The notes beneath the pieces are model-generated. The model saw only the letters and a list, made by a program, of their open reading frames with translations, did not search any database and was not told the DNA's origin. A stretch of DNA of 56,748 nucleotides from Desulfobacterales bacterium. Its GTDB lineage: Bacteria > Desulfobacterota > Desulfobacteria > Desulfobacterales > JALSRD01. The translations under genes and the position numbers were made by a program. The first letter of the stretch is position 1. The number at the start of each line of letters is the position of its first letter. Shown here piece after piece: positions 1-56,748 of this stretch. The stretch spans positions 1-56,748 of the forward strand of contig JALSRD010000056.1 in the NCBI GenBank assembly GCA_026984935.1, given 5' to 3'.

Positions 1-250
1 GATCCGAGATGCCGATAACTATGGCACTGCCCGGATGGTTTGGCAAGGGGATGTTGTGGGAAAACAGCCGGAGGGGGAAACCACCCGTATCGAAGGCGCC
101 GGGGGCTTAAGCCGCGGTTCGCGCCGGTTTGGTTTACGGCCGGCAAAGGAGGAGACCCAGCCATTTCAAAAAACAGCGCTTAAAACAGATTGTACGCGCT
201 TTTTACCTGCAGGGCCCCCGGCTTTTTGGTGTGCTATGCAAAAACCCGCT
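1..250. other. gene-free edge of window
   Basis: No open frame here has a plausible start, ribosome site or recognisable family. The minus-strand operon ends at 251, so this stretch is its downstream flank. I do not see a clear hairpin plus T-tract terminator. Confidence 0.4.
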
Positions 251-1039
251 TCACTTCACCGGTTTGCCGCCATAGGTCATATGCAGGTGCGGTGTCAGCG
301 GACGTTGCGCTTTGCGCGCAGCCAGTTTGGCGCACGAGGGGCACATCTGGCCCGATTTTCGGGCATCGGGGTGCTCGCTTTCAAGCTCCCCCACGTGCTC
401 CAAAAATTTGGTCGTCGCAAACCGGGTGCCGCACAGATCGCATATCTCCAGGGCGTGCCGGCCGATGATCTCGTCGCGAATCATGATGCTGCGCACATTG
501 CCCTTGTCTTCCACGCGGATGGCATTCGTGGGACAGATGTTGGCACAGGTCCCACATCCGATACAGGAGCCTTTCTCCGATGGCATGACATAGTTCATCC
601 CCCTGATCTTCATCATTTTCAGGGCACTGGCGTGGATGATGTCCTTGCAGACCCGGACGCACAGGCGGCAGCGGATGCAGCCGTCGGGTTTCACGCCGGT
701 GGTCAGCCCGAACTCCTCACCGATCTGGTGAATCACGTCGGATCGCGGTGCCATCTTCAGCAGATTGCCGATGGCATTGCTCCGCATTTGCTGAATCATG
801 GCGCTTTCGGTGATGACCTCCAGGCCTTCTCTGACTTTGAGCGAACAGGACAACCGCGTAACCGGCGGTTTATCCTGCTCCCGGATTTCCACCACGCAGA
901 GCTTGCAGGCCGCCGCCGGTGTCAGAGCATGATGAAAGCAGACATGCGGGATGCGGATGCCGTTTTCTTCCAGCACCAGAAGGAGCCGCTTACCCTCCTG
1001 GGCCTGATAATCCGTTCCATCGATTTTGATTGTGACCAT
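251..1039 (-). CDS. 2Fe-2S/4Fe-4S ferredoxin subunit, NuoG N-terminus-like (copy A)
   Basis: A 262-residue electron-transfer subunit, last gene of the molybdopterin/NADH-dehydrogenase-like operon. The N-terminal ~80 residues form a plant-type [2Fe-2S] domain (Cys in PHVCFHH, AACKLC and RLSC). Around residues 115-185 there are two [4Fe-4S] motifs, CIRCRLCVRVC and CIGCGTCANICP. The C-terminal part has two further Cys pairs (CDLC and CPSC) that could bind zinc or iron. This is the architecture of the NuoG/HydA/HndD N-terminal module without any catalytic domain. I chose ATG at 1039 because AAGGAA lies about 9 nt upstream; a longer frame to 1123 has no comparable site. It is paralogous to the preceding gene (1142-1945). 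Probable role (inference): electron wire between the NuoF-like flavoprotein and the molybdenum subunit. Confidence 0.85.
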   Translation of the reverse strand: MVTIKIDGTDYQAQEGKRLLLVLEENGIRIPHVCFHHALTPAAACKLCVVEIREQDKPPVTRLSCSLKVREGLEVITESAMIQQMRSNAIGNLLKMAPRSDVIHQIGEEFGLTTGVKPDGCIRCRLCVRVCKDIIHASALKMMKIRGMNYVMPSEKGSCIGCGTCANICPTNAIRVEDKGNVRSIMIRDEIIGRHALEICDLCGTRFATTKFLEHVGELESEHPDARKSGQMCPSCAKLAARKAQRPLTPHLHMTYGGKPVK

Positions 1040-1141
1040 GTCGGTATTTCCTTGTCTATCCATGGGAAACAGCCCTTCGGCCTTCTCTGCAGCCGCCGCT
1101 GCAACTCCGGCGGGCGGCCACACAGGCCGTGTATCGGTCCC

Positions 1142-1945
1142 TTACCAGGCAGGAAAAGCGCCGTTGCCGAACGGCACCTTGGCAGGAGCCGGGCGCTCTG
1201 TTTTGCGCAGGCACTCCGGGCAGATCAAATCGATCAGTTCAATTCCCTTGGGCTTGAATGCCTTTCTGCGCATCCAGTCAATGTATTTCCTGGGTGCAAA
1301 ATAGCGGCCGCATTTTTCACATTTCTCGAGCTCGAAGCGCGCCACGACCTGGCCCCAGGTGTAAATGCGGCGCTGATTGCCCCGGTCTTCCATCTTAATA
1401 GCGCCGGTAGGACATACCTGGGCGCACGACCCGCACCCGATGCAGTACTCGGATAGCCGCTCGAAGTCGGTGGCCACTTTGCGGTTGTAGCCGCGGTTCA
1501 CCCAACACAGCGCATAGGCACCGATCTTGTCCCGGCAGACGCGTACGCAGCGGCCGCAGCGGATACAGTCGTCGTCTTCACCGGTCAGAAACCGGCTGGT
1601 CATGACCCCGCATTTTCCCGCCAGGTCCAACAGTTCCCGGCAGTAGGGCGAACGCCCCAGCAGCAGTTCCAGTATCAGCCGCCGGTTTTTGATGATGCGC
1701 TCGGTCTCGGTTTCGACGACGAGCCCTTCCTTGACCTCCTGAATACAGGAAACCCGGATGCAGGGCCGGATCGACCCGCTCAGTTCAACGATGCACAAAC
1801 GGCAGGTTCCCTCGGGCTCCAGCGCCTCATAATCGCACAGGGTGGGAATAAAAATACCCGCCTGACGGGCGGCTTGAAGCACACTGGTACCCTCCGGTGC
1901 GGCAATTTTTTCCCCGTTGATGGTCAGATTAATCATGGTGGGCAT
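1142..1945 (-). CDS. 2Fe-2S/4Fe-4S ferredoxin subunit, NuoG N-terminus-like (copy B)
   Basis: A 267-residue paralogue of the downstream gene with the same plan. The plant-type [2Fe-2S] domain has Cys in PTLCDYE, TCRLC and VSC within the first ~70 residues. Two [4Fe-4S] motifs follow near residues 130-190 (CIRCGRCVRVC, CIGCGSCAQVCP), then a Cys-pair tail (CEKCG, CPEC). The start at 1945 (MPTMIN) has GGAAGG just upstream; the second Met at 1936 is possible. It lies 12 nt after the NuoF-like gene, so cotranslation is likely. Two copies of this module in one operon is unusual: complex I has one NuoG. Either the complex carries two parallel wires or the copies serve different partners (inference). 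Confidence 0.85.
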   Translation of the reverse strand: MPTMINLTINGEKIAAPEGTSVLQAARQAGIFIPTLCDYEALEPEGTCRLCIVELSGSIRPCIRVSCIQEVKEGLVVETETERIIKNRRLILELLLGRSPYCRELLDLAGKCGVMTSRFLTGEDDDCIRCGRCVRVCRDKIGAYALCWVNRGYNRKVATDFERLSEYCIGCGSCAQVCPTGAIKMEDRGNQRRIYTWGQVVARFELEKCEKCGRYFAPRKYIDWMRRKAFKPKGIELIDLICPECLRKTERPAPAKVPFGNGAFPAW

Positions 1946-1957
1946 GAATCCTTCCCC

Positions 1958-3739
1958 CTATCCCTTCTGTACCGCGCCGAACTTGCAGTTTTCATAGCAG
2001 ATGCGGCAGACGATGCATTTATCCTGATCGATGACATGGGGTTCTTTCTTCTCCCCCGTAATGGCGCCGGCCGGACAGTTGCGCGCACACAGCGTACAGC
2101 CCGTGCACTTGTCGGCATCGATATAAAAGTGTGTCAGTGCTTTACATACACCGGCCGGGCAGTGCTTGTCGAAAATGTGCGCCTCGTATTCGTCGCGGAA
2201 GTAGCGCAGCGTGGAGATCACCGGGTTGGGCGCGCTGGTACCCAGCGCGCAGAGGGAGGTGTCCTTGATCGTAGCGGCGAGCTCTTCCAGCAGGCCGATG
2301 TGCTTCTCCGTCCCCTTGCCCTCCGTGATTTCATTGAGCAGCCGCACCATCTGGAAAACGCCTTCCCGGCACGGCGTACACTGCCCGCAGCCTTCATCCA
2401 CACAGAACTGCAGAAAGTACTTGGAGACATCCACCATGCAGGTGTCTTCGTCCATGACGATCATGCCGCCCGATCCCATCATGGAGCCGGCTTCTGAGAG
2501 GTGCTCGTAATCCAGCGGCATGTCCAGCAGGCTGGCCGGAATGCACCCGCCCGAAGGCCCACCGGTCTGAACGGCTTTAAACTGCTTTTTCTTGGGGATC
2601 CCGCCGCCGATCTTGAAAATCACGTCCCGCAGGGGGATGCCCATGGGGACCTCCACCAGACCGGTGTTGTTGATTTTTCCCACCAGGGAAAAAATCTTGG
2701 TGCCCTTGCTGCGCTCCGAACCGATGCCGGCGTACCACTTGGCCCCTTTTTCAATGATCATGGGCACATTGGCCCAGGTTTCGACGTTGTTCAGATTGCT
2801 GGGCTTGCCCCACAGCCCGCGGTCGGTGGTATGCACGTACTTGGGCCGCGGTTCGCCGGCCTTGTCCTCGATGGAGGTCATCAGCGCCGTGGATTCGCCG
2901 CACACGAAAGCCCCGGCGCCCAGCACGATTTTTATGTCGAAGTCCATCTCGGTGCCGAAAATCTTCTTGCCCAAAAAATGTTTTTCGCGGGCCTGCTCCA
3001 GGGCCCGCCGGAGCCGTTCGACGGCCAGTGGGTATTCGGCCCGGATGTAGACGAACCCCTCTACCGAACCGATGGCGTGCGCCCCGATAATCATGCCCTC
3101 GATGACCGCATGCGGATTGCCCTCGATGATCGAGCGGTCCATGAACGCGCCGGGGTCGCCTTCATCCGCGTTGCACAAAACATACTTGACCACCCCGCTG
3201 GCACGCCGGCAGCTCTCCCACTTGATCCCGGTGGGAAATCCTCCGCCGCCGCGCCCGCGCAGCCCCGAGGCTTTGATGATCTCGATGATCTCATCGGGCC
3301 CCATGCCCAGCGCCTTGGAAGCCGCCCGGTAGCCGCCGGCGGCGATGTACTCCTCGATGGATTCGGGATCAATCTGCCCGCAGTTGGCCAGCACCAGTTT
3401 CTGCTGTTTGTCGTGAAAAATGTGGTAGTCTTTTTTCACCAGCCACTTTTTGACGGGCTTTCCGCCGACAATGTGCTCGGAAACGATCGGCGCGACCTTT
3501 TCCGGTGTGACGAACTGGTATGTCTCGGTTTTTCCGTCGACCTGCACGTCCACCAGGACATCCTTGGCGCAAAATCCCCGGCAGCCCACTTTGTGAACCC
3601 GCGGCTGGTAATTGGCGCTCAACCCGTTTTTGTCCAGTTCGGCCTTGAAAGCTTCGATGACGTTAAAGCCGCCGGCGGCCACCCCCCCTGTGCCGGCACA
3701 GACACTGATGACGATTTCTTTTGCAGTCGTAGATCCCAT
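1958..3739 (-). CDS. NuoF/HydB-like NADH-binding flavoprotein with N-terminal thioredoxin-like and C-terminal ferredoxin domains
   Basis: A 593-residue member of the 51-kDa NADH dehydrogenase family. The first ~110 residues are a thioredoxin-like [2Fe-2S] domain (VCAGTGG, CRGFC). The FMN/NADH core follows: GRGGGGFPTG near residue 165, CNADEGDPGAF near 190, and GAGAFVCGESTAL near 275. The N3-type [4Fe-4S] ligand set is CGQCTPCREGV plus a later Cys near residue 500. The C-terminus adds a two-cluster ferredoxin (CTGCTLCARNCP, CIVCRICYENC). This domain order matches HydB/HndC-type subunits of bifurcating hydrogenases and NAD-linked formate dehydrogenases. It probably exchanges electrons with NAD(H) in the cytoplasm and, with the extra ferredoxin domains, may bifurcate or confurcate (inference). 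The start ATG has AAAGG upstream. Confidence 0.93.
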   Translation of the reverse strand: MGSTTAKEIVISVCAGTGGVAAGGFNVIEAFKAELDKNGLSANYQPRVHKVGCRGFCAKDVLVDVQVDGKTETYQFVTPEKVAPIVSEHIVGGKPVKKWLVKKDYHIFHDKQQKLVLANCGQIDPESIEEYIAAGGYRAASKALGMGPDEIIEIIKASGLRGRGGGGFPTGIKWESCRRASGVVKYVLCNADEGDPGAFMDRSIIEGNPHAVIEGMIIGAHAIGSVEGFVYIRAEYPLAVERLRRALEQAREKHFLGKKIFGTEMDFDIKIVLGAGAFVCGESTALMTSIEDKAGEPRPKYVHTTDRGLWGKPSNLNNVETWANVPMIIEKGAKWYAGIGSERSKGTKIFSLVGKINNTGLVEVPMGIPLRDVIFKIGGGIPKKKQFKAVQTGGPSGGCIPASLLDMPLDYEHLSEAGSMMGSGGMIVMDEDTCMVDVSKYFLQFCVDEGCGQCTPCREGVFQMVRLLNEITEGKGTEKHIGLLEELAATIKDTSLCALGTSAPNPVISTLRYFRDEYEAHIFDKHCPAGVCKALTHFYIDADKCTGCTLCARNCPAGAITGEKKEPHVIDQDKCIVCRICYENCKFGAVQKG

Positions 3740-3899
3740 AGTTCTGCCTTTGGTTGCCGGCAGGTTCGTTCAGCGCTTGGACACCGTTTTCAGCCCGTAC
3801 CTTCGACCGCAAAGCCGCTATGCGCCTAGATGAAAGGCGCTTCAGCCCCGCACCGTCTGCAAGCCCGGTGTTGGGTCCCCGCTGTCCGCCTGTCGGCGA

Positions 3900-4355
3900 C
3901 TATTTTTTGAATTTTTGCAGTATGCCGTGAATCTGCTTGGGCGCCACCTGCCCGTATGTCTCCTCGTTGACCACCACTGCCGGCGCCAGGCTGCAGGCGC
4001 CGATGCAGCGGACCTCTTCCAGAGAAAATTGCATGTCGTCGGTGCTCTCACCGACATCCACCTTCAACTGCGCCTTGATTTCATCCATCACCCGCTCGGC
4101 GCCCTTTACATGGCAGGCGGTGCCCAGGCACACGCAAACGGTGTTTTTTCCCTTGGGCTTGAGGCTGAAGCGATTGTAGAAATTTGCGATGCTGTAAATC
4201 TGCGTGATCGGAATTTGCGTTTTCTTGGACAGATACCGCAGGTCTTCTTCCGGCAGATAGTTGAAGTGGCTCTGCATCTCGTGAAGAATACCGATCAGGT
4301 TGCCCCTTATGGTGGGGAATTTGGCCAGAATCGCGTCCATTGCAGCGACATCCAT
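3900..4355 (-). CDS. NuoE-like thioredoxin-fold [2Fe-2S] subunit
   Basis: A 151-residue homologue of the 24-kDa NADH dehydrogenase subunit. The cluster ligands are visible as VCLGTACHVKG (C-x4-C) and RCIGACSLAPA (C-x3-C). The N-terminal helical region PEEDLRYLSKKTQIP is typical of the family. I chose ATG at 4355 because AAGGAG precedes it; longer upstream frames lack family similarity and run into GC-rich noise. The gene stands 160 bp upstream of the NuoF-like gene, its obligatory partner in this family. The 277 bp between it and the preceding ferredoxin gene (4356-4632) hold nothing I can identify. It is expected to shuttle electrons between FMN and the rest of the complex. Confidence 0.92.
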   Translation of the reverse strand: MDVAAMDAILAKFPTIRGNLIGILHEMQSHFNYLPEEDLRYLSKKTQIPITQIYSIANFYNRFSLKPKGKNTVCVCLGTACHVKGAERVMDEIKAQLKVDVGESTDDMQFSLEEVRCIGACSLAPAVVVNEETYGQVAPKQIHGILQKFKK

Positions 4356-4632
4356 AAAAAACTCCTTATCTGCAGGCCGCCGGGGGGCATGGAAAACAAA
4401 GCTGCCTTCCGGGCTGTTGCGGCGCCTGCCTGTACACGCTGGGCCCGACCGGACATCCGGCCGGTTGCAGGTCCGCCCACAGCCTTCACCGCGGCGTAAT
4501 CGGCCGCCCCGGGCACAAACACTGTTTTCCGACGGCCCCTGCGGCCCTTTGAGCACACCGGACCGGTCACGTTCGGCCGCAGGCCGCCGGACTTCATCAG
4601 CAGCCCGCGGTCAATCACGCGGCTTTCGGCAT

Positions 4633-5154
4633 TTATTCCAGCAGAGCCGCCCCCTTGGTCGATGCCATGGCCATGGCGTAGCGTTTGCGCTTGATGCTGG
4701 GCATTTTTTCGGTGACATTGAACTGCAGGCAGTGGGTGGTGCATATGGTGACACAGGCGGGCTTGAGGCCCTCATCGATGCGGTCCATGCAGTAGTCGCA
4801 CTTGACCACCTTGCCGGTTTCCGGGTTCCACTGCGGCGCGCCCCAGGGGCAGGCGGAAATGCAGGTCTTGCAGCCCACACACAGGTTCTGGTCCACAAAA
4901 ACGATGCCGTCATCCGCTCTTCGCTGCATGGCGCCCGTGGGGCAGGCGGAGATGCACCACGGGTTTTCGCAGTGAAAACAGGGCATGAAAATATAAGACG
5001 CCCGCGGTTTGCCGTCGAAGAACTTGGGGCCCACCGTGATGATCTGGCAGGGCCGGGATGCCGGCGGCAGGGACTTGTTGCTCTTGCAGGCGATCTCGCA
5101 GCTGTGGCAGCCGATGCATTTCTGTTGGTCCTGCAGCATGAAATATTTGCTCAT
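4633..5154 (-). CDS. four-cluster [4Fe-4S] ferredoxin subunit (DmsB/HycB/PhsB type)
   Basis: A 173-residue iron-sulfur subunit of the kind paired with molybdopterin oxidoreductases. Four Cys clusters are visible: CIGCHSCEIACK, CFHCENPWCISACP, CVGCKTCISACPWG, and the closing pair CDYC with CVTIC. There is no signal peptide, so it works in the cytoplasm with the catalytic subunit encoded immediately upstream (76 bp gap). I set the start at 5154 (MSKYF), which has GGAGG 5 nt upstream. A Met four codons earlier lacks a site. Likely role (inference): it passes electrons between the molybdenum site and the NuoEF-like module. Confidence 0.92.
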   Translation of the reverse strand: MSKYFMLQDQQKCIGCHSCEIACKSNKSLPPASRPCQIITVGPKFFDGKPRASYIFMPCFHCENPWCISACPTGAMQRRADDGIVFVDQNLCVGCKTCISACPWGAPQWNPETGKVVKCDYCMDRIDEGLKPACVTICTTHCLQFNVTEKMPSIKRKRYAMAMASTKGAALLE

Positions 5155-5230
5155 TCTAACCTCCATGAAACCGTTTTACGTTTTTTCAATTCCATTTCAA
5201 AATTGCACATCTGACATTCGATACGATGCC

Positions 5231-7315
5231 TTAGGCTGCCTTTACGGTCACCACGGTTTCGTGCAGCGCCGGGCTGCCGCCGATCATGTCGGAGATGTTC
5301 TCCTGGATGAGCGCATCGCTCAAGCCCTTTTGGTAGGACCGGGCGGCCTTTTCGGCCGTATGCCCGAATCCGTGCAGCATGAAAACGGCCTCCGGATGAA
5401 TGAGCTCGGTTACTTTGGCTTTGATCTTGCCTTCACCGGCCTTGGACGTCACGTAGACCCAGTCGCCGTCGGCGATGCCCAACTCTTTGGCCCGCTGATC
5501 GTTGATCCAGAGTTCGTTCTCCGGGCACAGCTCGTTGAGGTAGGGGTTGTTCTGGGTGGAGATGTGCGTATGCAGTGCGTTTCTTCCCACGATCAGGCGG
5601 AACTGGTCGCCCTCGATTTTCGGCATGGCCTCGTAGGGAGGAAAAGACTGGAAACCGGCATTTTCCATCAGCGAGGATTTGAATTCGATCTTGCCCGACG
5701 GCGTCTTGAATTTGATGGCGTCCCTGCGGTCCCAGAAAATGGGCTTCTTGCCGTAGGCCACAAACCCCTTGGATTCGAAATCCTCCATGGTAAAGCCGGT
5801 GCCCTCCAGCTGCCAGCGCACCAGATCGTCCATGCTCTCGTAAGGGAAATACTCGCCGATGCCGATGCGCTCGCCGATCTGCTTTAAAATCATGGCCCCG
5901 TCGCGGGTGTCGTAGCGCGGCGGTACGACCTGCCTGCGCAAAAACATCTGCGGCTTGAGGCCGTTGGCCTGCATGATGCAGTCGGTGCGTTCAAAGTAGC
6001 AGGATTCCGGCAGGATCACGTCCGCATACCAGGCGATGTCGCTGTAGTTGATGTCGATGGCCACGATCAGGTCCAGCTTGTCCAGGGCCTTGCGGGTCAG
6101 GTTGGTGTCCGGGATGGACATCAGCGGATCGAAACGGTAGGCGATCATTGCCTTGAGGGGATAGGGATCCTGGTTCAAAATGGCAAAGGGCAGCATCTGG
6201 CCCACGCCGTGGTTGGGATCGGGCAGGGGAAAGTCCGGCGTGCCCACCTTGTCAAAACGCGGCACGTCGATTTTCGGAAAATCCTGGCCGGTGAGCTTGC
6301 GCGCCGCCTTGCCGCCTTCCTCGGCCGGACCCTTCTTGAAAAAGAACCCGCCCTTGGCCTCCACGCTGCCCATGAGCGAGTTTAAGATCATGATGGACCG
6401 GCGTGTGTAAATCTCGTTGGGGTGGTTGGCGCCGCGGTAGCCGAAGTGGAAAATGACCTGCGGCTTGTCCTTGCTGACCCGGCGCGCCAGGTCCACGATG
6501 GCGCCGGCGGGGATGCCGGTTTCCTTTTCGGCCCATTCGGGCGTGTAGGGCTGGATAAACTCCTGCAGCTCGGGCAGGCCCAGCACCCAACGGTCAACGT
6601 AAGCGGCATCGTAGAGCCGTTCCTTCAAAACGACATGGATCAGCGCGTAGTTCAGCGCCAGGTCGGTGCCCGGCCGAATCTGAAAGTAGCGGTGGGCCTT
6701 GGTGGCCGTGACCGTCACGCGCGGATCGATGTAGGTCAGTTCGGCCCCGCTCTCCAGGCCGGCCATCAGGTTGTTGACCGGTTTGACCTCGATGGATTCA
6801 AACAGGTTGCGGCCGTACATGATGATGTGTTTGGCGTTTTTCATGTCCACGCTCATCTGGGAGTCGACATAGCCGAACAGCGAACGGCAGGCCGTATTCA
6901 CCGATCCCTTGCAGATGGCATCGTGGGTGAAGTGGTTGGGCGACTTGATGGCTTTCAAAAATGTCTTGCTGACGTGCGTGGCCAGCTGGGTGCGCTCGCC
7001 CAGCACCACGCTGTGCCCGCCATACTCATCGATGATTCCCTTGAGCTTTTCGCCCACATAATCCAGGGCTTTTTCCCAGCTCACCTTTTTCCAGTGGCCC
7101 TCGCCCCTTTCGCCCACGCGCATCATGGGCGACTGCACGCGCTGGTCGTCGTAAAGCAGGCTGATGCCGGCGGACCCGCGCGGACACAGGCTGCCCTCCA
7201 TGCCGGCCACATGCGGGTTGCCCTCGACCCACTTGACATGGCCGTCTTTGACCACGACCCGAATCGGACAGCGTATAGAACACATGAAACAGATCGAATA
7301 GACTTCTTTTTCCAT
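5231..7315 (-). CDS. molybdopterin oxidoreductase catalytic subunit (DMSO reductase family)
   Basis: A 694-residue catalytic subunit of the DMSO-reductase superfamily; Mo or W bis-pyranopterin is expected. An N-terminal [4Fe-4S] site is formed by C9, C12, C16 and C44, followed by the three molybdopterin subdomains and a C-terminal dinucleotide-binding domain from about residue 570. The probable metal ligand is C135 in DAICKGSVN. Formate dehydrogenases have Sec/Cys followed by His here; this protein has Lys, so I do not call it a formate dehydrogenase. There is no Tat signal, so the enzyme is cytoplasmic. First gene of the operon, GGAGGAG upstream. Size and ferredoxin partner resemble thiosulfate/polysulfide-reductase relatives, but the substrate cannot be read from the sequence. 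With NuoEF-like partners it should couple its substrate to NAD(H). Confidence 0.9.
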   Translation of the reverse strand: MEKEVYSICFMCSIRCPIRVVVKDGHVKWVEGNPHVAGMEGSLCPRGSAGISLLYDDQRVQSPMMRVGERGEGHWKKVSWEKALDYVGEKLKGIIDEYGGHSVVLGERTQLATHVSKTFLKAIKSPNHFTHDAICKGSVNTACRSLFGYVDSQMSVDMKNAKHIIMYGRNLFESIEVKPVNNLMAGLESGAELTYIDPRVTVTATKAHRYFQIRPGTDLALNYALIHVVLKERLYDAAYVDRWVLGLPELQEFIQPYTPEWAEKETGIPAGAIVDLARRVSKDKPQVIFHFGYRGANHPNEIYTRRSIMILNSLMGSVEAKGGFFFKKGPAEEGGKAARKLTGQDFPKIDVPRFDKVGTPDFPLPDPNHGVGQMLPFAILNQDPYPLKAMIAYRFDPLMSIPDTNLTRKALDKLDLIVAIDINYSDIAWYADVILPESCYFERTDCIMQANGLKPQMFLRRQVVPPRYDTRDGAMILKQIGERIGIGEYFPYESMDDLVRWQLEGTGFTMEDFESKGFVAYGKKPIFWDRRDAIKFKTPSGKIEFKSSLMENAGFQSFPPYEAMPKIEGDQFRLIVGRNALHTHISTQNNPYLNELCPENELWINDQRAKELGIADGDWVYVTSKAGEGKIKAKVTELIHPEAVFMLHGFGHTAEKAARSYQKGLSDALIQENISDMIGGSPALHETVVTVKAA

Positions 7316-7352
7316 AATTTCTCCTCCGGGTTAAAAAAATTAGCGAGGCTGG

Positions 7353-7366
7353 GCCTCTTTAGTGCC
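7353..7366 (-). promoter_or_regulatory. weak candidate -24/-12 promoter for the molybdopterin operon
   Basis: On the minus strand the sequence reads GGCACTAAAGAGGC. It has GG and GC separated by exactly 10 nt and a good -24 half (GGCAC), but AG instead of TT in the -12 half. It would start transcription about 26 nt upstream of the 7315 start codon. It also lies in a small GC palindrome, so this is a low-confidence call. Confidence 0.25.
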
Positions 7367-7647
7367 CATACTATGAATACAAAATTATGTAAAGGGCCTG
7401 CCTTTTTGCTTGGCAGCGGTCCGGGCCCGGCAAAAAAGCTTATGATGAGTCGGCAGATCGTTGAACCTTCAAGCAATATTCATACCACCCTTGTGGACAC
7501 CCCACCTGCCGCAGACATGCGCCAAACCATGCCCGTATACGTCGGCATAAAAACCTCCGGCCTGCATTTTCAGCCAGTTATTCCGCACGGCAAGGGCTTC
7601 GCCGAAGCCGGCGGGCCGCCGATAATGGCGCAAACTCAGCTGCATGA

Positions 7648-7683
7648 GCAATATTTTTATTGCGCCGACAGATTTTTATTGCG
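7648..7683. promoter_or_regulatory. palindrome plus direct repeat, candidate activator site
   Basis: GCAATA-TTTT-TATTGC forms an inverted repeat at 7648-7663, and the 12-mer ATTTTTATTGCG occurs twice (7653 and 7672, spacing 19 bp). It sits about 230 bp upstream of the sigma-54-type promoter at 7894, the usual distance for an enhancer-bound NtrC-type activator. The rest of the 7367-7893 gap holds AT-rich sequence and no gene I can support. Confidence 0.4.
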
Positions 7684-7893
7684 AAATATATCTTATTTAA
7701 AATACAGTCGATCATCCATATCCTTTTCAGGTGAATCTTTTTTTATGCAGTCGGATGATCTCAGCAAAGCACACGGCCGGGGTGTCTGCCAAAGCCGGCA
7801 ACAGGATCGGTACATTCCTATTTAACTGTTTTTTTTATAAAAATAACATTCGCCCGACTTCCGGTCGCAATACCCCGGCCCCATATGCGGCCA

Positions 7894-7909
7894 TGGCATA
7901 CAGCTTGCT
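7894..7909 (+). promoter_or_regulatory. sigma-54 (-24/-12) promoter
   Basis: The sequence TGGCATACAGCTTGCT matches the RpoN consensus TGGCAC-N5-TTGC with one change, and GG and GC are exactly 10 nt apart. It would start transcription near 7921, 42 nt before the first gene of the exporter operon. The operon ends in an NtrC-type activator gene, which fits. Confidence 0.65.
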
Positions 7910-7962
7910 TTATTTCTTGAGATTACGGTTCGTGAGCTTCTGTTTGCCGGCGGGTCTGAACC

Positions 7963-8376
7963 ATGGCCAAAACAAGACGTGTATTGACATTGCAACCCGA
8001 CTTAGCCAAAAAGAGCGCATACAGCGTCCTGGCCGGCGCCTTGGGCACCGTGATTCTGGCGGGTTTTACCGCCAGTCTGGTGCCCATGGTGCGCGCCGGC
8101 AGGTACCTGCCGTGGATCATTGGATTCAATGCCATGCTGTCCGGCTACATGCTGCTGGAGAAAACCCGTCGGGGATTCAGGCATAAACGCCTCTGTGCCG
8201 CCGGGGCCGGCTTTTCCGCCGCGGTGCTGGCCTGTGGGATTTTAAATGCCGTCTTTTTATCGGCCACGGGAATGCTTTTGACGCCGCCGGCCGCGCTTTT
8301 CCAGCTGCTGTCCGTGGCCGCCGGCTGCGGCCTGCTGGGCGGGCTGCTGGCCGTCCAATATTTCGATCTGAAATAA
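7963..8376 (+). CDS. small four-helix membrane protein, unknown function
   Basis: A 137-residue hydrophobic protein I do not recognise. Four membrane segments are predicted by eye, at roughly residues 20-42, 48-66, 76-102 and 108-132. A basic N-terminus (MAKTRRVLTLQ) and a basic cytoplasmic loop (EKTRRGFRHKR) between helices 2 and 3 suggest both ends face the cytoplasm. It is the first gene after the sigma-54-type promoter and is followed after 135 bp by the TauE/SafE exporter gene, so it probably belongs to the same transport or signalling unit. The ribosome site is weak. Confidence 0.7.
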   Translation: MAKTRRVLTLQPDLAKKSAYSVLAGALGTVILAGFTASLVPMVRAGRYLPWIIGFNAMLSGYMLLEKTRRGFRHKRLCAAGAGFSAAVLACGILNAVFLSATGMLLTPPAALFQLLSVAAGCGLLGGLLAVQYFDLK

Positions 8377-8511
8377 GCGGCTTGGTATGGGCATTGGAAC
8401 ATACACTTGCGTATCAGATCATGAAGAAAGGGGGGAGGCAAAAAACAACATTTTTACTGCTGCTGATGAAGATGGAGGTCTTCTGTTATCGCTAACCTGT
8501 GGAGGAGGATC

Positions 8512-10212
8512 ATGAAAAAAATCGTATATCCGTTGATGTTGGCCGCTCTGGCGCTGGTCCTGGTAACCCCGGCCATGTCCCATGCTGCCGCAAAGATTTC
8601 GACAACCCAGTTAAAGGCCGGCGACACCGTGACCATCGAGGGCAGCATTGCCCCCGGCCAGGATCTCTACATCGCCGTTGCCGACCAGAAAATGTTCGCC
8701 CCCAAAGACACCAAGGGCGTCAACGAATCCAAGCACTTTAAAAAGGACGAGAAAAAGTTCGGCTTTACTGCCGACAGCAGCGTTCCGGTCTTGTTCTACA
8801 TGCTGACGACCAAACCGGACACCTTCGGCAAAGTCAAAAAGAAAAAATTCGGCGGACCCTCCTTTTTCACCCAGGGCGGAAAACGCGGCCTGTACAGCAC
8901 CACCATGTTCAACCTGGCGAAATTCAGCCAGTTGAGCGATGAAGCCAAAAGCTCGCTGGGGCCCATCAAAACCGAAGACCAGTGGAACTTTTTCAAATAC
9001 ACCCACCAGAAAAAATTCGGCATCTACACCGTCACCAAGGAACAGACCAAGGTGGGCAAGGTGGTCATCTTTTCGCGCAGCGTGCTGACCGACTACGCCA
9101 CCAGCCACAACTACTGGGACAAGGGCACGGTCATCAAGCTGGACAAGGCCACCGGCAAGTTCACGGCGACCTTCAAGACCTTCCGCCACACCCCGCCGGA
9201 CACAAAATTCGACGTTTTCGTCAACGGCAGCAAAATCGGCAGCTACAACGTGGCCGGCAACGGATACTGGATGTCCCTGGGCGGCCGCTATATGAACCCC
9301 ATCTGGATTATCATCGGCGCCATTCTGGTGGGCACCTACTTTTCCATGATCGGCGCGGCCGGCGGCATGCTGATGGCCGCTTTTCAGGTCATGATCGTAC
9401 AGACCGCCGGGCCGGTAGGCATCAACGCCGCCAACGTGCTGCGGCCCTCCAACATGGCGTTGACCCTGTTCTCGCCGCTGGGGTCCTTCTATCGGTATGC
9501 GGTGGTGGAGAAACGCGTGGCCTGGCCGGTGGGGATTTCCTTCGGTGTGGGAATCTTCATCGGCTCCATCTGGCTGGGCAAATACGCCACCCAGTACCTG
9601 CCCATGAAATCGTACAAGGAGTGGCTGGCCGTCCTGGTGGTGATCATGGGTATCCGTACGCTCTATGAACTGTCGCCCAAGGTCATGGAGAAGCGCAAGA
9701 ACATCAAGGCCATGGTGAAAAAGTTCAACGAAGCCGTGGCCAAGGCCAAGGCCGAGGGCACGGCCGTCGAAATGGGCCGCATCGAACCGGTCAAGTCCGG
9801 CATGACCGACTACCGCTTCACCTTCTGGGGCGAAGAGTTCAAGATCAACCCGCTGCTCTTCGGCATCCTGGGCCTGCTCATCGGTGTCGTGTCGCGAAGT
9901 TTCGGCATCGGCGGCGGCTTTCTGCTGGTGCCCGCCATGACCACCCTGGGGGCCCTGCCCATGTACGTGGCCGTACCGGTTTCGCTGATCGGCACCTGTT
10001 TTTCAAGCATCGGTTCCTTCATCGGCTACCTGATCAACGGCTACCTGCCGGACATGACCCTGATGATCGCCATCATCATCGGCGGCTTTGTGGGCGGCAT
10101 GCTGGGCAGCCGGGCTCAGAAGCTCTTCAGCGAAAAGGCACTCAAGATCATTCTGGCGGCAACCTTGTTCTTCCTGTTCTTCCGGTTCTTCAAAATCGAA
10201 GTCTGGATCTAA
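8512..10212 (+). CDS. TauE/SafE-family anion exporter with large N-terminal periplasmic domain
   Basis: A 566-residue protein. Residues 1-26 are a classic signal peptide (MKKIVYPLMLAALAL...SHA) with GGAGGAGG upstream of the ATG. Residues ~27-255 form a lysine-rich extracytoplasmic domain. Two blocks of membrane helices follow (about 262-395 and 455-560), separated by a charged cytoplasmic loop (~400-450). The helix blocks carry the repeated glycine-rich TauE/SafE signatures, seen as GAAGGMLMAAF and FGIGGGFLLVPA. Family members export sulfite, sulfoacetate or other small anions. A standard TauE protein has about 250-300 residues, so the soluble domain is an addition, possibly a substrate-binding or sensory part. 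In a sulfate reducer, sulfite or thiosulfate are plausible substrates (inference). Confidence 0.88.
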   Translation: MKKIVYPLMLAALALVLVTPAMSHAAAKISTTQLKAGDTVTIEGSIAPGQDLYIAVADQKMFAPKDTKGVNESKHFKKDEKKFGFTADSSVPVLFYMLTTKPDTFGKVKKKKFGGPSFFTQGGKRGLYSTTMFNLAKFSQLSDEAKSSLGPIKTEDQWNFFKYTHQKKFGIYTVTKEQTKVGKVVIFSRSVLTDYATSHNYWDKGTVIKLDKATGKFTATFKTFRHTPPDTKFDVFVNGSKIGSYNVAGNGYWMSLGGRYMNPIWIIIGAILVGTYFSMIGAAGGMLMAAFQVMIVQTAGPVGINAANVLRPSNMALTLFSPLGSFYRYAVVEKRVAWPVGISFGVGIFIGSIWLGKYATQYLPMKSYKEWLAVLVVIMGIRTLYELSPKVMEKRKNIKAMVKKFNEAVAKAKAEGTAVEMGRIEPVKSGMTDYRFTFWGEEFKINPLLFGILGLLIGVVSRSFGIGGGFLLVPAMTTLGALPMYVAVPVSLIGTCFSSIGSFIGYLINGYLPDMTLMIAIIIGGFVGGMLGSRAQKLFSEKALKIILAATLFFLFFRFFKIEVWI

Positions 10213-10236
10213 CCGCCGATTGACACGGATAAAACA

Positions 10237-10266
10237 GGGTTCGGGTGCATCCGAGCACCCGGACCC
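10237..10266 (+). other. strong intergenic hairpin
   Basis: A 12-bp stem (GGGTTCGGGTGC with GCACCCGGACCC, one G-U pair) and a 6-nt loop, 24 nt after the exporter stop. No T-tract follows, so it may be an mRNA-stabilising or partial-termination element rather than a full terminator. Confidence 0.5.
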
Positions 10267-10298
10267 TTCCTGAAAACAAGCGAAAGGACGACGGAGAA

Positions 10299-10943
10299 AT
10301 GGATGCCCTGCTGGATCGGCTGTGGGCCTGGATTCTGGTGACCGTACAGCACATCGTCACAGGGATAGACGTTGTCGTTGCGCCCCTCAACCACCTGGGA
10401 CCGGCGGCGGCCATCACGCTCATCGCGCTGGCAACGGTGGCTTTTTCCAAGTTTTTCAGCCGCCATTACCGAACTTCGCGTTACGTGAAACTCGAAAAGG
10501 CTTTTCGCTACTGGTTCGACGTGCGCCAGGAAGCGCTGAAGTGCGCCGACGGCGAAAAGGCCAAGCTGCTGGCGAAAAACATCGACCAGGCCGAGCTCAA
10601 CCGGGTGTACTACGACTATTTTTTCGAAGGACTGCTGAACAGCCTGCTGACACGCTACCTGCCGCTGATATCCATGCTGGCCTATGTCAACAACGCGTAC
10701 CGGCCGGAGCGTCTCAAGGAACTGTTCGGCCGCAGCTTTATCTTCAGCATCCCATGGGATGCGGGCAAGGATCCCATCGCCCTGGGGGCCGCATTCTGGT
10801 TTGTGGCCTCGGTGGTACTGGTCTATCTGGCCTGGCCCGTGATGACGCGGATACGCCCCGCCCGAAAAAGCCGATCGACGGACAAAATTTCATACGCCGC
10901 CGCCCTGAAACTGCGCCGCGACATGCGATCGAACAGCATATAA
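10299..10943 (+). CDS. EMC3/TMCO1-like (DUF106) membrane protein of the Oxa1/YidC superfamily
   Basis: A 214-residue membrane protein. It has a helix near residues 34-54, a long charged helical hairpin (~58-115) ending in YYDYFFEGLLNSL, a second membrane helix (~118-138) and a third (~160-185). This TM / coiled hairpin / TM-TM pattern is that of DUF106 and EMC3 insertase-like proteins; the match is by architecture, not by a decisive motif. The ATG at 10299 is preceded by GGAG, very close. Family proteins help insert membrane proteins, so here it could assist the neighbouring exporter or sensor. I am only moderately sure of the family. Confidence 0.6.
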   Translation: MDALLDRLWAWILVTVQHIVTGIDVVVAPLNHLGPAAAITLIALATVAFSKFFSRHYRTSRYVKLEKAFRYWFDVRQEALKCADGEKAKLLAKNIDQAELNRVYYDYFFEGLLNSLLTRYLPLISMLAYVNNAYRPERLKELFGRSFIFSIPWDAGKDPIALGAAFWFVASVVLVYLAWPVMTRIRPARKSRSTDKISYAAALKLRRDMRSNSI

Positions 10944-11193
10944 CCTGCCGAAGATACCGGACATAGCCGGGCACAGACTGAAAAACCTCTTTGCACCCAC
11001 TGGACCATCTGCCGGGCGGCCGTTTTTCCCCGCACCGGCACCCCCTCTTTGAAACGGATCCAACGCGCCCTGCACTGCGCTGAAAAAAATGGCGGCCGGC
11101 ACCCGCGGACACCCCATTGACAGCCTTTTCGGAGTGTGCTTCAATTCCGGGGAAGTTTGACCCTACAACGACTCAATCCGGACTAGCGAGCCG

Positions 11194-11574
11194 ATGAAAA
11201 TTATTCTTGCCTACAGTGTTGCGCTGATTTTATCCCTGATCAACGGCAAGCTGGTGGCCGGGACCATCAGCGGCATCATTCTATCGCCTTTCGCCAGGCC
11301 GCTGGCTCATCTGAAAAGCATTGAGCGTTACGGGATCCCCTTTCTGCAGGGAATCGCCATGGGAGGTGTGGCGGTTTTCACCGCCCAGTGGGTACTGGCA
11401 TGGTTCGGTTTTCCCATCGCCTGGCTGACGATCGGCCTGCTGCTCATCGGATTTGTCGTCATTTGCAGCTATCTTTCAAAAAACGCCGCCGAAAGGCATT
11501 TTCACATTTCCGCCGGTATCGGCGAGGTGCTGGGCATCTGTCTTGCCGGCAGCTACTTTCTGCATCTTGTCTGA
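11194..11574 (+). CDS. small hydrophobic membrane protein, unknown function
   Basis: A 126-residue protein with four likely membrane helices (about 1-22, 48-70, 76-94 and 105-124) and few charged residues except in two loops (HLKSIERYG, SKNAAERHFH). I do not recognise a family. It follows the EMC3-like gene after 250 bp with no identifiable feature, and is 47 bp before another small membrane protein and the kinase gene. It is probably part of the same sigma-54-controlled cluster. Confidence 0.65.
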   Translation: MKIILAYSVALILSLINGKLVAGTISGIILSPFARPLAHLKSIERYGIPFLQGIAMGGVAVFTAQWVLAWFGFPIAWLTIGLLLIGFVVICSYLSKNAAERHFHISAGIGEVLGICLAGSYFLHLV

Positions 11575-11621
11575 AAATTGAAAGCCTCCGGCGTGTTCAT
11601 CACAGCGCCGCTTCTCACCAG

Positions 11622-12143
11622 ATGATGAAGTTTTGCCGCATATACCAACGGGCCTGTAAAACCGCTTCCCTACGCCTGTTTTGCGTTGCGGCGGTCCTTG
11701 GGTGGCAGCTCCTGAACCCTTCTGCGGCCGCGGCCACCCAGGGGCACGGCGGTATCGAGGGCGTCTATGTACATCAGATGGCCCACCTGCTGTTTCTTCT
11801 GTCCATGGTTATTCTGATTTTCCGCCTGCGCAGAAATGGGCTGACCGGGCAGAAAGGCTGGCGCCTGATTCAGTATGCGGCCCTGTTTTTTATCCTCTGG
11901 AATATTGACGCCATGGCCGTACACCTGCTGGACGACCAGTTCAAAGTGATCCAGGCCCGCACCATGGGCCCCTGGATGATGCGCATCACCTCTCTGCCGC
12001 CTTCGACCGGTCTGCAGATGTTCTACTATGTCGCAAGGCTGGACCATTTTCTCTGCGTGCCGGCCATGTTCTTTTTATACACGGGATTGAAACAGCTGCT
12101 GCAGGCAGCGGGCAGCAACCCGCCGGGACCGCCGAACCCATGA
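11622..12143 (+). CDS. membrane protein with His-containing helices, unknown function, translationally coupled to the kinase
   Basis: A 173-residue protein starting MMKFCRIY, with an N-terminal signal-like helix (~14-36) ending in a small-residue cleavage-like stretch (SAAAA). Three more hydrophobic helices lie at about 52-70, 84-102 and 140-160. His residues occur at or near helix ends (VHQMAHLL, AVHLL, LDHFLC), which could be heme ligands, but this is speculation. The stop overlaps the start of the kinase gene by four bases (ATGA), so the two are translationally coupled. This suggests it is an accessory sensor or partner for the kinase. Confidence 0.65.
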   Translation: MMKFCRIYQRACKTASLRLFCVAAVLGWQLLNPSAAAATQGHGGIEGVYVHQMAHLLFLLSMVILIFRLRRNGLTGQKGWRLIQYAALFFILWNIDAMAVHLLDDQFKVIQARTMGPWMMRITSLPPSTGLQMFYYVARLDHFLCVPAMFFLYTGLKQLLQAAGSNPPGPPNP

Positions 12144-13735
12144 CACTGCCCGCTTTTCCCATCCGGTTCGTCGACCTGATCGGCGCCGTGCTGATGATCG
12201 TTTTTTCCCTGCTGAGCCTGTTCTTTGTTTTCCGGCTGCGCCAGCGGGACCGCAAAAATATCGTCTGGACCTACCTGTTGTGGGTTTGCATGTCACTGGT
12301 CATTTTCTCCGTTTCGCGCTCGGCCGGACACATTCTCAAACAGGTCCTCATTTTTTCGGGGCGCACGCAGCTGTGGGACCCCATTCGACCCGTCAGCGGT
12401 GCCATCAATACGGTCATGTTCATGGTGGTGGCCTCGGTCACGATTTTTTTCGGCCGCATCTGGCGCATTTACCAGGCGATATTGAAAGACCGCCAGGCCC
12501 TGCAAGTCGCCCACGAAGAGCTCTCCTATCTCAACCAGAACCTCGAAAGGCTGGTGGCACAGCGCACCGAGGCGCTGGCGTTCTCGGAGTACAAGTACCG
12601 GCGCATCTTCGAAGTATCCAAGGACATGATTCTGGTGGCCACCGATGACGGCCGCATCGTGGACTTAAACCCGGTGGGATACGAAATGCTCGGCTGCCCG
12701 CAGGGTGATGAATCGCTGGTAAATCACCGCCGTCTGCAGGATTTTTTGGCGGACGAAAACGTGTGGCCCAAAATCCGCACGGCCATCGCTTCCGACGGTT
12801 TCATCGCCAACGTTGAAATCGAAATGAAGCGCATGGACGGCAGCCGCATGATGTCGCTGGTCAGCGGGAGCATGGATGAGGGGCCCGCCGAAGGCGCACA
12901 CACGATCCACTTCCTGGTCAAAGACATCGAACAGCGCAAGTCCATGGAACAGCAAATGGCCCAGGCCGACAAACTGGCATCCATCGGCCAGCTGGCCGCC
13001 GGCATCGCCCACGAAATCAACAACCCGCTGGGCATCATTCTGGGGTACGCCCAACTGCTGCAGCGCAACGAAAAGCCGGACAGCGAACGCTTCGCGGACC
13101 TGAAAACCATTGAAAAACACGTGCGCAACTGCAAGCTGATCGTCGAAGACCTGCTCAATTTCGCCCGCAGCTCGGATCCCAAGAATGTGTCAATGGATAT
13201 CCACACGGCCATGGACGATGCCTTAAACTTCATCCGCCATCATGCCGACCTGGGCGGCATCGAAGTGGTCCGGCAGTATGCGGCGGGGCTCCCGCTGCTG
13301 AAACTCGACGAAAAGAAAATCAAACAGGTCCTGATCAACCTGATCATGAATGCCAAAGACGCCGTGGGTACCTCCGGCACCATCACGCTCACCACAGACT
13401 GGGACACTGCCAAACGGCAGGTGCGCATCCAGGTGGCAGACAGCGGATACGGTATCGAGCCCCGACACCTGTCACGCATTTTCGACCCTTTTTTCACCAC
13501 CAAGCCCGCCGGCAATGCCACCGGCCTGGGGCTGTCGGTCAGCTATGCCATCGTCAAGAATCACGGCGGCTCTATTGCCGTCAACAGCCGGCCGGGCCAG
13601 GGCGCCTGCTTTACCATTCTGCTGCCGGACCGCCCCAGGGGTGCGGTCCCAACGAAAGTGCACCTGCATGTCACCGATGAAAAAGGTCCCCTAGTCCCCG
13701 GTACAGGACCCTACCCGGCGGAGGTTGAACGATAA
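12140..13735 (+). CDS. membrane-bound PAS sensor histidine kinase
   Basis: A 531-residue kinase. Three N-terminal membrane helices lie near 9-32, 41-60 and 85-106, followed by a coiled coil (~112-146), one PAS domain (~150-270), a HisKA domain and a HATPase domain (~385-495). The phospho-acceptor is His291 in AGIAHEINNPLG. ATP-binding boxes are visible as NLIMNAKDA, DSGYGI and GLGLSVSYAI. It is of the NtrB/AtoS type that controls sigma-54 activators, and its cognate regulator starts 18 bp downstream. A Pro-rich tail of ~35 residues extends beyond the ATPase domain. What it senses is unknown; the coupled membrane gene and the exporter upstream hint at an anion or respiratory signal. Confidence 0.93.
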   Translation: MTLPAFPIRFVDLIGAVLMIVFSLLSLFFVFRLRQRDRKNIVWTYLLWVCMSLVIFSVSRSAGHILKQVLIFSGRTQLWDPIRPVSGAINTVMFMVVASVTIFFGRIWRIYQAILKDRQALQVAHEELSYLNQNLERLVAQRTEALAFSEYKYRRIFEVSKDMILVATDDGRIVDLNPVGYEMLGCPQGDESLVNHRRLQDFLADENVWPKIRTAIASDGFIANVEIEMKRMDGSRMMSLVSGSMDEGPAEGAHTIHFLVKDIEQRKSMEQQMAQADKLASIGQLAAGIAHEINNPLGIILGYAQLLQRNEKPDSERFADLKTIEKHVRNCKLIVEDLLNFARSSDPKNVSMDIHTAMDDALNFIRHHADLGGIEVVRQYAAGLPLLKLDEKKIKQVLINLIMNAKDAVGTSGTITLTTDWDTAKRQVRIQVADSGYGIEPRHLSRIFDPFFTTKPAGNATGLGLSVSYAIVKNHGGSIAVNSRPGQGACFTILLPDRPRGAVPTKVHLHVTDEKGPLVPGTGPYPAEVER

Positions 13736-13752
13736 ATCATGGGAAACGCTTC

Positions 13753-15150
13753 ATGGCTGATAAAATTCTGATTATCGACGACGAACAGGATATGCTGCAG
13801 CTTTTAAAGCGCAGCCTGGAGCCGGATCTGAACTGCCGGGTGGAGACGGCCGCATCCGCTGAAGCCGCGTTGAAGATGCTCTCGGTGCAGCCCTACGACC
13901 TGATCCTGGCGGACATCAAAATGCCGGGCATGGACGGTCTGGAGCTGCTGGAGCTCATCAAGCGCGAACATGCGGATTTGACCGTGGTCATGATGACCGC
14001 CTACGGCCGCATCGAAATGGCGGTGGAAGCCATGAAGCGCGGCGCCTACGATTTCATCACCAAGCCTTTTGACCACGATGCCCTGCTGCTGCGGCTGGAA
14101 AAGGCGCTGGAGCGCAGCAAGCTGCTCAAGGAAAACATCAAGTACCAGCGGGAATTTCAGAACCAGCATGTATTCCAGAAGCTGGTTGGCAAAAGCGCCG
14201 CCATGCAGCGTGTCTACGAAGCCATCCAGATGGTGGCCAAGACCGACCTGACCGTTCTGATCACCGGCGAATCGGGTACCGGTAAGGATCTCACGGCCCG
14301 CGCCATTCATGCCATGAGCCAGCGCAGCAAAAATGCATTTGTGGCCGTCAACTGCCCCTCAGTGCCCGAACAAATTTTGGAAAGTGAACTCTTCGGCTAC
14401 CGCAAAGGGGCTTTTACGCATGCCACGCAAAACAAAATCGGCCTGTTTCAGGAAGCCCAGCACGGCACCATTTTCTTAGACGAAATCGGTGACATCAGCC
14501 CGACCATCCAGACCAAGCTGCTGCGGGTACTGCAGGAAAAGGAGATCAAACCGCTGGGCGATCCCAAGTCCATTGAAGTGGATGTACGGATCATCGCCTC
14601 GACCAACCAGAAACTGAAAGAAAAGATCAAAAAGGCCGAATTCCGTGAAGATTTTTTCTATCGCATCAACGTGCTGCCCATCCGACTGCCGGCCCTGCGC
14701 GAGCACCGCGAGGACATCCCGCTGATTGCCAACCACCTGACCAAGATGCACTGCGCCAAACTCAACAAACCCCCGAAGCGCATATCCACCGAACTGATGG
14801 AAATCTTCATGCAGCGCCGCTGGGAGGGCAACGTTCGCGAAATGGAAAACGTCGTGATGCGCGGGATTCTCTTTTCAACGGGCGACGAGATCCGGCCTTC
14901 GGATGTCGGCCTGAAAAAGAGCTCCATGCCCGAGTGCCTGGTTGAAAATGCCGTGCAGGAGCTGCCCTACAAAGAGGCCAAAGAAAAGACCCTGCAGCTG
15001 TTCAACTCCCGCTATATCGGGCGCCTGCTGACGCTTTCGAAGGGCAACGTTTCACAGGCTGCCAGGCAGTGCGGCCTGGAACGTCAGGCCCTGCAGCAGA
15101 TCATGCGCCGCTACGGCGTCAACGCGGCAGGATACCGCAAGCAGTCCTGA
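13753..15150 (+). CDS. NtrC-family sigma-54-dependent response regulator
   Basis: A 465-residue regulator with receiver domain (Asp54 in LILADIKMPG), AAA+ domain with Walker A GESGTGKD at 172-179, and a Fis-type helix-turn-helix at the C-terminus (GNVSQAARQCGLERQALQQ). The sigma-54 contact loop reads GAFTHA instead of the usual GAFTGA; the FT core is kept, so activity is plausible but altered coupling is possible. It should activate RpoN promoters, the obvious candidate being 7894-7909 ahead of its own operon. It pairs with the kinase just upstream. Confidence 0.94.
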   Translation: MADKILIIDDEQDMLQLLKRSLEPDLNCRVETAASAEAALKMLSVQPYDLILADIKMPGMDGLELLELIKREHADLTVVMMTAYGRIEMAVEAMKRGAYDFITKPFDHDALLLRLEKALERSKLLKENIKYQREFQNQHVFQKLVGKSAAMQRVYEAIQMVAKTDLTVLITGESGTGKDLTARAIHAMSQRSKNAFVAVNCPSVPEQILESELFGYRKGAFTHATQNKIGLFQEAQHGTIFLDEIGDISPTIQTKLLRVLQEKEIKPLGDPKSIEVDVRIIASTNQKLKEKIKKAEFREDFFYRINVLPIRLPALREHREDIPLIANHLTKMHCAKLNKPPKRISTELMEIFMQRRWEGNVREMENVVMRGILFSTGDEIRPSDVGLKKSSMPECLVENAVQELPYKEAKEKTLQLFNSRYIGRLLTLSKGNVSQAARQCGLERQALQQIMRRYGVNAAGYRKQS

Positions 15151-15372
15151 TGCGTTGTTTTTCAAGAACGGCCGTTGCGGCATCGCCCGCAGCCGGCTGA
15201 AAAGGGCGGCCCCGGGACTATCGGCCCTTCCCAATAGATTCCGGAAACTTCGGGTTATACGTGTTGCGGATGTGCTCCTGTGCCCATGGGGAGCAGAACC
15301 GACGTGCATCCGGCGCGCTGTGCTGCCTATGGTGCCCGTATGGCGCACCTGCCAGGGCCCTGAAGATTACCC

Positions 15373-15418
15373 TTGACAAGATGTTGTTTCGGTTGCTAAA
15401 TGAATGAGTATTCATTCA
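15373..15418 (+). promoter_or_regulatory. sigma-70 promoter overlapped by a TetR/FadR-type operator
   Basis: TTGACA at 15373-15378 and TAAATG at 15397-15402 (spacer 18 bp) form a promoter for the beta-oxidation genes. The 18-mer TGAATGAGTATTCATTCA at 15401-15418 is a near-perfect palindrome (16 of 18 positions) covering the -10/start region. It closely resembles the operator described for Bacillus subtilis FadR (TetR family, acyl-CoA-responsive). No tetR gene lies in the window, so the repressor would act from elsewhere. Confidence 0.75.
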
Positions 15419-15473
15419 GTTTTTGTCCTGAGTTTGTGCACGAGCCTTGGCTCATCAGAACAAGGAGGTTGCC

Positions 15474-17879
15474 ATGATCAAGCGAATCAAACAAGCTGCC
15501 GTGATCGGCTCCGGGGTGATGGGCGGCGGTATCGCCGCGCTGCTGGCCAGCGCCGGAGTGCGCACCCTTTTGCTGGATATCGTACCGCCGGATCTCAAAG
15601 ACGAAGAAAAAAGCGACCCCGCGGCGCGCAACCGCATCGTCGCATCCGGTTTCGGGCGCCTGCGCAGGGCCAAGCCCCCGCTGCTGATGCACCCGGACGA
15701 TGCCTTGCGAATTTCCATCGGAAACCTGGAGGACGACTTTCAGCGCCTGCGCGACTGCGACTGGATTATCGAGGTCGTCGTCGAACATCCCAAAATCAAG
15801 CAGGCGCTTTTCGAGCGCATCGAGAGCGTGCGCCGGCCGGACGCGATCGTCTCTTCCAACACCTCCGGCATTCCGCTCAAACTTCTATCCCAGGGCCGCA
15901 GCAACGGCTTCAAACAGCACTTTTTGGGCACTCACTTTTTCAACCCCGTGCGCTACATGAAACTGCTGGAAGTCACCCGCGGCGAACAGACCCTGCCGGA
16001 GGTAATGGCGTGCATTACGGATTTTGGGGAGCGCATCCTGGGCAAGGGCATCGTGCATGCCAAGGACACGCCCAATTTCGTGGCCAACCGCATCGGGGTG
16101 CACGGCATGCTCAAGGCGATTTCCCTGATGAAAGAATACGGGCTCGGCATCGTGGAAGTCGACGCCCTTTTCGGCCCGCTGATGGGGCGGCCCAAGACCG
16201 CCGTTTTCAAGACCTCGGACCTGGTGGGGCTCGACGTCCTGCAGCTGGTGGCCGAAAACACCTATCAGATGGTCAAAGACGACGAACAGCGGGACACCTT
16301 CCGGGTGCCGGATTTCATCGAAAAGATGGTGGCGCGCAAACTGCTGGGCAAAAAAAGCGGCAGCGGATTCTACAAAACCGTCCGGGATGAAAAGGGCAGA
16401 CGCACGCGGCTGGTCATCAACCCGGACACCCTGGAGTATGAACCGGCCCAGCCCCCGGCGTTGCCCTGCCTGGCGGCGGCGCAAAAAGCCGCAGGCCTGG
16501 CCGAAAAAATCAAGGCCATCGTCTACGGCGAAGACCGGGGCGCGGCTTTTGCCTGGCAGGCTGTAGCGGCCAATCTGGTTTACGCGGCCAACCGCATCCC
16601 GGAAATCGCCGACAGTGTGGTGGAGATCGACAACGCCGTCAAATGGGGGTTCAACTTTGAACTGGGGCCTTTCGAAACCTGGGATGCCATCGGCGTTAAA
16701 ACCGCTGCCGCGCGTATGCAAAAAACGGGGATCGCGGTACCTGAGAAGGTCCAGGCCATGCTGTCCGCCGGCCACGATAGTTTTTATACATACCGAGACG
16801 GCCGCCGTTTCTACTACGACTTTGCCGCCGGTGACTACCGGCCCGTGGCGCTCAGCGAAAACATCGTCCTGCTGACGTCTCTGAAAACCGCCGGCCGGCA
16901 GGTCCGAACCTGCCCTTCGGCATCTTTGATCGATCTGGGCGATGATGTTTTCTGCTGCGAGTTCCACACCAAGATGAATGCCTTAAACGACGAGATCATG
17001 GATTTTTTCGCCCGGTCGCTGGACTACGTGGATGAAAACGGTGCGGCTTTGGTGATCGGGAACCAGGCCGGCGGCATGCCGGGCGCCTTTTCAGCCGGCG
17101 CCGACCTGGTGATGCTGCTGACCCTGGCACGGCAAAAGCAGTATGCCGCGCTGGAATCTGCGGCCGAATCCCTGCAAGGCCTTTTGCAGCGGGCACACTA
17201 CGCCCCTTTCCCGGTGGTGGCCGCACCTTTCGGCATGGCATTGGGCGGCGGCTGCGAGATCTGCCTGGCGGCCGACCGCATCGTGGCCCACGCCGATTTG
17301 TACCTGGGCCTAGTGGAAGTGGGGGTCGGCCTGCTGCCGGCCGGCGGCGGCTGCCTGAACCTGTGGAAAAAGGTCACTGGTGCCCTGCCCAGAGCCGTCG
17401 TTGGATGGGATCTGGGCCCCATTTTCGTCCATGTTTTCAAGTCCATCGCCCTGGCCAGGGTTTCCTCTTCGGCCGCCGACGCGCGCGCCAATGGATACCT
17501 GAACGCCGCCGACCGCATCGTTTTCAACCGCGACTACCTCATCGGCGAAGCCAAAAAGGAGGCGCTCAAAATGGCCCGCGAGGGCTATGCACCGCCGCTG
17601 AAAACCCCGCTCACCGTCATGGGCGAAGCCGGACGGGCCATGGTCAACGTGGAGTTGTTCAACATGCAGCAGGGCGGTTTTGCCAGTGGCCACGACGCGC
17701 TCATCGCCGGAAAAATCGCCTACGCGCTCTCCGGCGGCGATGCCCGCAGCGGCGGACAGGTCGACGAAGACGTCATTCTCAAACTGGAAAGGCAGGCCTT
17801 TGCCGAGCTCTGGCGTGAAGAGAAAACCATCGCCCGGGTGGAGCACATGCTCAAGACCGGCAAACCGCTGCGCAACTAG
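15474..17879 (+). CDS. 3-hydroxyacyl-CoA dehydrogenase / enoyl-CoA hydratase fusion (FadN-type)
   Basis: An 801-residue bifunctional beta-oxidation enzyme. The NAD-binding dehydrogenase comes first (GSGVMGGGIAALLA near residue 12; HFFNPVRYMKLLEV near 155), followed by the HAD C-terminal helical domains, and then an enoyl-CoA hydratase/crotonase domain (~500-690) with GALGGGCE-like oxyanion residues in MALGGGCEICLA. This dehydrogenase-first order is that of FadN and opposite to FadB/FadJ. It hydrates enoyl-CoA and oxidises the 3-hydroxyacyl-CoA, producing NADH in the cytoplasm. The ATG at 15474 has AAGGAGG 7 nt upstream; it is controlled by the operator at 15401. A thiolase gene follows 30 bp later. 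Confidence 0.94.
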   Translation: MIKRIKQAAVIGSGVMGGGIAALLASAGVRTLLLDIVPPDLKDEEKSDPAARNRIVASGFGRLRRAKPPLLMHPDDALRISIGNLEDDFQRLRDCDWIIEVVVEHPKIKQALFERIESVRRPDAIVSSNTSGIPLKLLSQGRSNGFKQHFLGTHFFNPVRYMKLLEVTRGEQTLPEVMACITDFGERILGKGIVHAKDTPNFVANRIGVHGMLKAISLMKEYGLGIVEVDALFGPLMGRPKTAVFKTSDLVGLDVLQLVAENTYQMVKDDEQRDTFRVPDFIEKMVARKLLGKKSGSGFYKTVRDEKGRRTRLVINPDTLEYEPAQPPALPCLAAAQKAAGLAEKIKAIVYGEDRGAAFAWQAVAANLVYAANRIPEIADSVVEIDNAVKWGFNFELGPFETWDAIGVKTAAARMQKTGIAVPEKVQAMLSAGHDSFYTYRDGRRFYYDFAAGDYRPVALSENIVLLTSLKTAGRQVRTCPSASLIDLGDDVFCCEFHTKMNALNDEIMDFFARSLDYVDENGAALVIGNQAGGMPGAFSAGADLVMLLTLARQKQYAALESAAESLQGLLQRAHYAPFPVVAAPFGMALGGGCEICLAADRIVAHADLYLGLVEVGVGLLPAGGGCLNLWKKVTGALPRAVVGWDLGPIFVHVFKSIALARVSSSAADARANGYLNAADRIVFNRDYLIGEAKKEALKMAREGYAPPLKTPLTVMGEAGRAMVNVELFNMQQGGFASGHDALIAGKIAYALSGGDARSGGQVDEDVILKLERQAFAELWREEKTIARVEHMLKTGKPLRN

Positions 17880-17909
17880 TGCCCAAAGCAGGTGCAGGAG
17901 GATTCAACC

Positions 17910-19094
17910 ATGGAAGATGCATACATCGTCACATCGGTCAGGACACCCGGCTGCCGCCGGAACAAAGGCGCCTTTAAAGATACGCGCCCCGACGATCTGC
18001 TGGCCCACATCCTTGCCGCGGTGGTGCAACAGACCCCGCAGATCGAGAAAGAGGACATCGAGGACATCATGGTGGGCTGCGCCTTTCCCGAAGCCGAACA
18101 GGGGCTCAACGTGGGCCGTGTGGCGGCGCAGGTGGCGGGCTTCCCGCATCAGGTCTCGGGCGCCACGGTCAACCGTTTCTGCGCCTCGGGGCTGGAAGCC
18201 ATCGCCCAGGCGGCCCTGCGGGTGATGGCCGGCTGGTCGGACGTGGTGATCGCCGGCGGCGTGGAGTCCATGACCTGCGTTCCCATGGGCGGGCACATGT
18301 TCCGCCCCAATCCCTCCCTAACAGACCGTGACGCACGCCTCTACACATCCATGGGCATTACGGCCGAGATCGTGGCCCGCAAATACGGCATTTCACGCCA
18401 GGCCCAGGATGAATTCGCCTACCACTCTCACATGAAGGCCGCCCGGGCCCGTGCGGAAGGCGCCTTTGTGGAAATCGTACCCACCCCGGCGATGCGCTTC
18501 GTGCGCCAGGCCGACGGCCGCCTGCAGCGTGAAACCGTCATCCAGGAGACCGACGACGGCATCCGCGAAGACACCAGCATGGAAGTGCTGGCCGGCCTGA
18601 AACCGGTATTTGCCGCAAACGGTACCGTAACGGCGGGCAACTCCTCGCAGACCACCGACGGCGCGGCCGCCACGCTGATCATGAGCGGCGAGCGTGTCAA
18701 GGCCCTGGGACTGACGCCCCTGGCGCGGTTCAAAACCTACACCACGGTGGGCTGCAAGCCGGAGGAAATGGGGGTCGGCCCGCGCTACGCCATCCCCAAA
18801 CTGCTGGACATGGCCGGGCTTGCCCTGCAGGACATCGGCCTGTTTGAAATCAACGAGGCTTTTGCCGCCCAGACCCTCTTCTGCCTCCGCGAACTGGGCC
18901 TGGATAAACAGATGGACAAGGTCAATATCCACGGCGGCGCCATCGCGCTGGGCCATCCGCTGGGCTGCACCGGTGCCAAGCTGTGCGCCACGCTGCTGGC
19001 CAACATGCGCCGGAAAGGTGTCCAATACGGTGTGGAGTCCATGTGCGTCGGCGGCGGCATGGGTGCCGCCGCGCTCTTCGAGCTGTGTGAATAG
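17910..19094 (+). CDS. fadA: acetyl-CoA acyltransferase (3-ketoacyl-CoA thiolase)
   Basis: A 394-residue thiolase of normal length. The nucleophile is Cys91 in NRFCASGLEA. The other family signatures are NEAFAAQ near residue 315, GGAIALGHPLGCTGAKL near 345, and CVGGGMGAAALFE at the C-terminus with the second catalytic Cys. It cleaves 3-ketoacyl-CoA with CoA to yield acetyl-CoA. AGGAGG precedes the ATG at 17910. With the preceding gene it makes a two-gene beta-oxidation operon; the acyl-CoA dehydrogenase and ligase must be elsewhere. The 166 bp after it, facing the convergent moaD-like gene, contain GGTGCC/GGCACC palindromic bits but no clear terminator. Confidence 0.94.
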   Translation: MEDAYIVTSVRTPGCRRNKGAFKDTRPDDLLAHILAAVVQQTPQIEKEDIEDIMVGCAFPEAEQGLNVGRVAAQVAGFPHQVSGATVNRFCASGLEAIAQAALRVMAGWSDVVIAGGVESMTCVPMGGHMFRPNPSLTDRDARLYTSMGITAEIVARKYGISRQAQDEFAYHSHMKAARARAEGAFVEIVPTPAMRFVRQADGRLQRETVIQETDDGIREDTSMEVLAGLKPVFAANGTVTAGNSSQTTDGAAATLIMSGERVKALGLTPLARFKTYTTVGCKPEEMGVGPRYAIPKLLDMAGLALQDIGLFEINEAFAAQTLFCLRELGLDKQMDKVNIHGGAIALGHPLGCTGAKLCATLLANMRRKGVQYGVESMCVGGGMGAAALFELCE

Positions 19095-19260
19095 ACCTGC
19101 TTGAAAAGAGGTGGGCACCAGGTGCGGATTCCCGTGCCCGGTGCCAACCGGATCGCCCTCAGTAACGAAGCGTACCCTATGCACATTGCCGGCGGCCGAG
19201 CCGGGAACGCCATCTGCCCCACCGCGTCATATCTGCAACCGGCCGCTGCCGGCGCAAAGA

Positions 19261-19458
19261 CTATCCACCGGCAATCATGGGGATCAGCCGGATTTCGGCT
19301 TCGTCGGGAATCCGGGTGGCGGCAAAATGCGGCCGCGAGACGTAGTGCCCGTTGACACGCACCACCGCGTAGCGCTCCGCTTTTTCAACACTTTCGAGCA
19401 GATCGGCCACGGTCATGCCGCTACGCCAGGGAATTTCGCGGTCGTCCAGACGGATCAC
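19261..19458 (-). CDS. MoaD/ThiS-like sulfur carrier protein
   Basis: A 65-residue ubiquitin-fold protein ending in Gly-Gly (IPMIAGG), the mark of MoaD/ThiS sulfur carriers that are adenylated and thiocarboxylated at the C-terminus. Its start overlaps the stop of the aldehyde oxidoreductase gene by four bases (ATGA), so the two are translationally coupled. In this setting it probably supplies sulfur for the pyranopterin dithiolene of that tungsten enzyme. A dedicated MoaD next to an AOR is a known arrangement; the assignment rests on length, the GG end and the neighbour. Confidence 0.85.
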   Translation of the reverse strand: MIRLDDREIPWRSGMTVADLLESVEKAERYAVVRVNGHYVSRPHFAATRIPDEAEIRLIPMIAGG

Positions 19459-21596
19459 GCGGTCACCCCGTGTTTGGCGAGCACCGCCAGCACTTCGGGA
19501 AAATCGATGCCCAGACGCCGGACGGTTGCGATGGTGGGAATCCCGTCGGCGGTCCAGCCCCGGCGCCGGTAGACGGCGTCGGTCAGCTCCTCGTACTGCT
19601 GTTCACGAAAACGCCGCAGCAGGGCCAGCTTCTCAGCCGTCGACTTGCCGGTGATGTCCACCCCGTGCTTTTCGCGCAACTGTTTGTCGTAGCGTTCCTG
19701 GCGCGAGGTGTATTCATCCTCGGTGACCGGACCCATGGCGCGGTAGGGCAGTTTGTCGTGCGCGCGCGTGCCGTAGCCCATGCGCAGGTTGAAGATGCGC
19801 TGGAAATTGTAGACCGCCTCACTCATGGCAATGAGATCATCCGGCGCGGCCTTACGCCCCGTCACGGCCGTGAAATACTGCGCATACCACCTGACGTGTT
19901 TCATAACCTTGGCCGGCTCGGGCGTGTCCGCGTTGTCTTCGGGCACGATGTCGTTCCAGGGCAGCTTGCACAGCCCGCAGAGCCCGAACCAGGTGCGGAA
20001 CATGGGAAACCAGTGCAGCGCCTCGGCTTTCTGCTCGAAGGTCGGCATGAAGTTGTGCACCATGTCGAGAAAGATCAGCCATGCCTCGTCATGCTGGGGG
20101 CCCTTGAGCGCCAGGCCGTAGCCACCCTGCTGGGCCAGGGACTCCTTGGTCATGTACTCCGAAAATTCCAGGCCCTTGGCTTCCATACCGATGTCCTGCA
20201 GGGCTAAAGCATCCACACCGAACTTTTCGGCAAACAACGCTTTCATACGGCGCACCCCCTGGCCCACAATACGGCCAAAGCCCTCGCCGGCGGCCATCTG
20301 GTGCACCAGCTCCAGGGCCGCCAGGCGGTTGCCGAAGCGCAGTTCCATACCGCCGGTGTGCTGCGCGTCGATCAACCCCAGTTCAAAGCACTCCATGACA
20401 AAGGCGATGCTGGTGCCCACGGAGATGGTGTCCAGGCCATAGGCGTCGCAGTAGAAGTTGAGTTCCATGATGGTAAAAGGGTCAAATACGCCGATGTTGG
20501 ACCCGCAGCCGGCAATGGTCTCGTATTCCGGCCCGTCCACAAACACCTTCTGCCCCTTGTAGGGGCCGGTCAACGGCACGAAGTCCCGTACGCCGTGAGA
20601 ACAGGCCACCGTGCATCCCATCCAGCAGCCGTCAAAACCGGGGTCAAACAGTTTTTTAAAGACATCGCGGCCGATCAGGCTGGCGCGGGAATCCTGGCCG
20701 TAGCGGAAATTGTGCGTCGGCAGCAGATCAAAATCGTTCATGATGGGTACCAGGTGGGTGGTGCCCACCCGGGCCATTTCGTTTTGTTTGGGGTCCAGTT
20801 GGACCACCTCCTGGGAATGCAGTCTGGCGACTTTTTTTAAAGTCTGCTTGTCCGCCGGCCGGTTGCTGTCCAGCGCCACGGGCTCCCACCGGGCCACGAT
20901 GGCGCGCAGGCCCTTGTCGGCGAACACCGTTCCCACGCCGCCACGGCCGGCCTGCTTGTAGCGGGCGCATTTGCGTTTGGCGTCATACCAGGAAAAGTTG
21001 AGACAACCAAAGCGCGTGTTTTTGGCGCCGGGTCCGGTGGTAACCACCGAAATGCTGCGCGGCTTGCCAGCGGCAAAGTGCTGTGTCAGCATATTGGTCA
21101 GGGCGTAGGCATTGTTCGGCAGGCCGGCGGTTTCCAGCAGCTGGATTTTCGCGTCGATGCCGTCGATGAACAAAACGGTGTCCGTCGCCCGTTTACCCTG
21201 AATCTCCAGGGAATCGAAGCCCGAAAACTTCAGGTAAGGACCGAAATAGCCCCCCACGTTGGAATCCATGACCGATCCGGTCAAGGGCGAAAGTGTGGCG
21301 ACCTCGCTTTTACCGGATCCCGGGTAAGCCGGCGTACCGCCCATGGGCCCCGAGGAAATGCAGAGGGCATTTTCCGGATCCGACCAACGCGTGGTCTCGT
21401 CTACGGCCTGCCAGAGCAGCCACAGGTCGAAGCCGCGCCCGCCCACGAAGATCCTTTGCATCTCTTCCGTGACCGGTTTTACGGACAATGCCAGCTCGGA
21501 GAGATTTACGTACAGGGTCTGATTGGCATACCCTTTTTCGATTTCCGGGCGCCGATAATCCAGAGACGCCAGTTCGCTGAAAGATAAAGACGGCAT
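19455..21596 (-). CDS. aldehyde:ferredoxin oxidoreductase (tungsten enzyme family)
   Basis: A 713-residue AOR-family protein, slightly longer than the usual ~600-650. Family motifs: GGRGFDLWLL near residue 52, the pyranopterin-binding GPMGGTPAYPGSGK near 83, and AGRGGVGTVFADK near 217. The cluster ligands C324, C328 and C332 are spaced C-x3-C-x3-C, whereas classical AORs have C-x2-C-x3-C; the fourth ligand is probably in LCGLCKLPWND. It should oxidise an aldehyde to the acid and reduce ferredoxin in the cytoplasm. The ATG starts directly after the stop of the GntR regulator gene. The divergent oxidoreductase pair could produce the aldehyde or 2-oxo substrate, but the true substrate is unknown. 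Confidence 0.92.
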   Translation of the reverse strand: MPSLSFSELASLDYRRPEIEKGYANQTLYVNLSELALSVKPVTEEMQRIFVGGRGFDLWLLWQAVDETTRWSDPENALCISSGPMGGTPAYPGSGKSEVATLSPLTGSVMDSNVGGYFGPYLKFSGFDSLEIQGKRATDTVLFIDGIDAKIQLLETAGLPNNAYALTNMLTQHFAAGKPRSISVVTTGPGAKNTRFGCLNFSWYDAKRKCARYKQAGRGGVGTVFADKGLRAIVARWEPVALDSNRPADKQTLKKVARLHSQEVVQLDPKQNEMARVGTTHLVPIMNDFDLLPTHNFRYGQDSRASLIGRDVFKKLFDPGFDGCWMGCTVACSHGVRDFVPLTGPYKGQKVFVDGPEYETIAGCGSNIGVFDPFTIMELNFYCDAYGLDTISVGTSIAFVMECFELGLIDAQHTGGMELRFGNRLAALELVHQMAAGEGFGRIVGQGVRRMKALFAEKFGVDALALQDIGMEAKGLEFSEYMTKESLAQQGGYGLALKGPQHDEAWLIFLDMVHNFMPTFEQKAEALHWFPMFRTWFGLCGLCKLPWNDIVPEDNADTPEPAKVMKHVRWYAQYFTAVTGRKAAPDDLIAMSEAVYNFQRIFNLRMGYGTRAHDKLPYRAMGPVTEDEYTSRQERYDKQLREKHGVDITGKSTAEKLALLRRFREQQYEELTDAVYRRRGWTADGIPTIATVRRLGIDFPEVLAVLAKHGVTA

Positions 21597-22352
21597 TTAA
21601 TTTCCCCTTTCCATGGCTTTCGATTCGGGCTGGTCTGCTGTGGCTTCATGGGTCTGCATGTGGCGGTGAAAACGCAGCACGTGGTTTTGCACCAGCATGC
21701 GGGCACTTTTCGCATCCTTGTTGCCGACCGCTTCCAGGATATCGCAGAGATCCCGGTAGTTTTCCAGGATCTCCCGCCGGTGCATGGGCAAAAAGCGGTC
21801 GTAGTAGCGCTGAATGTTGTCGTGTACGGAGTGAAACACGAAGACATAGACCGGATTGCGGCTGATTTCGGCCAGCGCCAGGTGAAAGCGCCGGTCCACA
21901 TCGATAAATGCATCCCGATCGAGTGGTTTGCGGTCGATGCACTGTCCGGCCTCGTCCACCAGTTCCTGCAGAATCCTGAGATCGTCCTCGGCGGCACGGC
22001 GGGCCGCCAGCGCCGCCACGCTGCCCTCCAGGCCCTCGCGGAACTCGGCCAGGTGTTTTAAGGACACCTGCCGCGAACGGATCAGCAGCGCCAGGCTTTC
22101 GGTGGCCCTTTCGGCGGTAATGCCCTTGACCACCGCACCGCCGCGCACGCCCAGCTTGATTTCGATCAGCCCCCGCTCCTCCAGCACGCGCAGGGCTTCC
22201 CGCAGGGTTCCGCGGCTGGTGTGAAACATCCCCCTGAGGTCCCGTTCGGCCGGCAGAACATCCCCGGTTTCCAGGCTGCCCTTTAGAATCGCCTCCTGGA
22301 TCTGGTTGACGACATCTTCAAAAACCCGGCTCTGGGAAGCTTCGCGAAACAT
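21597..22352 (-). CDS. GntR-family regulator, FadR/FCD subgroup
   Basis: A 251-residue regulator: an N-terminal winged helix (residues ~8-75, with LPAERDLRGMF and TSRGTLREALRVLEERGL) and an all-helical FCD effector domain (~95-230) with conserved His residues that usually bind a metal and an acidic metabolite. First gene of the GntR-AOR-MoaD operon, it faces the divergent oxidoreductase operon. Two copies of TGGTCAAACCA, the TGGT-N3-ACCA pattern of this subgroup, lie in the shared intergenic region, so it most likely autoregulates and controls both operons in response to a carboxylate or amino-acid-derived ligand. Confidence 0.93.
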   Translation of the reverse strand: MFREASQSRVFEDVVNQIQEAILKGSLETGDVLPAERDLRGMFHTSRGTLREALRVLEERGLIEIKLGVRGGAVVKGITAERATESLALLIRSRQVSLKHLAEFREGLEGSVAALAARRAAEDDLRILQELVDEAGQCIDRKPLDRDAFIDVDRRFHLALAEISRNPVYVFVFHSVHDNIQRYYDRFLPMHRREILENYRDLCDILEAVGNKDAKSARMLVQNHVLRFHRHMQTHEATADQPESKAMERGN

Positions 22353-22400
22353 GGGCGTTGGCGCACCTTTCCGAAAAACAGCTATCGGTTCAACACGGGC

Positions 22401-22417
22401 AAATGGTCAAACCATTT
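22401..22417. promoter_or_regulatory. GntR/FadR-type operator 1
   Basis: AAATGGTCAAACCATTT: perfect 7-bp arms around CAA, containing TGGTCAAACCA. It lies 49 bp upstream of the GntR gene start, on the side of the GntR-AOR-MoaD operon, and fits autoregulation. Confidence 0.85.
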
Positions 22418-22565
22418 GTAAGCCGGGTACGCCTTCCTGTCAACCCCAAAGTCACCTTACTTTGCCAATGCCGGCAGCGCTCCATCCGATACCCGCTCAC
22501 CCGGAGTTTTGGGGACGCGATGCCGATAATGTCTGCCAAAGGCACCCGGCCCGTATAAAAAAGAA

Positions 22566-22604
22566 TTGACAAATCCGTTGGGGATTTATAATGGTCAAAC
22601 CATT
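22566..22604 (+). promoter_or_regulatory. promoter with overlapping GntR/FadR-type operator 2
   Basis: TTGACA at 22566-22571 and TATAAT at 22587-22592 (spacer 15 bp, short) form a promoter for the plus-strand oxidoreductase genes. The operator AATGGTCAAACCATT at 22590-22604 overlaps the -10 box and has the same core as operator 1, so binding should block transcription. Confidence 0.8.
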
Positions 22605-22621
22605 CGCGGAGGAGAGACGAC

Positions 22622-24709
22622 ATGGCCCAAAATCGCATTACCCGACACCCCATCCTGGATATTGCACCGGGTGAAGAGGTCGCCTTCAGCTGGAACGGAC
22701 GGCCGCTTACCGGTTTTGCCGGTGAAATGATCGCTTCAGCGCTTATCGCCAACGGCATTGCGGTTTTCGGACATCATCCCAAAGACCACAGCCCCCAGGG
22801 CATCTTCTGCGCCAACGGCCAGTGCGCCCAGTGCATGGTCATGGCAGACGGCCTGCCGGTCAAATCCTGCATGACGCCCTTGGCGGCGGGCATGCGCCTC
22901 GAGAGCCTCGACGGGCTGCCCAAACTGCCGGCTGCTGACCGCGTGGTGCAGACCGCCGACATCCCGGTCATCGACATCCCGGTGCTGATCATCGGTGCCG
23001 GGCCGGCGGGCCTGACCGCCGCCATCGAGTTGGGCAGGCAAGGTGTACACACCCTGCTCATCGACGACAAGGACCGCCTGGGCGGCAAACTGGTCCTGCA
23101 GACCCACAAGTTCTTCGGTTCCGTCCAAGACTCGTACGCCGGCAGGCGCGGATTCGAAATCGCCGCCCTGCTGGCGCACGAAGTCCGCCGGCATTCCAGC
23201 ATCGAGATCTGGCTCGACAGCACGGCCGTGGGCGTCTTTGCGGACAAGATCGTGGGAATCGTCAAAGATGGCGGCTACCGCCGCGTGCGCCCTCAAAAAC
23301 TGCTGGTGGCCACCGGTGCCCGTGAAAAGATGCTCTCTTTTGACGGCAATACCCTGCCCGGGGTTTACGGCGCCGGCGCTTTTCAGACCCTGGTCAACCG
23401 CGACCGCGTTAAATCCGCCTCCCGCGTGCTCATCGTGGGCGGCGGCAACGTGGGCCTCATCGCCGGTTATCACGCCATCCAGGCCGGCATCGCGGTGGTG
23501 GCCCTGATCGAGGCCCTGCCGCAAATCGGCGGCTACCGGGTGCACGCCGACAAGCTGCGTCGGCTGGGTGTTCCCATTTATACCGGCCACACCATCTTGG
23601 CCGCCCATGGAAAAGACCGGGTGGCATCCGCCACCATAGCCCGGCTGGACAAGAACTGGCACGCCATCGCCGGCACCGAAAAGACCTGGGCGGTGGACAC
23701 GGTGCTGGTGGCCGTGGGCCTGGCTGAAGTCAACGAGTTCATATTCAAGGCCCGGCAATTCGGCATGCATGTTTTTGCGGCCGGAGACGCCCGGGAAATC
23801 GCCGAAGCCTCGGCGGCCATGTTCACCGGCCGCATCGCGGGGCTCAAAATCGCCAAAGCGCTGGGCATGCACGCAAAAGACATTCCGCAGGAATGGATTG
23901 ACAAGGCACAGGTGCTGAAATCCAGGCCCGGCAGGACGCAAGCGGCCGCGCCGCCAGCGGCCGAAGAAGGGGTTTTCCCCGTCTTCCACTGCACCCAGGA
24001 AGTGCCCTGCAACCCCTGCACTTCGGTCTGTCCCATCGGCGCCATCCACACCGAAGGCGACACCATCACCGGCATTCCCTACCGCGAAGAGGACAAAGAC
24101 TGCAGCGGCTGCCTGAACTGCGTGGCCATCTGTCCGGGCCTGGCCATCACCCTGGTGGATTACCGCAGGGACCCCGAGCATCCCACAGTAACCCTGCCAT
24201 GGGAAATCCGGCGCGAAGCGCTGGAAGTGGGCCGGTCCATCGCCGTCACAGACCCCGCGGGCACGGCTCTGGGCCATTTCCCGGTGCTGCGGGTGCGGAC
24301 CAAAAAAGACTATCCGCACACCCTGCTGGTGCAGGTGCGCATGCCGAAGGAGCTGGCCAAAGCCGCCGCCGGCATCCGGATGCCGGCGACGGCGGCCGAC
24401 GCGCTGGAAATCTACCAGCGCGAAGCGGCCGCAAACACAGCCGTGGTCTGCCGCTGCGAGCGCATCACGGCCGGTGAAATCCGGGATGCCATCCGCAGCG
24501 GGGTCCGCGACATGAACCAGCTCAAAGCCCTGACCCGGGCCGGCATGGGCGCGTGCGGCTCCAAAACCTGCCGGCCATTGATCTGGCGTATTTTCCAGGA
24601 AGAAGGCGTCGACCTGGGCAGTGTCACCGACCGCGTCGACCGACCGCTTTTCGTGGAGGTGCCCATGGGATACTTTGCCGGCATCCGGAAAGGCGGCCGT
24701 CATGCATAG
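22622..24709 (+). CDS. multi-cofactor FAD/NAD oxidoreductase, HcnA-HcnB-like fusion with ferredoxin and BFD domains
   Basis: A 695-residue protein in this order: a [2Fe-2S] domain (C63, C68, C71, C83); an FAD Rossmann fold (GAGPAGLTAA near 125) with a nested second dinucleotide fold (VGGGNVGLIAG near 280); a two-cluster [4Fe-4S] ferredoxin (CNPCTSVCP and CSGCLNCVAICP, ~460-510); and a C-terminal BFD-like [2Fe-2S] domain (CRCERIT ... GACGSKTC, ~615-650). It looks like HcnA and HcnB / OoxA-type subunits fused and extended by a ferredoxin. Such enzymes take electrons from a DAO-type partner that oxidises an amine, imino acid or hydroxyproline-like substrate. The partner gene overlaps by 8 bp. 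GGAGGAG precedes the ATG. Confidence 0.9.
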   Translation: MAQNRITRHPILDIAPGEEVAFSWNGRPLTGFAGEMIASALIANGIAVFGHHPKDHSPQGIFCANGQCAQCMVMADGLPVKSCMTPLAAGMRLESLDGLPKLPAADRVVQTADIPVIDIPVLIIGAGPAGLTAAIELGRQGVHTLLIDDKDRLGGKLVLQTHKFFGSVQDSYAGRRGFEIAALLAHEVRRHSSIEIWLDSTAVGVFADKIVGIVKDGGYRRVRPQKLLVATGAREKMLSFDGNTLPGVYGAGAFQTLVNRDRVKSASRVLIVGGGNVGLIAGYHAIQAGIAVVALIEALPQIGGYRVHADKLRRLGVPIYTGHTILAAHGKDRVASATIARLDKNWHAIAGTEKTWAVDTVLVAVGLAEVNEFIFKARQFGMHVFAAGDAREIAEASAAMFTGRIAGLKIAKALGMHAKDIPQEWIDKAQVLKSRPGRTQAAAPPAAEEGVFPVFHCTQEVPCNPCTSVCPIGAIHTEGDTITGIPYREEDKDCSGCLNCVAICPGLAITLVDYRRDPEHPTVTLPWEIRREALEVGRSIAVTDPAGTALGHFPVLRVRTKKDYPHTLLVQVRMPKELAKAAAGIRMPATAADALEIYQREAAANTAVVCRCERITAGEIRDAIRSGVRDMNQLKALTRAGMGACGSKTCRPLIWRIFQEEGVDLGSVTDRVDRPLFVEVPMGYFAGIRKGGRHA

Positions 24710-25856
24710 TTACGACGTCATCATCGTGGGTGCCGGATCAACAGGTGTTCCCACGGCCCTGGCCTGCAGCCGGGAAAAACTGAAAACACTGGTCATCGAC
24801 AAGCGCCCCTCTCCCGGGCAGGGGGAAAACAAGCATGCCATCGGCGGCATCCGGGCCACGCATTCCGATCCGGCTAAAATCATCGCCTGCCACCGCTCGC
24901 TGGAAATCTTCTCCACCTGGAAGGAGCGCTATGAGGAGGACATCGAATGGGAAAAAGGCGGGTACGTTTTTCCGGTCTTTCGCCGGCAGGAGGAAAAGAT
25001 CCTGAAATCTTTTCTGCCCGTTCAGAAAAAATTCGGCCTGAATATCGATTTCGTGGATGCCCGCACCATCGCCAAAACGGTCCCGGGCATCAACCGCCAC
25101 GGGCTTCTGGGCGGCACCCTGTCGCCGGACGACGGATCGGCCTCGCCGCTTTTGGCCATCAATGCCTTTTTCCGGCGTGCCCGCGAGCTGGGCGCCGATT
25201 TCCGGTTCAACACCGAAGTCCACACGCTCCTTAAAAGCAACGGCCGGGTTTGCGGCGTCAAAACCACGGACGGCGATTTCGCATCAGGCGTGGTGGTAGA
25301 CGCCGCCGGCGCCAGTGCCGCAGATCTGACGGCTGCCACGGGCTGCCGCCTGCCGGTGATTCCGGAATCCCACGAGGCCGGCATCACCGAGCCGGTGCAG
25401 ATGTTCTGCCCCGCCATGGTGGTCGACCTGCGGCCGGCACCGGGCTCGCGCAACTACTACTTCTACCAGAACCGGCACGGGCAGGTGGTCTTCTGCATCA
25501 CCCCGGATCCACCGCTGACGGGCAGCGACTACCGCGAAACTTCCATTTTCCTGCCCCAGGTCTGCCGCCGCATGGTGGACCTGGTGCCACGGCTGCAGAA
25601 CCTGCGCGTGCGCCGGGTCTGGCGGGGCCTGTACCCTATGACCAGCGACGGCTCCCCGCTCATGGGATGGGACCGGGATGTCCCCGGCCTTTTGCACGTG
25701 GCCGGCATGTGCGGCCAGGGATTCATGCTCGGTCCGGGCCTGGGTGAAGTCGTTGCGCGCATGGTCACGCGCAGCACCACCGAACAGGACCGGATCATCC
25801 TGGAGCGCTTTTCGCCTTACCGCGACCTGAGCTGCCGGATGGAAGCCTTGAAATAA
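24702..25856 (+). CDS. DAO-family FAD-dependent dehydrogenase (HcnC/sarcosine-oxidase-beta-like)
   Basis: A 384-residue flavoprotein with the N-terminal FAD site VGAGSTGVPTALAC and the DAO C-terminal signature (GLYPMTSDGSPLMG, GMCGQGFMLGPG). It should be the substrate-oxidising subunit, passing electrons to the overlapping partner gene's product. I set the start at the ATG at 24702 because the FAD motif begins six residues later; the overlap of 8 bp with the upstream gene implies translational coupling. Likely substrates of the class are D-amino acids, sarcosine/opines or hydroxyproline; the sequence does not decide. In an anaerobe it would act as a dehydrogenase, not an oxidase. Confidence 0.9.
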   Translation: MHSYDVIIVGAGSTGVPTALACSREKLKTLVIDKRPSPGQGENKHAIGGIRATHSDPAKIIACHRSLEIFSTWKERYEEDIEWEKGGYVFPVFRRQEEKILKSFLPVQKKFGLNIDFVDARTIAKTVPGINRHGLLGGTLSPDDGSASPLLAINAFFRRARELGADFRFNTEVHTLLKSNGRVCGVKTTDGDFASGVVVDAAGASAADLTAATGCRLPVIPESHEAGITEPVQMFCPAMVVDLRPAPGSRNYYFYQNRHGQVVFCITPDPPLTGSDYRETSIFLPQVCRRMVDLVPRLQNLRVRRVWRGLYPMTSDGSPLMGWDRDVPGLLHVAGMCGQGFMLGPGLGEVVARMVTRSTTEQDRIILERFSPYRDLSCRMEALK

Positions 25857-26003
25857 AGCGGCCACCGATTGCCTGCAACCCGGCAGTCCGGCACCTCCTT
25901 ACGTCAAAAGCGCTTCGAACTGCTTCAAATTTTCCCGCCGCGTCCCTGCAAAAAATCATTCGCCGGCTGCACATCGATACGAATATCCACCGCAAATAGC
26001 GGC

Positions 26004-26034
26004 TGGCCGCCTAAGCGCCGCTGAAAGGCGGCCA
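26004..26034. terminator. candidate bidirectional hairpin between convergent genes
   Basis: A perfect 9-bp stem (TGGCCGCCT with AGGCGGCCA) and a 13-nt loop directly after the stop of the response-regulator gene and downstream of the DAO gene. No T-tract on either side, so termination may depend on another factor. Confidence 0.45.
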
Positions 26035-26739
26035 TCAGCATTGAATGGATTTTAGCACATCCGGCGGTGCGCTGTTTCCGGAATGGGCTTCAATGGTGAT
26101 CAGCCCCTTTTGCAGCGCATAACGTGTCAGGCCGGCGATATCGTGGATGTCCAGTTTGCGCATCAGGGCGTTGCGGTGCGTCTTTACGGTCTTGGGGCTG
26201 ATACAGGCGATTTCGGCAATTTCGTTGGTGGTTCTGCCTTCGGCAATCATCTGCAGCATCTGTTTTTCCCGGGCCGTCAGCGAATCATAGGCATCGAACG
26301 GACTTTTCTGTTGCAACAGGTGGCAGTAATCGTCAATCACGTACTTTGCCACCGGCGGACTGATATAAATATGTCCATGCAGAACGCTATCGATGCTCTC
26401 CAGCAGTTCATCGACCGCCGCATCTTTCAGTAAATACCCCATGGCTCCGGCGACAAAGGCGTTCAAGACATACTGCTTTTCCCGGTACATGGACAAAATA
26501 ATGATCTGGGTGTGCTCCAGCTGTTTTTTAATTTCTTCGGTGGCCAGAATCCCGTTGATGTGAGGCATCAGAATGTCCATGATGACGATTTCGGGCGTCA
26601 ATTGCAATGATTTGTCGATGGCTTCTCTGCCGTTTTCGGCCTCGCCGACGATCTGGTAGTCTTGCTTCTGGGAGATGATGGCTTTAAACCCTTGGCGTAC
26701 CAGGTTGTGATCGTCGGCAAGCAGGATGCGCGCATGCAT
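26035..26739 (-). CDS. NarL/FixJ-family response regulator
   Basis: A 234-residue regulator with a receiver domain (probable phospho-acceptor Asp55 in IVIMDILMPH) and a LuxR-type helix-turn-helix (~155-215; LTAREKQMLQMIAEGRTTNE, SPKTVKTHRNALMRKLDI). The kinase gene just upstream (gap 87 bp) is of the NarX/HisKA_3 type that normally phosphorylates this class. Candidate targets are the YeiH-type transporter operon, whose upstream region carries three phased repeats. It may also regulate unlinked respiratory genes. Confidence 0.94.
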   Translation of the reverse strand: MHARILLADDHNLVRQGFKAIISQKQDYQIVGEAENGREAIDKSLQLTPEIVIMDILMPHINGILATEEIKKQLEHTQIIILSMYREKQYVLNAFVAGAMGYLLKDAAVDELLESIDSVLHGHIYISPPVAKYVIDDYCHLLQQKSPFDAYDSLTAREKQMLQMIAEGRTTNEIAEIACISPKTVKTHRNALMRKLDIHDIAGLTRYALQKGLITIEAHSGNSAPPDVLKSIQC

Positions 26740-26826
26740 ATCTGTCAGACTCCTGAAAAGAAAAATTCATATCGGCGGTGCGCATACTGCGCTGTATAGC
26801 TTTCTGTTTACGGAAAAAAGCCAATG

Positions 26827-29304
26827 TCAGCCCGTGGCGGCATTTTGCAGATACGGATCAACAGCGCCCGCGCTTAGTTTTTTCAACGGCAGCGACAATT
26901 TCACGGTCGTACCGCCCCCGGGACGGCTGGAAATCCTGACCGACCCACCCAGATAATCCATTCTCTCCCGGATGATGTGCAGGCCCATGTTGCCGTTGTA
27001 TTCCAGGGTGTCAAAACGGCCCAGATCGAAGCCGCATCCGTTGTCCCGGATTTCAATATCCAGCCCGGATGCAGCGGCCTGCAATGCAACGGAAACGTGG
27101 GTCGCCTGCGCGTGTTTGGCACAGTTGAGCAGTGCTTCCTGAACCAGCCGGAAGAGCAGGGCCTCCACCGGCAACGGCAGCCGCTGAACGCCGCCGTTCT
27201 CTTTCAGCGAACTTGCGATGTGAAATTTTTCGGAAAAGTTTTCCAGGTACCACTTGACCGCCGGCACCAGGCCCAGGTTGTCCAGGATCGTCGGATACAT
27301 TTCCGATGTCAAATCCCGGGTGATCGAAATCACCTTGTCCAGCAGCTCCTGGACATTGCCTAAATCCCTGTGGAGTTTATCCTGCCGCGCCTGCATCTTC
27401 TTGGCCAGCATGCCGATGTTGATCTTGATGGCGGCCAGGTCCTGCCCGAGCTGGTCATGCAGGACGCCGGCAAATTTCCTTCTCGTATTTTCCTCGACCT
27501 GCGAAAGCCGGATGGTCAAATCGCGCAGGGCCCGATTCCGCTTTTTAAGCTCAAAATTCGTTCTGATAATTTTTTCTTCCAATTTTTTTCTCAACGTCGT
27601 GTCACGGATGATGCTCATCACGTACGATTTGTTGTTCATCGAGAAGGAACTTGAAATCAGCTCCACAAAAATCCTGTCCTCCCCCTGAGTGACCATTTCC
27701 AGCGTGCAGGCCGCCGACTGACTCTTTTTCAGGCATTTTTCGGCACAGGATCCGTCACGCGGGACAAGAAATTTTGAAAAGGGCCGTCCCACGATCTCCC
27801 GCCGTTCGGTACCCGAAAGCTTCAGCCAGCGGGGATTGGCATCGATGATTTGCAGCGTTTCCGAATCAAGAAAAACGATGGCATCATTGGCATTTTCAAA
27901 CAATTCCCTGTAGCGCAATTCCGATTCCCGCAGGCGGGACACCTTTTCATCGATTAAAGACTCCAGCTCCATTGCGTAGCGGTTCAATTCGTCATGCAGC
28001 ATTTTCATTTCGGATATGTCGATAAAATTGACCACCAGCGAAAACGGCGCGGCCTGCTCAGCGGCAATCACGGCACTATTGACCAATACATGCACCGCCT
28101 GGCCCGCTGTGGATGTAAAGTGATGCTCAAACATGTGCAGGTGCTTCGCATTCATCGACTGAATCTCCACGGGAATGGGCAACTCGACCTCACCCAGTTT
28201 TCTGCCGATAACCCGCTCAGAAGAAACCCCGGTAATCTGCGCGGCCGCAGAATTCCAGAACGTAATCCGCTGCGTACCATCGATGATCAAAAAACCAATG
28301 GGCGCCGTGGCAATGACGGTTTCCAGAAACTTCCGATTTTGATTCAGCTCCCGGGTACGCTGTTTCACCAGCGATTCCAGACCCTCCGAATAGCTTTTCA
28401 ACTCCTGCTGGGTTTCCCGCAGGTGCCCCATGAGCTCGTAAAAAGAAAGCGTGACTTCTCCGATTTCATCCCGGGAATCCATCTTGACCGGGTCGTTCAG
28501 GCTTCTTTCGCCATGCACCACACTTTTACAAAAACTGCTCAGATTTTTTAAGGGGCGATGGACGAACTTTTCAAAAAAAACGCCCACCAGTACGAACAAA
28601 AACAGGAGGGAGAGAATACCCGCCCCCAGGATAAAGAGAAAGGTCCGGTGAATCTGCGCCAGTGCCCGATCCACCGGTATGGCCACGACATCCAGGCCGG
28701 CAACCCGCCCGACTTTCCGGTAAAAACCGGCCTGGTTGCCGTACCGGCTCAACAAATCGGACGGTGCATCCCCGGGCTTTCCGTGACAGCGCAGGCAGCT
28801 TTTCTCCGTGTAAACCGGCTGCAGAGCGACAAACCAGTTGCGGTCATCCCGTTTAATAATGCCCTGCCACTCCTTGCTGCTGCGGGAGCGGTTGTAAGCC
28901 GCGATCATTTTTCTCTCGAAGCGGTCCGCACGATTGGACGGATTGCGGGGGTTCAGGGATGCCCGTTTGTACACCATCTGCTTGAACACGGAGGCCACTT
29001 CGCCCATCATATTGCGGCTCACAAAAGATGTGGACATGGCCTCGACAATAAAAACGTCACGCGGCAGTATGGCGTACATTTTGGGGCGCAGGATGTCTTT
29101 GACGTACTTGCGGGCAGCCTGCACTTCAGCCATCAGAAGGCTTGTCTTCTCGTACGATTTGTTCATCAATTCGCGTTTGAACTGGAAATAGACGAGCGAT
29201 GAAATCAGCAGCACAAAGACGACAAAGACAGAGGCGGTTGCGAAGAAAAATTTCTGCTGCAGCGACAGGTCGCGCCCCGATGGGGGAAAATGAAAATGCC
29301 ACAT
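26827..29304 (-). CDS. NarX-like sensor kinase with a c-heme-binding periplasmic domain
   Basis: An 825-residue membrane kinase. Helix 1 (~18-40) and helix 2 (~224-248) flank a periplasmic DUF3365/Tll0287-like domain containing the heme c motif CLRCH (C170, C173, H174). After the membrane come a HAMP domain (~248-300), a coiled coil, two PAS domains (~335-440, ~470-585), a HisKA_3 dimerisation domain with His616 in VLHDQLGQDL, and a HATPase domain (~700-800). The covalent heme makes it a redox or gas sensor, for example of oxygen, NO or midpoint potential (inference from the family). The cognate NarL-type regulator lies downstream. Upstream on the same strand are the YeiH-type transporter and a Cys-rich protein; the 252 bp between (29305-29556) hold nothing I recognise. 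Confidence 0.93.
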   Translation of the reverse strand: MWHFHFPPSGRDLSLQQKFFFATASVFVVFVLLISSLVYFQFKRELMNKSYEKTSLLMAEVQAARKYVKDILRPKMYAILPRDVFIVEAMSTSFVSRNMMGEVASVFKQMVYKRASLNPRNPSNRADRFERKMIAAYNRSRSSKEWQGIIKRDDRNWFVALQPVYTEKSCLRCHGKPGDAPSDLLSRYGNQAGFYRKVGRVAGLDVVAIPVDRALAQIHRTFLFILGAGILSLLFLFVLVGVFFEKFVHRPLKNLSSFCKSVVHGERSLNDPVKMDSRDEIGEVTLSFYELMGHLRETQQELKSYSEGLESLVKQRTRELNQNRKFLETVIATAPIGFLIIDGTQRITFWNSAAAQITGVSSERVIGRKLGEVELPIPVEIQSMNAKHLHMFEHHFTSTAGQAVHVLVNSAVIAAEQAAPFSLVVNFIDISEMKMLHDELNRYAMELESLIDEKVSRLRESELRYRELFENANDAIVFLDSETLQIIDANPRWLKLSGTERREIVGRPFSKFLVPRDGSCAEKCLKKSQSAACTLEMVTQGEDRIFVELISSSFSMNNKSYVMSIIRDTTLRKKLEEKIIRTNFELKKRNRALRDLTIRLSQVEENTRRKFAGVLHDQLGQDLAAIKINIGMLAKKMQARQDKLHRDLGNVQELLDKVISITRDLTSEMYPTILDNLGLVPAVKWYLENFSEKFHIASSLKENGGVQRLPLPVEALLFRLVQEALLNCAKHAQATHVSVALQAAASGLDIEIRDNGCGFDLGRFDTLEYNGNMGLHIIRERMDYLGGSVRISSRPGGGTTVKLSLPLKKLSAGAVDPYLQNAATG

Positions 29305-29556
29305 GATCCACTAAACCAAGCCCGCCACGGTGCGGCCGGCTTCCCGGTTGCATCCAAAATATCGAAGAGCCATACCGCCATCGGTATAGCTGCATGATCT
29401 TTTTGCCCGTATGCGGCCACTAACGGCCGTGGCCTCTCCCGCATGGGGAGCACGCGCCCGATCCTTTGCCAAACAAGACCCCAGGCCCGTTAAAACGGAG
29501 GCATTGCACTATTTCGGGAACCTCGCGGTGCGTGGCTTGTGACCGCCCCATGGCGG

Positions 29557-29781
29557 TTATGCGGCCTGACGCTTCATGGAACGGTGATTTGCGGTTCGGT
29601 CCTGAAACGCTTCACATGTCCCGCGTGGGAACAGATAAACATCATGCAGGCTGCAGAGTCCTGCATCACCTCTAACACATCCCCAGGCTGAACTCAAGGC
29701 GTTGAGCCCGGCGTAACTGTCTTCAAGAAATTGCGACCCATTGTTAAAAAAAGAGCATTGACTGCAGGTTTTCTCTTTCAT
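29557..29781 (-). CDS. small Cys-rich protein, unknown function
   Basis: A 74-residue protein starting MKEKTCSQCSFF, with AGAGG upstream. Its five Cys residues (C6, C9, C35, C43, C56) and one His (CSLHD) could bind zinc or an iron-sulfur cluster. I do not recognise the family. It lies 132 bp downstream of the YeiH-type transporter gene on the same strand and upstream of the heme-kinase, so it may share their regulation. Codon pattern and the C-x2-C motif argue for a real gene; a longer frame upstream to 29910 lacks a ribosome site. Confidence 0.65.
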   Translation of the reverse strand: MKEKTCSQCSFFNNGSQFLEDSYAGLNALSSAWGCVRGDAGLCSLHDVYLFPRGTCEAFQDRTANHRSMKRQAA

Positions 29782-29913
29782 CTGCTTACCTCTGCCGGAT
29801 TGGAATCCAACGGTTTGCATCCCCTTTTCCCGTACCCGGGGACAGCTCCAGCGGAAAAATCCGGGCGGGTGGCGGTCCCCCCCCGGATTTTCCATACGGG
29901 ACGCTGTCAAAGG

Positions 29914-31302
29914 TTATTTGACGACATTCAAGGCGGTCGACCAGTAATGGCCGAAAATGAGCACCGAGAATATGAACCCCAGAATCACGTTGACCACAAC
30001 TCCCATGGTAAAAGATTTCAGCGCCGGTCCTCCGGCAGCCGTCAGTTCACGGAATCGCGTCGTCAGGCCGATGCTCAAAAAGCAGAAGATAAAAGCCCAC
30101 GTGCGCATGGCCTTGATGGGGTTCACCAGGGCCGGCTTCACCACCTTGAGATACTGCTGCATGGGAATCGCATGCACCACGACGGTGATGATGATGGATG
30201 CCAGAAAGAAACCCAGCACGAACTTCGGGAACCGCCACCAGATTTCCATGGCATTGGGTTTCTGGCCCAGGTTGTCGGCTTTTTCCCATTTGGTCACCGA
30301 AATGATGGCAAACACGAAGGCCCAGATGCCGATCCAGATATCCCGGCCGATAACCTTCATCAGGGTAAAGGCGCGCACCGCGATTTCCTCCATGCCCACC
30401 ATGAGGCCGTAAGCCTGGGCCGCGGCAAACCCGGCGGCGTCGGCGAACTCCGAAGTCCCCACCCAGGCACCCACGATACCGGCATGCAGGTTCAGCAATT
30501 TTCCCATGAACGGCAGGAAGAAGATCATCACGATGGCCCAGCAGATCACCAGGGTGATGGCCACCACCGGAAATTCCTTTTTCGCCCGCACCGCACCGGC
30601 CACGGCAATGGTGCCCGAAACCCCGCATACCGAAGCGCCGGCGCCCAGACAGGCTGCCAGGCGCGGATCCAGTTTGAAAATCCGCGTGGCGGCAAAATAC
30701 ACCACCAGGCAGGTCGTCACGGCGATCACCGTCGCCTGGATCATGGCCACCGGTCCGGCGTAGATGATCAGTGTAAACGGCAGGGTGGCACCCAGCAGGA
30801 CGATGCCGGTCTTGATGTAATACTCGACCCTGAAGCCGGTATCCATCCATTTCGGCAGCCGGAAAAAATTGGCGATGATCAAACCGATGACCAGGGCCAC
30901 CAGCGGCGGTTCCAGATTGTAATGGTGTGCCTGATCCCAGGCACCGATCGCAAAGATGATGATGGAAATAACATAGACAAAGACAAACGACGGCAGGAAT
31001 TCCGAAGTCTTAAACCCCATGATCTTGGTCGAGATGCTGAAAACCGCCGCCCAGAAGACAAACTGTAGGATATACCAGTGAACATGTGCTCCGAGATCGT
31101 GGAACAACTGGCCGAAATTCGACCACCGGGCCGGTGTCACGGCCAGCGGCTTTAAGCTGCTGCCGCTGAAATATAATGCCATGGCCGAAAAAATAATTAA
31201 CAGCGACAGCCAGATGGCCCACCAGTCCTCCTTTTTGTAAATTTCGCGCCACCCAAAATTTTCAACTTTCGGTTTAACGTATTCCTCTTGCTTTTCTGCC
31301 AT
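29914..31302 (-). CDS. YeiH-family putative sulfate/anion exporter (UPF0324)
   Basis: A 462-residue integral membrane protein. The core (about 120-460) has the YeiH features: LVIGLIIANFFRLP, the glycine-rich CLGAGASVCGVSG near residue 215, and about nine or ten membrane helices. The first ~110 residues add a charged N-terminus (DWWAIWLSLL) and two further helices, making it longer than the typical ~340 residues. The family is annotated as a putative sulfate exporter; a role in moving sulfate, sulfite or a related anion is plausible in a sulfate reducer but unproven. Three 22-bp-phased repeats lie 130-185 bp upstream. Confidence 0.88.
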   Translation of the reverse strand: MAEKQEEYVKPKVENFGWREIYKKEDWWAIWLSLLIIFSAMALYFSGSSLKPLAVTPARWSNFGQLFHDLGAHVHWYILQFVFWAAVFSISTKIMGFKTSEFLPSFVFVYVISIIIFAIGAWDQAHHYNLEPPLVALVIGLIIANFFRLPKWMDTGFRVEYYIKTGIVLLGATLPFTLIIYAGPVAMIQATVIAVTTCLVVYFAATRIFKLDPRLAACLGAGASVCGVSGTIAVAGAVRAKKEFPVVAITLVICWAIVMIFFLPFMGKLLNLHAGIVGAWVGTSEFADAAGFAAAQAYGLMVGMEEIAVRAFTLMKVIGRDIWIGIWAFVFAIISVTKWEKADNLGQKPNAMEIWWRFPKFVLGFFLASIIITVVVHAIPMQQYLKVVKPALVNPIKAMRTWAFIFCFLSIGLTTRFRELTAAGGPALKSFTMGVVVNVILGFIFSVLIFGHYWSTALNVVK

Positions 31303-31430
31303 TTTCCCCTCCCTTTGCTCTCAATTCACACCTCCGGCGACAATTGCCCTGCGTTTTTCGCCTCCAGCCGTACCAAAACAGATAGCTGATTATGAGTAGC
31401 ATGGACAAATTTTCAAGAACATCGGCGCAT

Positions 31431-31486
31431 GGGCGTATTTGTATCCACCCAAGGGTGTATTTTCGCCGGAATTTGGGAGTATTACC
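31431..31486 (-). promoter_or_regulatory. three phased direct repeats upstream of the YeiH-type gene
   Basis: GGGCGTATT, GGGTGTATT and GGGAGTATT begin at 31431, 31453 and 31475, exactly 22 bp apart (about two helical turns). On the strand of the transporter gene they read AATACNCCC. The even phasing suggests a cooperative regulator site for the 31302 promoter. The divergent PilZ gene starts 120 bp away and could also respond. Confidence 0.55.
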
Positions 31487-31605
31487 GTTTTGCCCATGCC
31501 CGTTCGTCCCCAGGATGGCAACGGTGTGGATTTTCAGTTGCACTCCCTTGCAAATACCGCTATAATTATAATTGGTTTCAATAATCCAGTGGGGAGACAG
31601 GAATT

Positions 31606-31962
31606 TTGAACGCGTACCGCAGGAAAGTGATCGATGTTCAGGATGAGCGCCGGAAACACCCGCGGCTGGACTTTGACTGTCCGGTGGTCATTCCCGGTGT
31701 TGAAGGACCCAAGAAGGTAACCGACCTGAGTTGCGGCGGGGTATTTATCGAGCTGCAGTCCTCAACGGCGCTGCGAATCGGCCAGATGCTCAACCTGGTC
31801 TTCAAGCTCCCGACACGCAAGGATTCCCTGCGCGTCAAGGCCCAGGTGAAAAACCTGCAGAAAAGGGGCATTGGCTGCCAGTTCGTCGATCCCAGCGCCA
31901 CCGTCCTGCAAGCCATCCGCGATTACGTGGACACGTTCAAAGATACGCTGCTGCTGCGATAG
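31606..31962 (+). CDS. PilZ-domain protein (c-di-GMP binding)
   Basis: A 118-residue single PilZ domain. The c-di-GMP-binding motifs are visible: RRKHPR (R-x3-R) near residue 15 and DLSCGG (D-x-S-x2-G) near residue 40. The start is probably TTG at 31606 with AGGA upstream; no in-frame ATG precedes the RxxxR motif. As a stand-alone PilZ protein it likely links c-di-GMP level to motility, surface or secretion functions by binding a partner. It is divergent from the YeiH-type gene. Confidence 0.88.
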   Translation: MNAYRRKVIDVQDERRKHPRLDFDCPVVIPGVEGPKKVTDLSCGGVFIELQSSTALRIGQMLNLVFKLPTRKDSLRVKAQVKNLQKRGIGCQFVDPSATVLQAIRDYVDTFKDTLLLR

Positions 31963-32180
31963 CCCGAATTCCGCCGCTATCCGATGCCTCGCCTTCGCCA
32001 CTACCGACTCTGCCCCGGCGCCGGTTTCGCCCCCGGCCGCCATTCTGATTGAAAGCACCGCCGAGCGCCCTTGGTGAATCCAACCGCTGTCCGACGGCAA
32101 AACATCTGCCGGAATTTACCGAGAACAACCTTGCAGATACCGAGAGGCCTGCCGGATTGGCGGGTGGCGGCAGGTAAAAA

Positions 32181-32215
32181 ACCCCTTTTCCAGGTGCAAC
32201 GGACGCAAAAGGGGT
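32181..32215 (-). terminator. Rho-independent terminator on the minus strand
   Basis: A 9-bp stem (ACCCCTTTT / AAAAGGGGT) with a 17-nt loop, followed on the minus strand by a run of T (32175-32180). It would end a transcript coming from the amtB side, implying a ~290-nt 3' region after amtB or an unannotated small RNA. Confidence 0.65.
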
Positions 32216-32245
32216 GAGGGAAGAGTTTATTACCTGAATCTTGCA

Positions 32246-32369
32246 CAGACAATTTTGAAAACTTATAAAATTGTAATGTTATCTCATGGTTGTCTATGGA
32301 TGAAGCGCGATAATTTTTAGCGTCATTGGTATGTTCGGAAACCTTCCATTTTGACTTCAAAATTGTCTG
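32246..32369. repeat. 14-bp perfect inverted repeat bracketing an AT-rich stretch
   Basis: CAGACAATTTTGAA at 32246-32259 is exactly repeated in inverse orientation as TTCAAAATTGTCTG at 32356-32369. The ~96 bp between are AT-rich and non-coding. It could be the ends of a tiny MITE-like element or the stem of a structured RNA. Confidence 0.6.
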
Positions 32370-32408
32370 CCCTGCGGGAGCGCCGATTTTACCGCCTCTA
32401 CTGTATTG

Positions 32409-32447
32409 CAGGGCATTTGCGGTAGTATACTACAGCTGCATGCCCTG
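32409..32447. repeat. nested palindrome downstream of amtB
   Basis: Outer arms CAGGGCAT / ATGCCCTG (8 bp) enclose the perfect 12-bp palindrome GTAGTATACTAC (32422-32433). Located 58 bp after the amtB stop. A cruciform, an RNA hairpin or a protein site are all possible. Confidence 0.6.
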
Positions 32448-32504
32448 CGCCTTGTATAGGCGGCAAACGCAACGCTTGCAAAATTCAGGTATTATATGTG
32501 ATGT

Positions 32505-33914
32505 TCAGATCGTTGACGCCGGGCCGGGATCTGCCGTCATAGCCACCGCCACCGGTGTGGGGGATACTCCGGCGGTTCCGGTGACCATCCCGCCGTAGGA
32601 GGAAACCTCGAAGTCGGGATAGGCATTGCCGCCGTGTTCGGTGATATCCAGGCCTTCCAGCTCTTCTTCGGGAGAAACCCTTAGGCCGATGGTCTTGTCG
32701 ATGAATTTGAAAAGCACGAAGGCCGTTGGAAAAACCCACAGGAAACAGGCCGCGATTCCCAGGATCTGGACACCGATCAATTTCGCCGATGTTCCCCCGA
32801 TATTGAAAATGCCGGCCGCCAGTGTGCCCCACGCACCGTTTACTCCGTGAACCGATACGGCACCCACGGGATCGTCGACTTTGATCCGGTCGAAAAACAG
32901 GACGGACAGCACCACCAAAACGCCGGCGATGGCACCGATGATAACGGCGCTAAACGGTGTAACAGTCGCGCAGGGACTGGTGATGGCCACCAGGCCGGCC
33001 AGGGCGCCGTTCAGGCTCATCCCGATTTCCGGCTTGCCAAACTTGATCCAGGAGGTAAACATGGCCAGCACGCAGCCGGCAGCTGCCGCCAGGTTGGTGT
33101 TGACGAAAATCATGGCGGTGTCCTTGTTGGCCGCTGTGGTGGAGCCCGGGTTGAAGCCGAACCAGCCCAGCCAGAGGATGAACACGCCCAGAGCGGCAAG
33201 CGGCATGCTGTGACCGAGAATGGGACGAATGGCGCCGTCTTTACCGTACTTGCCCAGACGCGGGCCCAGCACGATGGCGCCGGCAAGCGCTGCCCAGCCC
33301 CCCACCGAGTGCACCACGGTGGAGCCGGCAAAATCGATGAACCCCAGGTTTTCCAGCCAGCCGCTGCCCTTGTAAAGGCTGCCCCAAGCCCAGGAGCCGA
33401 ATATGGGGTAGATCAGCGCGCTGATCGCCACACTGTAGATGAGATATCCCGTAAATTTAGTGCGCTCGGCCATGGCGCCGGAGACGATGGTGGCGGCCGT
33501 GGCGGCAAACACCACCTGAAACATCCAGAACGCCAGCACCCAGGGGTCGCCGCCGGGCTGGAAGTCGCTCAAGAAGAATCCCGACGTGCCGAACCAGCCC
33601 GATGCAGAGACGCCGAACATCAGGCCGAAGCCCAGCGCCCAGAACGCCAGTGAGCCGAAAGCAAAGTCCATCAGGTTTTTCATCATGATGTTGATGGCAT
33701 TCTTGGCGCGCGTAAAGCCTGTTTCCACCAGGGCGAAACCGGCCTGCATAAAAAATACCAGGGCAGCGGCCACCAAGGTCCAGACGTAGTCCGCATGGGT
33801 TTGGACCAGGTCGATGGCCGCCTTGTTGGAAAGCGGTGTCGGCGGATTGTCACCGGCCCAGGCCGGGCTTGTGAAACATACGAACATTAACAGCAGGGGA
33901 AATAGCCTTTTCAT
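32505..33914 (-). CDS. amtB: ammonium transporter
   Basis: A 469-residue Amt/MEP transporter with a cleavable signal peptide (MKRLFPLLLMFVCFTSPAWA) and eleven expected membrane helices. Family marks include FFMQAGFALVETG near residue 55, DFAGSTVVHSVGG near 205, and HGVNGAWGTLA in the C-terminal half, which contains one of the pore His residues. It conducts ammonium/ammonia inward and is blocked by the P-II protein encoded 33 bp upstream. The ATG at 33914 has AAGGAGG 9 nt upstream; a longer frame (33938) has no site. The C-terminal tail is Ala/Thr/Pro-rich and lies beyond the usual GlnK-contact region (EELEGLDITEHG). Confidence 0.95.
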   Translation of the reverse strand: MKRLFPLLLMFVCFTSPAWAGDNPPTPLSNKAAIDLVQTHADYVWTLVAAALVFFMQAGFALVETGFTRAKNAINIMMKNLMDFAFGSLAFWALGFGLMFGVSASGWFGTSGFFLSDFQPGGDPWVLAFWMFQVVFAATAATIVSGAMAERTKFTGYLIYSVAISALIYPIFGSWAWGSLYKGSGWLENLGFIDFAGSTVVHSVGGWAALAGAIVLGPRLGKYGKDGAIRPILGHSMPLAALGVFILWLGWFGFNPGSTTAANKDTAMIFVNTNLAAAAGCVLAMFTSWIKFGKPEIGMSLNGALAGLVAITSPCATVTPFSAVIIGAIAGVLVVLSVLFFDRIKVDDPVGAVSVHGVNGAWGTLAAGIFNIGGTSAKLIGVQILGIAACFLWVFPTAFVLFKFIDKTIGLRVSPEEELEGLDITEHGGNAYPDFEVSSYGGMVTGTAGVSPTPVAVAMTADPGPASTI

Positions 33915-33946
33915 CACGAAATGCCTCCTTATGCGCAAAATGTTGC

Positions 33947-34363
<417 letters not shown>

Positions 34364-34821
34364 CTATAAACTCCATAACCGATTGTAAATAAAAACTATT
34401 ATAAAGCGCCACGAAAATCGCCAATACATGTTTAAAATTACATTATTGTATTTATATAACTTATATATAACATTTATGTGTCTTTAATGATGAAAATAGA
34501 CTTTTTTGTCGGATTTGGGGTCTGAAATGGGCGCCGACTGCATGAAAAGTTTGCGCCCAATGCCTTTTGAGCCTCCTGAAAACCTCCGGCAGCCGATCGC
34601 CACCGCAGCCAAAACAGGCGTTTCAGGGAAGCGTCATTGTCCATGCACAACGGACAATGGTAGATGAGAGCGGCGGATGTCAGCCGGCGGGCGTTGGATA
34701 AAAAACGTTTACGCCCGGTGGGGATTGGTGTATCCTGCGTTAAATGCCTGCGGTGCATGCTTGCAACACGCGAAACGCCTGAGAGAACAGACATCCAAGG
34801 ATCCCGGGAGAGCCCAGGCCC

Positions 34822-36432
34822 ATGGCCGGTGGACTGAAAAACAAGCTCAAACTGCTGCGCGGACGCCTGCCCCGAAAAATCGTCTTCTGGGTTTTTCTCA
34901 GTGTCATCGTCATCGAAACCATTATTTTCATCCCGTCATTTCGCAAACGCCAGCAAGAGCTGTTGGCGCAGCTCAAAGCCGTCTCGGCAGCCAAGGTCGC
35001 CATGGTACTGCAGCTGTCACCGCCGCAGATCAGCCACACCGACCTGCTTGCCCAGCTCAGGAAGCTTCAGATGCACCGGGGTATTCTGGGGGGGGCCCTT
35101 TACGGCCGGGACGGCCGTCTGCTCGGCACTTTTGGTGAAGCACCCGAACTGGCGTTCAAACCCATGCGCCCCGGCCAGATGGGCGGGCAGATTTTCGAAG
35201 ACGGCCAGCGTTACGATGTGATCTGCTCCCCGGCATGGCATGATGCCGACTACACCATTATTTTGCGCCACGATACGGCGCCGGTCCGGGCGGAGCTCTA
35301 CGCTTTTTTCCGGCGCATCGCCGGCCTGGTGATCATCATTTCGGTATTCGTGACCATCGGCGCCTGGCTGGCCCTGGATCCCATTGTGGTGACGCCGATC
35401 CTGCGGCTGCGCCAAGACCTGATTGCCGCCGGCGAGGCCATCAGCCAGAATCGGTCGGCACCCGAGTTCTATGCGGCCTCCGTGCAGCGCAAAGACGAGC
35501 TTGGGGAGGTGATTGCGGCCTTCCGCGAGATGTACAGCCGCATCACCGACGCCATCAGCAAGCGCAACGCCGCCGAAAAGGCGCTGCAGGAAAGCTTTGA
35601 AAAAGTGGCCAGCTATTCACGGGCTCTGAACAAAGAGCTCGAGCAGGGGCGTGAAATGCAGAAAAATTTTCTGCCCGCGCGGCTGGCGTCACCGCCGGGA
35701 TGGGAAATCGAGGCCTTTTTCAGGCCGGCAAGACAAGTGTCCGGTGATTTTTACGATGTCTTTTCCCTGCCGGATGGTTCGTTTTGCCTGGTGATCGCCG
35801 ACGTCTGCGACAAGGGCGTGGGCGCCGCGCTGTTCATGGCCCTGTTCCGCAGTCTCATCCGCGTGTATACCGACCAGGTCTGCCGGGAGGTTTTAAACCA
35901 GGCGGAATCCGCCGCAAGCGGCATACACGGCCGTCAGGTCAACGCCTGTATTCTGCACGACCACGTTTTGAAGCCCATTGAACTGACCAACAACTACATC
36001 GCGCGCCACCACGGGGATCTGGGCATGTTCGCCACGATTTTTTTCGGTGTGCTCGATCCTGTCAGCGGCCGCCTGACCTATGTCAATGGCGGCCATCTGC
36101 CACTGTTCATTACAAGTCCCGGTGAAGGGGTGCGCCAGCAGCTCAGGGCAACGGCGCCGGCAGTCGGCATTCTGCCCGATCTGGACTTTGCGCCCCGTAC
36201 GACCCACATTAAACCCGGCGAATTTCTGTTCGGCTGTACCGACGGCGTAACCGAAGCCAGCTCAGCGGACGGAAAGTTCTTTAGCCTGAAACGGCTCATC
36301 CGTATTCTGGACACTCCGCCCGCGTCGGCAAAGCAGCTGGTGGAAACCGTTGCGGCCCAGGTAACGCAGCATAGCGGCGAAAACGATCAGTTCGATGACA
36401 TCACCATGATCGCCCTCAGATACCTGCCTTAG
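34822..36432 (+). CDS. RsbU/SpoIIE-type PP2C phosphatase with membrane sensor and HAMP
   Basis: A 536-residue signalling phosphatase. Membrane helices near 19-39 and 168-190 enclose a ~125-residue extracytoplasmic sensory domain. A HAMP domain (~190-265), a short coiled coil and a PP2C/SpoIIE domain (~300-535) follow. Metal-binding Asp residues are visible in SGDFYDVF and IADVCDKG, and in FGCTDGVTEA and DDITMIAL near the C-terminus. It should dephosphorylate an anti-anti-sigma factor (STAS protein) of a partner-switching module. No STAS or anti-sigma gene lies beside it. GGGAGAG precedes the ATG. Confidence 0.92.
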   Translation: MAGGLKNKLKLLRGRLPRKIVFWVFLSVIVIETIIFIPSFRKRQQELLAQLKAVSAAKVAMVLQLSPPQISHTDLLAQLRKLQMHRGILGGALYGRDGRLLGTFGEAPELAFKPMRPGQMGGQIFEDGQRYDVICSPAWHDADYTIILRHDTAPVRAELYAFFRRIAGLVIIISVFVTIGAWLALDPIVVTPILRLRQDLIAAGEAISQNRSAPEFYAASVQRKDELGEVIAAFREMYSRITDAISKRNAAEKALQESFEKVASYSRALNKELEQGREMQKNFLPARLASPPGWEIEAFFRPARQVSGDFYDVFSLPDGSFCLVIADVCDKGVGAALFMALFRSLIRVYTDQVCREVLNQAESAASGIHGRQVNACILHDHVLKPIELTNNYIARHHGDLGMFATIFFGVLDPVSGRLTYVNGGHLPLFITSPGEGVRQQLRATAPAVGILPDLDFAPRTTHIKPGEFLFGCTDGVTEASSADGKFFSLKRLIRILDTPPASAKQLVETVAAQVTQHSGENDQFDDITMIALRYLP

Positions 36433-36452
36433 TCCGTAGCAGCGCTCCTTAT

Positions 36453-37346
36453 TCAAGAAGCATGATCTACCCCGTTGGCCTTGGAAATGATTTCCCAGGC
36501 TTCCTCGGCCGTTTCCACGAACTGGAAAATATCCAGGTCCCGTGCTGAAACCGTCCCTTCCTCCACCAGGGCATCGAAATTGATGATGCGCGTCCAGAAG
36601 GCCTTGCTGAACAAGAGGATGGGAAACGGTTTGACCTTGCCGGTCTGAACCAGCGTCAGGGTTTCGAAAAGCTCGTCCAGCGTCCCGAACCCTCCGGGAA
36701 ACACCACCAGACTGCGCGCCCGCATCAGGAAATGCATCTTGCGGATGGCGAAATAGTGGAACTGGAAACACAGTGACGGCGTGATATACGGATTGGGTGC
36801 CTGCTCGAAGGGCAGCACGATATTCATGCCGATGCTCAAAGCGCCGACATCATGAGCACCGCGGTTGGCCGCCTCCATGATGCCCGGGCCGCCGCCGGTG
36901 ACCACTACCAGCTGGTGCTTTCCGGTATGGCTCGAAATCAGGCGTCCCAGCTTGCGGGCTTCGGCGTAGTAACGGCTCTTCTTCACCGCCTGCCGCGCCT
37001 TTTTCAACCGCCCGGCAAATGCCGGGTCATTGCCATGCCGGCCGGCCTCGCTTTCCAGGTCCGCCAGCTGCCGGCGGGCCGTTTCGGGATCCGGCAGACG
37101 GGCGCTGCCGAAAACGACCACCGTGGACGCGATGTTCTGCTCATCCTGTACGATCTCGGGCTTGAGCGCCTCCAGCTGCAGGCGCACCGGGCGCAGTTCA
37201 TCGCGTAAAATAAACTCCGTATCCTGATAAGCCAGGGCGTAAGAAGACGATTTACATTGCGGCGAATCGACGTGCAGGCGGGCCGATGTGGCGCCTTCGT
37301 GGGCAGATGGGTACAGTCGCCGCTTGTGGCGGTATTTGGCCGTCAT
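36453..37346 (-). CDS. LOG-family nucleotide-binding protein (lysine-decarboxylase-like Rossmann fold)
   Basis: A 297-residue member of the LOG/TIGR00730 superfamily. The hallmark motifs are GGGPGIMEAANRGA near residue 152 and PGGFGTLDELFET near 218. Proteins of this family hydrolyse nucleoside 5'-monophosphates (cytokinin-activating type) or bind nucleotides; they are often misnamed lysine decarboxylases. About 75 N-terminal residues before the Rossmann fold are an extension over the minimal family. AAGGGAG precedes the ATG. It is convergent with the phosphatase gene (20 bp gap). Confidence 0.9.
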   Translation of the reverse strand: MTAKYRHKRRLYPSAHEGATSARLHVDSPQCKSSSYALAYQDTEFILRDELRPVRLQLEALKPEIVQDEQNIASTVVVFGSARLPDPETARRQLADLESEAGRHGNDPAFAGRLKKARQAVKKSRYYAEARKLGRLISSHTGKHQLVVVTGGGPGIMEAANRGAHDVGALSIGMNIVLPFEQAPNPYITPSLCFQFHYFAIRKMHFLMRARSLVVFPGGFGTLDELFETLTLVQTGKVKPFPILLFSKAFWTRIINFDALVEEGTVSARDLDIFQFVETAEEAWEIISKANGVDHAS

Positions 37347-37476
37347 GGGTTTCTCCCTTCGCAGAAGCTGAAATTGCCCGCAGGTGCCGAGACGCCTGCG
37401 GCTGGCTCAGGCGCACAAAGCCGGAATGCATTCTGTGCGTTGCCGCTGAAATCTGTTGCAGACATGGGCAGGCGCG

Positions 37477-37809
37477 CTAGAATACCAGTGGCGCGTAGCC
37501 TTCTTCAAGATAGCCCGAGATCAGGGATCCGACATAGTCGACGTTGACCCCCAGATCTTCCAGCCTGGCGCTGATGCCGTCCCGGTCCGACAGGAACTTG
37601 CAGGCGGTGGGCGGCTGATAGGCCAGGAGCTGCGAAGCCGCCTCGGCCACTTGAGCGTCTTCGGCCAGCAGATTTTCAAAGGGGCCGAAAAAAATGACCT
37701 TTAAATCATCAACCCACTTGTTTTTCTGCGCGTTGACGGCATACATGATGCCGGTCAGGGCCTTTTGCTTTTCCGCCGTGGCGACGACAACTAGCACTTT
37801 AGATGCCAT
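37477..37809 (-). CDS. DsrE-fold protein, unknown function
   Basis: A 110-residue protein with the alpha/beta pattern of the DsrE/TusD superfamily (KVLVVVATAEKQKALTGIMYA, LKVIFFGPFENLLA). Only one Cys (TACKFL) is present; it could act as a sulfur carrier or bind partners, but the TusD-type active Cys position cannot be confirmed by eye. GGGAGG lies upstream of the ATG. It is 131 bp upstream of the LOG gene and divergent from the PFOR gene. Proteins of this type are common and poorly understood in sulfate reducers. Confidence 0.8.
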   Translation of the reverse strand: MASKVLVVVATAEKQKALTGIMYAVNAQKNKWVDDLKVIFFGPFENLLAEDAQVAEAASQLLAYQPPTACKFLSDRDGISARLEDLGVNVDYVGSLISGYLEEGYAPLVF

Positions 37810-37961
37810 GTAAACCTCCCATTGTCTCGGATTTTTGCGCCTGCCGCAATGATCCCGGCGCTTATCGACCTTGTTCTGTTACTGCCAAACGAGGCTTTCT
37901 GTCAATCAGGATTTTGATCGGGCAGATGGCGGGAATTGTTCCTGCAAGGCTGCTTTTTCGG

Positions 37962-37990
37962 TTTACATTCCTCATGGATTGGAATAAAAT
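37962..37990 (+). promoter_or_regulatory. sigma-70-type promoter of the PFOR gene
   Basis: TTTACA at 37962-37967 and TAAAAT at 37985-37990, spacer 17 bp. Transcription would begin about 75 nt before the ATG at 38071. Confidence 0.5.
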
Positions 37991-38016
37991 AATTACCTTT
38001 TGATAGAGGCAAGTGA

Positions 38017-41727
<3,711 letters not shown>

Positions 41728-41742
41728 CCGCTGACCCACACG

Positions 41743-41781
41743 AGAGCGGGCCGCCAGTTCGCAGAGCGGATGGCCCGCTCT
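41743..41781 (+). terminator. Rho-independent terminator after PFOR
   Basis: A 10-bp perfect stem beginning AGAGCGGGCC and ending GGCCCGCTCT, with a 19-nt loop and a short T/A-rich tail, 16 nt after the stop codon. Confidence 0.6.
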
Positions 41782-41823
41782 TAAAAATCCCACCCCGAAG
41801 GCCGCCGCGTGAGACGTCAACCC

Positions 41824-42549
41824 ATGAGCACACCCCAATCCCCCCCGGCGATACCGCCCGCCGACGAGCGGCCGGCAGATTCCCGGTCCGGCGCCCAAAC
41901 CACCTGCCGGCGCTGCGGCACCTGCTGCCAAAAAGGCGGCCCGGCCCTGCACATCGAAGATGCCGCCCGGGTCGAACAGGGAAAAATCCCGCTGCGCAGC
42001 CTGCTCACCCTGCGCACCGGTGAACGGGTGTACGACAACGTACGCGCCGCCGTGACGGTTCTCGACCGCGAGGTTATCCGCATCAAGGGACGGGGCCGGC
42101 TGCCGGTCTGCCGGTTTTACGACGCCGACGACCGCAGCTGCCGCATCTATGCCCAGCGCCCGCTGGAATGCCGCGTGCTGACCTGCTGGGACACGTCCGC
42201 CATTGAACGCATTTATGACCACAACCGCCTGGTGCGCAAAGATCTGCTGGGTGGTGTCGAGGGACTCTGGGAGCTGATCGAAGTCCATGAATCGCGCTGC
42301 AACCATGTTAAACTGGCCGCACGCATCGCACAGCTGAAGCAAAGCACGCCGAACCGCACGCTGGAAACCGCCATCTGCGAAAGCATCGCCTATGACCGGC
42401 AGATGCGTATGCTGTGCGTCGAAAAAAGCGGCGTGGATGCGCGCCTGCTCGATTTTCTGTTCGGCCGCCCGCTGATCGAAACCATCGGTGCATACGGTAT
42501 TGCGGTCCGCCAGGCGGAAAACGGCATCCGTCTGCGCCTACGCACCTGA
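41824..42549 (+). CDS. YkgJ-family cysteine cluster protein
   Basis: A 241-residue protein with the YkgJ/CxxCxxCC-type cluster: CRRCGTCCQKGG near residue 29 and CRFYDADDRSCRIYAQRP near 95, plus RPLECR and a later Cys in ESRCNH. Such domains probably bind zinc or an iron-sulfur cluster; the molecular role is unknown. The start could also be GTG at 41809, which has a better-placed AAGG; I list the first ATG. It follows the PFOR terminator and converges with the nitrilase-family gene. Confidence 0.85.
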   Translation: MSTPQSPPAIPPADERPADSRSGAQTTCRRCGTCCQKGGPALHIEDAARVEQGKIPLRSLLTLRTGERVYDNVRAAVTVLDREVIRIKGRGRLPVCRFYDADDRSCRIYAQRPLECRVLTCWDTSAIERIYDHNRLVRKDLLGGVEGLWELIEVHESRCNHVKLAARIAQLKQSTPNRTLETAICESIAYDRQMRMLCVEKSGVDARLLDFLFGRPLIETIGAYGIAVRQAENGIRLRLRT

Positions 42550-42570
42550 TGATGCTTTCCTGAAAGCGCG

Positions 42571-43377
42571 CTAGGCGAACAGATCATCACGCCGATGGGG
42601 CAGAAAGAAGCGCATGCGGTGGCTGCGCACCGCTTCGAAATCCGCTGCCTTGAGATCCGCCAGCAGCACGCCCTCTTCGTCCTCAACACGGCTGGCGATA
42701 ACTTCCCCCGATGGGTCGATGGCCACTGCCACCCCCGGAAAAGACAGTCCGGCGGCGTTGTCCCCGCTCTGGTTGCAGGCCACTACGAAACAGCTGTTGT
42801 CGAAAGCCCTGGCCGGCAGGTGCCGCAGCCAGGATTTGTATTTGCCGGCCGGAGTTCCGCGCGGCGAAGCGTGGGGCATGAAGAGGATCTCGGCACCGGC
42901 CAGCGCCATACGTGTGGAAAGCTCCGGGAAATGCGTATCATAGCACAGCTGAATGCCGAAAGCCGCACCGGCGGCGTTGAAAACGGGAATCGTGTCGCCG
43001 GCGGTGAAAAAGGGTTGCTCCGGCGGGGCGATGTGCAGTTTGCGGTAGACCCGCGGCGGACTGCCCGGCATCAGAACCAGGTGGGCGGCGAAAATCTGGC
43101 GGTCATCTTTTTTCTCGGCCAGTCCCGCCAGAATGACCACCTCTTCGCCATCGGCCAGGCGCTGGAGCGCACGGCAGACCGGACCTGCCGGCGTTTCCGC
43201 GATTTGGCGGGTGCGCGCCGACAGCTGATACCCGCTGATGTTCATTTCGGGCAGGCAGACGATGTCAGCGCCCCGTTTGCGGGCATAAGACGTCCAGTGC
43301 GCGGTACGCTCCAGATTATATGCCAGCTGCCCGACTGGGCACCGACAGACAACGGCGGCAATGCGGGTGTCCTGCAT
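42571..43377 (-). CDS. carbon-nitrogen hydrolase (nitrilase superfamily)
   Basis: A 268-residue hydrolase with an intact Glu-Lys-Cys triad: E44 in CLPEMNISG, K113 in YRKLHI and C145 in QLCYDTHFPE. It should hydrolyse an amide or carbamoyl substrate in the cytoplasm; sequence does not fix which. The ATG at 43377 (MQDTR) sits where the family begins; a longer frame exists but is unsupported. It lies 69 bp downstream of the Lrp-like gene in the same orientation, so the two may be cotranscribed. Confidence 0.9.
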   Translation of the reverse strand: MQDTRIAAVVCRCPVGQLAYNLERTAHWTSYARKRGADIVCLPEMNISGYQLSARTRQIAETPAGPVCRALQRLADGEEVVILAGLAEKKDDRQIFAAHLVLMPGSPPRVYRKLHIAPPEQPFFTAGDTIPVFNAAGAAFGIQLCYDTHFPELSTRMALAGAEILFMPHASPRGTPAGKYKSWLRHLPARAFDNSCFVVACNQSGDNAAGLSFPGVAVAIDPSGEVIASRVEDEEGVLLADLKAADFEAVRSHRMRFFLPHRRDDLFA

Positions 43378-43446
43378 GCGGGCATATTCCCTTTCGGCGG
43401 GGGTCGCGCGACGTGCGCGAACCACAACTGCGGCCGGACAACATGG

Positions 43447-43893
43447 TTACAGCTTGAAATGCGCCCGGATCTTGAATACTTTGGTGGCCGGCAGGTTTAA
43501 AATCGTGGGCACACCTGTTTCGCGGGATATGCTTTCGAGATTTCGGCTGATTTCATCCATGGAAGGTGCGATGAAGGTAAACCAGATGTTGAAGTCGTTG
43601 TCACGCTGATAGTTGTGCGTGACCCCGGCATACCGGTTGACCACTTCGGCGAAGGCGTCAACGTGCTCTGCGGGGACCCTGGCGGCGCAGAGCGTGCTGA
43701 CGAAACCAAGCTTTTCGGGTACGAAATTGCCACCGATGCGGCGAATGAATCCCCGCTTCTTCAGTCGGCGCAGGCGTGCCAGCAGTTCGTTTTCCGAAAG
43801 GCCGAACTCCCGCGCAATGCTCAAATAGGGCCTGGCGGCAATCGGAAAATCGGACTGTATGCGGTTTAGTATGGCCCGGTCGACATCGTCCAT
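43447..43893 (-). CDS. Lrp/AsnC-fold protein, probable siroheme decarboxylase subunit (AhbA/AhbB)
   Basis: A 148-residue protein: an N-terminal winged helix (~1-60) and a ligand-binding RAM-like domain (~65-148). The segments RRIGGNFVPEKLGFVSTLCAA, GVTHNYQRDNDFNIWFTFI and LNLPATKVFKIR are those of AhbA/AhbB, which decarboxylate siroheme to didecarboxysiroheme in the alternative heme pathway of sulfate reducers. This is from memory of the family, not a search. The active form is an AhbA-AhbB heterodimer; only one subunit gene is here. The start is 1 nt after the YjbQ stop, so it is translationally coupled. Confidence 0.8.
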   Translation of the reverse strand: MDDVDRAILNRIQSDFPIAARPYLSIAREFGLSENELLARLRRLKKRGFIRRIGGNFVPEKLGFVSTLCAARVPAEHVDAFAEVVNRYAGVTHNYQRDNDFNIWFTFIAPSMDEISRNLESISRETGVPTILNLPATKVFKIRAHFKL

Positions 43894-43894
43894 A

Positions 43895-44302
43895 TCAGGT
43901 TCGCTGCTCCGCGCGGTAAAGCCGGATGTGCACCTTGCGCGTGCGCGGCCCGTCGAATTCGCAGAAAAAGATACCCTGCCAGGTCCCCAGCACCAGCCGG
44001 CCGGCCTCGACCGCCACGCACTGCGAGGCACCCATGAGCGACGACTTGATGTGCGCGGCCGAATTCCCCTCCGCATGACGGTAACCGGCCCGCCAGGGGA
44101 CCAGCGCGTCCAGGCGCTCGATGATGTCCGCGCATACGCTGGGGTCGGCACTCTCGTTGATCGTCACGGCAGCTGTGGTGTGGGGCACGTACACCAGGCA
44201 CCAGCCCTCCTGAAAAGCCGGCGTATCGCTGACGGCCTGCTGAATTTGCCGCGTGATATCGATAAACTGCGTACGCTGATTGGTTTTGACGCTGATCACC
44301 AT
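43895..44302 (-). CDS. YjbQ-family protein (UPF0047)
   Basis: A 135-residue protein with the family motifs VPHTTAAVTINESADPSV near residue 40, HIKSSLMGAS near 85, and LGTWQGIFFCEFDGPR near 105. The conserved His/Glu residues form the putative active site; members have secondary thiamine-phosphate synthase activity in vitro. The ATG at 44302 (MVISVK) is chosen because the fold begins there; it lies only 22 nt after the hairpin at 44324-44352. First gene of a likely YjbQ / AhbA-B / nitrilase operon. Confidence 0.88.
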   Translation of the reverse strand: MVISVKTNQRTQFIDITRQIQQAVSDTPAFQEGWCLVYVPHTTAAVTINESADPSVCADIIERLDALVPWRAGYRHAEGNSAAHIKSSLMGASQCVAVEAGRLVLGTWQGIFFCEFDGPRTRKVHIRLYRAEQRT

Positions 44303-44323
44303 GATGGGCCATCCGGCAAATAT

Positions 44324-44352
44324 AAAAGGCCCCATGCAAACCGGGGCCTTTT
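44324..44352 (-). terminator. terminator hairpin between dsrC and yjbQ
   Basis: A perfect 10-bp stem (AAAAGGCCCC / GGGGCCTTTT) with a 9-nt loop. The stem flanks give T-runs on both strands. It lies 37 nt after the dsrC stop and only 22 nt before the yjbQ ATG. Confidence 0.8.
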
Positions 44353-44388
44353 ATCGAATCGATTGGAAGCGATCACCACATCAAGGTG

Positions 44389-44706
44389 CTACACGCATCC
44401 CGTCGGTTTGGGAAGTCCGGCCATCTTACAGGCTCCCTTGCCGGGTCCTGACGGAAAGAGTTCGTATATGTGCTTGAGTTTGAAACCGGTCACTTTGGAC
44501 AGCACCCGCACCATCGGTGCAATGCCGTTTTTCTCGTAGTATTCCCGCAACATACTGATGATCTTGCGGTGTTCTTCGTTCAGTTCATCGATGCCCTCTT
44601 CCTTTTTCACGTACTGCACCCACTCTTCGGACCAGTTTTCATAACTGTCGATGAACCCATCCTCGTCAACTTCAAATGTTTTTCCCATGAACTCAACTGT
44701 TGGCAT
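44389..44706 (-). CDS. dsrC: DsrC/TusE-family sulfur carrier
   Basis: A 105-residue DsrC of full length. The flexible C-terminal arm GACKMAGLPKPTGCV has both redox Cys residues, C93 and C104, so it can form the substrate trisulfide with dissimilatory sulfite reductase and the intramolecular disulfide. The body shows the family features GFIDSYENWSEEWV and the HRKIISMLREYY helix. It is the sulfur-carrying co-substrate of DsrAB; its trisulfide is reduced by DsrMKJOP and possibly by HdrB-like proteins. AAGGAGG lies 7 nt upstream. It has its own promoter (44786-44812) and lies just downstream of the hdr-flx operon on the same strand. Confidence 0.96.
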   Translation of the reverse strand: MPTVEFMGKTFEVDEDGFIDSYENWSEEWVQYVKKEEGIDELNEEHRKIISMLREYYEKNGIAPMVRVLSKVTGFKLKHIYELFPSGPGKGACKMAGLPKPTGCV

Positions 44707-44785
44707 TTAATTTCCTCCTTAAAATAATATAATTATTTCTTAGGCTTACCGCCCTTTTCGCCGCACTGGCCGAGAATATGGCTTT

Positions 44786-44812
44786 GTTATACGATTCGGT
44801 CGCGGTTGTCAA
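44786..44812 (-). promoter_or_regulatory. sigma-70-type promoter of dsrC
   Basis: On the minus strand TTGACA (44807-44812) and TATAAC (44786-44791) with a 15-bp spacer; TAACAA with 17 bp is an alternative -10. The resulting leader is about 70-75 nt and AT-rich near the ribosome site. Confidence 0.55.
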
Positions 44813-44895
44813 TACAAAATGCGGCCTGGCTTGAAATCCCCGCAGCCGCATACCGTCCCATTGAGGATTTATGGCCTCGCCACCCCGCCGGTATA

Positions 44896-45741
44896 TCAGT
44901 ACTCCTTGGGCATGCCGTTTAATTGCGCCAGGGTAAAGACCGGCCCGTCCTTGCAGACGAAATGCCGGCCGATGTTGCAGCGGCCGCACATGCCGATACC
45001 GCATTTCATGCGGTTTTCCAAGGACATGATGATATGGTCATGGCCGTAGCCCAGGTTGTCCAGCACCGGCTGGGTAAACTTGATCATGATGGGCGGGCCG
45101 CAGATAATGGCGTAGGTTTCCGCATCGGCCTGGGGGGCCTTCTTTTCGGTGATGGTGGGTACGAAACCCACGTTGTACTTCCAATGCGGGTCATCGGTGG
45201 CATCCACGGTGATGTGCATGTGGATGTCGTCGCGCGCTTCCCAGCCGGCCAGTTCATCCCGGTAGAGCAGCATTCCCGGTGAACGCGCGCCGTAGATCAC
45301 GTGAATGTCGCCGAACCGCGAACGGTTGGCCGGATCGAGCATGTAGACGATAGAAGCGCGCAGGGTGGTAAAGGCGAACCCACCGCCGATAATGACCACG
45401 TTCTTGCCCTCCAGCAGTTCCCAAGGGTAGCTGTTGCCCAGGGGGCCGCGGATGCCCATCAGATCCCCGGGCTGCATGGTGTGCAGATGCGAGGAAACCA
45501 GTCCCACCTTGTTCACCGTGAACATGACGAAACCCTTTTCGGTGGGGGAAGAGGCGATGCCGATGGGGATTTCACCTTTGCCGGTCACCGAAAGCTCGGC
45601 GAACTGGCCGGCGGCATAAGCGAATTTTTCCTCATCCGCAGGGTTCTCGAATGCCAGCTTGAATGTCTTTAAGTTTTTATCTTCTGTCTCGGTGATGATG
45701 TCTTCAATGCGAACCGCGTACGGCAGATATGGATTTTGCAC
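44896..45741 (-). CDS. FlxA-like FAD/NAD(P)H-binding oxidoreductase with C-terminal 2Fe-2S
   Basis: A 281-residue ferredoxin-reductase-fold protein (AsrB/HydG-like). It has an FAD domain (~8-100; GPLGNSYPW), an NAD(P)H domain (GGGFAFTTLRASIVY near 120, CGPPIMIK near 220) and a C-terminal [2Fe-2S]-type Cys set in MKCGIGMCGRCNIG with a later VCKDG. In Flx complexes this subunit is the entry for NADH and passes electrons to HdrA through FlxB-D. Initiation is at GTG (45741) with GAGGGG upstream. Last gene of the hdrA-flxDCBA operon. Confidence 0.9.
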   Translation of the reverse strand: MQNPYLPYAVRIEDIITETEDKNLKTFKLAFENPADEEKFAYAAGQFAELSVTGKGEIPIGIASSPTEKGFVMFTVNKVGLVSSHLHTMQPGDLMGIRGPLGNSYPWELLEGKNVVIIGGGFAFTTLRASIVYMLDPANRSRFGDIHVIYGARSPGMLLYRDELAGWEARDDIHMHITVDATDDPHWKYNVGFVPTITEKKAPQADAETYAIICGPPIMIKFTQPVLDNLGYGHDHIIMSLENRMKCGIGMCGRCNIGRHFVCKDGPVFTLAQLNGMPKEY

Positions 45742-45756
45742 GTCTCGACCCCTCGT

Positions 45757-46827
45757 CTAGGATACTACGGCACAGCTGTCGCCGGCAAGCGTGTAACTGT
45801 TCATCAACTCACAGACCTTGCGGATATCAATATTCACCGGACAGTGGCGCACGCAGCGTCCACATCCCACGCACTGAATGCCGTTTTCATACTTGTCCAC
45901 ATAGTACTTCAGCTTGTGCATGAAGCGCTGGCGCACCCGCTGCACCTTCTGCCCCCTGGGGTTGTGTCCCGAACCGTGCAGGGTAAACAGCGGAAACATG
46001 CAGCTGTCCCAGTTACGCAGACGCACCCCCTGCCTGCCGTGAGTTTCATCCTGAATGTCGAAGCACCAGCAGGTGGGGCACAGGTAGGTGCAGGTGCCGC
46101 AGTTGATGCAGGCAAAGGCCACGTCATCCCAGAAAGGCGCGGCATGCAGGGTCAGGGTGTCCTGCTGCCGCAACCGTTCGGTGGCTACATGCGAGTCGAT
46201 GCGGGCTTCGGCCACTTGCCGCTGCCTGTCGATTTCGGCCGCCGCCGCGTCGTCGGCCGGCTGCCGCCAACCGGCGGCCTGTGCAAAAGCCTCCCCCTTG
46301 GGAGTTGCCACCTGCGCCAAAAAATTCCCGCCGCTGTCCACCAGCAGAATGTCCAGCCCTTTGGTGCTGAAGGGTCCGGAACCGGCCGAGGTGCAGAAGC
46401 AGGTGCTGCAGGGTGCCGCACAGGCCAGTCCCACCAGCGTGACGGCCTCACGGGCACGCAGCCAGTAGGGGTCCTGGTATTCCGGCGTGTCGAAATTGCG
46501 CGCAACCAGTTCAAAGGCATCGGCATCGCAGGGCCGGATGCCCAAGACCGCCCGGGGGCTGTAGTCCTTTTGAGCCTCTTTGAGCAGGTCATGATCCGGC
46601 TGCCCGGGATCCAGCGTATATTCGAACATCTTTTCGGACTGCGGATAGACCAGCCCCTTGGCCGAAAGGCGTGTGTTGCGAAAGTCCAGCGCCGGAACCT
46701 GGCCGCCGGCCAGCTCTTCAAACGCGTAAAACTGTCCCCGCCTGACGGGTCCCCACAGGCGGAAACTGTCGCCGGCCTTCTCCAGTCCAGATGCCCATTG
46801 CGCCTTTTCGATGTAAATGACCTTCAT
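45757..46827 (-). CDS. FlxB-like [4Fe-4S] dicluster protein (AsrA family)
   Basis: A 356-residue protein similar to anaerobic sulfite reductase subunit A. The N-terminal ~220 residues are a Cys-rich F420/Hyd-beta-like domain (LGIRPCDADAFELV, CAAPCSTCFCTS). Two [4Fe-4S] sites follow (CINCGTCTYLCPTCWC near 240, CVGCGRCVRHCP near 320). It probably relays electrons between FlxA and FlxC/D. ATG at 46827 with AAAAAGGG upstream; 76 bp after the FlxC-like gene. It is paralogous in plan to that gene. Confidence 0.88.
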   Translation of the reverse strand: MKVIYIEKAQWASGLEKAGDSFRLWGPVRRGQFYAFEELAGGQVPALDFRNTRLSAKGLVYPQSEKMFEYTLDPGQPDHDLLKEAQKDYSPRAVLGIRPCDADAFELVARNFDTPEYQDPYWLRAREAVTLVGLACAAPCSTCFCTSAGSGPFSTKGLDILLVDSGGNFLAQVATPKGEAFAQAAGWRQPADDAAAAEIDRQRQVAEARIDSHVATERLRQQDTLTLHAAPFWDDVAFACINCGTCTYLCPTCWCFDIQDETHGRQGVRLRNWDSCMFPLFTLHGSGHNPRGQKVQRVRQRFMHKLKYYVDKYENGIQCVGCGRCVRHCPVNIDIRKVCELMNSYTLAGDSCAVVS

Positions 46828-46903
46828 GTGTTTACCCTTTTTAAAGCCGCCGTGTTTTGCATTGCAGCCTCGCCGGAGAAACCGGCGGTTGGAGGCACCG
46901 GTT

Positions 46904-47851
46904 TCAGCGGATAAAGTCGTCCGGGTCGTCCGGCCGGTAGGCATCCAGCGGCGGCCGCGCCTCCAGGCTCAGGCCGGCTTCCCAGCCAAACTTTTCCAGG
47001 CAGTCTTTCTCCAGTTTCTTGGTGAACACGCGCATGTTGATCCCCACCGGGCAGGCGCGCTCACAGGCGCCGCAGTCCGTACAGCGCCCGGCGCAGTGGT
47101 AGGCCCGCAGAAAATGAAAGGTGCGCACATCCACAGGATCCTGACTCTTGCCCACCCACTGGGGGCGTGACTCGTCCACGAAGCAGGTGGGGCAGTAGCA
47201 CAGCGGACAGGCATTGCGGCAGGCGTAACAGCGAATGCAGTCGTGCAGCAGGTCATCGAAAAAATCCCATTTCCCCTCTGCAGACAGGGCCTCGATCTCG
47301 CGCACATCCCGGTAGCGGTCCACGTCCCCTGGTTCTTCTACCAGATCTGCAACCAGCTCGTCGTATATTACCGGGTTGCGGTGCGTACACACGGCGCAGT
47401 TGGCCTGCAGCACATCGTGGCGGTTATGCACTTTTTTGAACCCGTCGCCCTGAACGATTATGTTGTTTTCATCCTCAACAACTTCCCGAATCTCGCCGTC
47501 GGCCATGGCGGCGATCCTGTGCCGGTCGATCATCCCGTGGCAGGGCACCCCGATAATCACCAGCTGTTCCCGCCGGATCTTGTTTTCGATGATATGCGTG
47601 ACGATGTTGCGCGAATCGCACCCCTTGGCAAAAATGCCGATTTTTTCGCTGCGGCTGGTCAGGTAATTGGCCAGGTTGATTCCGCAGTTGCTGTCCCAGA
47701 CCAGGTTGGCCGCCTCTGCGGGTGTTTTCACGAAACAGGGCGCGTTCATCATCGGCACGCTGCCGCGGCGAAAACCGAGCACCCTTTCCACCGTGCACGC
47801 CTCCAGGAGTCTGCGGGCAATTTCTCTGATCTTTTCGGTATAGGCGCGCAT
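46904..47851 (-). CDS. FlxC-like [4Fe-4S] dicluster protein
   Basis: A 315-residue iron-sulfur protein. The N-terminal part (GIFAKGCDSRNIVTHI, VIIGVPCHGMI) is of the FrhB/Hyd-beta type that can bind a flavin; the C-terminal part has two [4Fe-4S] sites (CIRCYACRNACPLCYC near 205, CTDCGACERACP near 265). The ATG follows the flxD stop by one base, so translation is coupled. Inferred role: electron relay between FlxA/B and the HdrA-FlxD core of an NADH-linked bifurcating complex. Confidence 0.87.
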   Translation of the reverse strand: MRAYTEKIREIARRLLEACTVERVLGFRRGSVPMMNAPCFVKTPAEAANLVWDSNCGINLANYLTSRSEKIGIFAKGCDSRNIVTHIIENKIRREQLVIIGVPCHGMIDRHRIAAMADGEIREVVEDENNIIVQGDGFKKVHNRHDVLQANCAVCTHRNPVIYDELVADLVEEPGDVDRYRDVREIEALSAEGKWDFFDDLLHDCIRCYACRNACPLCYCPTCFVDESRPQWVGKSQDPVDVRTFHFLRAYHCAGRCTDCGACERACPVGINMRVFTKKLEKDCLEKFGWEAGLSLEARPPLDAYRPDDPDDFIR

Positions 47852-47852
47852 A

Positions 47853-48284
47853 TCAGGCCACCTTGGCTTCGTGTTTGACAAAGTGTGTGTTGGGTCCCAG
47901 GGCTTTGACTGTTTCGGTAACCGCCTGGGCCACTTCAACGAATTTCGTCGCTTCGGCCGACGAGATCCAGGAAAACTGGAGCCGTCCGGGTTCGATCCCC
48001 ATATGTTCCATTAAATTCTGAAACAGCACGAATTTGCGTCTGGCATAGTAATTACCTTCCAGGTAATGGCATTCGCCGGGATGTCACCCCGAAACCCAGA
48101 CGGCATCGGCGCCTTCACGCAACGCTGCCAGAAAAAACTTGGGGCTCATCCGGCCCGTGCAGGGAATGCGCACCACGCGGATGTGCGGCGGGTATTCCAT
48201 GCGGCTGACGCCGGCCAGATCGGCGGCACCGTAGCTGCACCAGTTACACAGAAAACTGACGATTTTCGGTTCCCATGGGGCCAT
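47853..48284 (-). CDS. FlxD/MvhD-like selenoprotein with in-frame UGA (Sec67)
   Basis: A 143-residue MvhD-family electron-transfer subunit, interrupted by TGA at 48084-48086. Reading through gives [16 protein letters not shown], where homologues have Cys or Sec at the same place of the (C/U)H-x-G-(D/E)CHY-x2-GN motif. The frame stays open and family-like to the true stop at 47853. The remaining cluster Cys are C13, C16, C42 and C72. A stem-loop 16 nt after the UGA (48051-48067) resembles a bacterial SECIS. The protein docks on HdrA and passes electrons into it. AAGGAG precedes the ATG at 48284. An automatic caller would split or truncate this gene. Confidence 0.93.
48051..48067 (-). promoter_or_regulatory. 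SECIS-like stem-loop of flxD
   Basis: On the mRNA strand, ATTACCT-GGA-AGGTAAT forms a perfect 7-bp stem whose loop begins 23 nt after the UGA codon. The G-rich small loop and distance match bacterial SECIS rules. Confidence 0.75.
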
Positions 48285-48319
48285 GTTGCGTTTCTCCTTG
48301 CATGCCGGCAGGCTGTACG

Positions 48320-51300
48320 TTACAGAGCCTCTTCGTTCAAAGCGAAGAGCTGGGCAAAAATCTGGTCGTTGTCGAATCCCCTCAAATGAATGGCCCCCGA
48401 GCGGCAGGAGGCCACGCACAGGCCGCAACCCTTGCACAGCACCGGGTTGATTTCGGCCTTGCCGCTGTTGGGCCCCTCCTTTATGAACGTCGCCGCCGCA
48501 TACGGGCAGATGGCCACACAGACACCGCAGCTGCTGCAGTAGAAGGGATCGCTGCGTGCCACGTTGCCGGAAGTGTGGATCTTTTCACGCGCCAGCAGCG
48601 TCACAGCGCGCGAGGCTGCCGCCCGTCCCTGGGCCACGGCTTCGTCGATGGGTTTGGGGTAATGGGCCAGACCGCACAGAAAAACGCCGTCGGTGGCAAA
48701 TTCCGAGGGCCCCAGCTTGGCATGCTTTTCGACGAAAAAGCCGTCGTCATTTAAAGGCACCTTGAACATCTGGGCCAAACCCTCGACGGCCGTCGGCACC
48801 ACAGCCGACGACAGGCAGAGCAGGTCGGTCTCGATTTCCAACGGACGCCCCAGCACGTGGTCGGTCACCGCAACCACCACTTTCCTGCTGCCGGCGCGCA
48901 CCTGCGGCTTGTTCCCCAGGCTGTAGCGGATAAAAATCACTCCGGCCTCGCGCGCCTTGCTGTACAGGTACTCACGCTCACCGTAGGTCCGGATATCGCG
49001 GTACAGGATGTAGACATTCATTTCGGGACGGCGCCGCTTAAGTTCCAGTGCGTTGTCGATGGCGTGCGTACAGCAGACCCGTGAACAGTAAGGCCGCTGG
49101 GGTTCCCGGGAACCCACGCACTGGATGAACACCGCGGTTTCAAGATGGTTCAGGCCGGCGTCATCGTCGATGAACCTGCGGTCCAGCTCCAGGCTGGTGA
49201 CGATACGTGGGTCGCTGCCGTAACCGTATTCCTCCGGTTCCAGGGGTGCGGCGCCGGTGGCCAGAACGACCACCCCGTGCTCAAGCAGGGTTCCATCGCC
49301 GTTACAGACCAGGGTGGATTTGAAATTGCCCACGAACCCCTCCACTTGCTTCAGCTCCGTCTCCAGGTGCAGGTGGATGTTCGGCGCCTGCTGGACATCG
49401 GCGATTAGCGCCGACAGCCGGGGCGCAATGCGCTCACCGTCCGGGGTGCGGTACAGGTTGCGGGCATTGCCGCCCAGATGGGCGCTCTTTTCGATAACGT
49501 GGGTTTCATAGCCCTGGCGGGCCAGGCTCTGGGCCGCGGACAGACCGGAAACCCCGCCGCCGACCACCATGGCCACAGGGTTGACCGCCAGTTCAGCTTC
49601 CTTGAGCGGTTCGGTCAAGGCAACCTTGGAAACCGCCATGCGCACCAGGTCTTTGGCCTTTGCGGTGGCCAGCTGCGGGTTGTTTTTGTGAACCCACGAG
49701 TCCTGGTTGCGGATATTGGCCATCTCGAACAGGTACTTGTTCAGGCCGGCGTTCATCAGGGTTTCCTGAAACAGCGGTTCATGGGTCTTGGGCGTGCAGG
49801 CCGCCACCACCACCCGGTTCAAACCCTTCTCGCGGATAATGCGGGCCATGGTGTCCTGGGTGTCCTGGGAGCAGCTGTAGAGGTTGTCGGTCACGTACTC
49901 CACGTAGGGCAGCGTAGCCGCATAGTCCCGTACCGCCGGCACATCCACCACGCCGGCGATGTTGATGCCGCAGTTGCAGACGAACACGCCGATGCGCGGA
50001 CGCTCCCCGGCGACGTCGGTTTCGGGGACCACCTCTTCGGTGCGCGTGAGCGTATTGCGGGCGTTGCTGAGGATCTCGCCTGCCGCCGCGGCGGCGGCGC
50101 TGGCGTCGACCACGGCCTGGGGAATATCCCGCGGACCCTGAAACGCGCCGCAGGTGAAGATTCCCTCCACCGAGGTGCTGACCGGCGCAAAGGCGTCGGT
50201 TTTGGCAAAATTTCCAGGTGTTAGGGCCACATCCAGCCGCTCGGCCAGTGCAATCCCGTCAGGGGGCGTCTCCAGGCCCACCGAAAGCACGATCATGTCG
50301 AAAACTTCGGTCTGCATGCGGCCGTCATTGTCGAGGTAGCGCACCGCAAGATCATCGCTGCCCGCCACCGGATCGATGGTGTGCACCCGGCTGCGGATGA
50401 AACGTACCCCGGTTTTTTCCCTGGCATTGTCGTAGAAGCGTTCAAAATCCTTGCCGTGGGTACGCATATCCATGAAAAAAACCGCGCAGTCCAGCGCGTC
50501 GCCGGCATGTTCCTTGGCGATCACGGCCTCCTTGATGGCGTACATGCAGCAGACCGACGAGCAATAGGCATTGTCACAGCGATTCAGATCTCGCGATCCC
50601 ACGCACTGAAACCAGGCGATTTTTTTCGGTTCCCCGTGGTCGGAGGGGCGCACCAGGTGCCCCTGGGTGGGGCCCGACGCCGACAGGATGCGCTCCATCT
50701 CCATGGAGGTGATCACATTGGGGTGGCCGGCATAGTTGTAGCTGTCAAAACGCGAGGGATCGAAAGGCGAAAAGCCCGGCGCCAGGATGACGGAGCCGAT
50801 TTCAAGCTCCACGGTCTCCGGCTTCTGGGCATGGGTTTCCAGGGTGACAGCCTGTACGCCGCAGGCTTCGACGCACTGAAAACACTCGCAGCAATAGGCG
50901 CAGTTCAGGCAGCGGTGCGCTTCCGCGCGACCCGCCTCGGTTTCGTAACCCAGCTCCACTTCGTCGAAGTTGCCCCGGCGCGCGGCTGCTGACAACGTGG
51001 GCATGGCCGCCCGCGGCTGCCTGGGGATATCCTCCGTGATGGGGCGATAATCCGGATTTTCATTGACGACGGCCGTCCGCCCGGCCGCCATGTCGCGGCC
51101 GTCCAGGTACCGTTCGATGGACTCGGCCGCCTCGCGGCCAGCGGCGATGGCGCCGATGGCCACCCAGGGGCCGGTCTGCAGGTCACCGCCTGCAAAAACA
51201 CCCGCGCGGCCGGTGGCATATGTCAGCGGGTCGACTTCGGTGGTTCCCCAGCGTGAAAATTCCAGGCCGTCCACATTCTCGATGGCCGACAGGTCAGGCT

Positions 51301-52771
51301 GCTGACCGATGGCCGGAATCACCTGATCCACCTCGATATCGTACTCGCTGCCCGGAATCGGAATGGGCCGCCTGCGGCCCGATGAGTCGGCTGCGCCCAG
51401 TTCCATGCGGATGCACCGCAGGCCCACGACCCGGCCGTCCTGGGTGAGGATTTCCTGGGGCGCCGACAGGTAGGTCAGCCGGGCGCCCTCGTCTTCGGCA
51501 GCCGCAATCTCCTCTTCCCAGGCCGGCATCTCCGAGCGCGTACGCCGGTAGATGATCTGCACTTCCCCGGCACCCAGGCGCACGGCAGAGCGTGCCACAT
51601 CGATGGCCACATTGCCGCCGCCGATGATGGCCACCCGCCGGCCGACCGCGGCCTTACCGCTCAGATTGACTTCCCGCAAGAAATCAACCCCCTGGCGTAC
51701 GCCCTCGGCTTTCTCGCCCGGAATCCCCAGCTTGATCCCCCGGTGAGCGCCCAGCGCCAGATAGACGGCGGCAAATCCCTGCGCAAACAGGTCGTCGATA
51801 CCCAGGTCCGGCCCCAGCGGTGTGGAGGTCTTGATCGTCACGCCCAGGTTGGTGATCAGTTCGATCTCGCGGTCCAGCACCTCGGGCGGCAGGCGGTGGT
51901 CGGGGATACCGACCCTGAGCATTCCGCCGGCCTGGGGCAGGGCCTCGAAAATCGTCGATCGGATTCCCCGGCGGGCCAGGTGGTAGGCCGCCGCCAGGCC
52001 GGCCGGCCCGGAGCCCACGATGGCCACTTTTTCCCTTCTCGCCGGCAGGCAGTCGATCTTGATATCGCGCGGATCGAATTCATCGGCCGCCAGGCGCTTC
52101 AGATCGCGGATGGCAATGGGGTCGTCCACCTGGCAGCGGCGGCAGGCATCCTCGCAGCCGTGGGGGCAGATCCGGCCCAGCACCCCCGGCAGGGGCAGCT
52201 CCTGCATGATGATTTCGAGGGCCTCCTTATACTTGCCGGCCCCCACCATCTGCACGTAGCCCTGGACATTGAGGCCGGCCGGGCAGGCCAGCTTGCAGGG
52301 TGCCACATCGCTTTTCTGGATGGCGAAAGCCCCCGGAATGGCCTGGGCGTATTTTTTGTAGGTCGCCTTGCGGAGGCTCATACCCTGATCGTACGCATCG
52401 GGCAGCACCACGGGGCACACTTCGGCGCAATCGCCGCAGGACGTGCACTTGTCGGGATCGATGTAGCGCGGGGATTTGCGCACCGTGGCCTTGAAACGGC
52501 CCCGGGCGCCCTCGATTTTTTCGACCTGGGCGCAGGTGATCAGGTTGATGTTCAAATGCCGGCCGAACTCGACCAGTTTCGGTGAAATGATTCACATGGC
52601 GCAGTCGTTGGTGGGAAAGGTTTTGTCCAGTTCGCTCATCACGCCGCCGATAGCCGATGATTTTTCGACCACATGGACAAAATACCCGGAATCCGCCAAA
52701 TCCAAGGCCGCCTGCATGCCGGCAATGCCGCCGCCGACCACCATTACGGAACCGATGACGCCGTCTCCCAT
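48320..52771 (-). CDS. hdrA: double HdrA-type flavoprotein with NfnB/GltD-like insert, selenoprotein with in-frame UGA (Sec60)
   Basis: A 1483-residue protein when TGA at 52592-52594 is read as Sec60. Before the UGA: FAD motif [13 protein letters not shown] (11-23) and TNDCAM; after it: [12 protein letters not shown]. Homologous HdrA proteins have NDCAMC-ILSPK or Sec at that site. Order: HdrA FAD half with [4Fe-4S] ([12 protein letters not shown], ~109); an NfnB/GltD-like module (~155-575; [37 protein letters not shown]); [13 protein letters not shown] (~625) and the rest of HdrA 1; a second HdrA module from ~1068 ([13 protein letters not shown]); two C-terminal [4Fe-4S] motifs ([23 protein letters not shown]). 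The ATG at 52771 follows AAAGGGG. Likely the bifurcating core of an NADH/ferredoxin/disulfide complex. No hdrB/hdrC gene is adjacent. Confidence 0.93.
52563..52582 (-). promoter_or_regulatory. SECIS-like stem-loop of hdrA
   Basis: On the mRNA strand CCGAAACT-GGTCG-AGTTCGG forms a 7-bp stem with one bulged A. The loop GGUCG begins 17 nt after the UGA and closely resembles the GGUCU loop of the E. coli fdhF SECIS. Confidence 0.8.
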
Positions 52772-52870
52772 GAAATACCCCTTTGACTTTAGCCTGAGTT
52801 AAGGATGCCCTTTTGCCGTCCGGTATGTACCGGCTATTGCATAATTCGCATCATTCAATCGGTATAAAAG

Positions 52871-52905
52871 GCTATCAACTAACCAGTTTTACGTATCTTT
52901 GTCAA
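52871..52905 (-). promoter_or_regulatory. candidate promoter region of the hdrA-flx operon
   Basis: On the minus strand TTGACA (52900-52905) is followed after 17 bp by the poor -10 box TTAGTT. Overlapping it, TGGTTAGTTGATAGC (52871-52885) has the GG-N10-GC spacing of a sigma-54 site but a weak match. A sigma-54 activator is encoded divergently nearby, so both options deserve testing. Confidence 0.3.
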
Positions 52906-53007
52906 CCCCAAATGGCCCCGCGGCAACGGATGCCGGCACCTGTCCTGGAACCGTGAACATCCGTCGGACACACCCGGCCGGAATGGCCGCGCAAGTGGAA
53001 AACCACC

Positions 53008-53043
53008 TTGAATCCTGGTAAAGCACATGTTATCATTTATAAT
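53008..53043 (+). promoter_or_regulatory. promoter of the Rossmann-PAS kinase operon
   Basis: TTGAAT at 53008-53013 and TATCAT at 53031-53036 with a 17-bp spacer; TATAAT at 53038-53043 is a second possible -10. The kinase ATG is at 53133. The rest of 52772-53132 shows no gene. Confidence 0.4.
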
Positions 53044-53132
53044 TGTTTCTGTGCTTCGCACGGCCACTGAAACCCGGCAATATCTGAACCCGCCACGGCA
53101 ACCGCGCGCGGCCGGTATTGAGGATCTTCGAC

Positions 53133-54707
53133 ATGCAGCAGACCCTGCTTTCAAACATCCGTATCGGGCTTGTCGGCGCAGGTGAATTCTGCCGCAAGGT
53201 CCTGCAGAAGACGACCCTGGAGTTCGATGATGAAGGCATGCGCGCCCACATCGCGGCGGTAGCCGACCCAGACCCCAAAGCTGCCGGCATGCTGCTCGCC
53301 GCCGAGCTCGGACTGATCACCCTTTCCAATCCTCACGACCTGTACCTGCCGGAACACCGCATCGACCTGATCATCCTGCTGACCGCCGACCCGCACCTGC
53401 TCAGCGACATCCTGTCCACCAAGCCGGGGCACATCCGCCTCATCAGCTATCAGACCTTTCTGCTGGTATGGAAGGCCATCGCCGCCGAGGAAGACAAGCT
53501 GCGCAAACGCAACCGTGAGATCCAGATGATCCTGGACGGCATTGCCGATTTCATTCTGGTGATCACGCCGGATCACGAAATCGTCGAGGCCAACCAGGCT
53601 TTTTTAAAACAGATGGGCTATTCGCGCGACGAAGTGATCGGCAAGAAATGCCACCAGATTTTCCAGAAACTCAACCGCATGTGCGATGTGGAAGTGACCT
53701 GTCCGCTGGAAGAGGTCATCCACAACCGGCGCCGCAGCGAAAGCGTGCTGACACGCATCGACCGCCGGGGTCAGCTGCGCTATATCGAGGTCATCATCTA
53801 TCCGGTATGGGAGTCTCCGGGCAAGATCTCCAAGTTCATCGAAATCAGCCGCGATATCACCCAGCGCGTCAAGACCGAAGAAGAGATTACCCGCCGCCTG
53901 GAAAAAATGGTGGAAAAACGCACCCGCCAACTGCGGGAAACACAGGACAAGCTGATTCACCAGGACAAGATGGCCTCTTTGGGTAAGCTGTCCGCATCGG
54001 TGGTGCACGAGATCAACAACCCCGTGGCCGGCATTTTAAACCTGAACCTGCTGATGCAGCGCATCGTGGCCGAAGGCGACTTGAACGCCAAAACGCTTAA
54101 GCAGTTTAACACCTACCTGCGCTTGATGGAGACCGAAACCCGCCGCGTGAGCCGCATCATCTCCAACCTGCTCGGTTTTTCGCGCCAGTCCAGCATGGAA
54201 CTGAAGAAATTTGATCTGCGTCGGTTGATCGCAAAAACGCTTCTCTTAAACCAGAACCTCCTCAAAATCAGCCGTGTGCATGTCGAAAAACACCTGGCGG
54301 CAGACCTGCCTCAAATCGTCGGTTCCCAGGACCTTTTGCAGCAGGTTTTTGTCAACATGATCTCCAATGCCGCCGAAGCCATGCAGCCGGGCGGCGGCGG
54401 CATACTGAAGATTTCAGCACAGCCGGCGGGAAAACAAGCGATACGCATTGTGTTTGAAGATACCGGCAGCGGCATCCCCAAAGAAAACCTGCCCCACCTG
54501 TTCGAGCCGTTTTTCACCACCAAGAAAAAAGGCAAGGGCGTCGGTCTGGGCCTCTCTGTGGCTTACGGCATCGTCGAAGAGCACGGCGGCCATATCGGGG
54601 TCAAAAGCCGTGAAGGGACAGGGACCGTCATCAGCATCGAACTGCCCGTCAAACCGGCTGTTGACGCCACTGCAACCAACCCTGGAGAATCCCGTGGACC
54701 GCATTAA
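53133..54707 (+). CDS. cytoplasmic sensor kinase with N-terminal NAD-type Rossmann domain and PAS
   Basis: A 524-residue soluble kinase. Residues ~8-115 look like a Rossmann domain: IGLVGAGEFCRKVL (G-x-G-x2-C) then AAVADPDPKAAG, with an acidic residue at the end of strand 2 as in NAD-binding folds. A PAS domain (~128-245), a coiled coil (~248-275), HisKA with His292 in SVVHEINNPVAG, and HATPase (~385-505; NMISNAAEAM, DTGSGIP, GLGLSVAYGI) follow. No membrane helices. It is paired with the overlapping NtrC-type regulator gene. A TTG at 53118 is an alternative start. A kinase whose sensor fold resembles Gfo/Idh or Rex-like folds may read NADH/NAD; this is inference. Confidence 0.9.
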   Translation: MQQTLLSNIRIGLVGAGEFCRKVLQKTTLEFDDEGMRAHIAAVADPDPKAAGMLLAAELGLITLSNPHDLYLPEHRIDLIILLTADPHLLSDILSTKPGHIRLISYQTFLLVWKAIAAEEDKLRKRNREIQMILDGIADFILVITPDHEIVEANQAFLKQMGYSRDEVIGKKCHQIFQKLNRMCDVEVTCPLEEVIHNRRRSESVLTRIDRRGQLRYIEVIIYPVWESPGKISKFIEISRDITQRVKTEEEITRRLEKMVEKRTRQLRETQDKLIHQDKMASLGKLSASVVHEINNPVAGILNLNLLMQRIVAEGDLNAKTLKQFNTYLRLMETETRRVSRIISNLLGFSRQSSMELKKFDLRRLIAKTLLLNQNLLKISRVHVEKHLAADLPQIVGSQDLLQQVFVNMISNAAEAMQPGGGGILKISAQPAGKQAIRIVFEDTGSGIPKENLPHLFEPFFTTKKKGKGVGLGLSVAYGIVEEHGGHIGVKSREGTGTVISIELPVKPAVDATATNPGESRGPH

Positions 54708-56031
54708 GATCCTGATCGTTGACGACGAACTGATCATGCGCGAATCCCTGGGCGCATGGCTGGAACGCGACGGCTACGCCGTGACGACCGCCGAAAGCGG
54801 TGAATCGGCGCTGGCCCTGCTCAAGGACACGCTGTTTGACATCGTATTTCTGGACATCAAAATGGAGGGCATGAGCGGACTCGAGGTGCTCGAACAGGTC
54901 AAACAGAGCGACCCCGAAGTCGAAGTGGTCATGATCACCGCTTACGGCTCGATTTCAACGGCCATCGAGGCCATGAAGAAAGGGGCGTTCGACTACCTGT
55001 TGAAACCCTTCGACCCGGATGCCCTGGGCGTGCTGATCGACCGTATCATCTCGCATCGCCGGCAGACGCGCGAAAACCAGTTCCTGAGACAGCAGGCCCG
55101 TGAGCACGCCCGCTTTGAGAGCCTGATCGGCCAATCCGCGCCCATGCAGCAGGTTTTCAGCCTCATCCGGGACGTGGCGCCCACCGGCTCCACGGTGCTG
55201 ATCAGCGGCGAAACCGGAACCGGCAAGGGCTTGGTGGCCAAAGCCATCCACACCCACAGCGACCGCTGCGAGGGACCTTTCGTCGTGGTCAACTGCGGCG
55301 CCATTCCCGAACACCTCATGGAAAGCGAGTTGTTCGGATACGAAAAAGGCGCCTTTACCGATGCCAAGGAAACCAAGAAAGGGCGCCTGGAGCTCGCCCA
55401 TGGCGGCACGCTTTTCCTGGACGAAATCGGCGAAATCAGCATGCGCATGCAGATCGACCTGCTGCGTATCCTCGAGGACCGCATCTTCTACCGGGTGGGC
55501 GGCACCCGGCCCATCGAAGCCGAATTCCGTGTCATCGCCGCCACCAACCGGGATCTCGGGGAGGCCATCCGTCAGCGCCGTTTCCGCGAGGACCTGTACT
55601 ACCGCCTGAATGTCGTGGCCTTTAAAATGCCGCCTTTGCGCGAACGCAAAGAGGATATCCCGCTTCTGGCGGACCACTTCCTGCAACAGTTCGCCCGCGA
55701 AACCAACCGTGCCGTCAATCGCATCAGCCGCGCGGCCATCGACGAAATGATGCTCTATGAATGGCCCGGAAACGTGCGCGAACTGGAGAACGCCATCGAA
55801 CGGGCGGTGGTGGTGGGAAAGGGCACTTCCATCGAACCGCACGATCTGCCGATCTCTTCTGCGGTCTGCGCGGAGGTCGCAGCGGACAAATCGCTGGCCG
55901 AAATGGAACGGATGCACATTGTTGCCGTGCTTTCCGAAAACGCCTGGAATATTGCCAGAAGCGCCCGCATACTGGGCATCGACCGTTCGACACTTTACAG
56001 CAAAATCAAACGCTACCAGATCCGGAAGTAA
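54694..56031 (+). CDS. NtrC-family sigma-54-dependent response regulator
   Basis: A 445-residue activator: receiver (Asp54 in IVFLDIKMEG), AAA+ domain with Walker A GETGTGKG, and a Fis-type helix-turn-helix (AWNIARSARILGIDRSTLYSK). The sigma-54 loop reads GAFTDA, a common variant of GAFTGA. The start is GTG at 54694 with GGAG upstream; it overlaps the kinase gene by 14 bp, so production is coupled. Divergently placed to hdrA-flx, it is the obvious candidate for controlling that operon from an RpoN promoter. Confidence 0.93.
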   Translation: MDRIKILIVDDELIMRESLGAWLERDGYAVTTAESGESALALLKDTLFDIVFLDIKMEGMSGLEVLEQVKQSDPEVEVVMITAYGSISTAIEAMKKGAFDYLLKPFDPDALGVLIDRIISHRRQTRENQFLRQQAREHARFESLIGQSAPMQQVFSLIRDVAPTGSTVLISGETGTGKGLVAKAIHTHSDRCEGPFVVVNCGAIPEHLMESELFGYEKGAFTDAKETKKGRLELAHGGTLFLDEIGEISMRMQIDLLRILEDRIFYRVGGTRPIEAEFRVIAATNRDLGEAIRQRRFREDLYYRLNVVAFKMPPLRERKEDIPLLADHFLQQFARETNRAVNRISRAAIDEMMLYEWPGNVRELENAIERAVVVGKGTSIEPHDLPISSAVCAEVAADKSLAEMERMHIVAVLSENAWNIARSARILGIDRSTLYSKIKRYQIRK

Positions 56032-56032
56032 G

Positions 56033-56590
56033 ATGGGCTGTGCGGCAGCCCATACCGTCGCGGTTTCACCCATCGGAAACCTGCAGCCGGAACTGACCGC
56101 GGCGGTCTGCGGGGCCGTGGAGCGCATCTTCAATCTGCCCACCGCGGTGCTGCCGCTCATGGACAGTGTCGATTTCGCCTTCGATCACACCCGCGAACAG
56201 TACCACTCGACCCTGATCCTGGAGAAGCTGGCTTCCCTGGCGCCGCCGGAGGCGTTCAAGGTGCTGGCGCTGGTCGGCGTCGACCTGTTCATCCCGATTT
56301 TGACCTATGTTTACGGGGAAGCGCAGCTGGGCGGGCGCGCCTGCGTGGTTTCGGTGCACCGGCTGGACGAGGGCCTGGCGACGGCGGTGCAAAAGGCCTT
56401 GCTGCCCGCCCGCGTGGCCAAGGAAGCCGCCCATGAACTGGCGCATACCTTCGACCTGCGGCACTGCAAGGACCCGGCCTGTATCATGCACTACTGCCGC
56501 AGCATCCGCGACGTGGACCGCAAAAGCGACCGTCTGTGCCGCTACTGCCGTACGCTGCTGAACGATGAGCTGAAGCGCACCGGCCGCTGA
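56033..56590 (+). CDS. amzA: archaemetzincin-family zinc protease
   Basis: A 185-residue archaemetzincin. The signature HELAHTFDLRHC, followed by CIM and the C-terminal CRYC, provides three zinc His ligands plus a second Cys-bound zinc site. Where metzincins have Gly (HEXXHXXGXXH), this protein has Asp. The start is one base after the regulator stop, so it is part of the kinase-regulator operon. Physiological substrates of bacterial members are unknown. Confidence 0.92.
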   Translation: MGCAAAHTVAVSPIGNLQPELTAAVCGAVERIFNLPTAVLPLMDSVDFAFDHTREQYHSTLILEKLASLAPPEAFKVLALVGVDLFIPILTYVYGEAQLGGRACVVSVHRLDEGLATAVQKALLPARVAKEAAHELAHTFDLRHCKDPACIMHYCRSIRDVDRKSDRLCRYCRTLLNDELKRTGR

Positions 56591-56604
56591 GACCATCGGC
56601 GGAT

Positions 56605-56641
56605 CACATTTTGGGGCCTTTTTCACATTTTGGGGCCTTTT
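56605..56641. repeat. tandem 18-bp repeat after amzA
   Basis: CACATTTTGGGGCCTTTT occurs twice in tandem (56605-56622 and 56624-56641), unit 19 bp. It lies 14 bp after the amzA stop. The remaining sequence to 56748 shows no gene. Confidence 0.85.
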
Positions 56642-56748
56642 ATAGTTCATTGTCTCCCACAAAAACCATTTCGGTTCCGCCCCTGTATCCATCCGGGACA
56701 GCTTTCAGTTGACCGGCCAAATTCAAGCACTCGTCGCTGCGCGCCTTA

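Follow-up and report, generated by a model that had tools for sequence, protein, structure and literature searches.

Three repeats at exact 22-bp spacing upstream of a YeiH-type transporter gene form a probably regulatory array and a candidate operator for a neighboring heme-kinase/NarL-type pair

In the divergent gap upstream of a YeiH-type transporter gene, we observed three copies of the word GGGNGTATT starting at 31431, 31453 and 31475, with start-to-start spacings of 22 and 22 bp, just as the first-pass annotation of this DNA had described. The window, by which we mean the whole 56,748-nucleotide stretch that was analyzed, places the array inside a 303-bp gap between the YeiH-type gene (29914-31302, minus strand) and the divergent gene of a PilZ-domain protein (31606-31962, plus strand). 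We consider the array to be real and probably regulatory. From the sequence, we give about an even chance to the more specific reading that it is the operator of a NarL-type response regulator encoded in the same locus (26035-26739, minus strand), positioned upstream of the yeiH promoter. If true, this reading would give a poorly characterized transporter family linked to sulfite resistance a concrete promoter and regulator, and it would connect a class of heme sensors with a target gene that can be tested. By itself, the array is a bacterial control region of an ordinary type, and its regulatory context is moderately interesting.

On the plus strand, the three copies read GGGCGTATT (31431-31439, nearest to yeiH), GGGTGTATT (31453-31461, the middle copy) and GGGAGTATT (31475-31483, distal to yeiH). 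In the direction of yeiH the repeat unit is AATACNCCC, and the order toward the gene is AATACTCCC, AATACACCC and AATACGCCC, followed by TTGAAA, a 16-bp spacer and CATAAT. All three copies lie upstream of this last, promoter-like site (31416-31389, minus strand), a candidate sigma70 promoter of yeiH that matches at 10 of 12 positions. It is the one site called in a promoter scan of 31200-31750, where the mean in 50 shuffles was 0.5, so that the call is near chance level by itself. The array adjoins this candidate promoter: when the repeats are framed as 22-bp units starting with AATAC, a framing of our own choosing, the proximal unit ends 1 bp before the -35 box. A search of 25900-34800 against Rfam at gathering thresholds returned no matches.

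The array may instead, or in addition, serve the divergent PilZ gene. A second promoter-like sequence, TTGCAC-17 bp-TATAAT at 31538-31566 on the plus strand, precedes that gene and has the array about 55-107 bp upstream of it. We judge this alternative very unlikely, because the array is much nearer to the -35 box of yeiH, the candidate PilZ -35 box matches TTGACA at 3 of 6 positions, and the site was read by eye and is absent from the scan list. In addition, a PilZ homolog appears in none of the 25 non-own entries listed (E 1e-6).

We counted the array word as AATACNCCC/GGGNGTATT, one word on which the following counts rest and in place of which other motif descriptions could shift them. The window contains five copies on its two strands against a shuffle mean of 1.15, with 3 of 100 shuffles reaching five. 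The genome as scanned (3,888,041 bases in 112 contigs) contains 101 copies (49 + 52), compared with 36 of the reversed control word. An exact pair of these words at 22 bp is unique to the array genome-wide, with two forward matches, both within the array, none in reverse, and 0 and 0 for the control. The genome motif scan that the first-pass annotation had suggested as a check thus found the exact pair at the array alone in 3.9 Mb.

A test that presupposes no particular word, requiring three copies with at least 8 of 9 columns identical at an equal spacing of 10-60, found one place in the window. Such a triple was present in 4 of 300 dinucleotide-shuffled versions of the window, and at near-helical spacing in 2 of 300. 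When the 303-bp gap by itself was shuffled, none of 20000 trials yielded an equal-spaced triple. As a real-DNA control, we applied the same test to 790,609 bases comprising 80 yeiH-type loci and the window. This gave six equal-spaced triples. Setting aside the array itself and three short tandem repeats leaves two in approximately 734 kb outside the window. An equal-spaced triple somewhere in 56 kb is therefore not very rare (about 0.15 expected from this control), whereas one within this single divergent gap is rare, the gap having been picked after the fact. The array is thus improbable, though not to an extreme degree, and it is its placement in the divergent gap that makes it notable. That the array is merely three look-alike words fallen by chance into a short gap, without function, draws on the shuffle and real-DNA counts just given for larger stretches. 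We regard this reading as unlikely in view of the gap shuffles and of the position of the array in a divergent promoter gap, beside the sole promoter-like site called there.

The middle copy is paired with an inverted box, an arrangement that also counts against chance, since it follows the layout of NarL sites. This box, GGGTGGAT on the minus strand at 31443-31450 (ATCCACCC on the plus strand), matches the middle copy at 7 of 8 letters across a 2-bp gap. The pair reads ATCCACCC-AA-GGGTGTAT on the plus strand and ATACACCC-TT-GGGTGGAT on the yeiH strand, where 7 of 8 positions are complementary. When the repeats were held fixed and the other bases shuffled, 28 of 20000 trials produced an equally good partner at this gap and orientation, and 446 of 20000 produced one when any gap of 0-6, to either side, was allowed. 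A good inverted partner is confined to the middle copy. For the proximal copy the match is 5 of 8 with the 2-bp gap and 6 of 8 when the same box is used in a different layout, and for the distal copy no listed layout exceeds 4 of 8. The array heptamer resembles the NarL heptamer, TACYYMT, and the half-site sequence is not the NarL consensus.

Two published systems provide the closest comparisons. One study reports high-affinity binding of NarL homodimers to 7-2-7' inverted sites, the use of such sites by NarP as well, and binding of NarL monomers to heptamers in other arrangements (PMC2718512). In TACACCC-TT-GGGTGGA, as at these E. coli NarL/NarP sites, two inverted heptamers stand 2 bp apart; the array differs from them in that two of its three copies are without a good inverted half. 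The NarL homologue BvgA is described as placing dimers every 22 bp, with three at fha and the last abutting the -35 box (PMC7250471). The array shares with Bordetella fha the number of sites, the 22-bp spacing on the same helical face, the position of the last site at the -35 box and a candidate regulator of the NarL family. It differs in that BvgA occupies inverted half-sites as head-to-head dimers and has its strong site at the far upstream end (PMC7250471), whereas in our array the word recurs as a direct repeat, a clear inverted pair is seen at the middle copy alone, and the sites are predicted. The proposal in the first-pass annotation that the two-turn phasing reflects cooperative binding thus has a precedent in the published BvgA spacing, and for the present array it stands as a prediction.

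The transporter encoded by the gene facing the array is a 462-residue protein that scores 139.8 bits against Pfam PF03601, above the gathering score of 24.5, and 72.3 bits against TIGR00698, below the cut-off of 232.6. Because it reaches the first threshold and falls below the second, we refer to it as YeiH-type. By these scores the protein is related to TIGR00698 without belonging to the same subfamily, and YeiH proper would be an unproven label. Downstream of yeiH and on the same strand lie, in order, a small ORF (29557-29910), a sensor kinase (26827-29304) and the NarL-family regulator, which combines Response_reg and GerE domains (PF00072, PF00196). The kinase comprises a Tll0287-like heme domain, PAS, HisKA_3 and HATPase. 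Like the DUF3365/Tll0287 c-type-heme Cache sensors, it has both PF11845 (116.4 bits) and a CLRCH motif, at residues 170-174. The product of the small ORF contains Cys and matches nothing in Pfam or NCBIfam at E 0.001; its homologs, at 31-66% identity, occur in 22 of the 25 non-own entries listed and come from records titled as several phyla.

We propose that the heme-domain kinase would phosphorylate the NarL-type regulator, and that the phosphorylated regulator would then bind the three-repeat array upstream of the yeiH promoter. At the middle copy, one dimer may occupy the inverted 7-2-7 pair, with further dimers binding cooperatively at the neighboring copies, two helical turns away and on one face of the helix. 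The bound dimers would reach the -35 box and recruit RNA polymerase to yeiH. Recruitment would probably extend to the kinase and regulator genes behind yeiH, if these are co-transcribed with it, and would thereby produce autoregulation. Of the two possible signs of regulation, activation is the one that we prefer.

The array could instead be read as the operator of another direct-repeat regulator that binds about two turns apart and is encoded elsewhere in the genome, for instance one of the AraC/XylS type or a LysR-type protein like YeiE. AraC/XylS-type activators have 21-bp direct half-sites, and the conserved word of the array is asymmetric and directly repeated, with no good inverted partner at two of the three copies. 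Furthermore, in Salmonella, yeiH is required for sulfite resistance and is controlled by YeiE, a sulfite-responsive LysR-type protein (PMC12880088). Our locus is like the Salmonella one in that a yeiH-family gene is controlled, here by prediction, from a divergent intergenic region; it is unlike it in that the candidate regulator is a heme-domain two-component pair and not a LysR-type protein, and in that the transporter lies below the TIGR00698 cut-off. A regulator of either type is an improbable choice in our assessment. No AraC or LysR domain was found among the 27 window proteins scanned with Pfam, a scan that left out genes beyond approximately 45.7 kb and some others, such as 24621-25856, and a heme-sensor gene is present at 19 of the 80 yeiH-type loci, as described below.

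The first-pass annotation had named the heme-kinase/NarL pair as a candidate regulator of the array, and the arrangement of the locus lends this some support: the pair lies on the same strand downstream of yeiH, the order of genes recurs in a relative, and the array stands by a promoter-like site with a 2-bp-gap inverted partner at its middle copy. The comparison with related species that it had also suggested went against the array, as the repeats are not conserved; this fulfils one half of the refuting condition set in that annotation, which pairs a lack of conservation with a lack of binding by any regulator. We did not find the array in any of the 72 homologous upstream stretches tested, which come from L027, L028 and 70 other yeiH-type loci. 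These stretches are 600 bp long and end at the start of the tblastn match, not always at the start codon; the 8 of 80 loci with less than 600 bp upstream were left out. The array word occurs once in the 72 stretches against 0.62 expected, indicating no enrichment. This absence detracts from the assignment to the heme-kinase/NarL pair, as does the lack of a second array in the genome, and it also favors the view that the three words are a chance occurrence.

The relatives differ in how much they can say. In L027, yeiH, the kinase and the regulator are 85%, 58% and 79% identical to those of the window, and the order of yeiH, small ORF, heme kinase and NarL regulator is kept. The recognition-helix region of the regulator is, by eye, nearly unchanged there, so similar sites would be expected upstream of its yeiH; the array was not found in that stretch. 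Several TACCC/TACCT boxes do occur upstream of yeiH in L027, and we discounted them, as their spacing and sequence differ from those of the array. In L028, where yeiH is 79% identical, the array is likewise not found, and a single lone copy of the array word lies 487 bp upstream of yeiH. The closest relative by yeiH, L029, has 91% identity over residues 124-462 and a genome with orthologs of both kinase and regulator; neither the initial 124 residues of yeiH nor the DNA ahead of them was found in that genome. L027 is thus the only relative in which the regulator is present and the DNA upstream of yeiH can be read, and the array sites are absent there. With this one informative relative, the lack of conservation weakens the predicted operator and does not settle the case. 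Informative relatives are few because the kinase passed E 1e-120 in only one of 389 class genomes, its own, with the best two candidates scored per listed genome.

No second array was found in the own genome, either as an exact 22-bp pair or as a pair with up to two mismatches. The relaxed pair occurs at 14 places in six genomes, compared with 9 for the reversed control, and at three places in the genome that holds the array (G000), two of them the array itself. A search of the six genomes for the inverted-pair pattern matched the array itself and two places in one other genome (G392), which we discarded as coding, since they lie inside open frames of 321 and 229 amino acids; the stretches around them contain no GGGNGTATT word. 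A supposed further ortholog in G246 was treated as the same record as L028, since the contigs of the two agree in number and length (C250, 15328). In G006, which has a 62% homolog, the array word occurs once on a 4465-base contig, inside the yeiH coding region. G001, the nearest relative and a member of the same genus, matches yeiH only partially, at 39%, and none of the 15 candidates scored gave a DNA match in it to 31300-34400.

A broader survey lends further support to the neighboring pair as regulator. Among 80 yeiH-type loci taken from the genome scan, 19 have a heme-sensor domain in the DNA around yeiH, with CxxCH in all 19. A sigma54 activator domain lies alongside the heme sensor in 17 of these (L030-L033, L049, L051-L054, L059, L063, L067, L072, L073, L083, L084 and L091), the remaining two being L027 and L029, whereas it occurs at 6 of the 61 loci without a heme sensor. 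At a threshold of 10 of 12 positions or better, which was chosen after the scores were known, a -24/-12 sigma54 site lies within 300 bp upstream of yeiH at 10 of the 17 loci versus 3 of 53 others (Fisher p ~1e-5); the 53 include some with short upstream DNA, and L027 and L028 were left out. With loci restricted to those having at least 4.4 kb of upstream DNA, the site is found at 3 of 38 others (p ~1e-4). No strong site was found upstream of yeiH in the window, L027 or L028, where the best scores are 6, 7 and 6 of 12, respectively.

This contrast was conceived after sigma54 activators had been noticed in L030 and L052, and it depends on how relatedness is treated. Counted by cluster at 75% identity, the site is found in 3 of 3 versus 0 of 11 (p ~0.003), the 14 clusters being coarse, few and a mixture of both kinds of loci. 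Within clusters, loci with and without the sensor and activator score 3 of 4 versus 0 of 1, 4 of 9 versus 3 of 12, and 3 of 4 versus 0 of 17, so the link is weaker inside clusters, as the one large cluster with 4 of 9 versus 3 of 12 illustrates. Because sigma54 sites are found at 10 of 17 versus 3 of 53 loci and at none of the window, L027 and L028, promoter class appears to tend to follow regulator class. The pattern of sensor, sigma54 activator and -24/-12 sites among the 80 loci suggests that the neighboring two-component system probably controls yeiH.

From this pattern one may go a step further, to a generalization that we regard as possible and hold with less than even confidence. The c-heme Cache sensor two-component system would be a widespread, dedicated controller of a YeiH-type exporter clade, its output arm swapped by evolution between a sigma54 activator with -24/-12 promoters, as in most sensor loci, and, as here, a NarL-type regulator whose triple operator is phased at 22 bp. 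A heme signal, possibly responsive to NO or redox state, would thereby govern sulfite/sulfate export in sulfur-metabolizing bacteria. A heme Cache domain fused to signaling parts is reported in a preprint to bind NO tightly (PMC12889525); the word 'yeih' has no occurrences in its main text, and a link to a sulfur exporter is absent from the text examined. We found no report joining this heme-sensor family to YeiH in the open-licence literature searched, where for some searches the best 8-10 matches of longer lists were considered.

Several further features of the window and its relatives were recorded. At 8512-15150 on the plus strand, the window holds a second sulfite-exporter-type gene (TauE, PF01925), behind which lie two ORFs without a Pfam match and then genes for a HisKA kinase and a sigma54 response regulator. 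L028 carries a short 14-bp tandem repeat (CATTGATCATTTGG-like) at 4555-4610, approximately 440 bp upstream of yeiH, and another 14-bp tandem of the ATTCACCAT type near 2044. Between the PilZ gene and amtB, at 32232-32490, lies a 259-bp dispersed repeat with the ends ACCTGAATCTTGCA and TGCAAAATTCAGGT. It has at least 14 other near full-length copies in the genome at 94-98% identity, plus one partial copy, among the 15 of 157 initial candidates that were scored. A 3-bp direct repeat was read by eye at the flanks in 7 of 8 aligned two-flank copies, that of the window included, after 2 of 10 aligned copies without a flank were left out, and by these features the repeat appears to be a MITE-like element.
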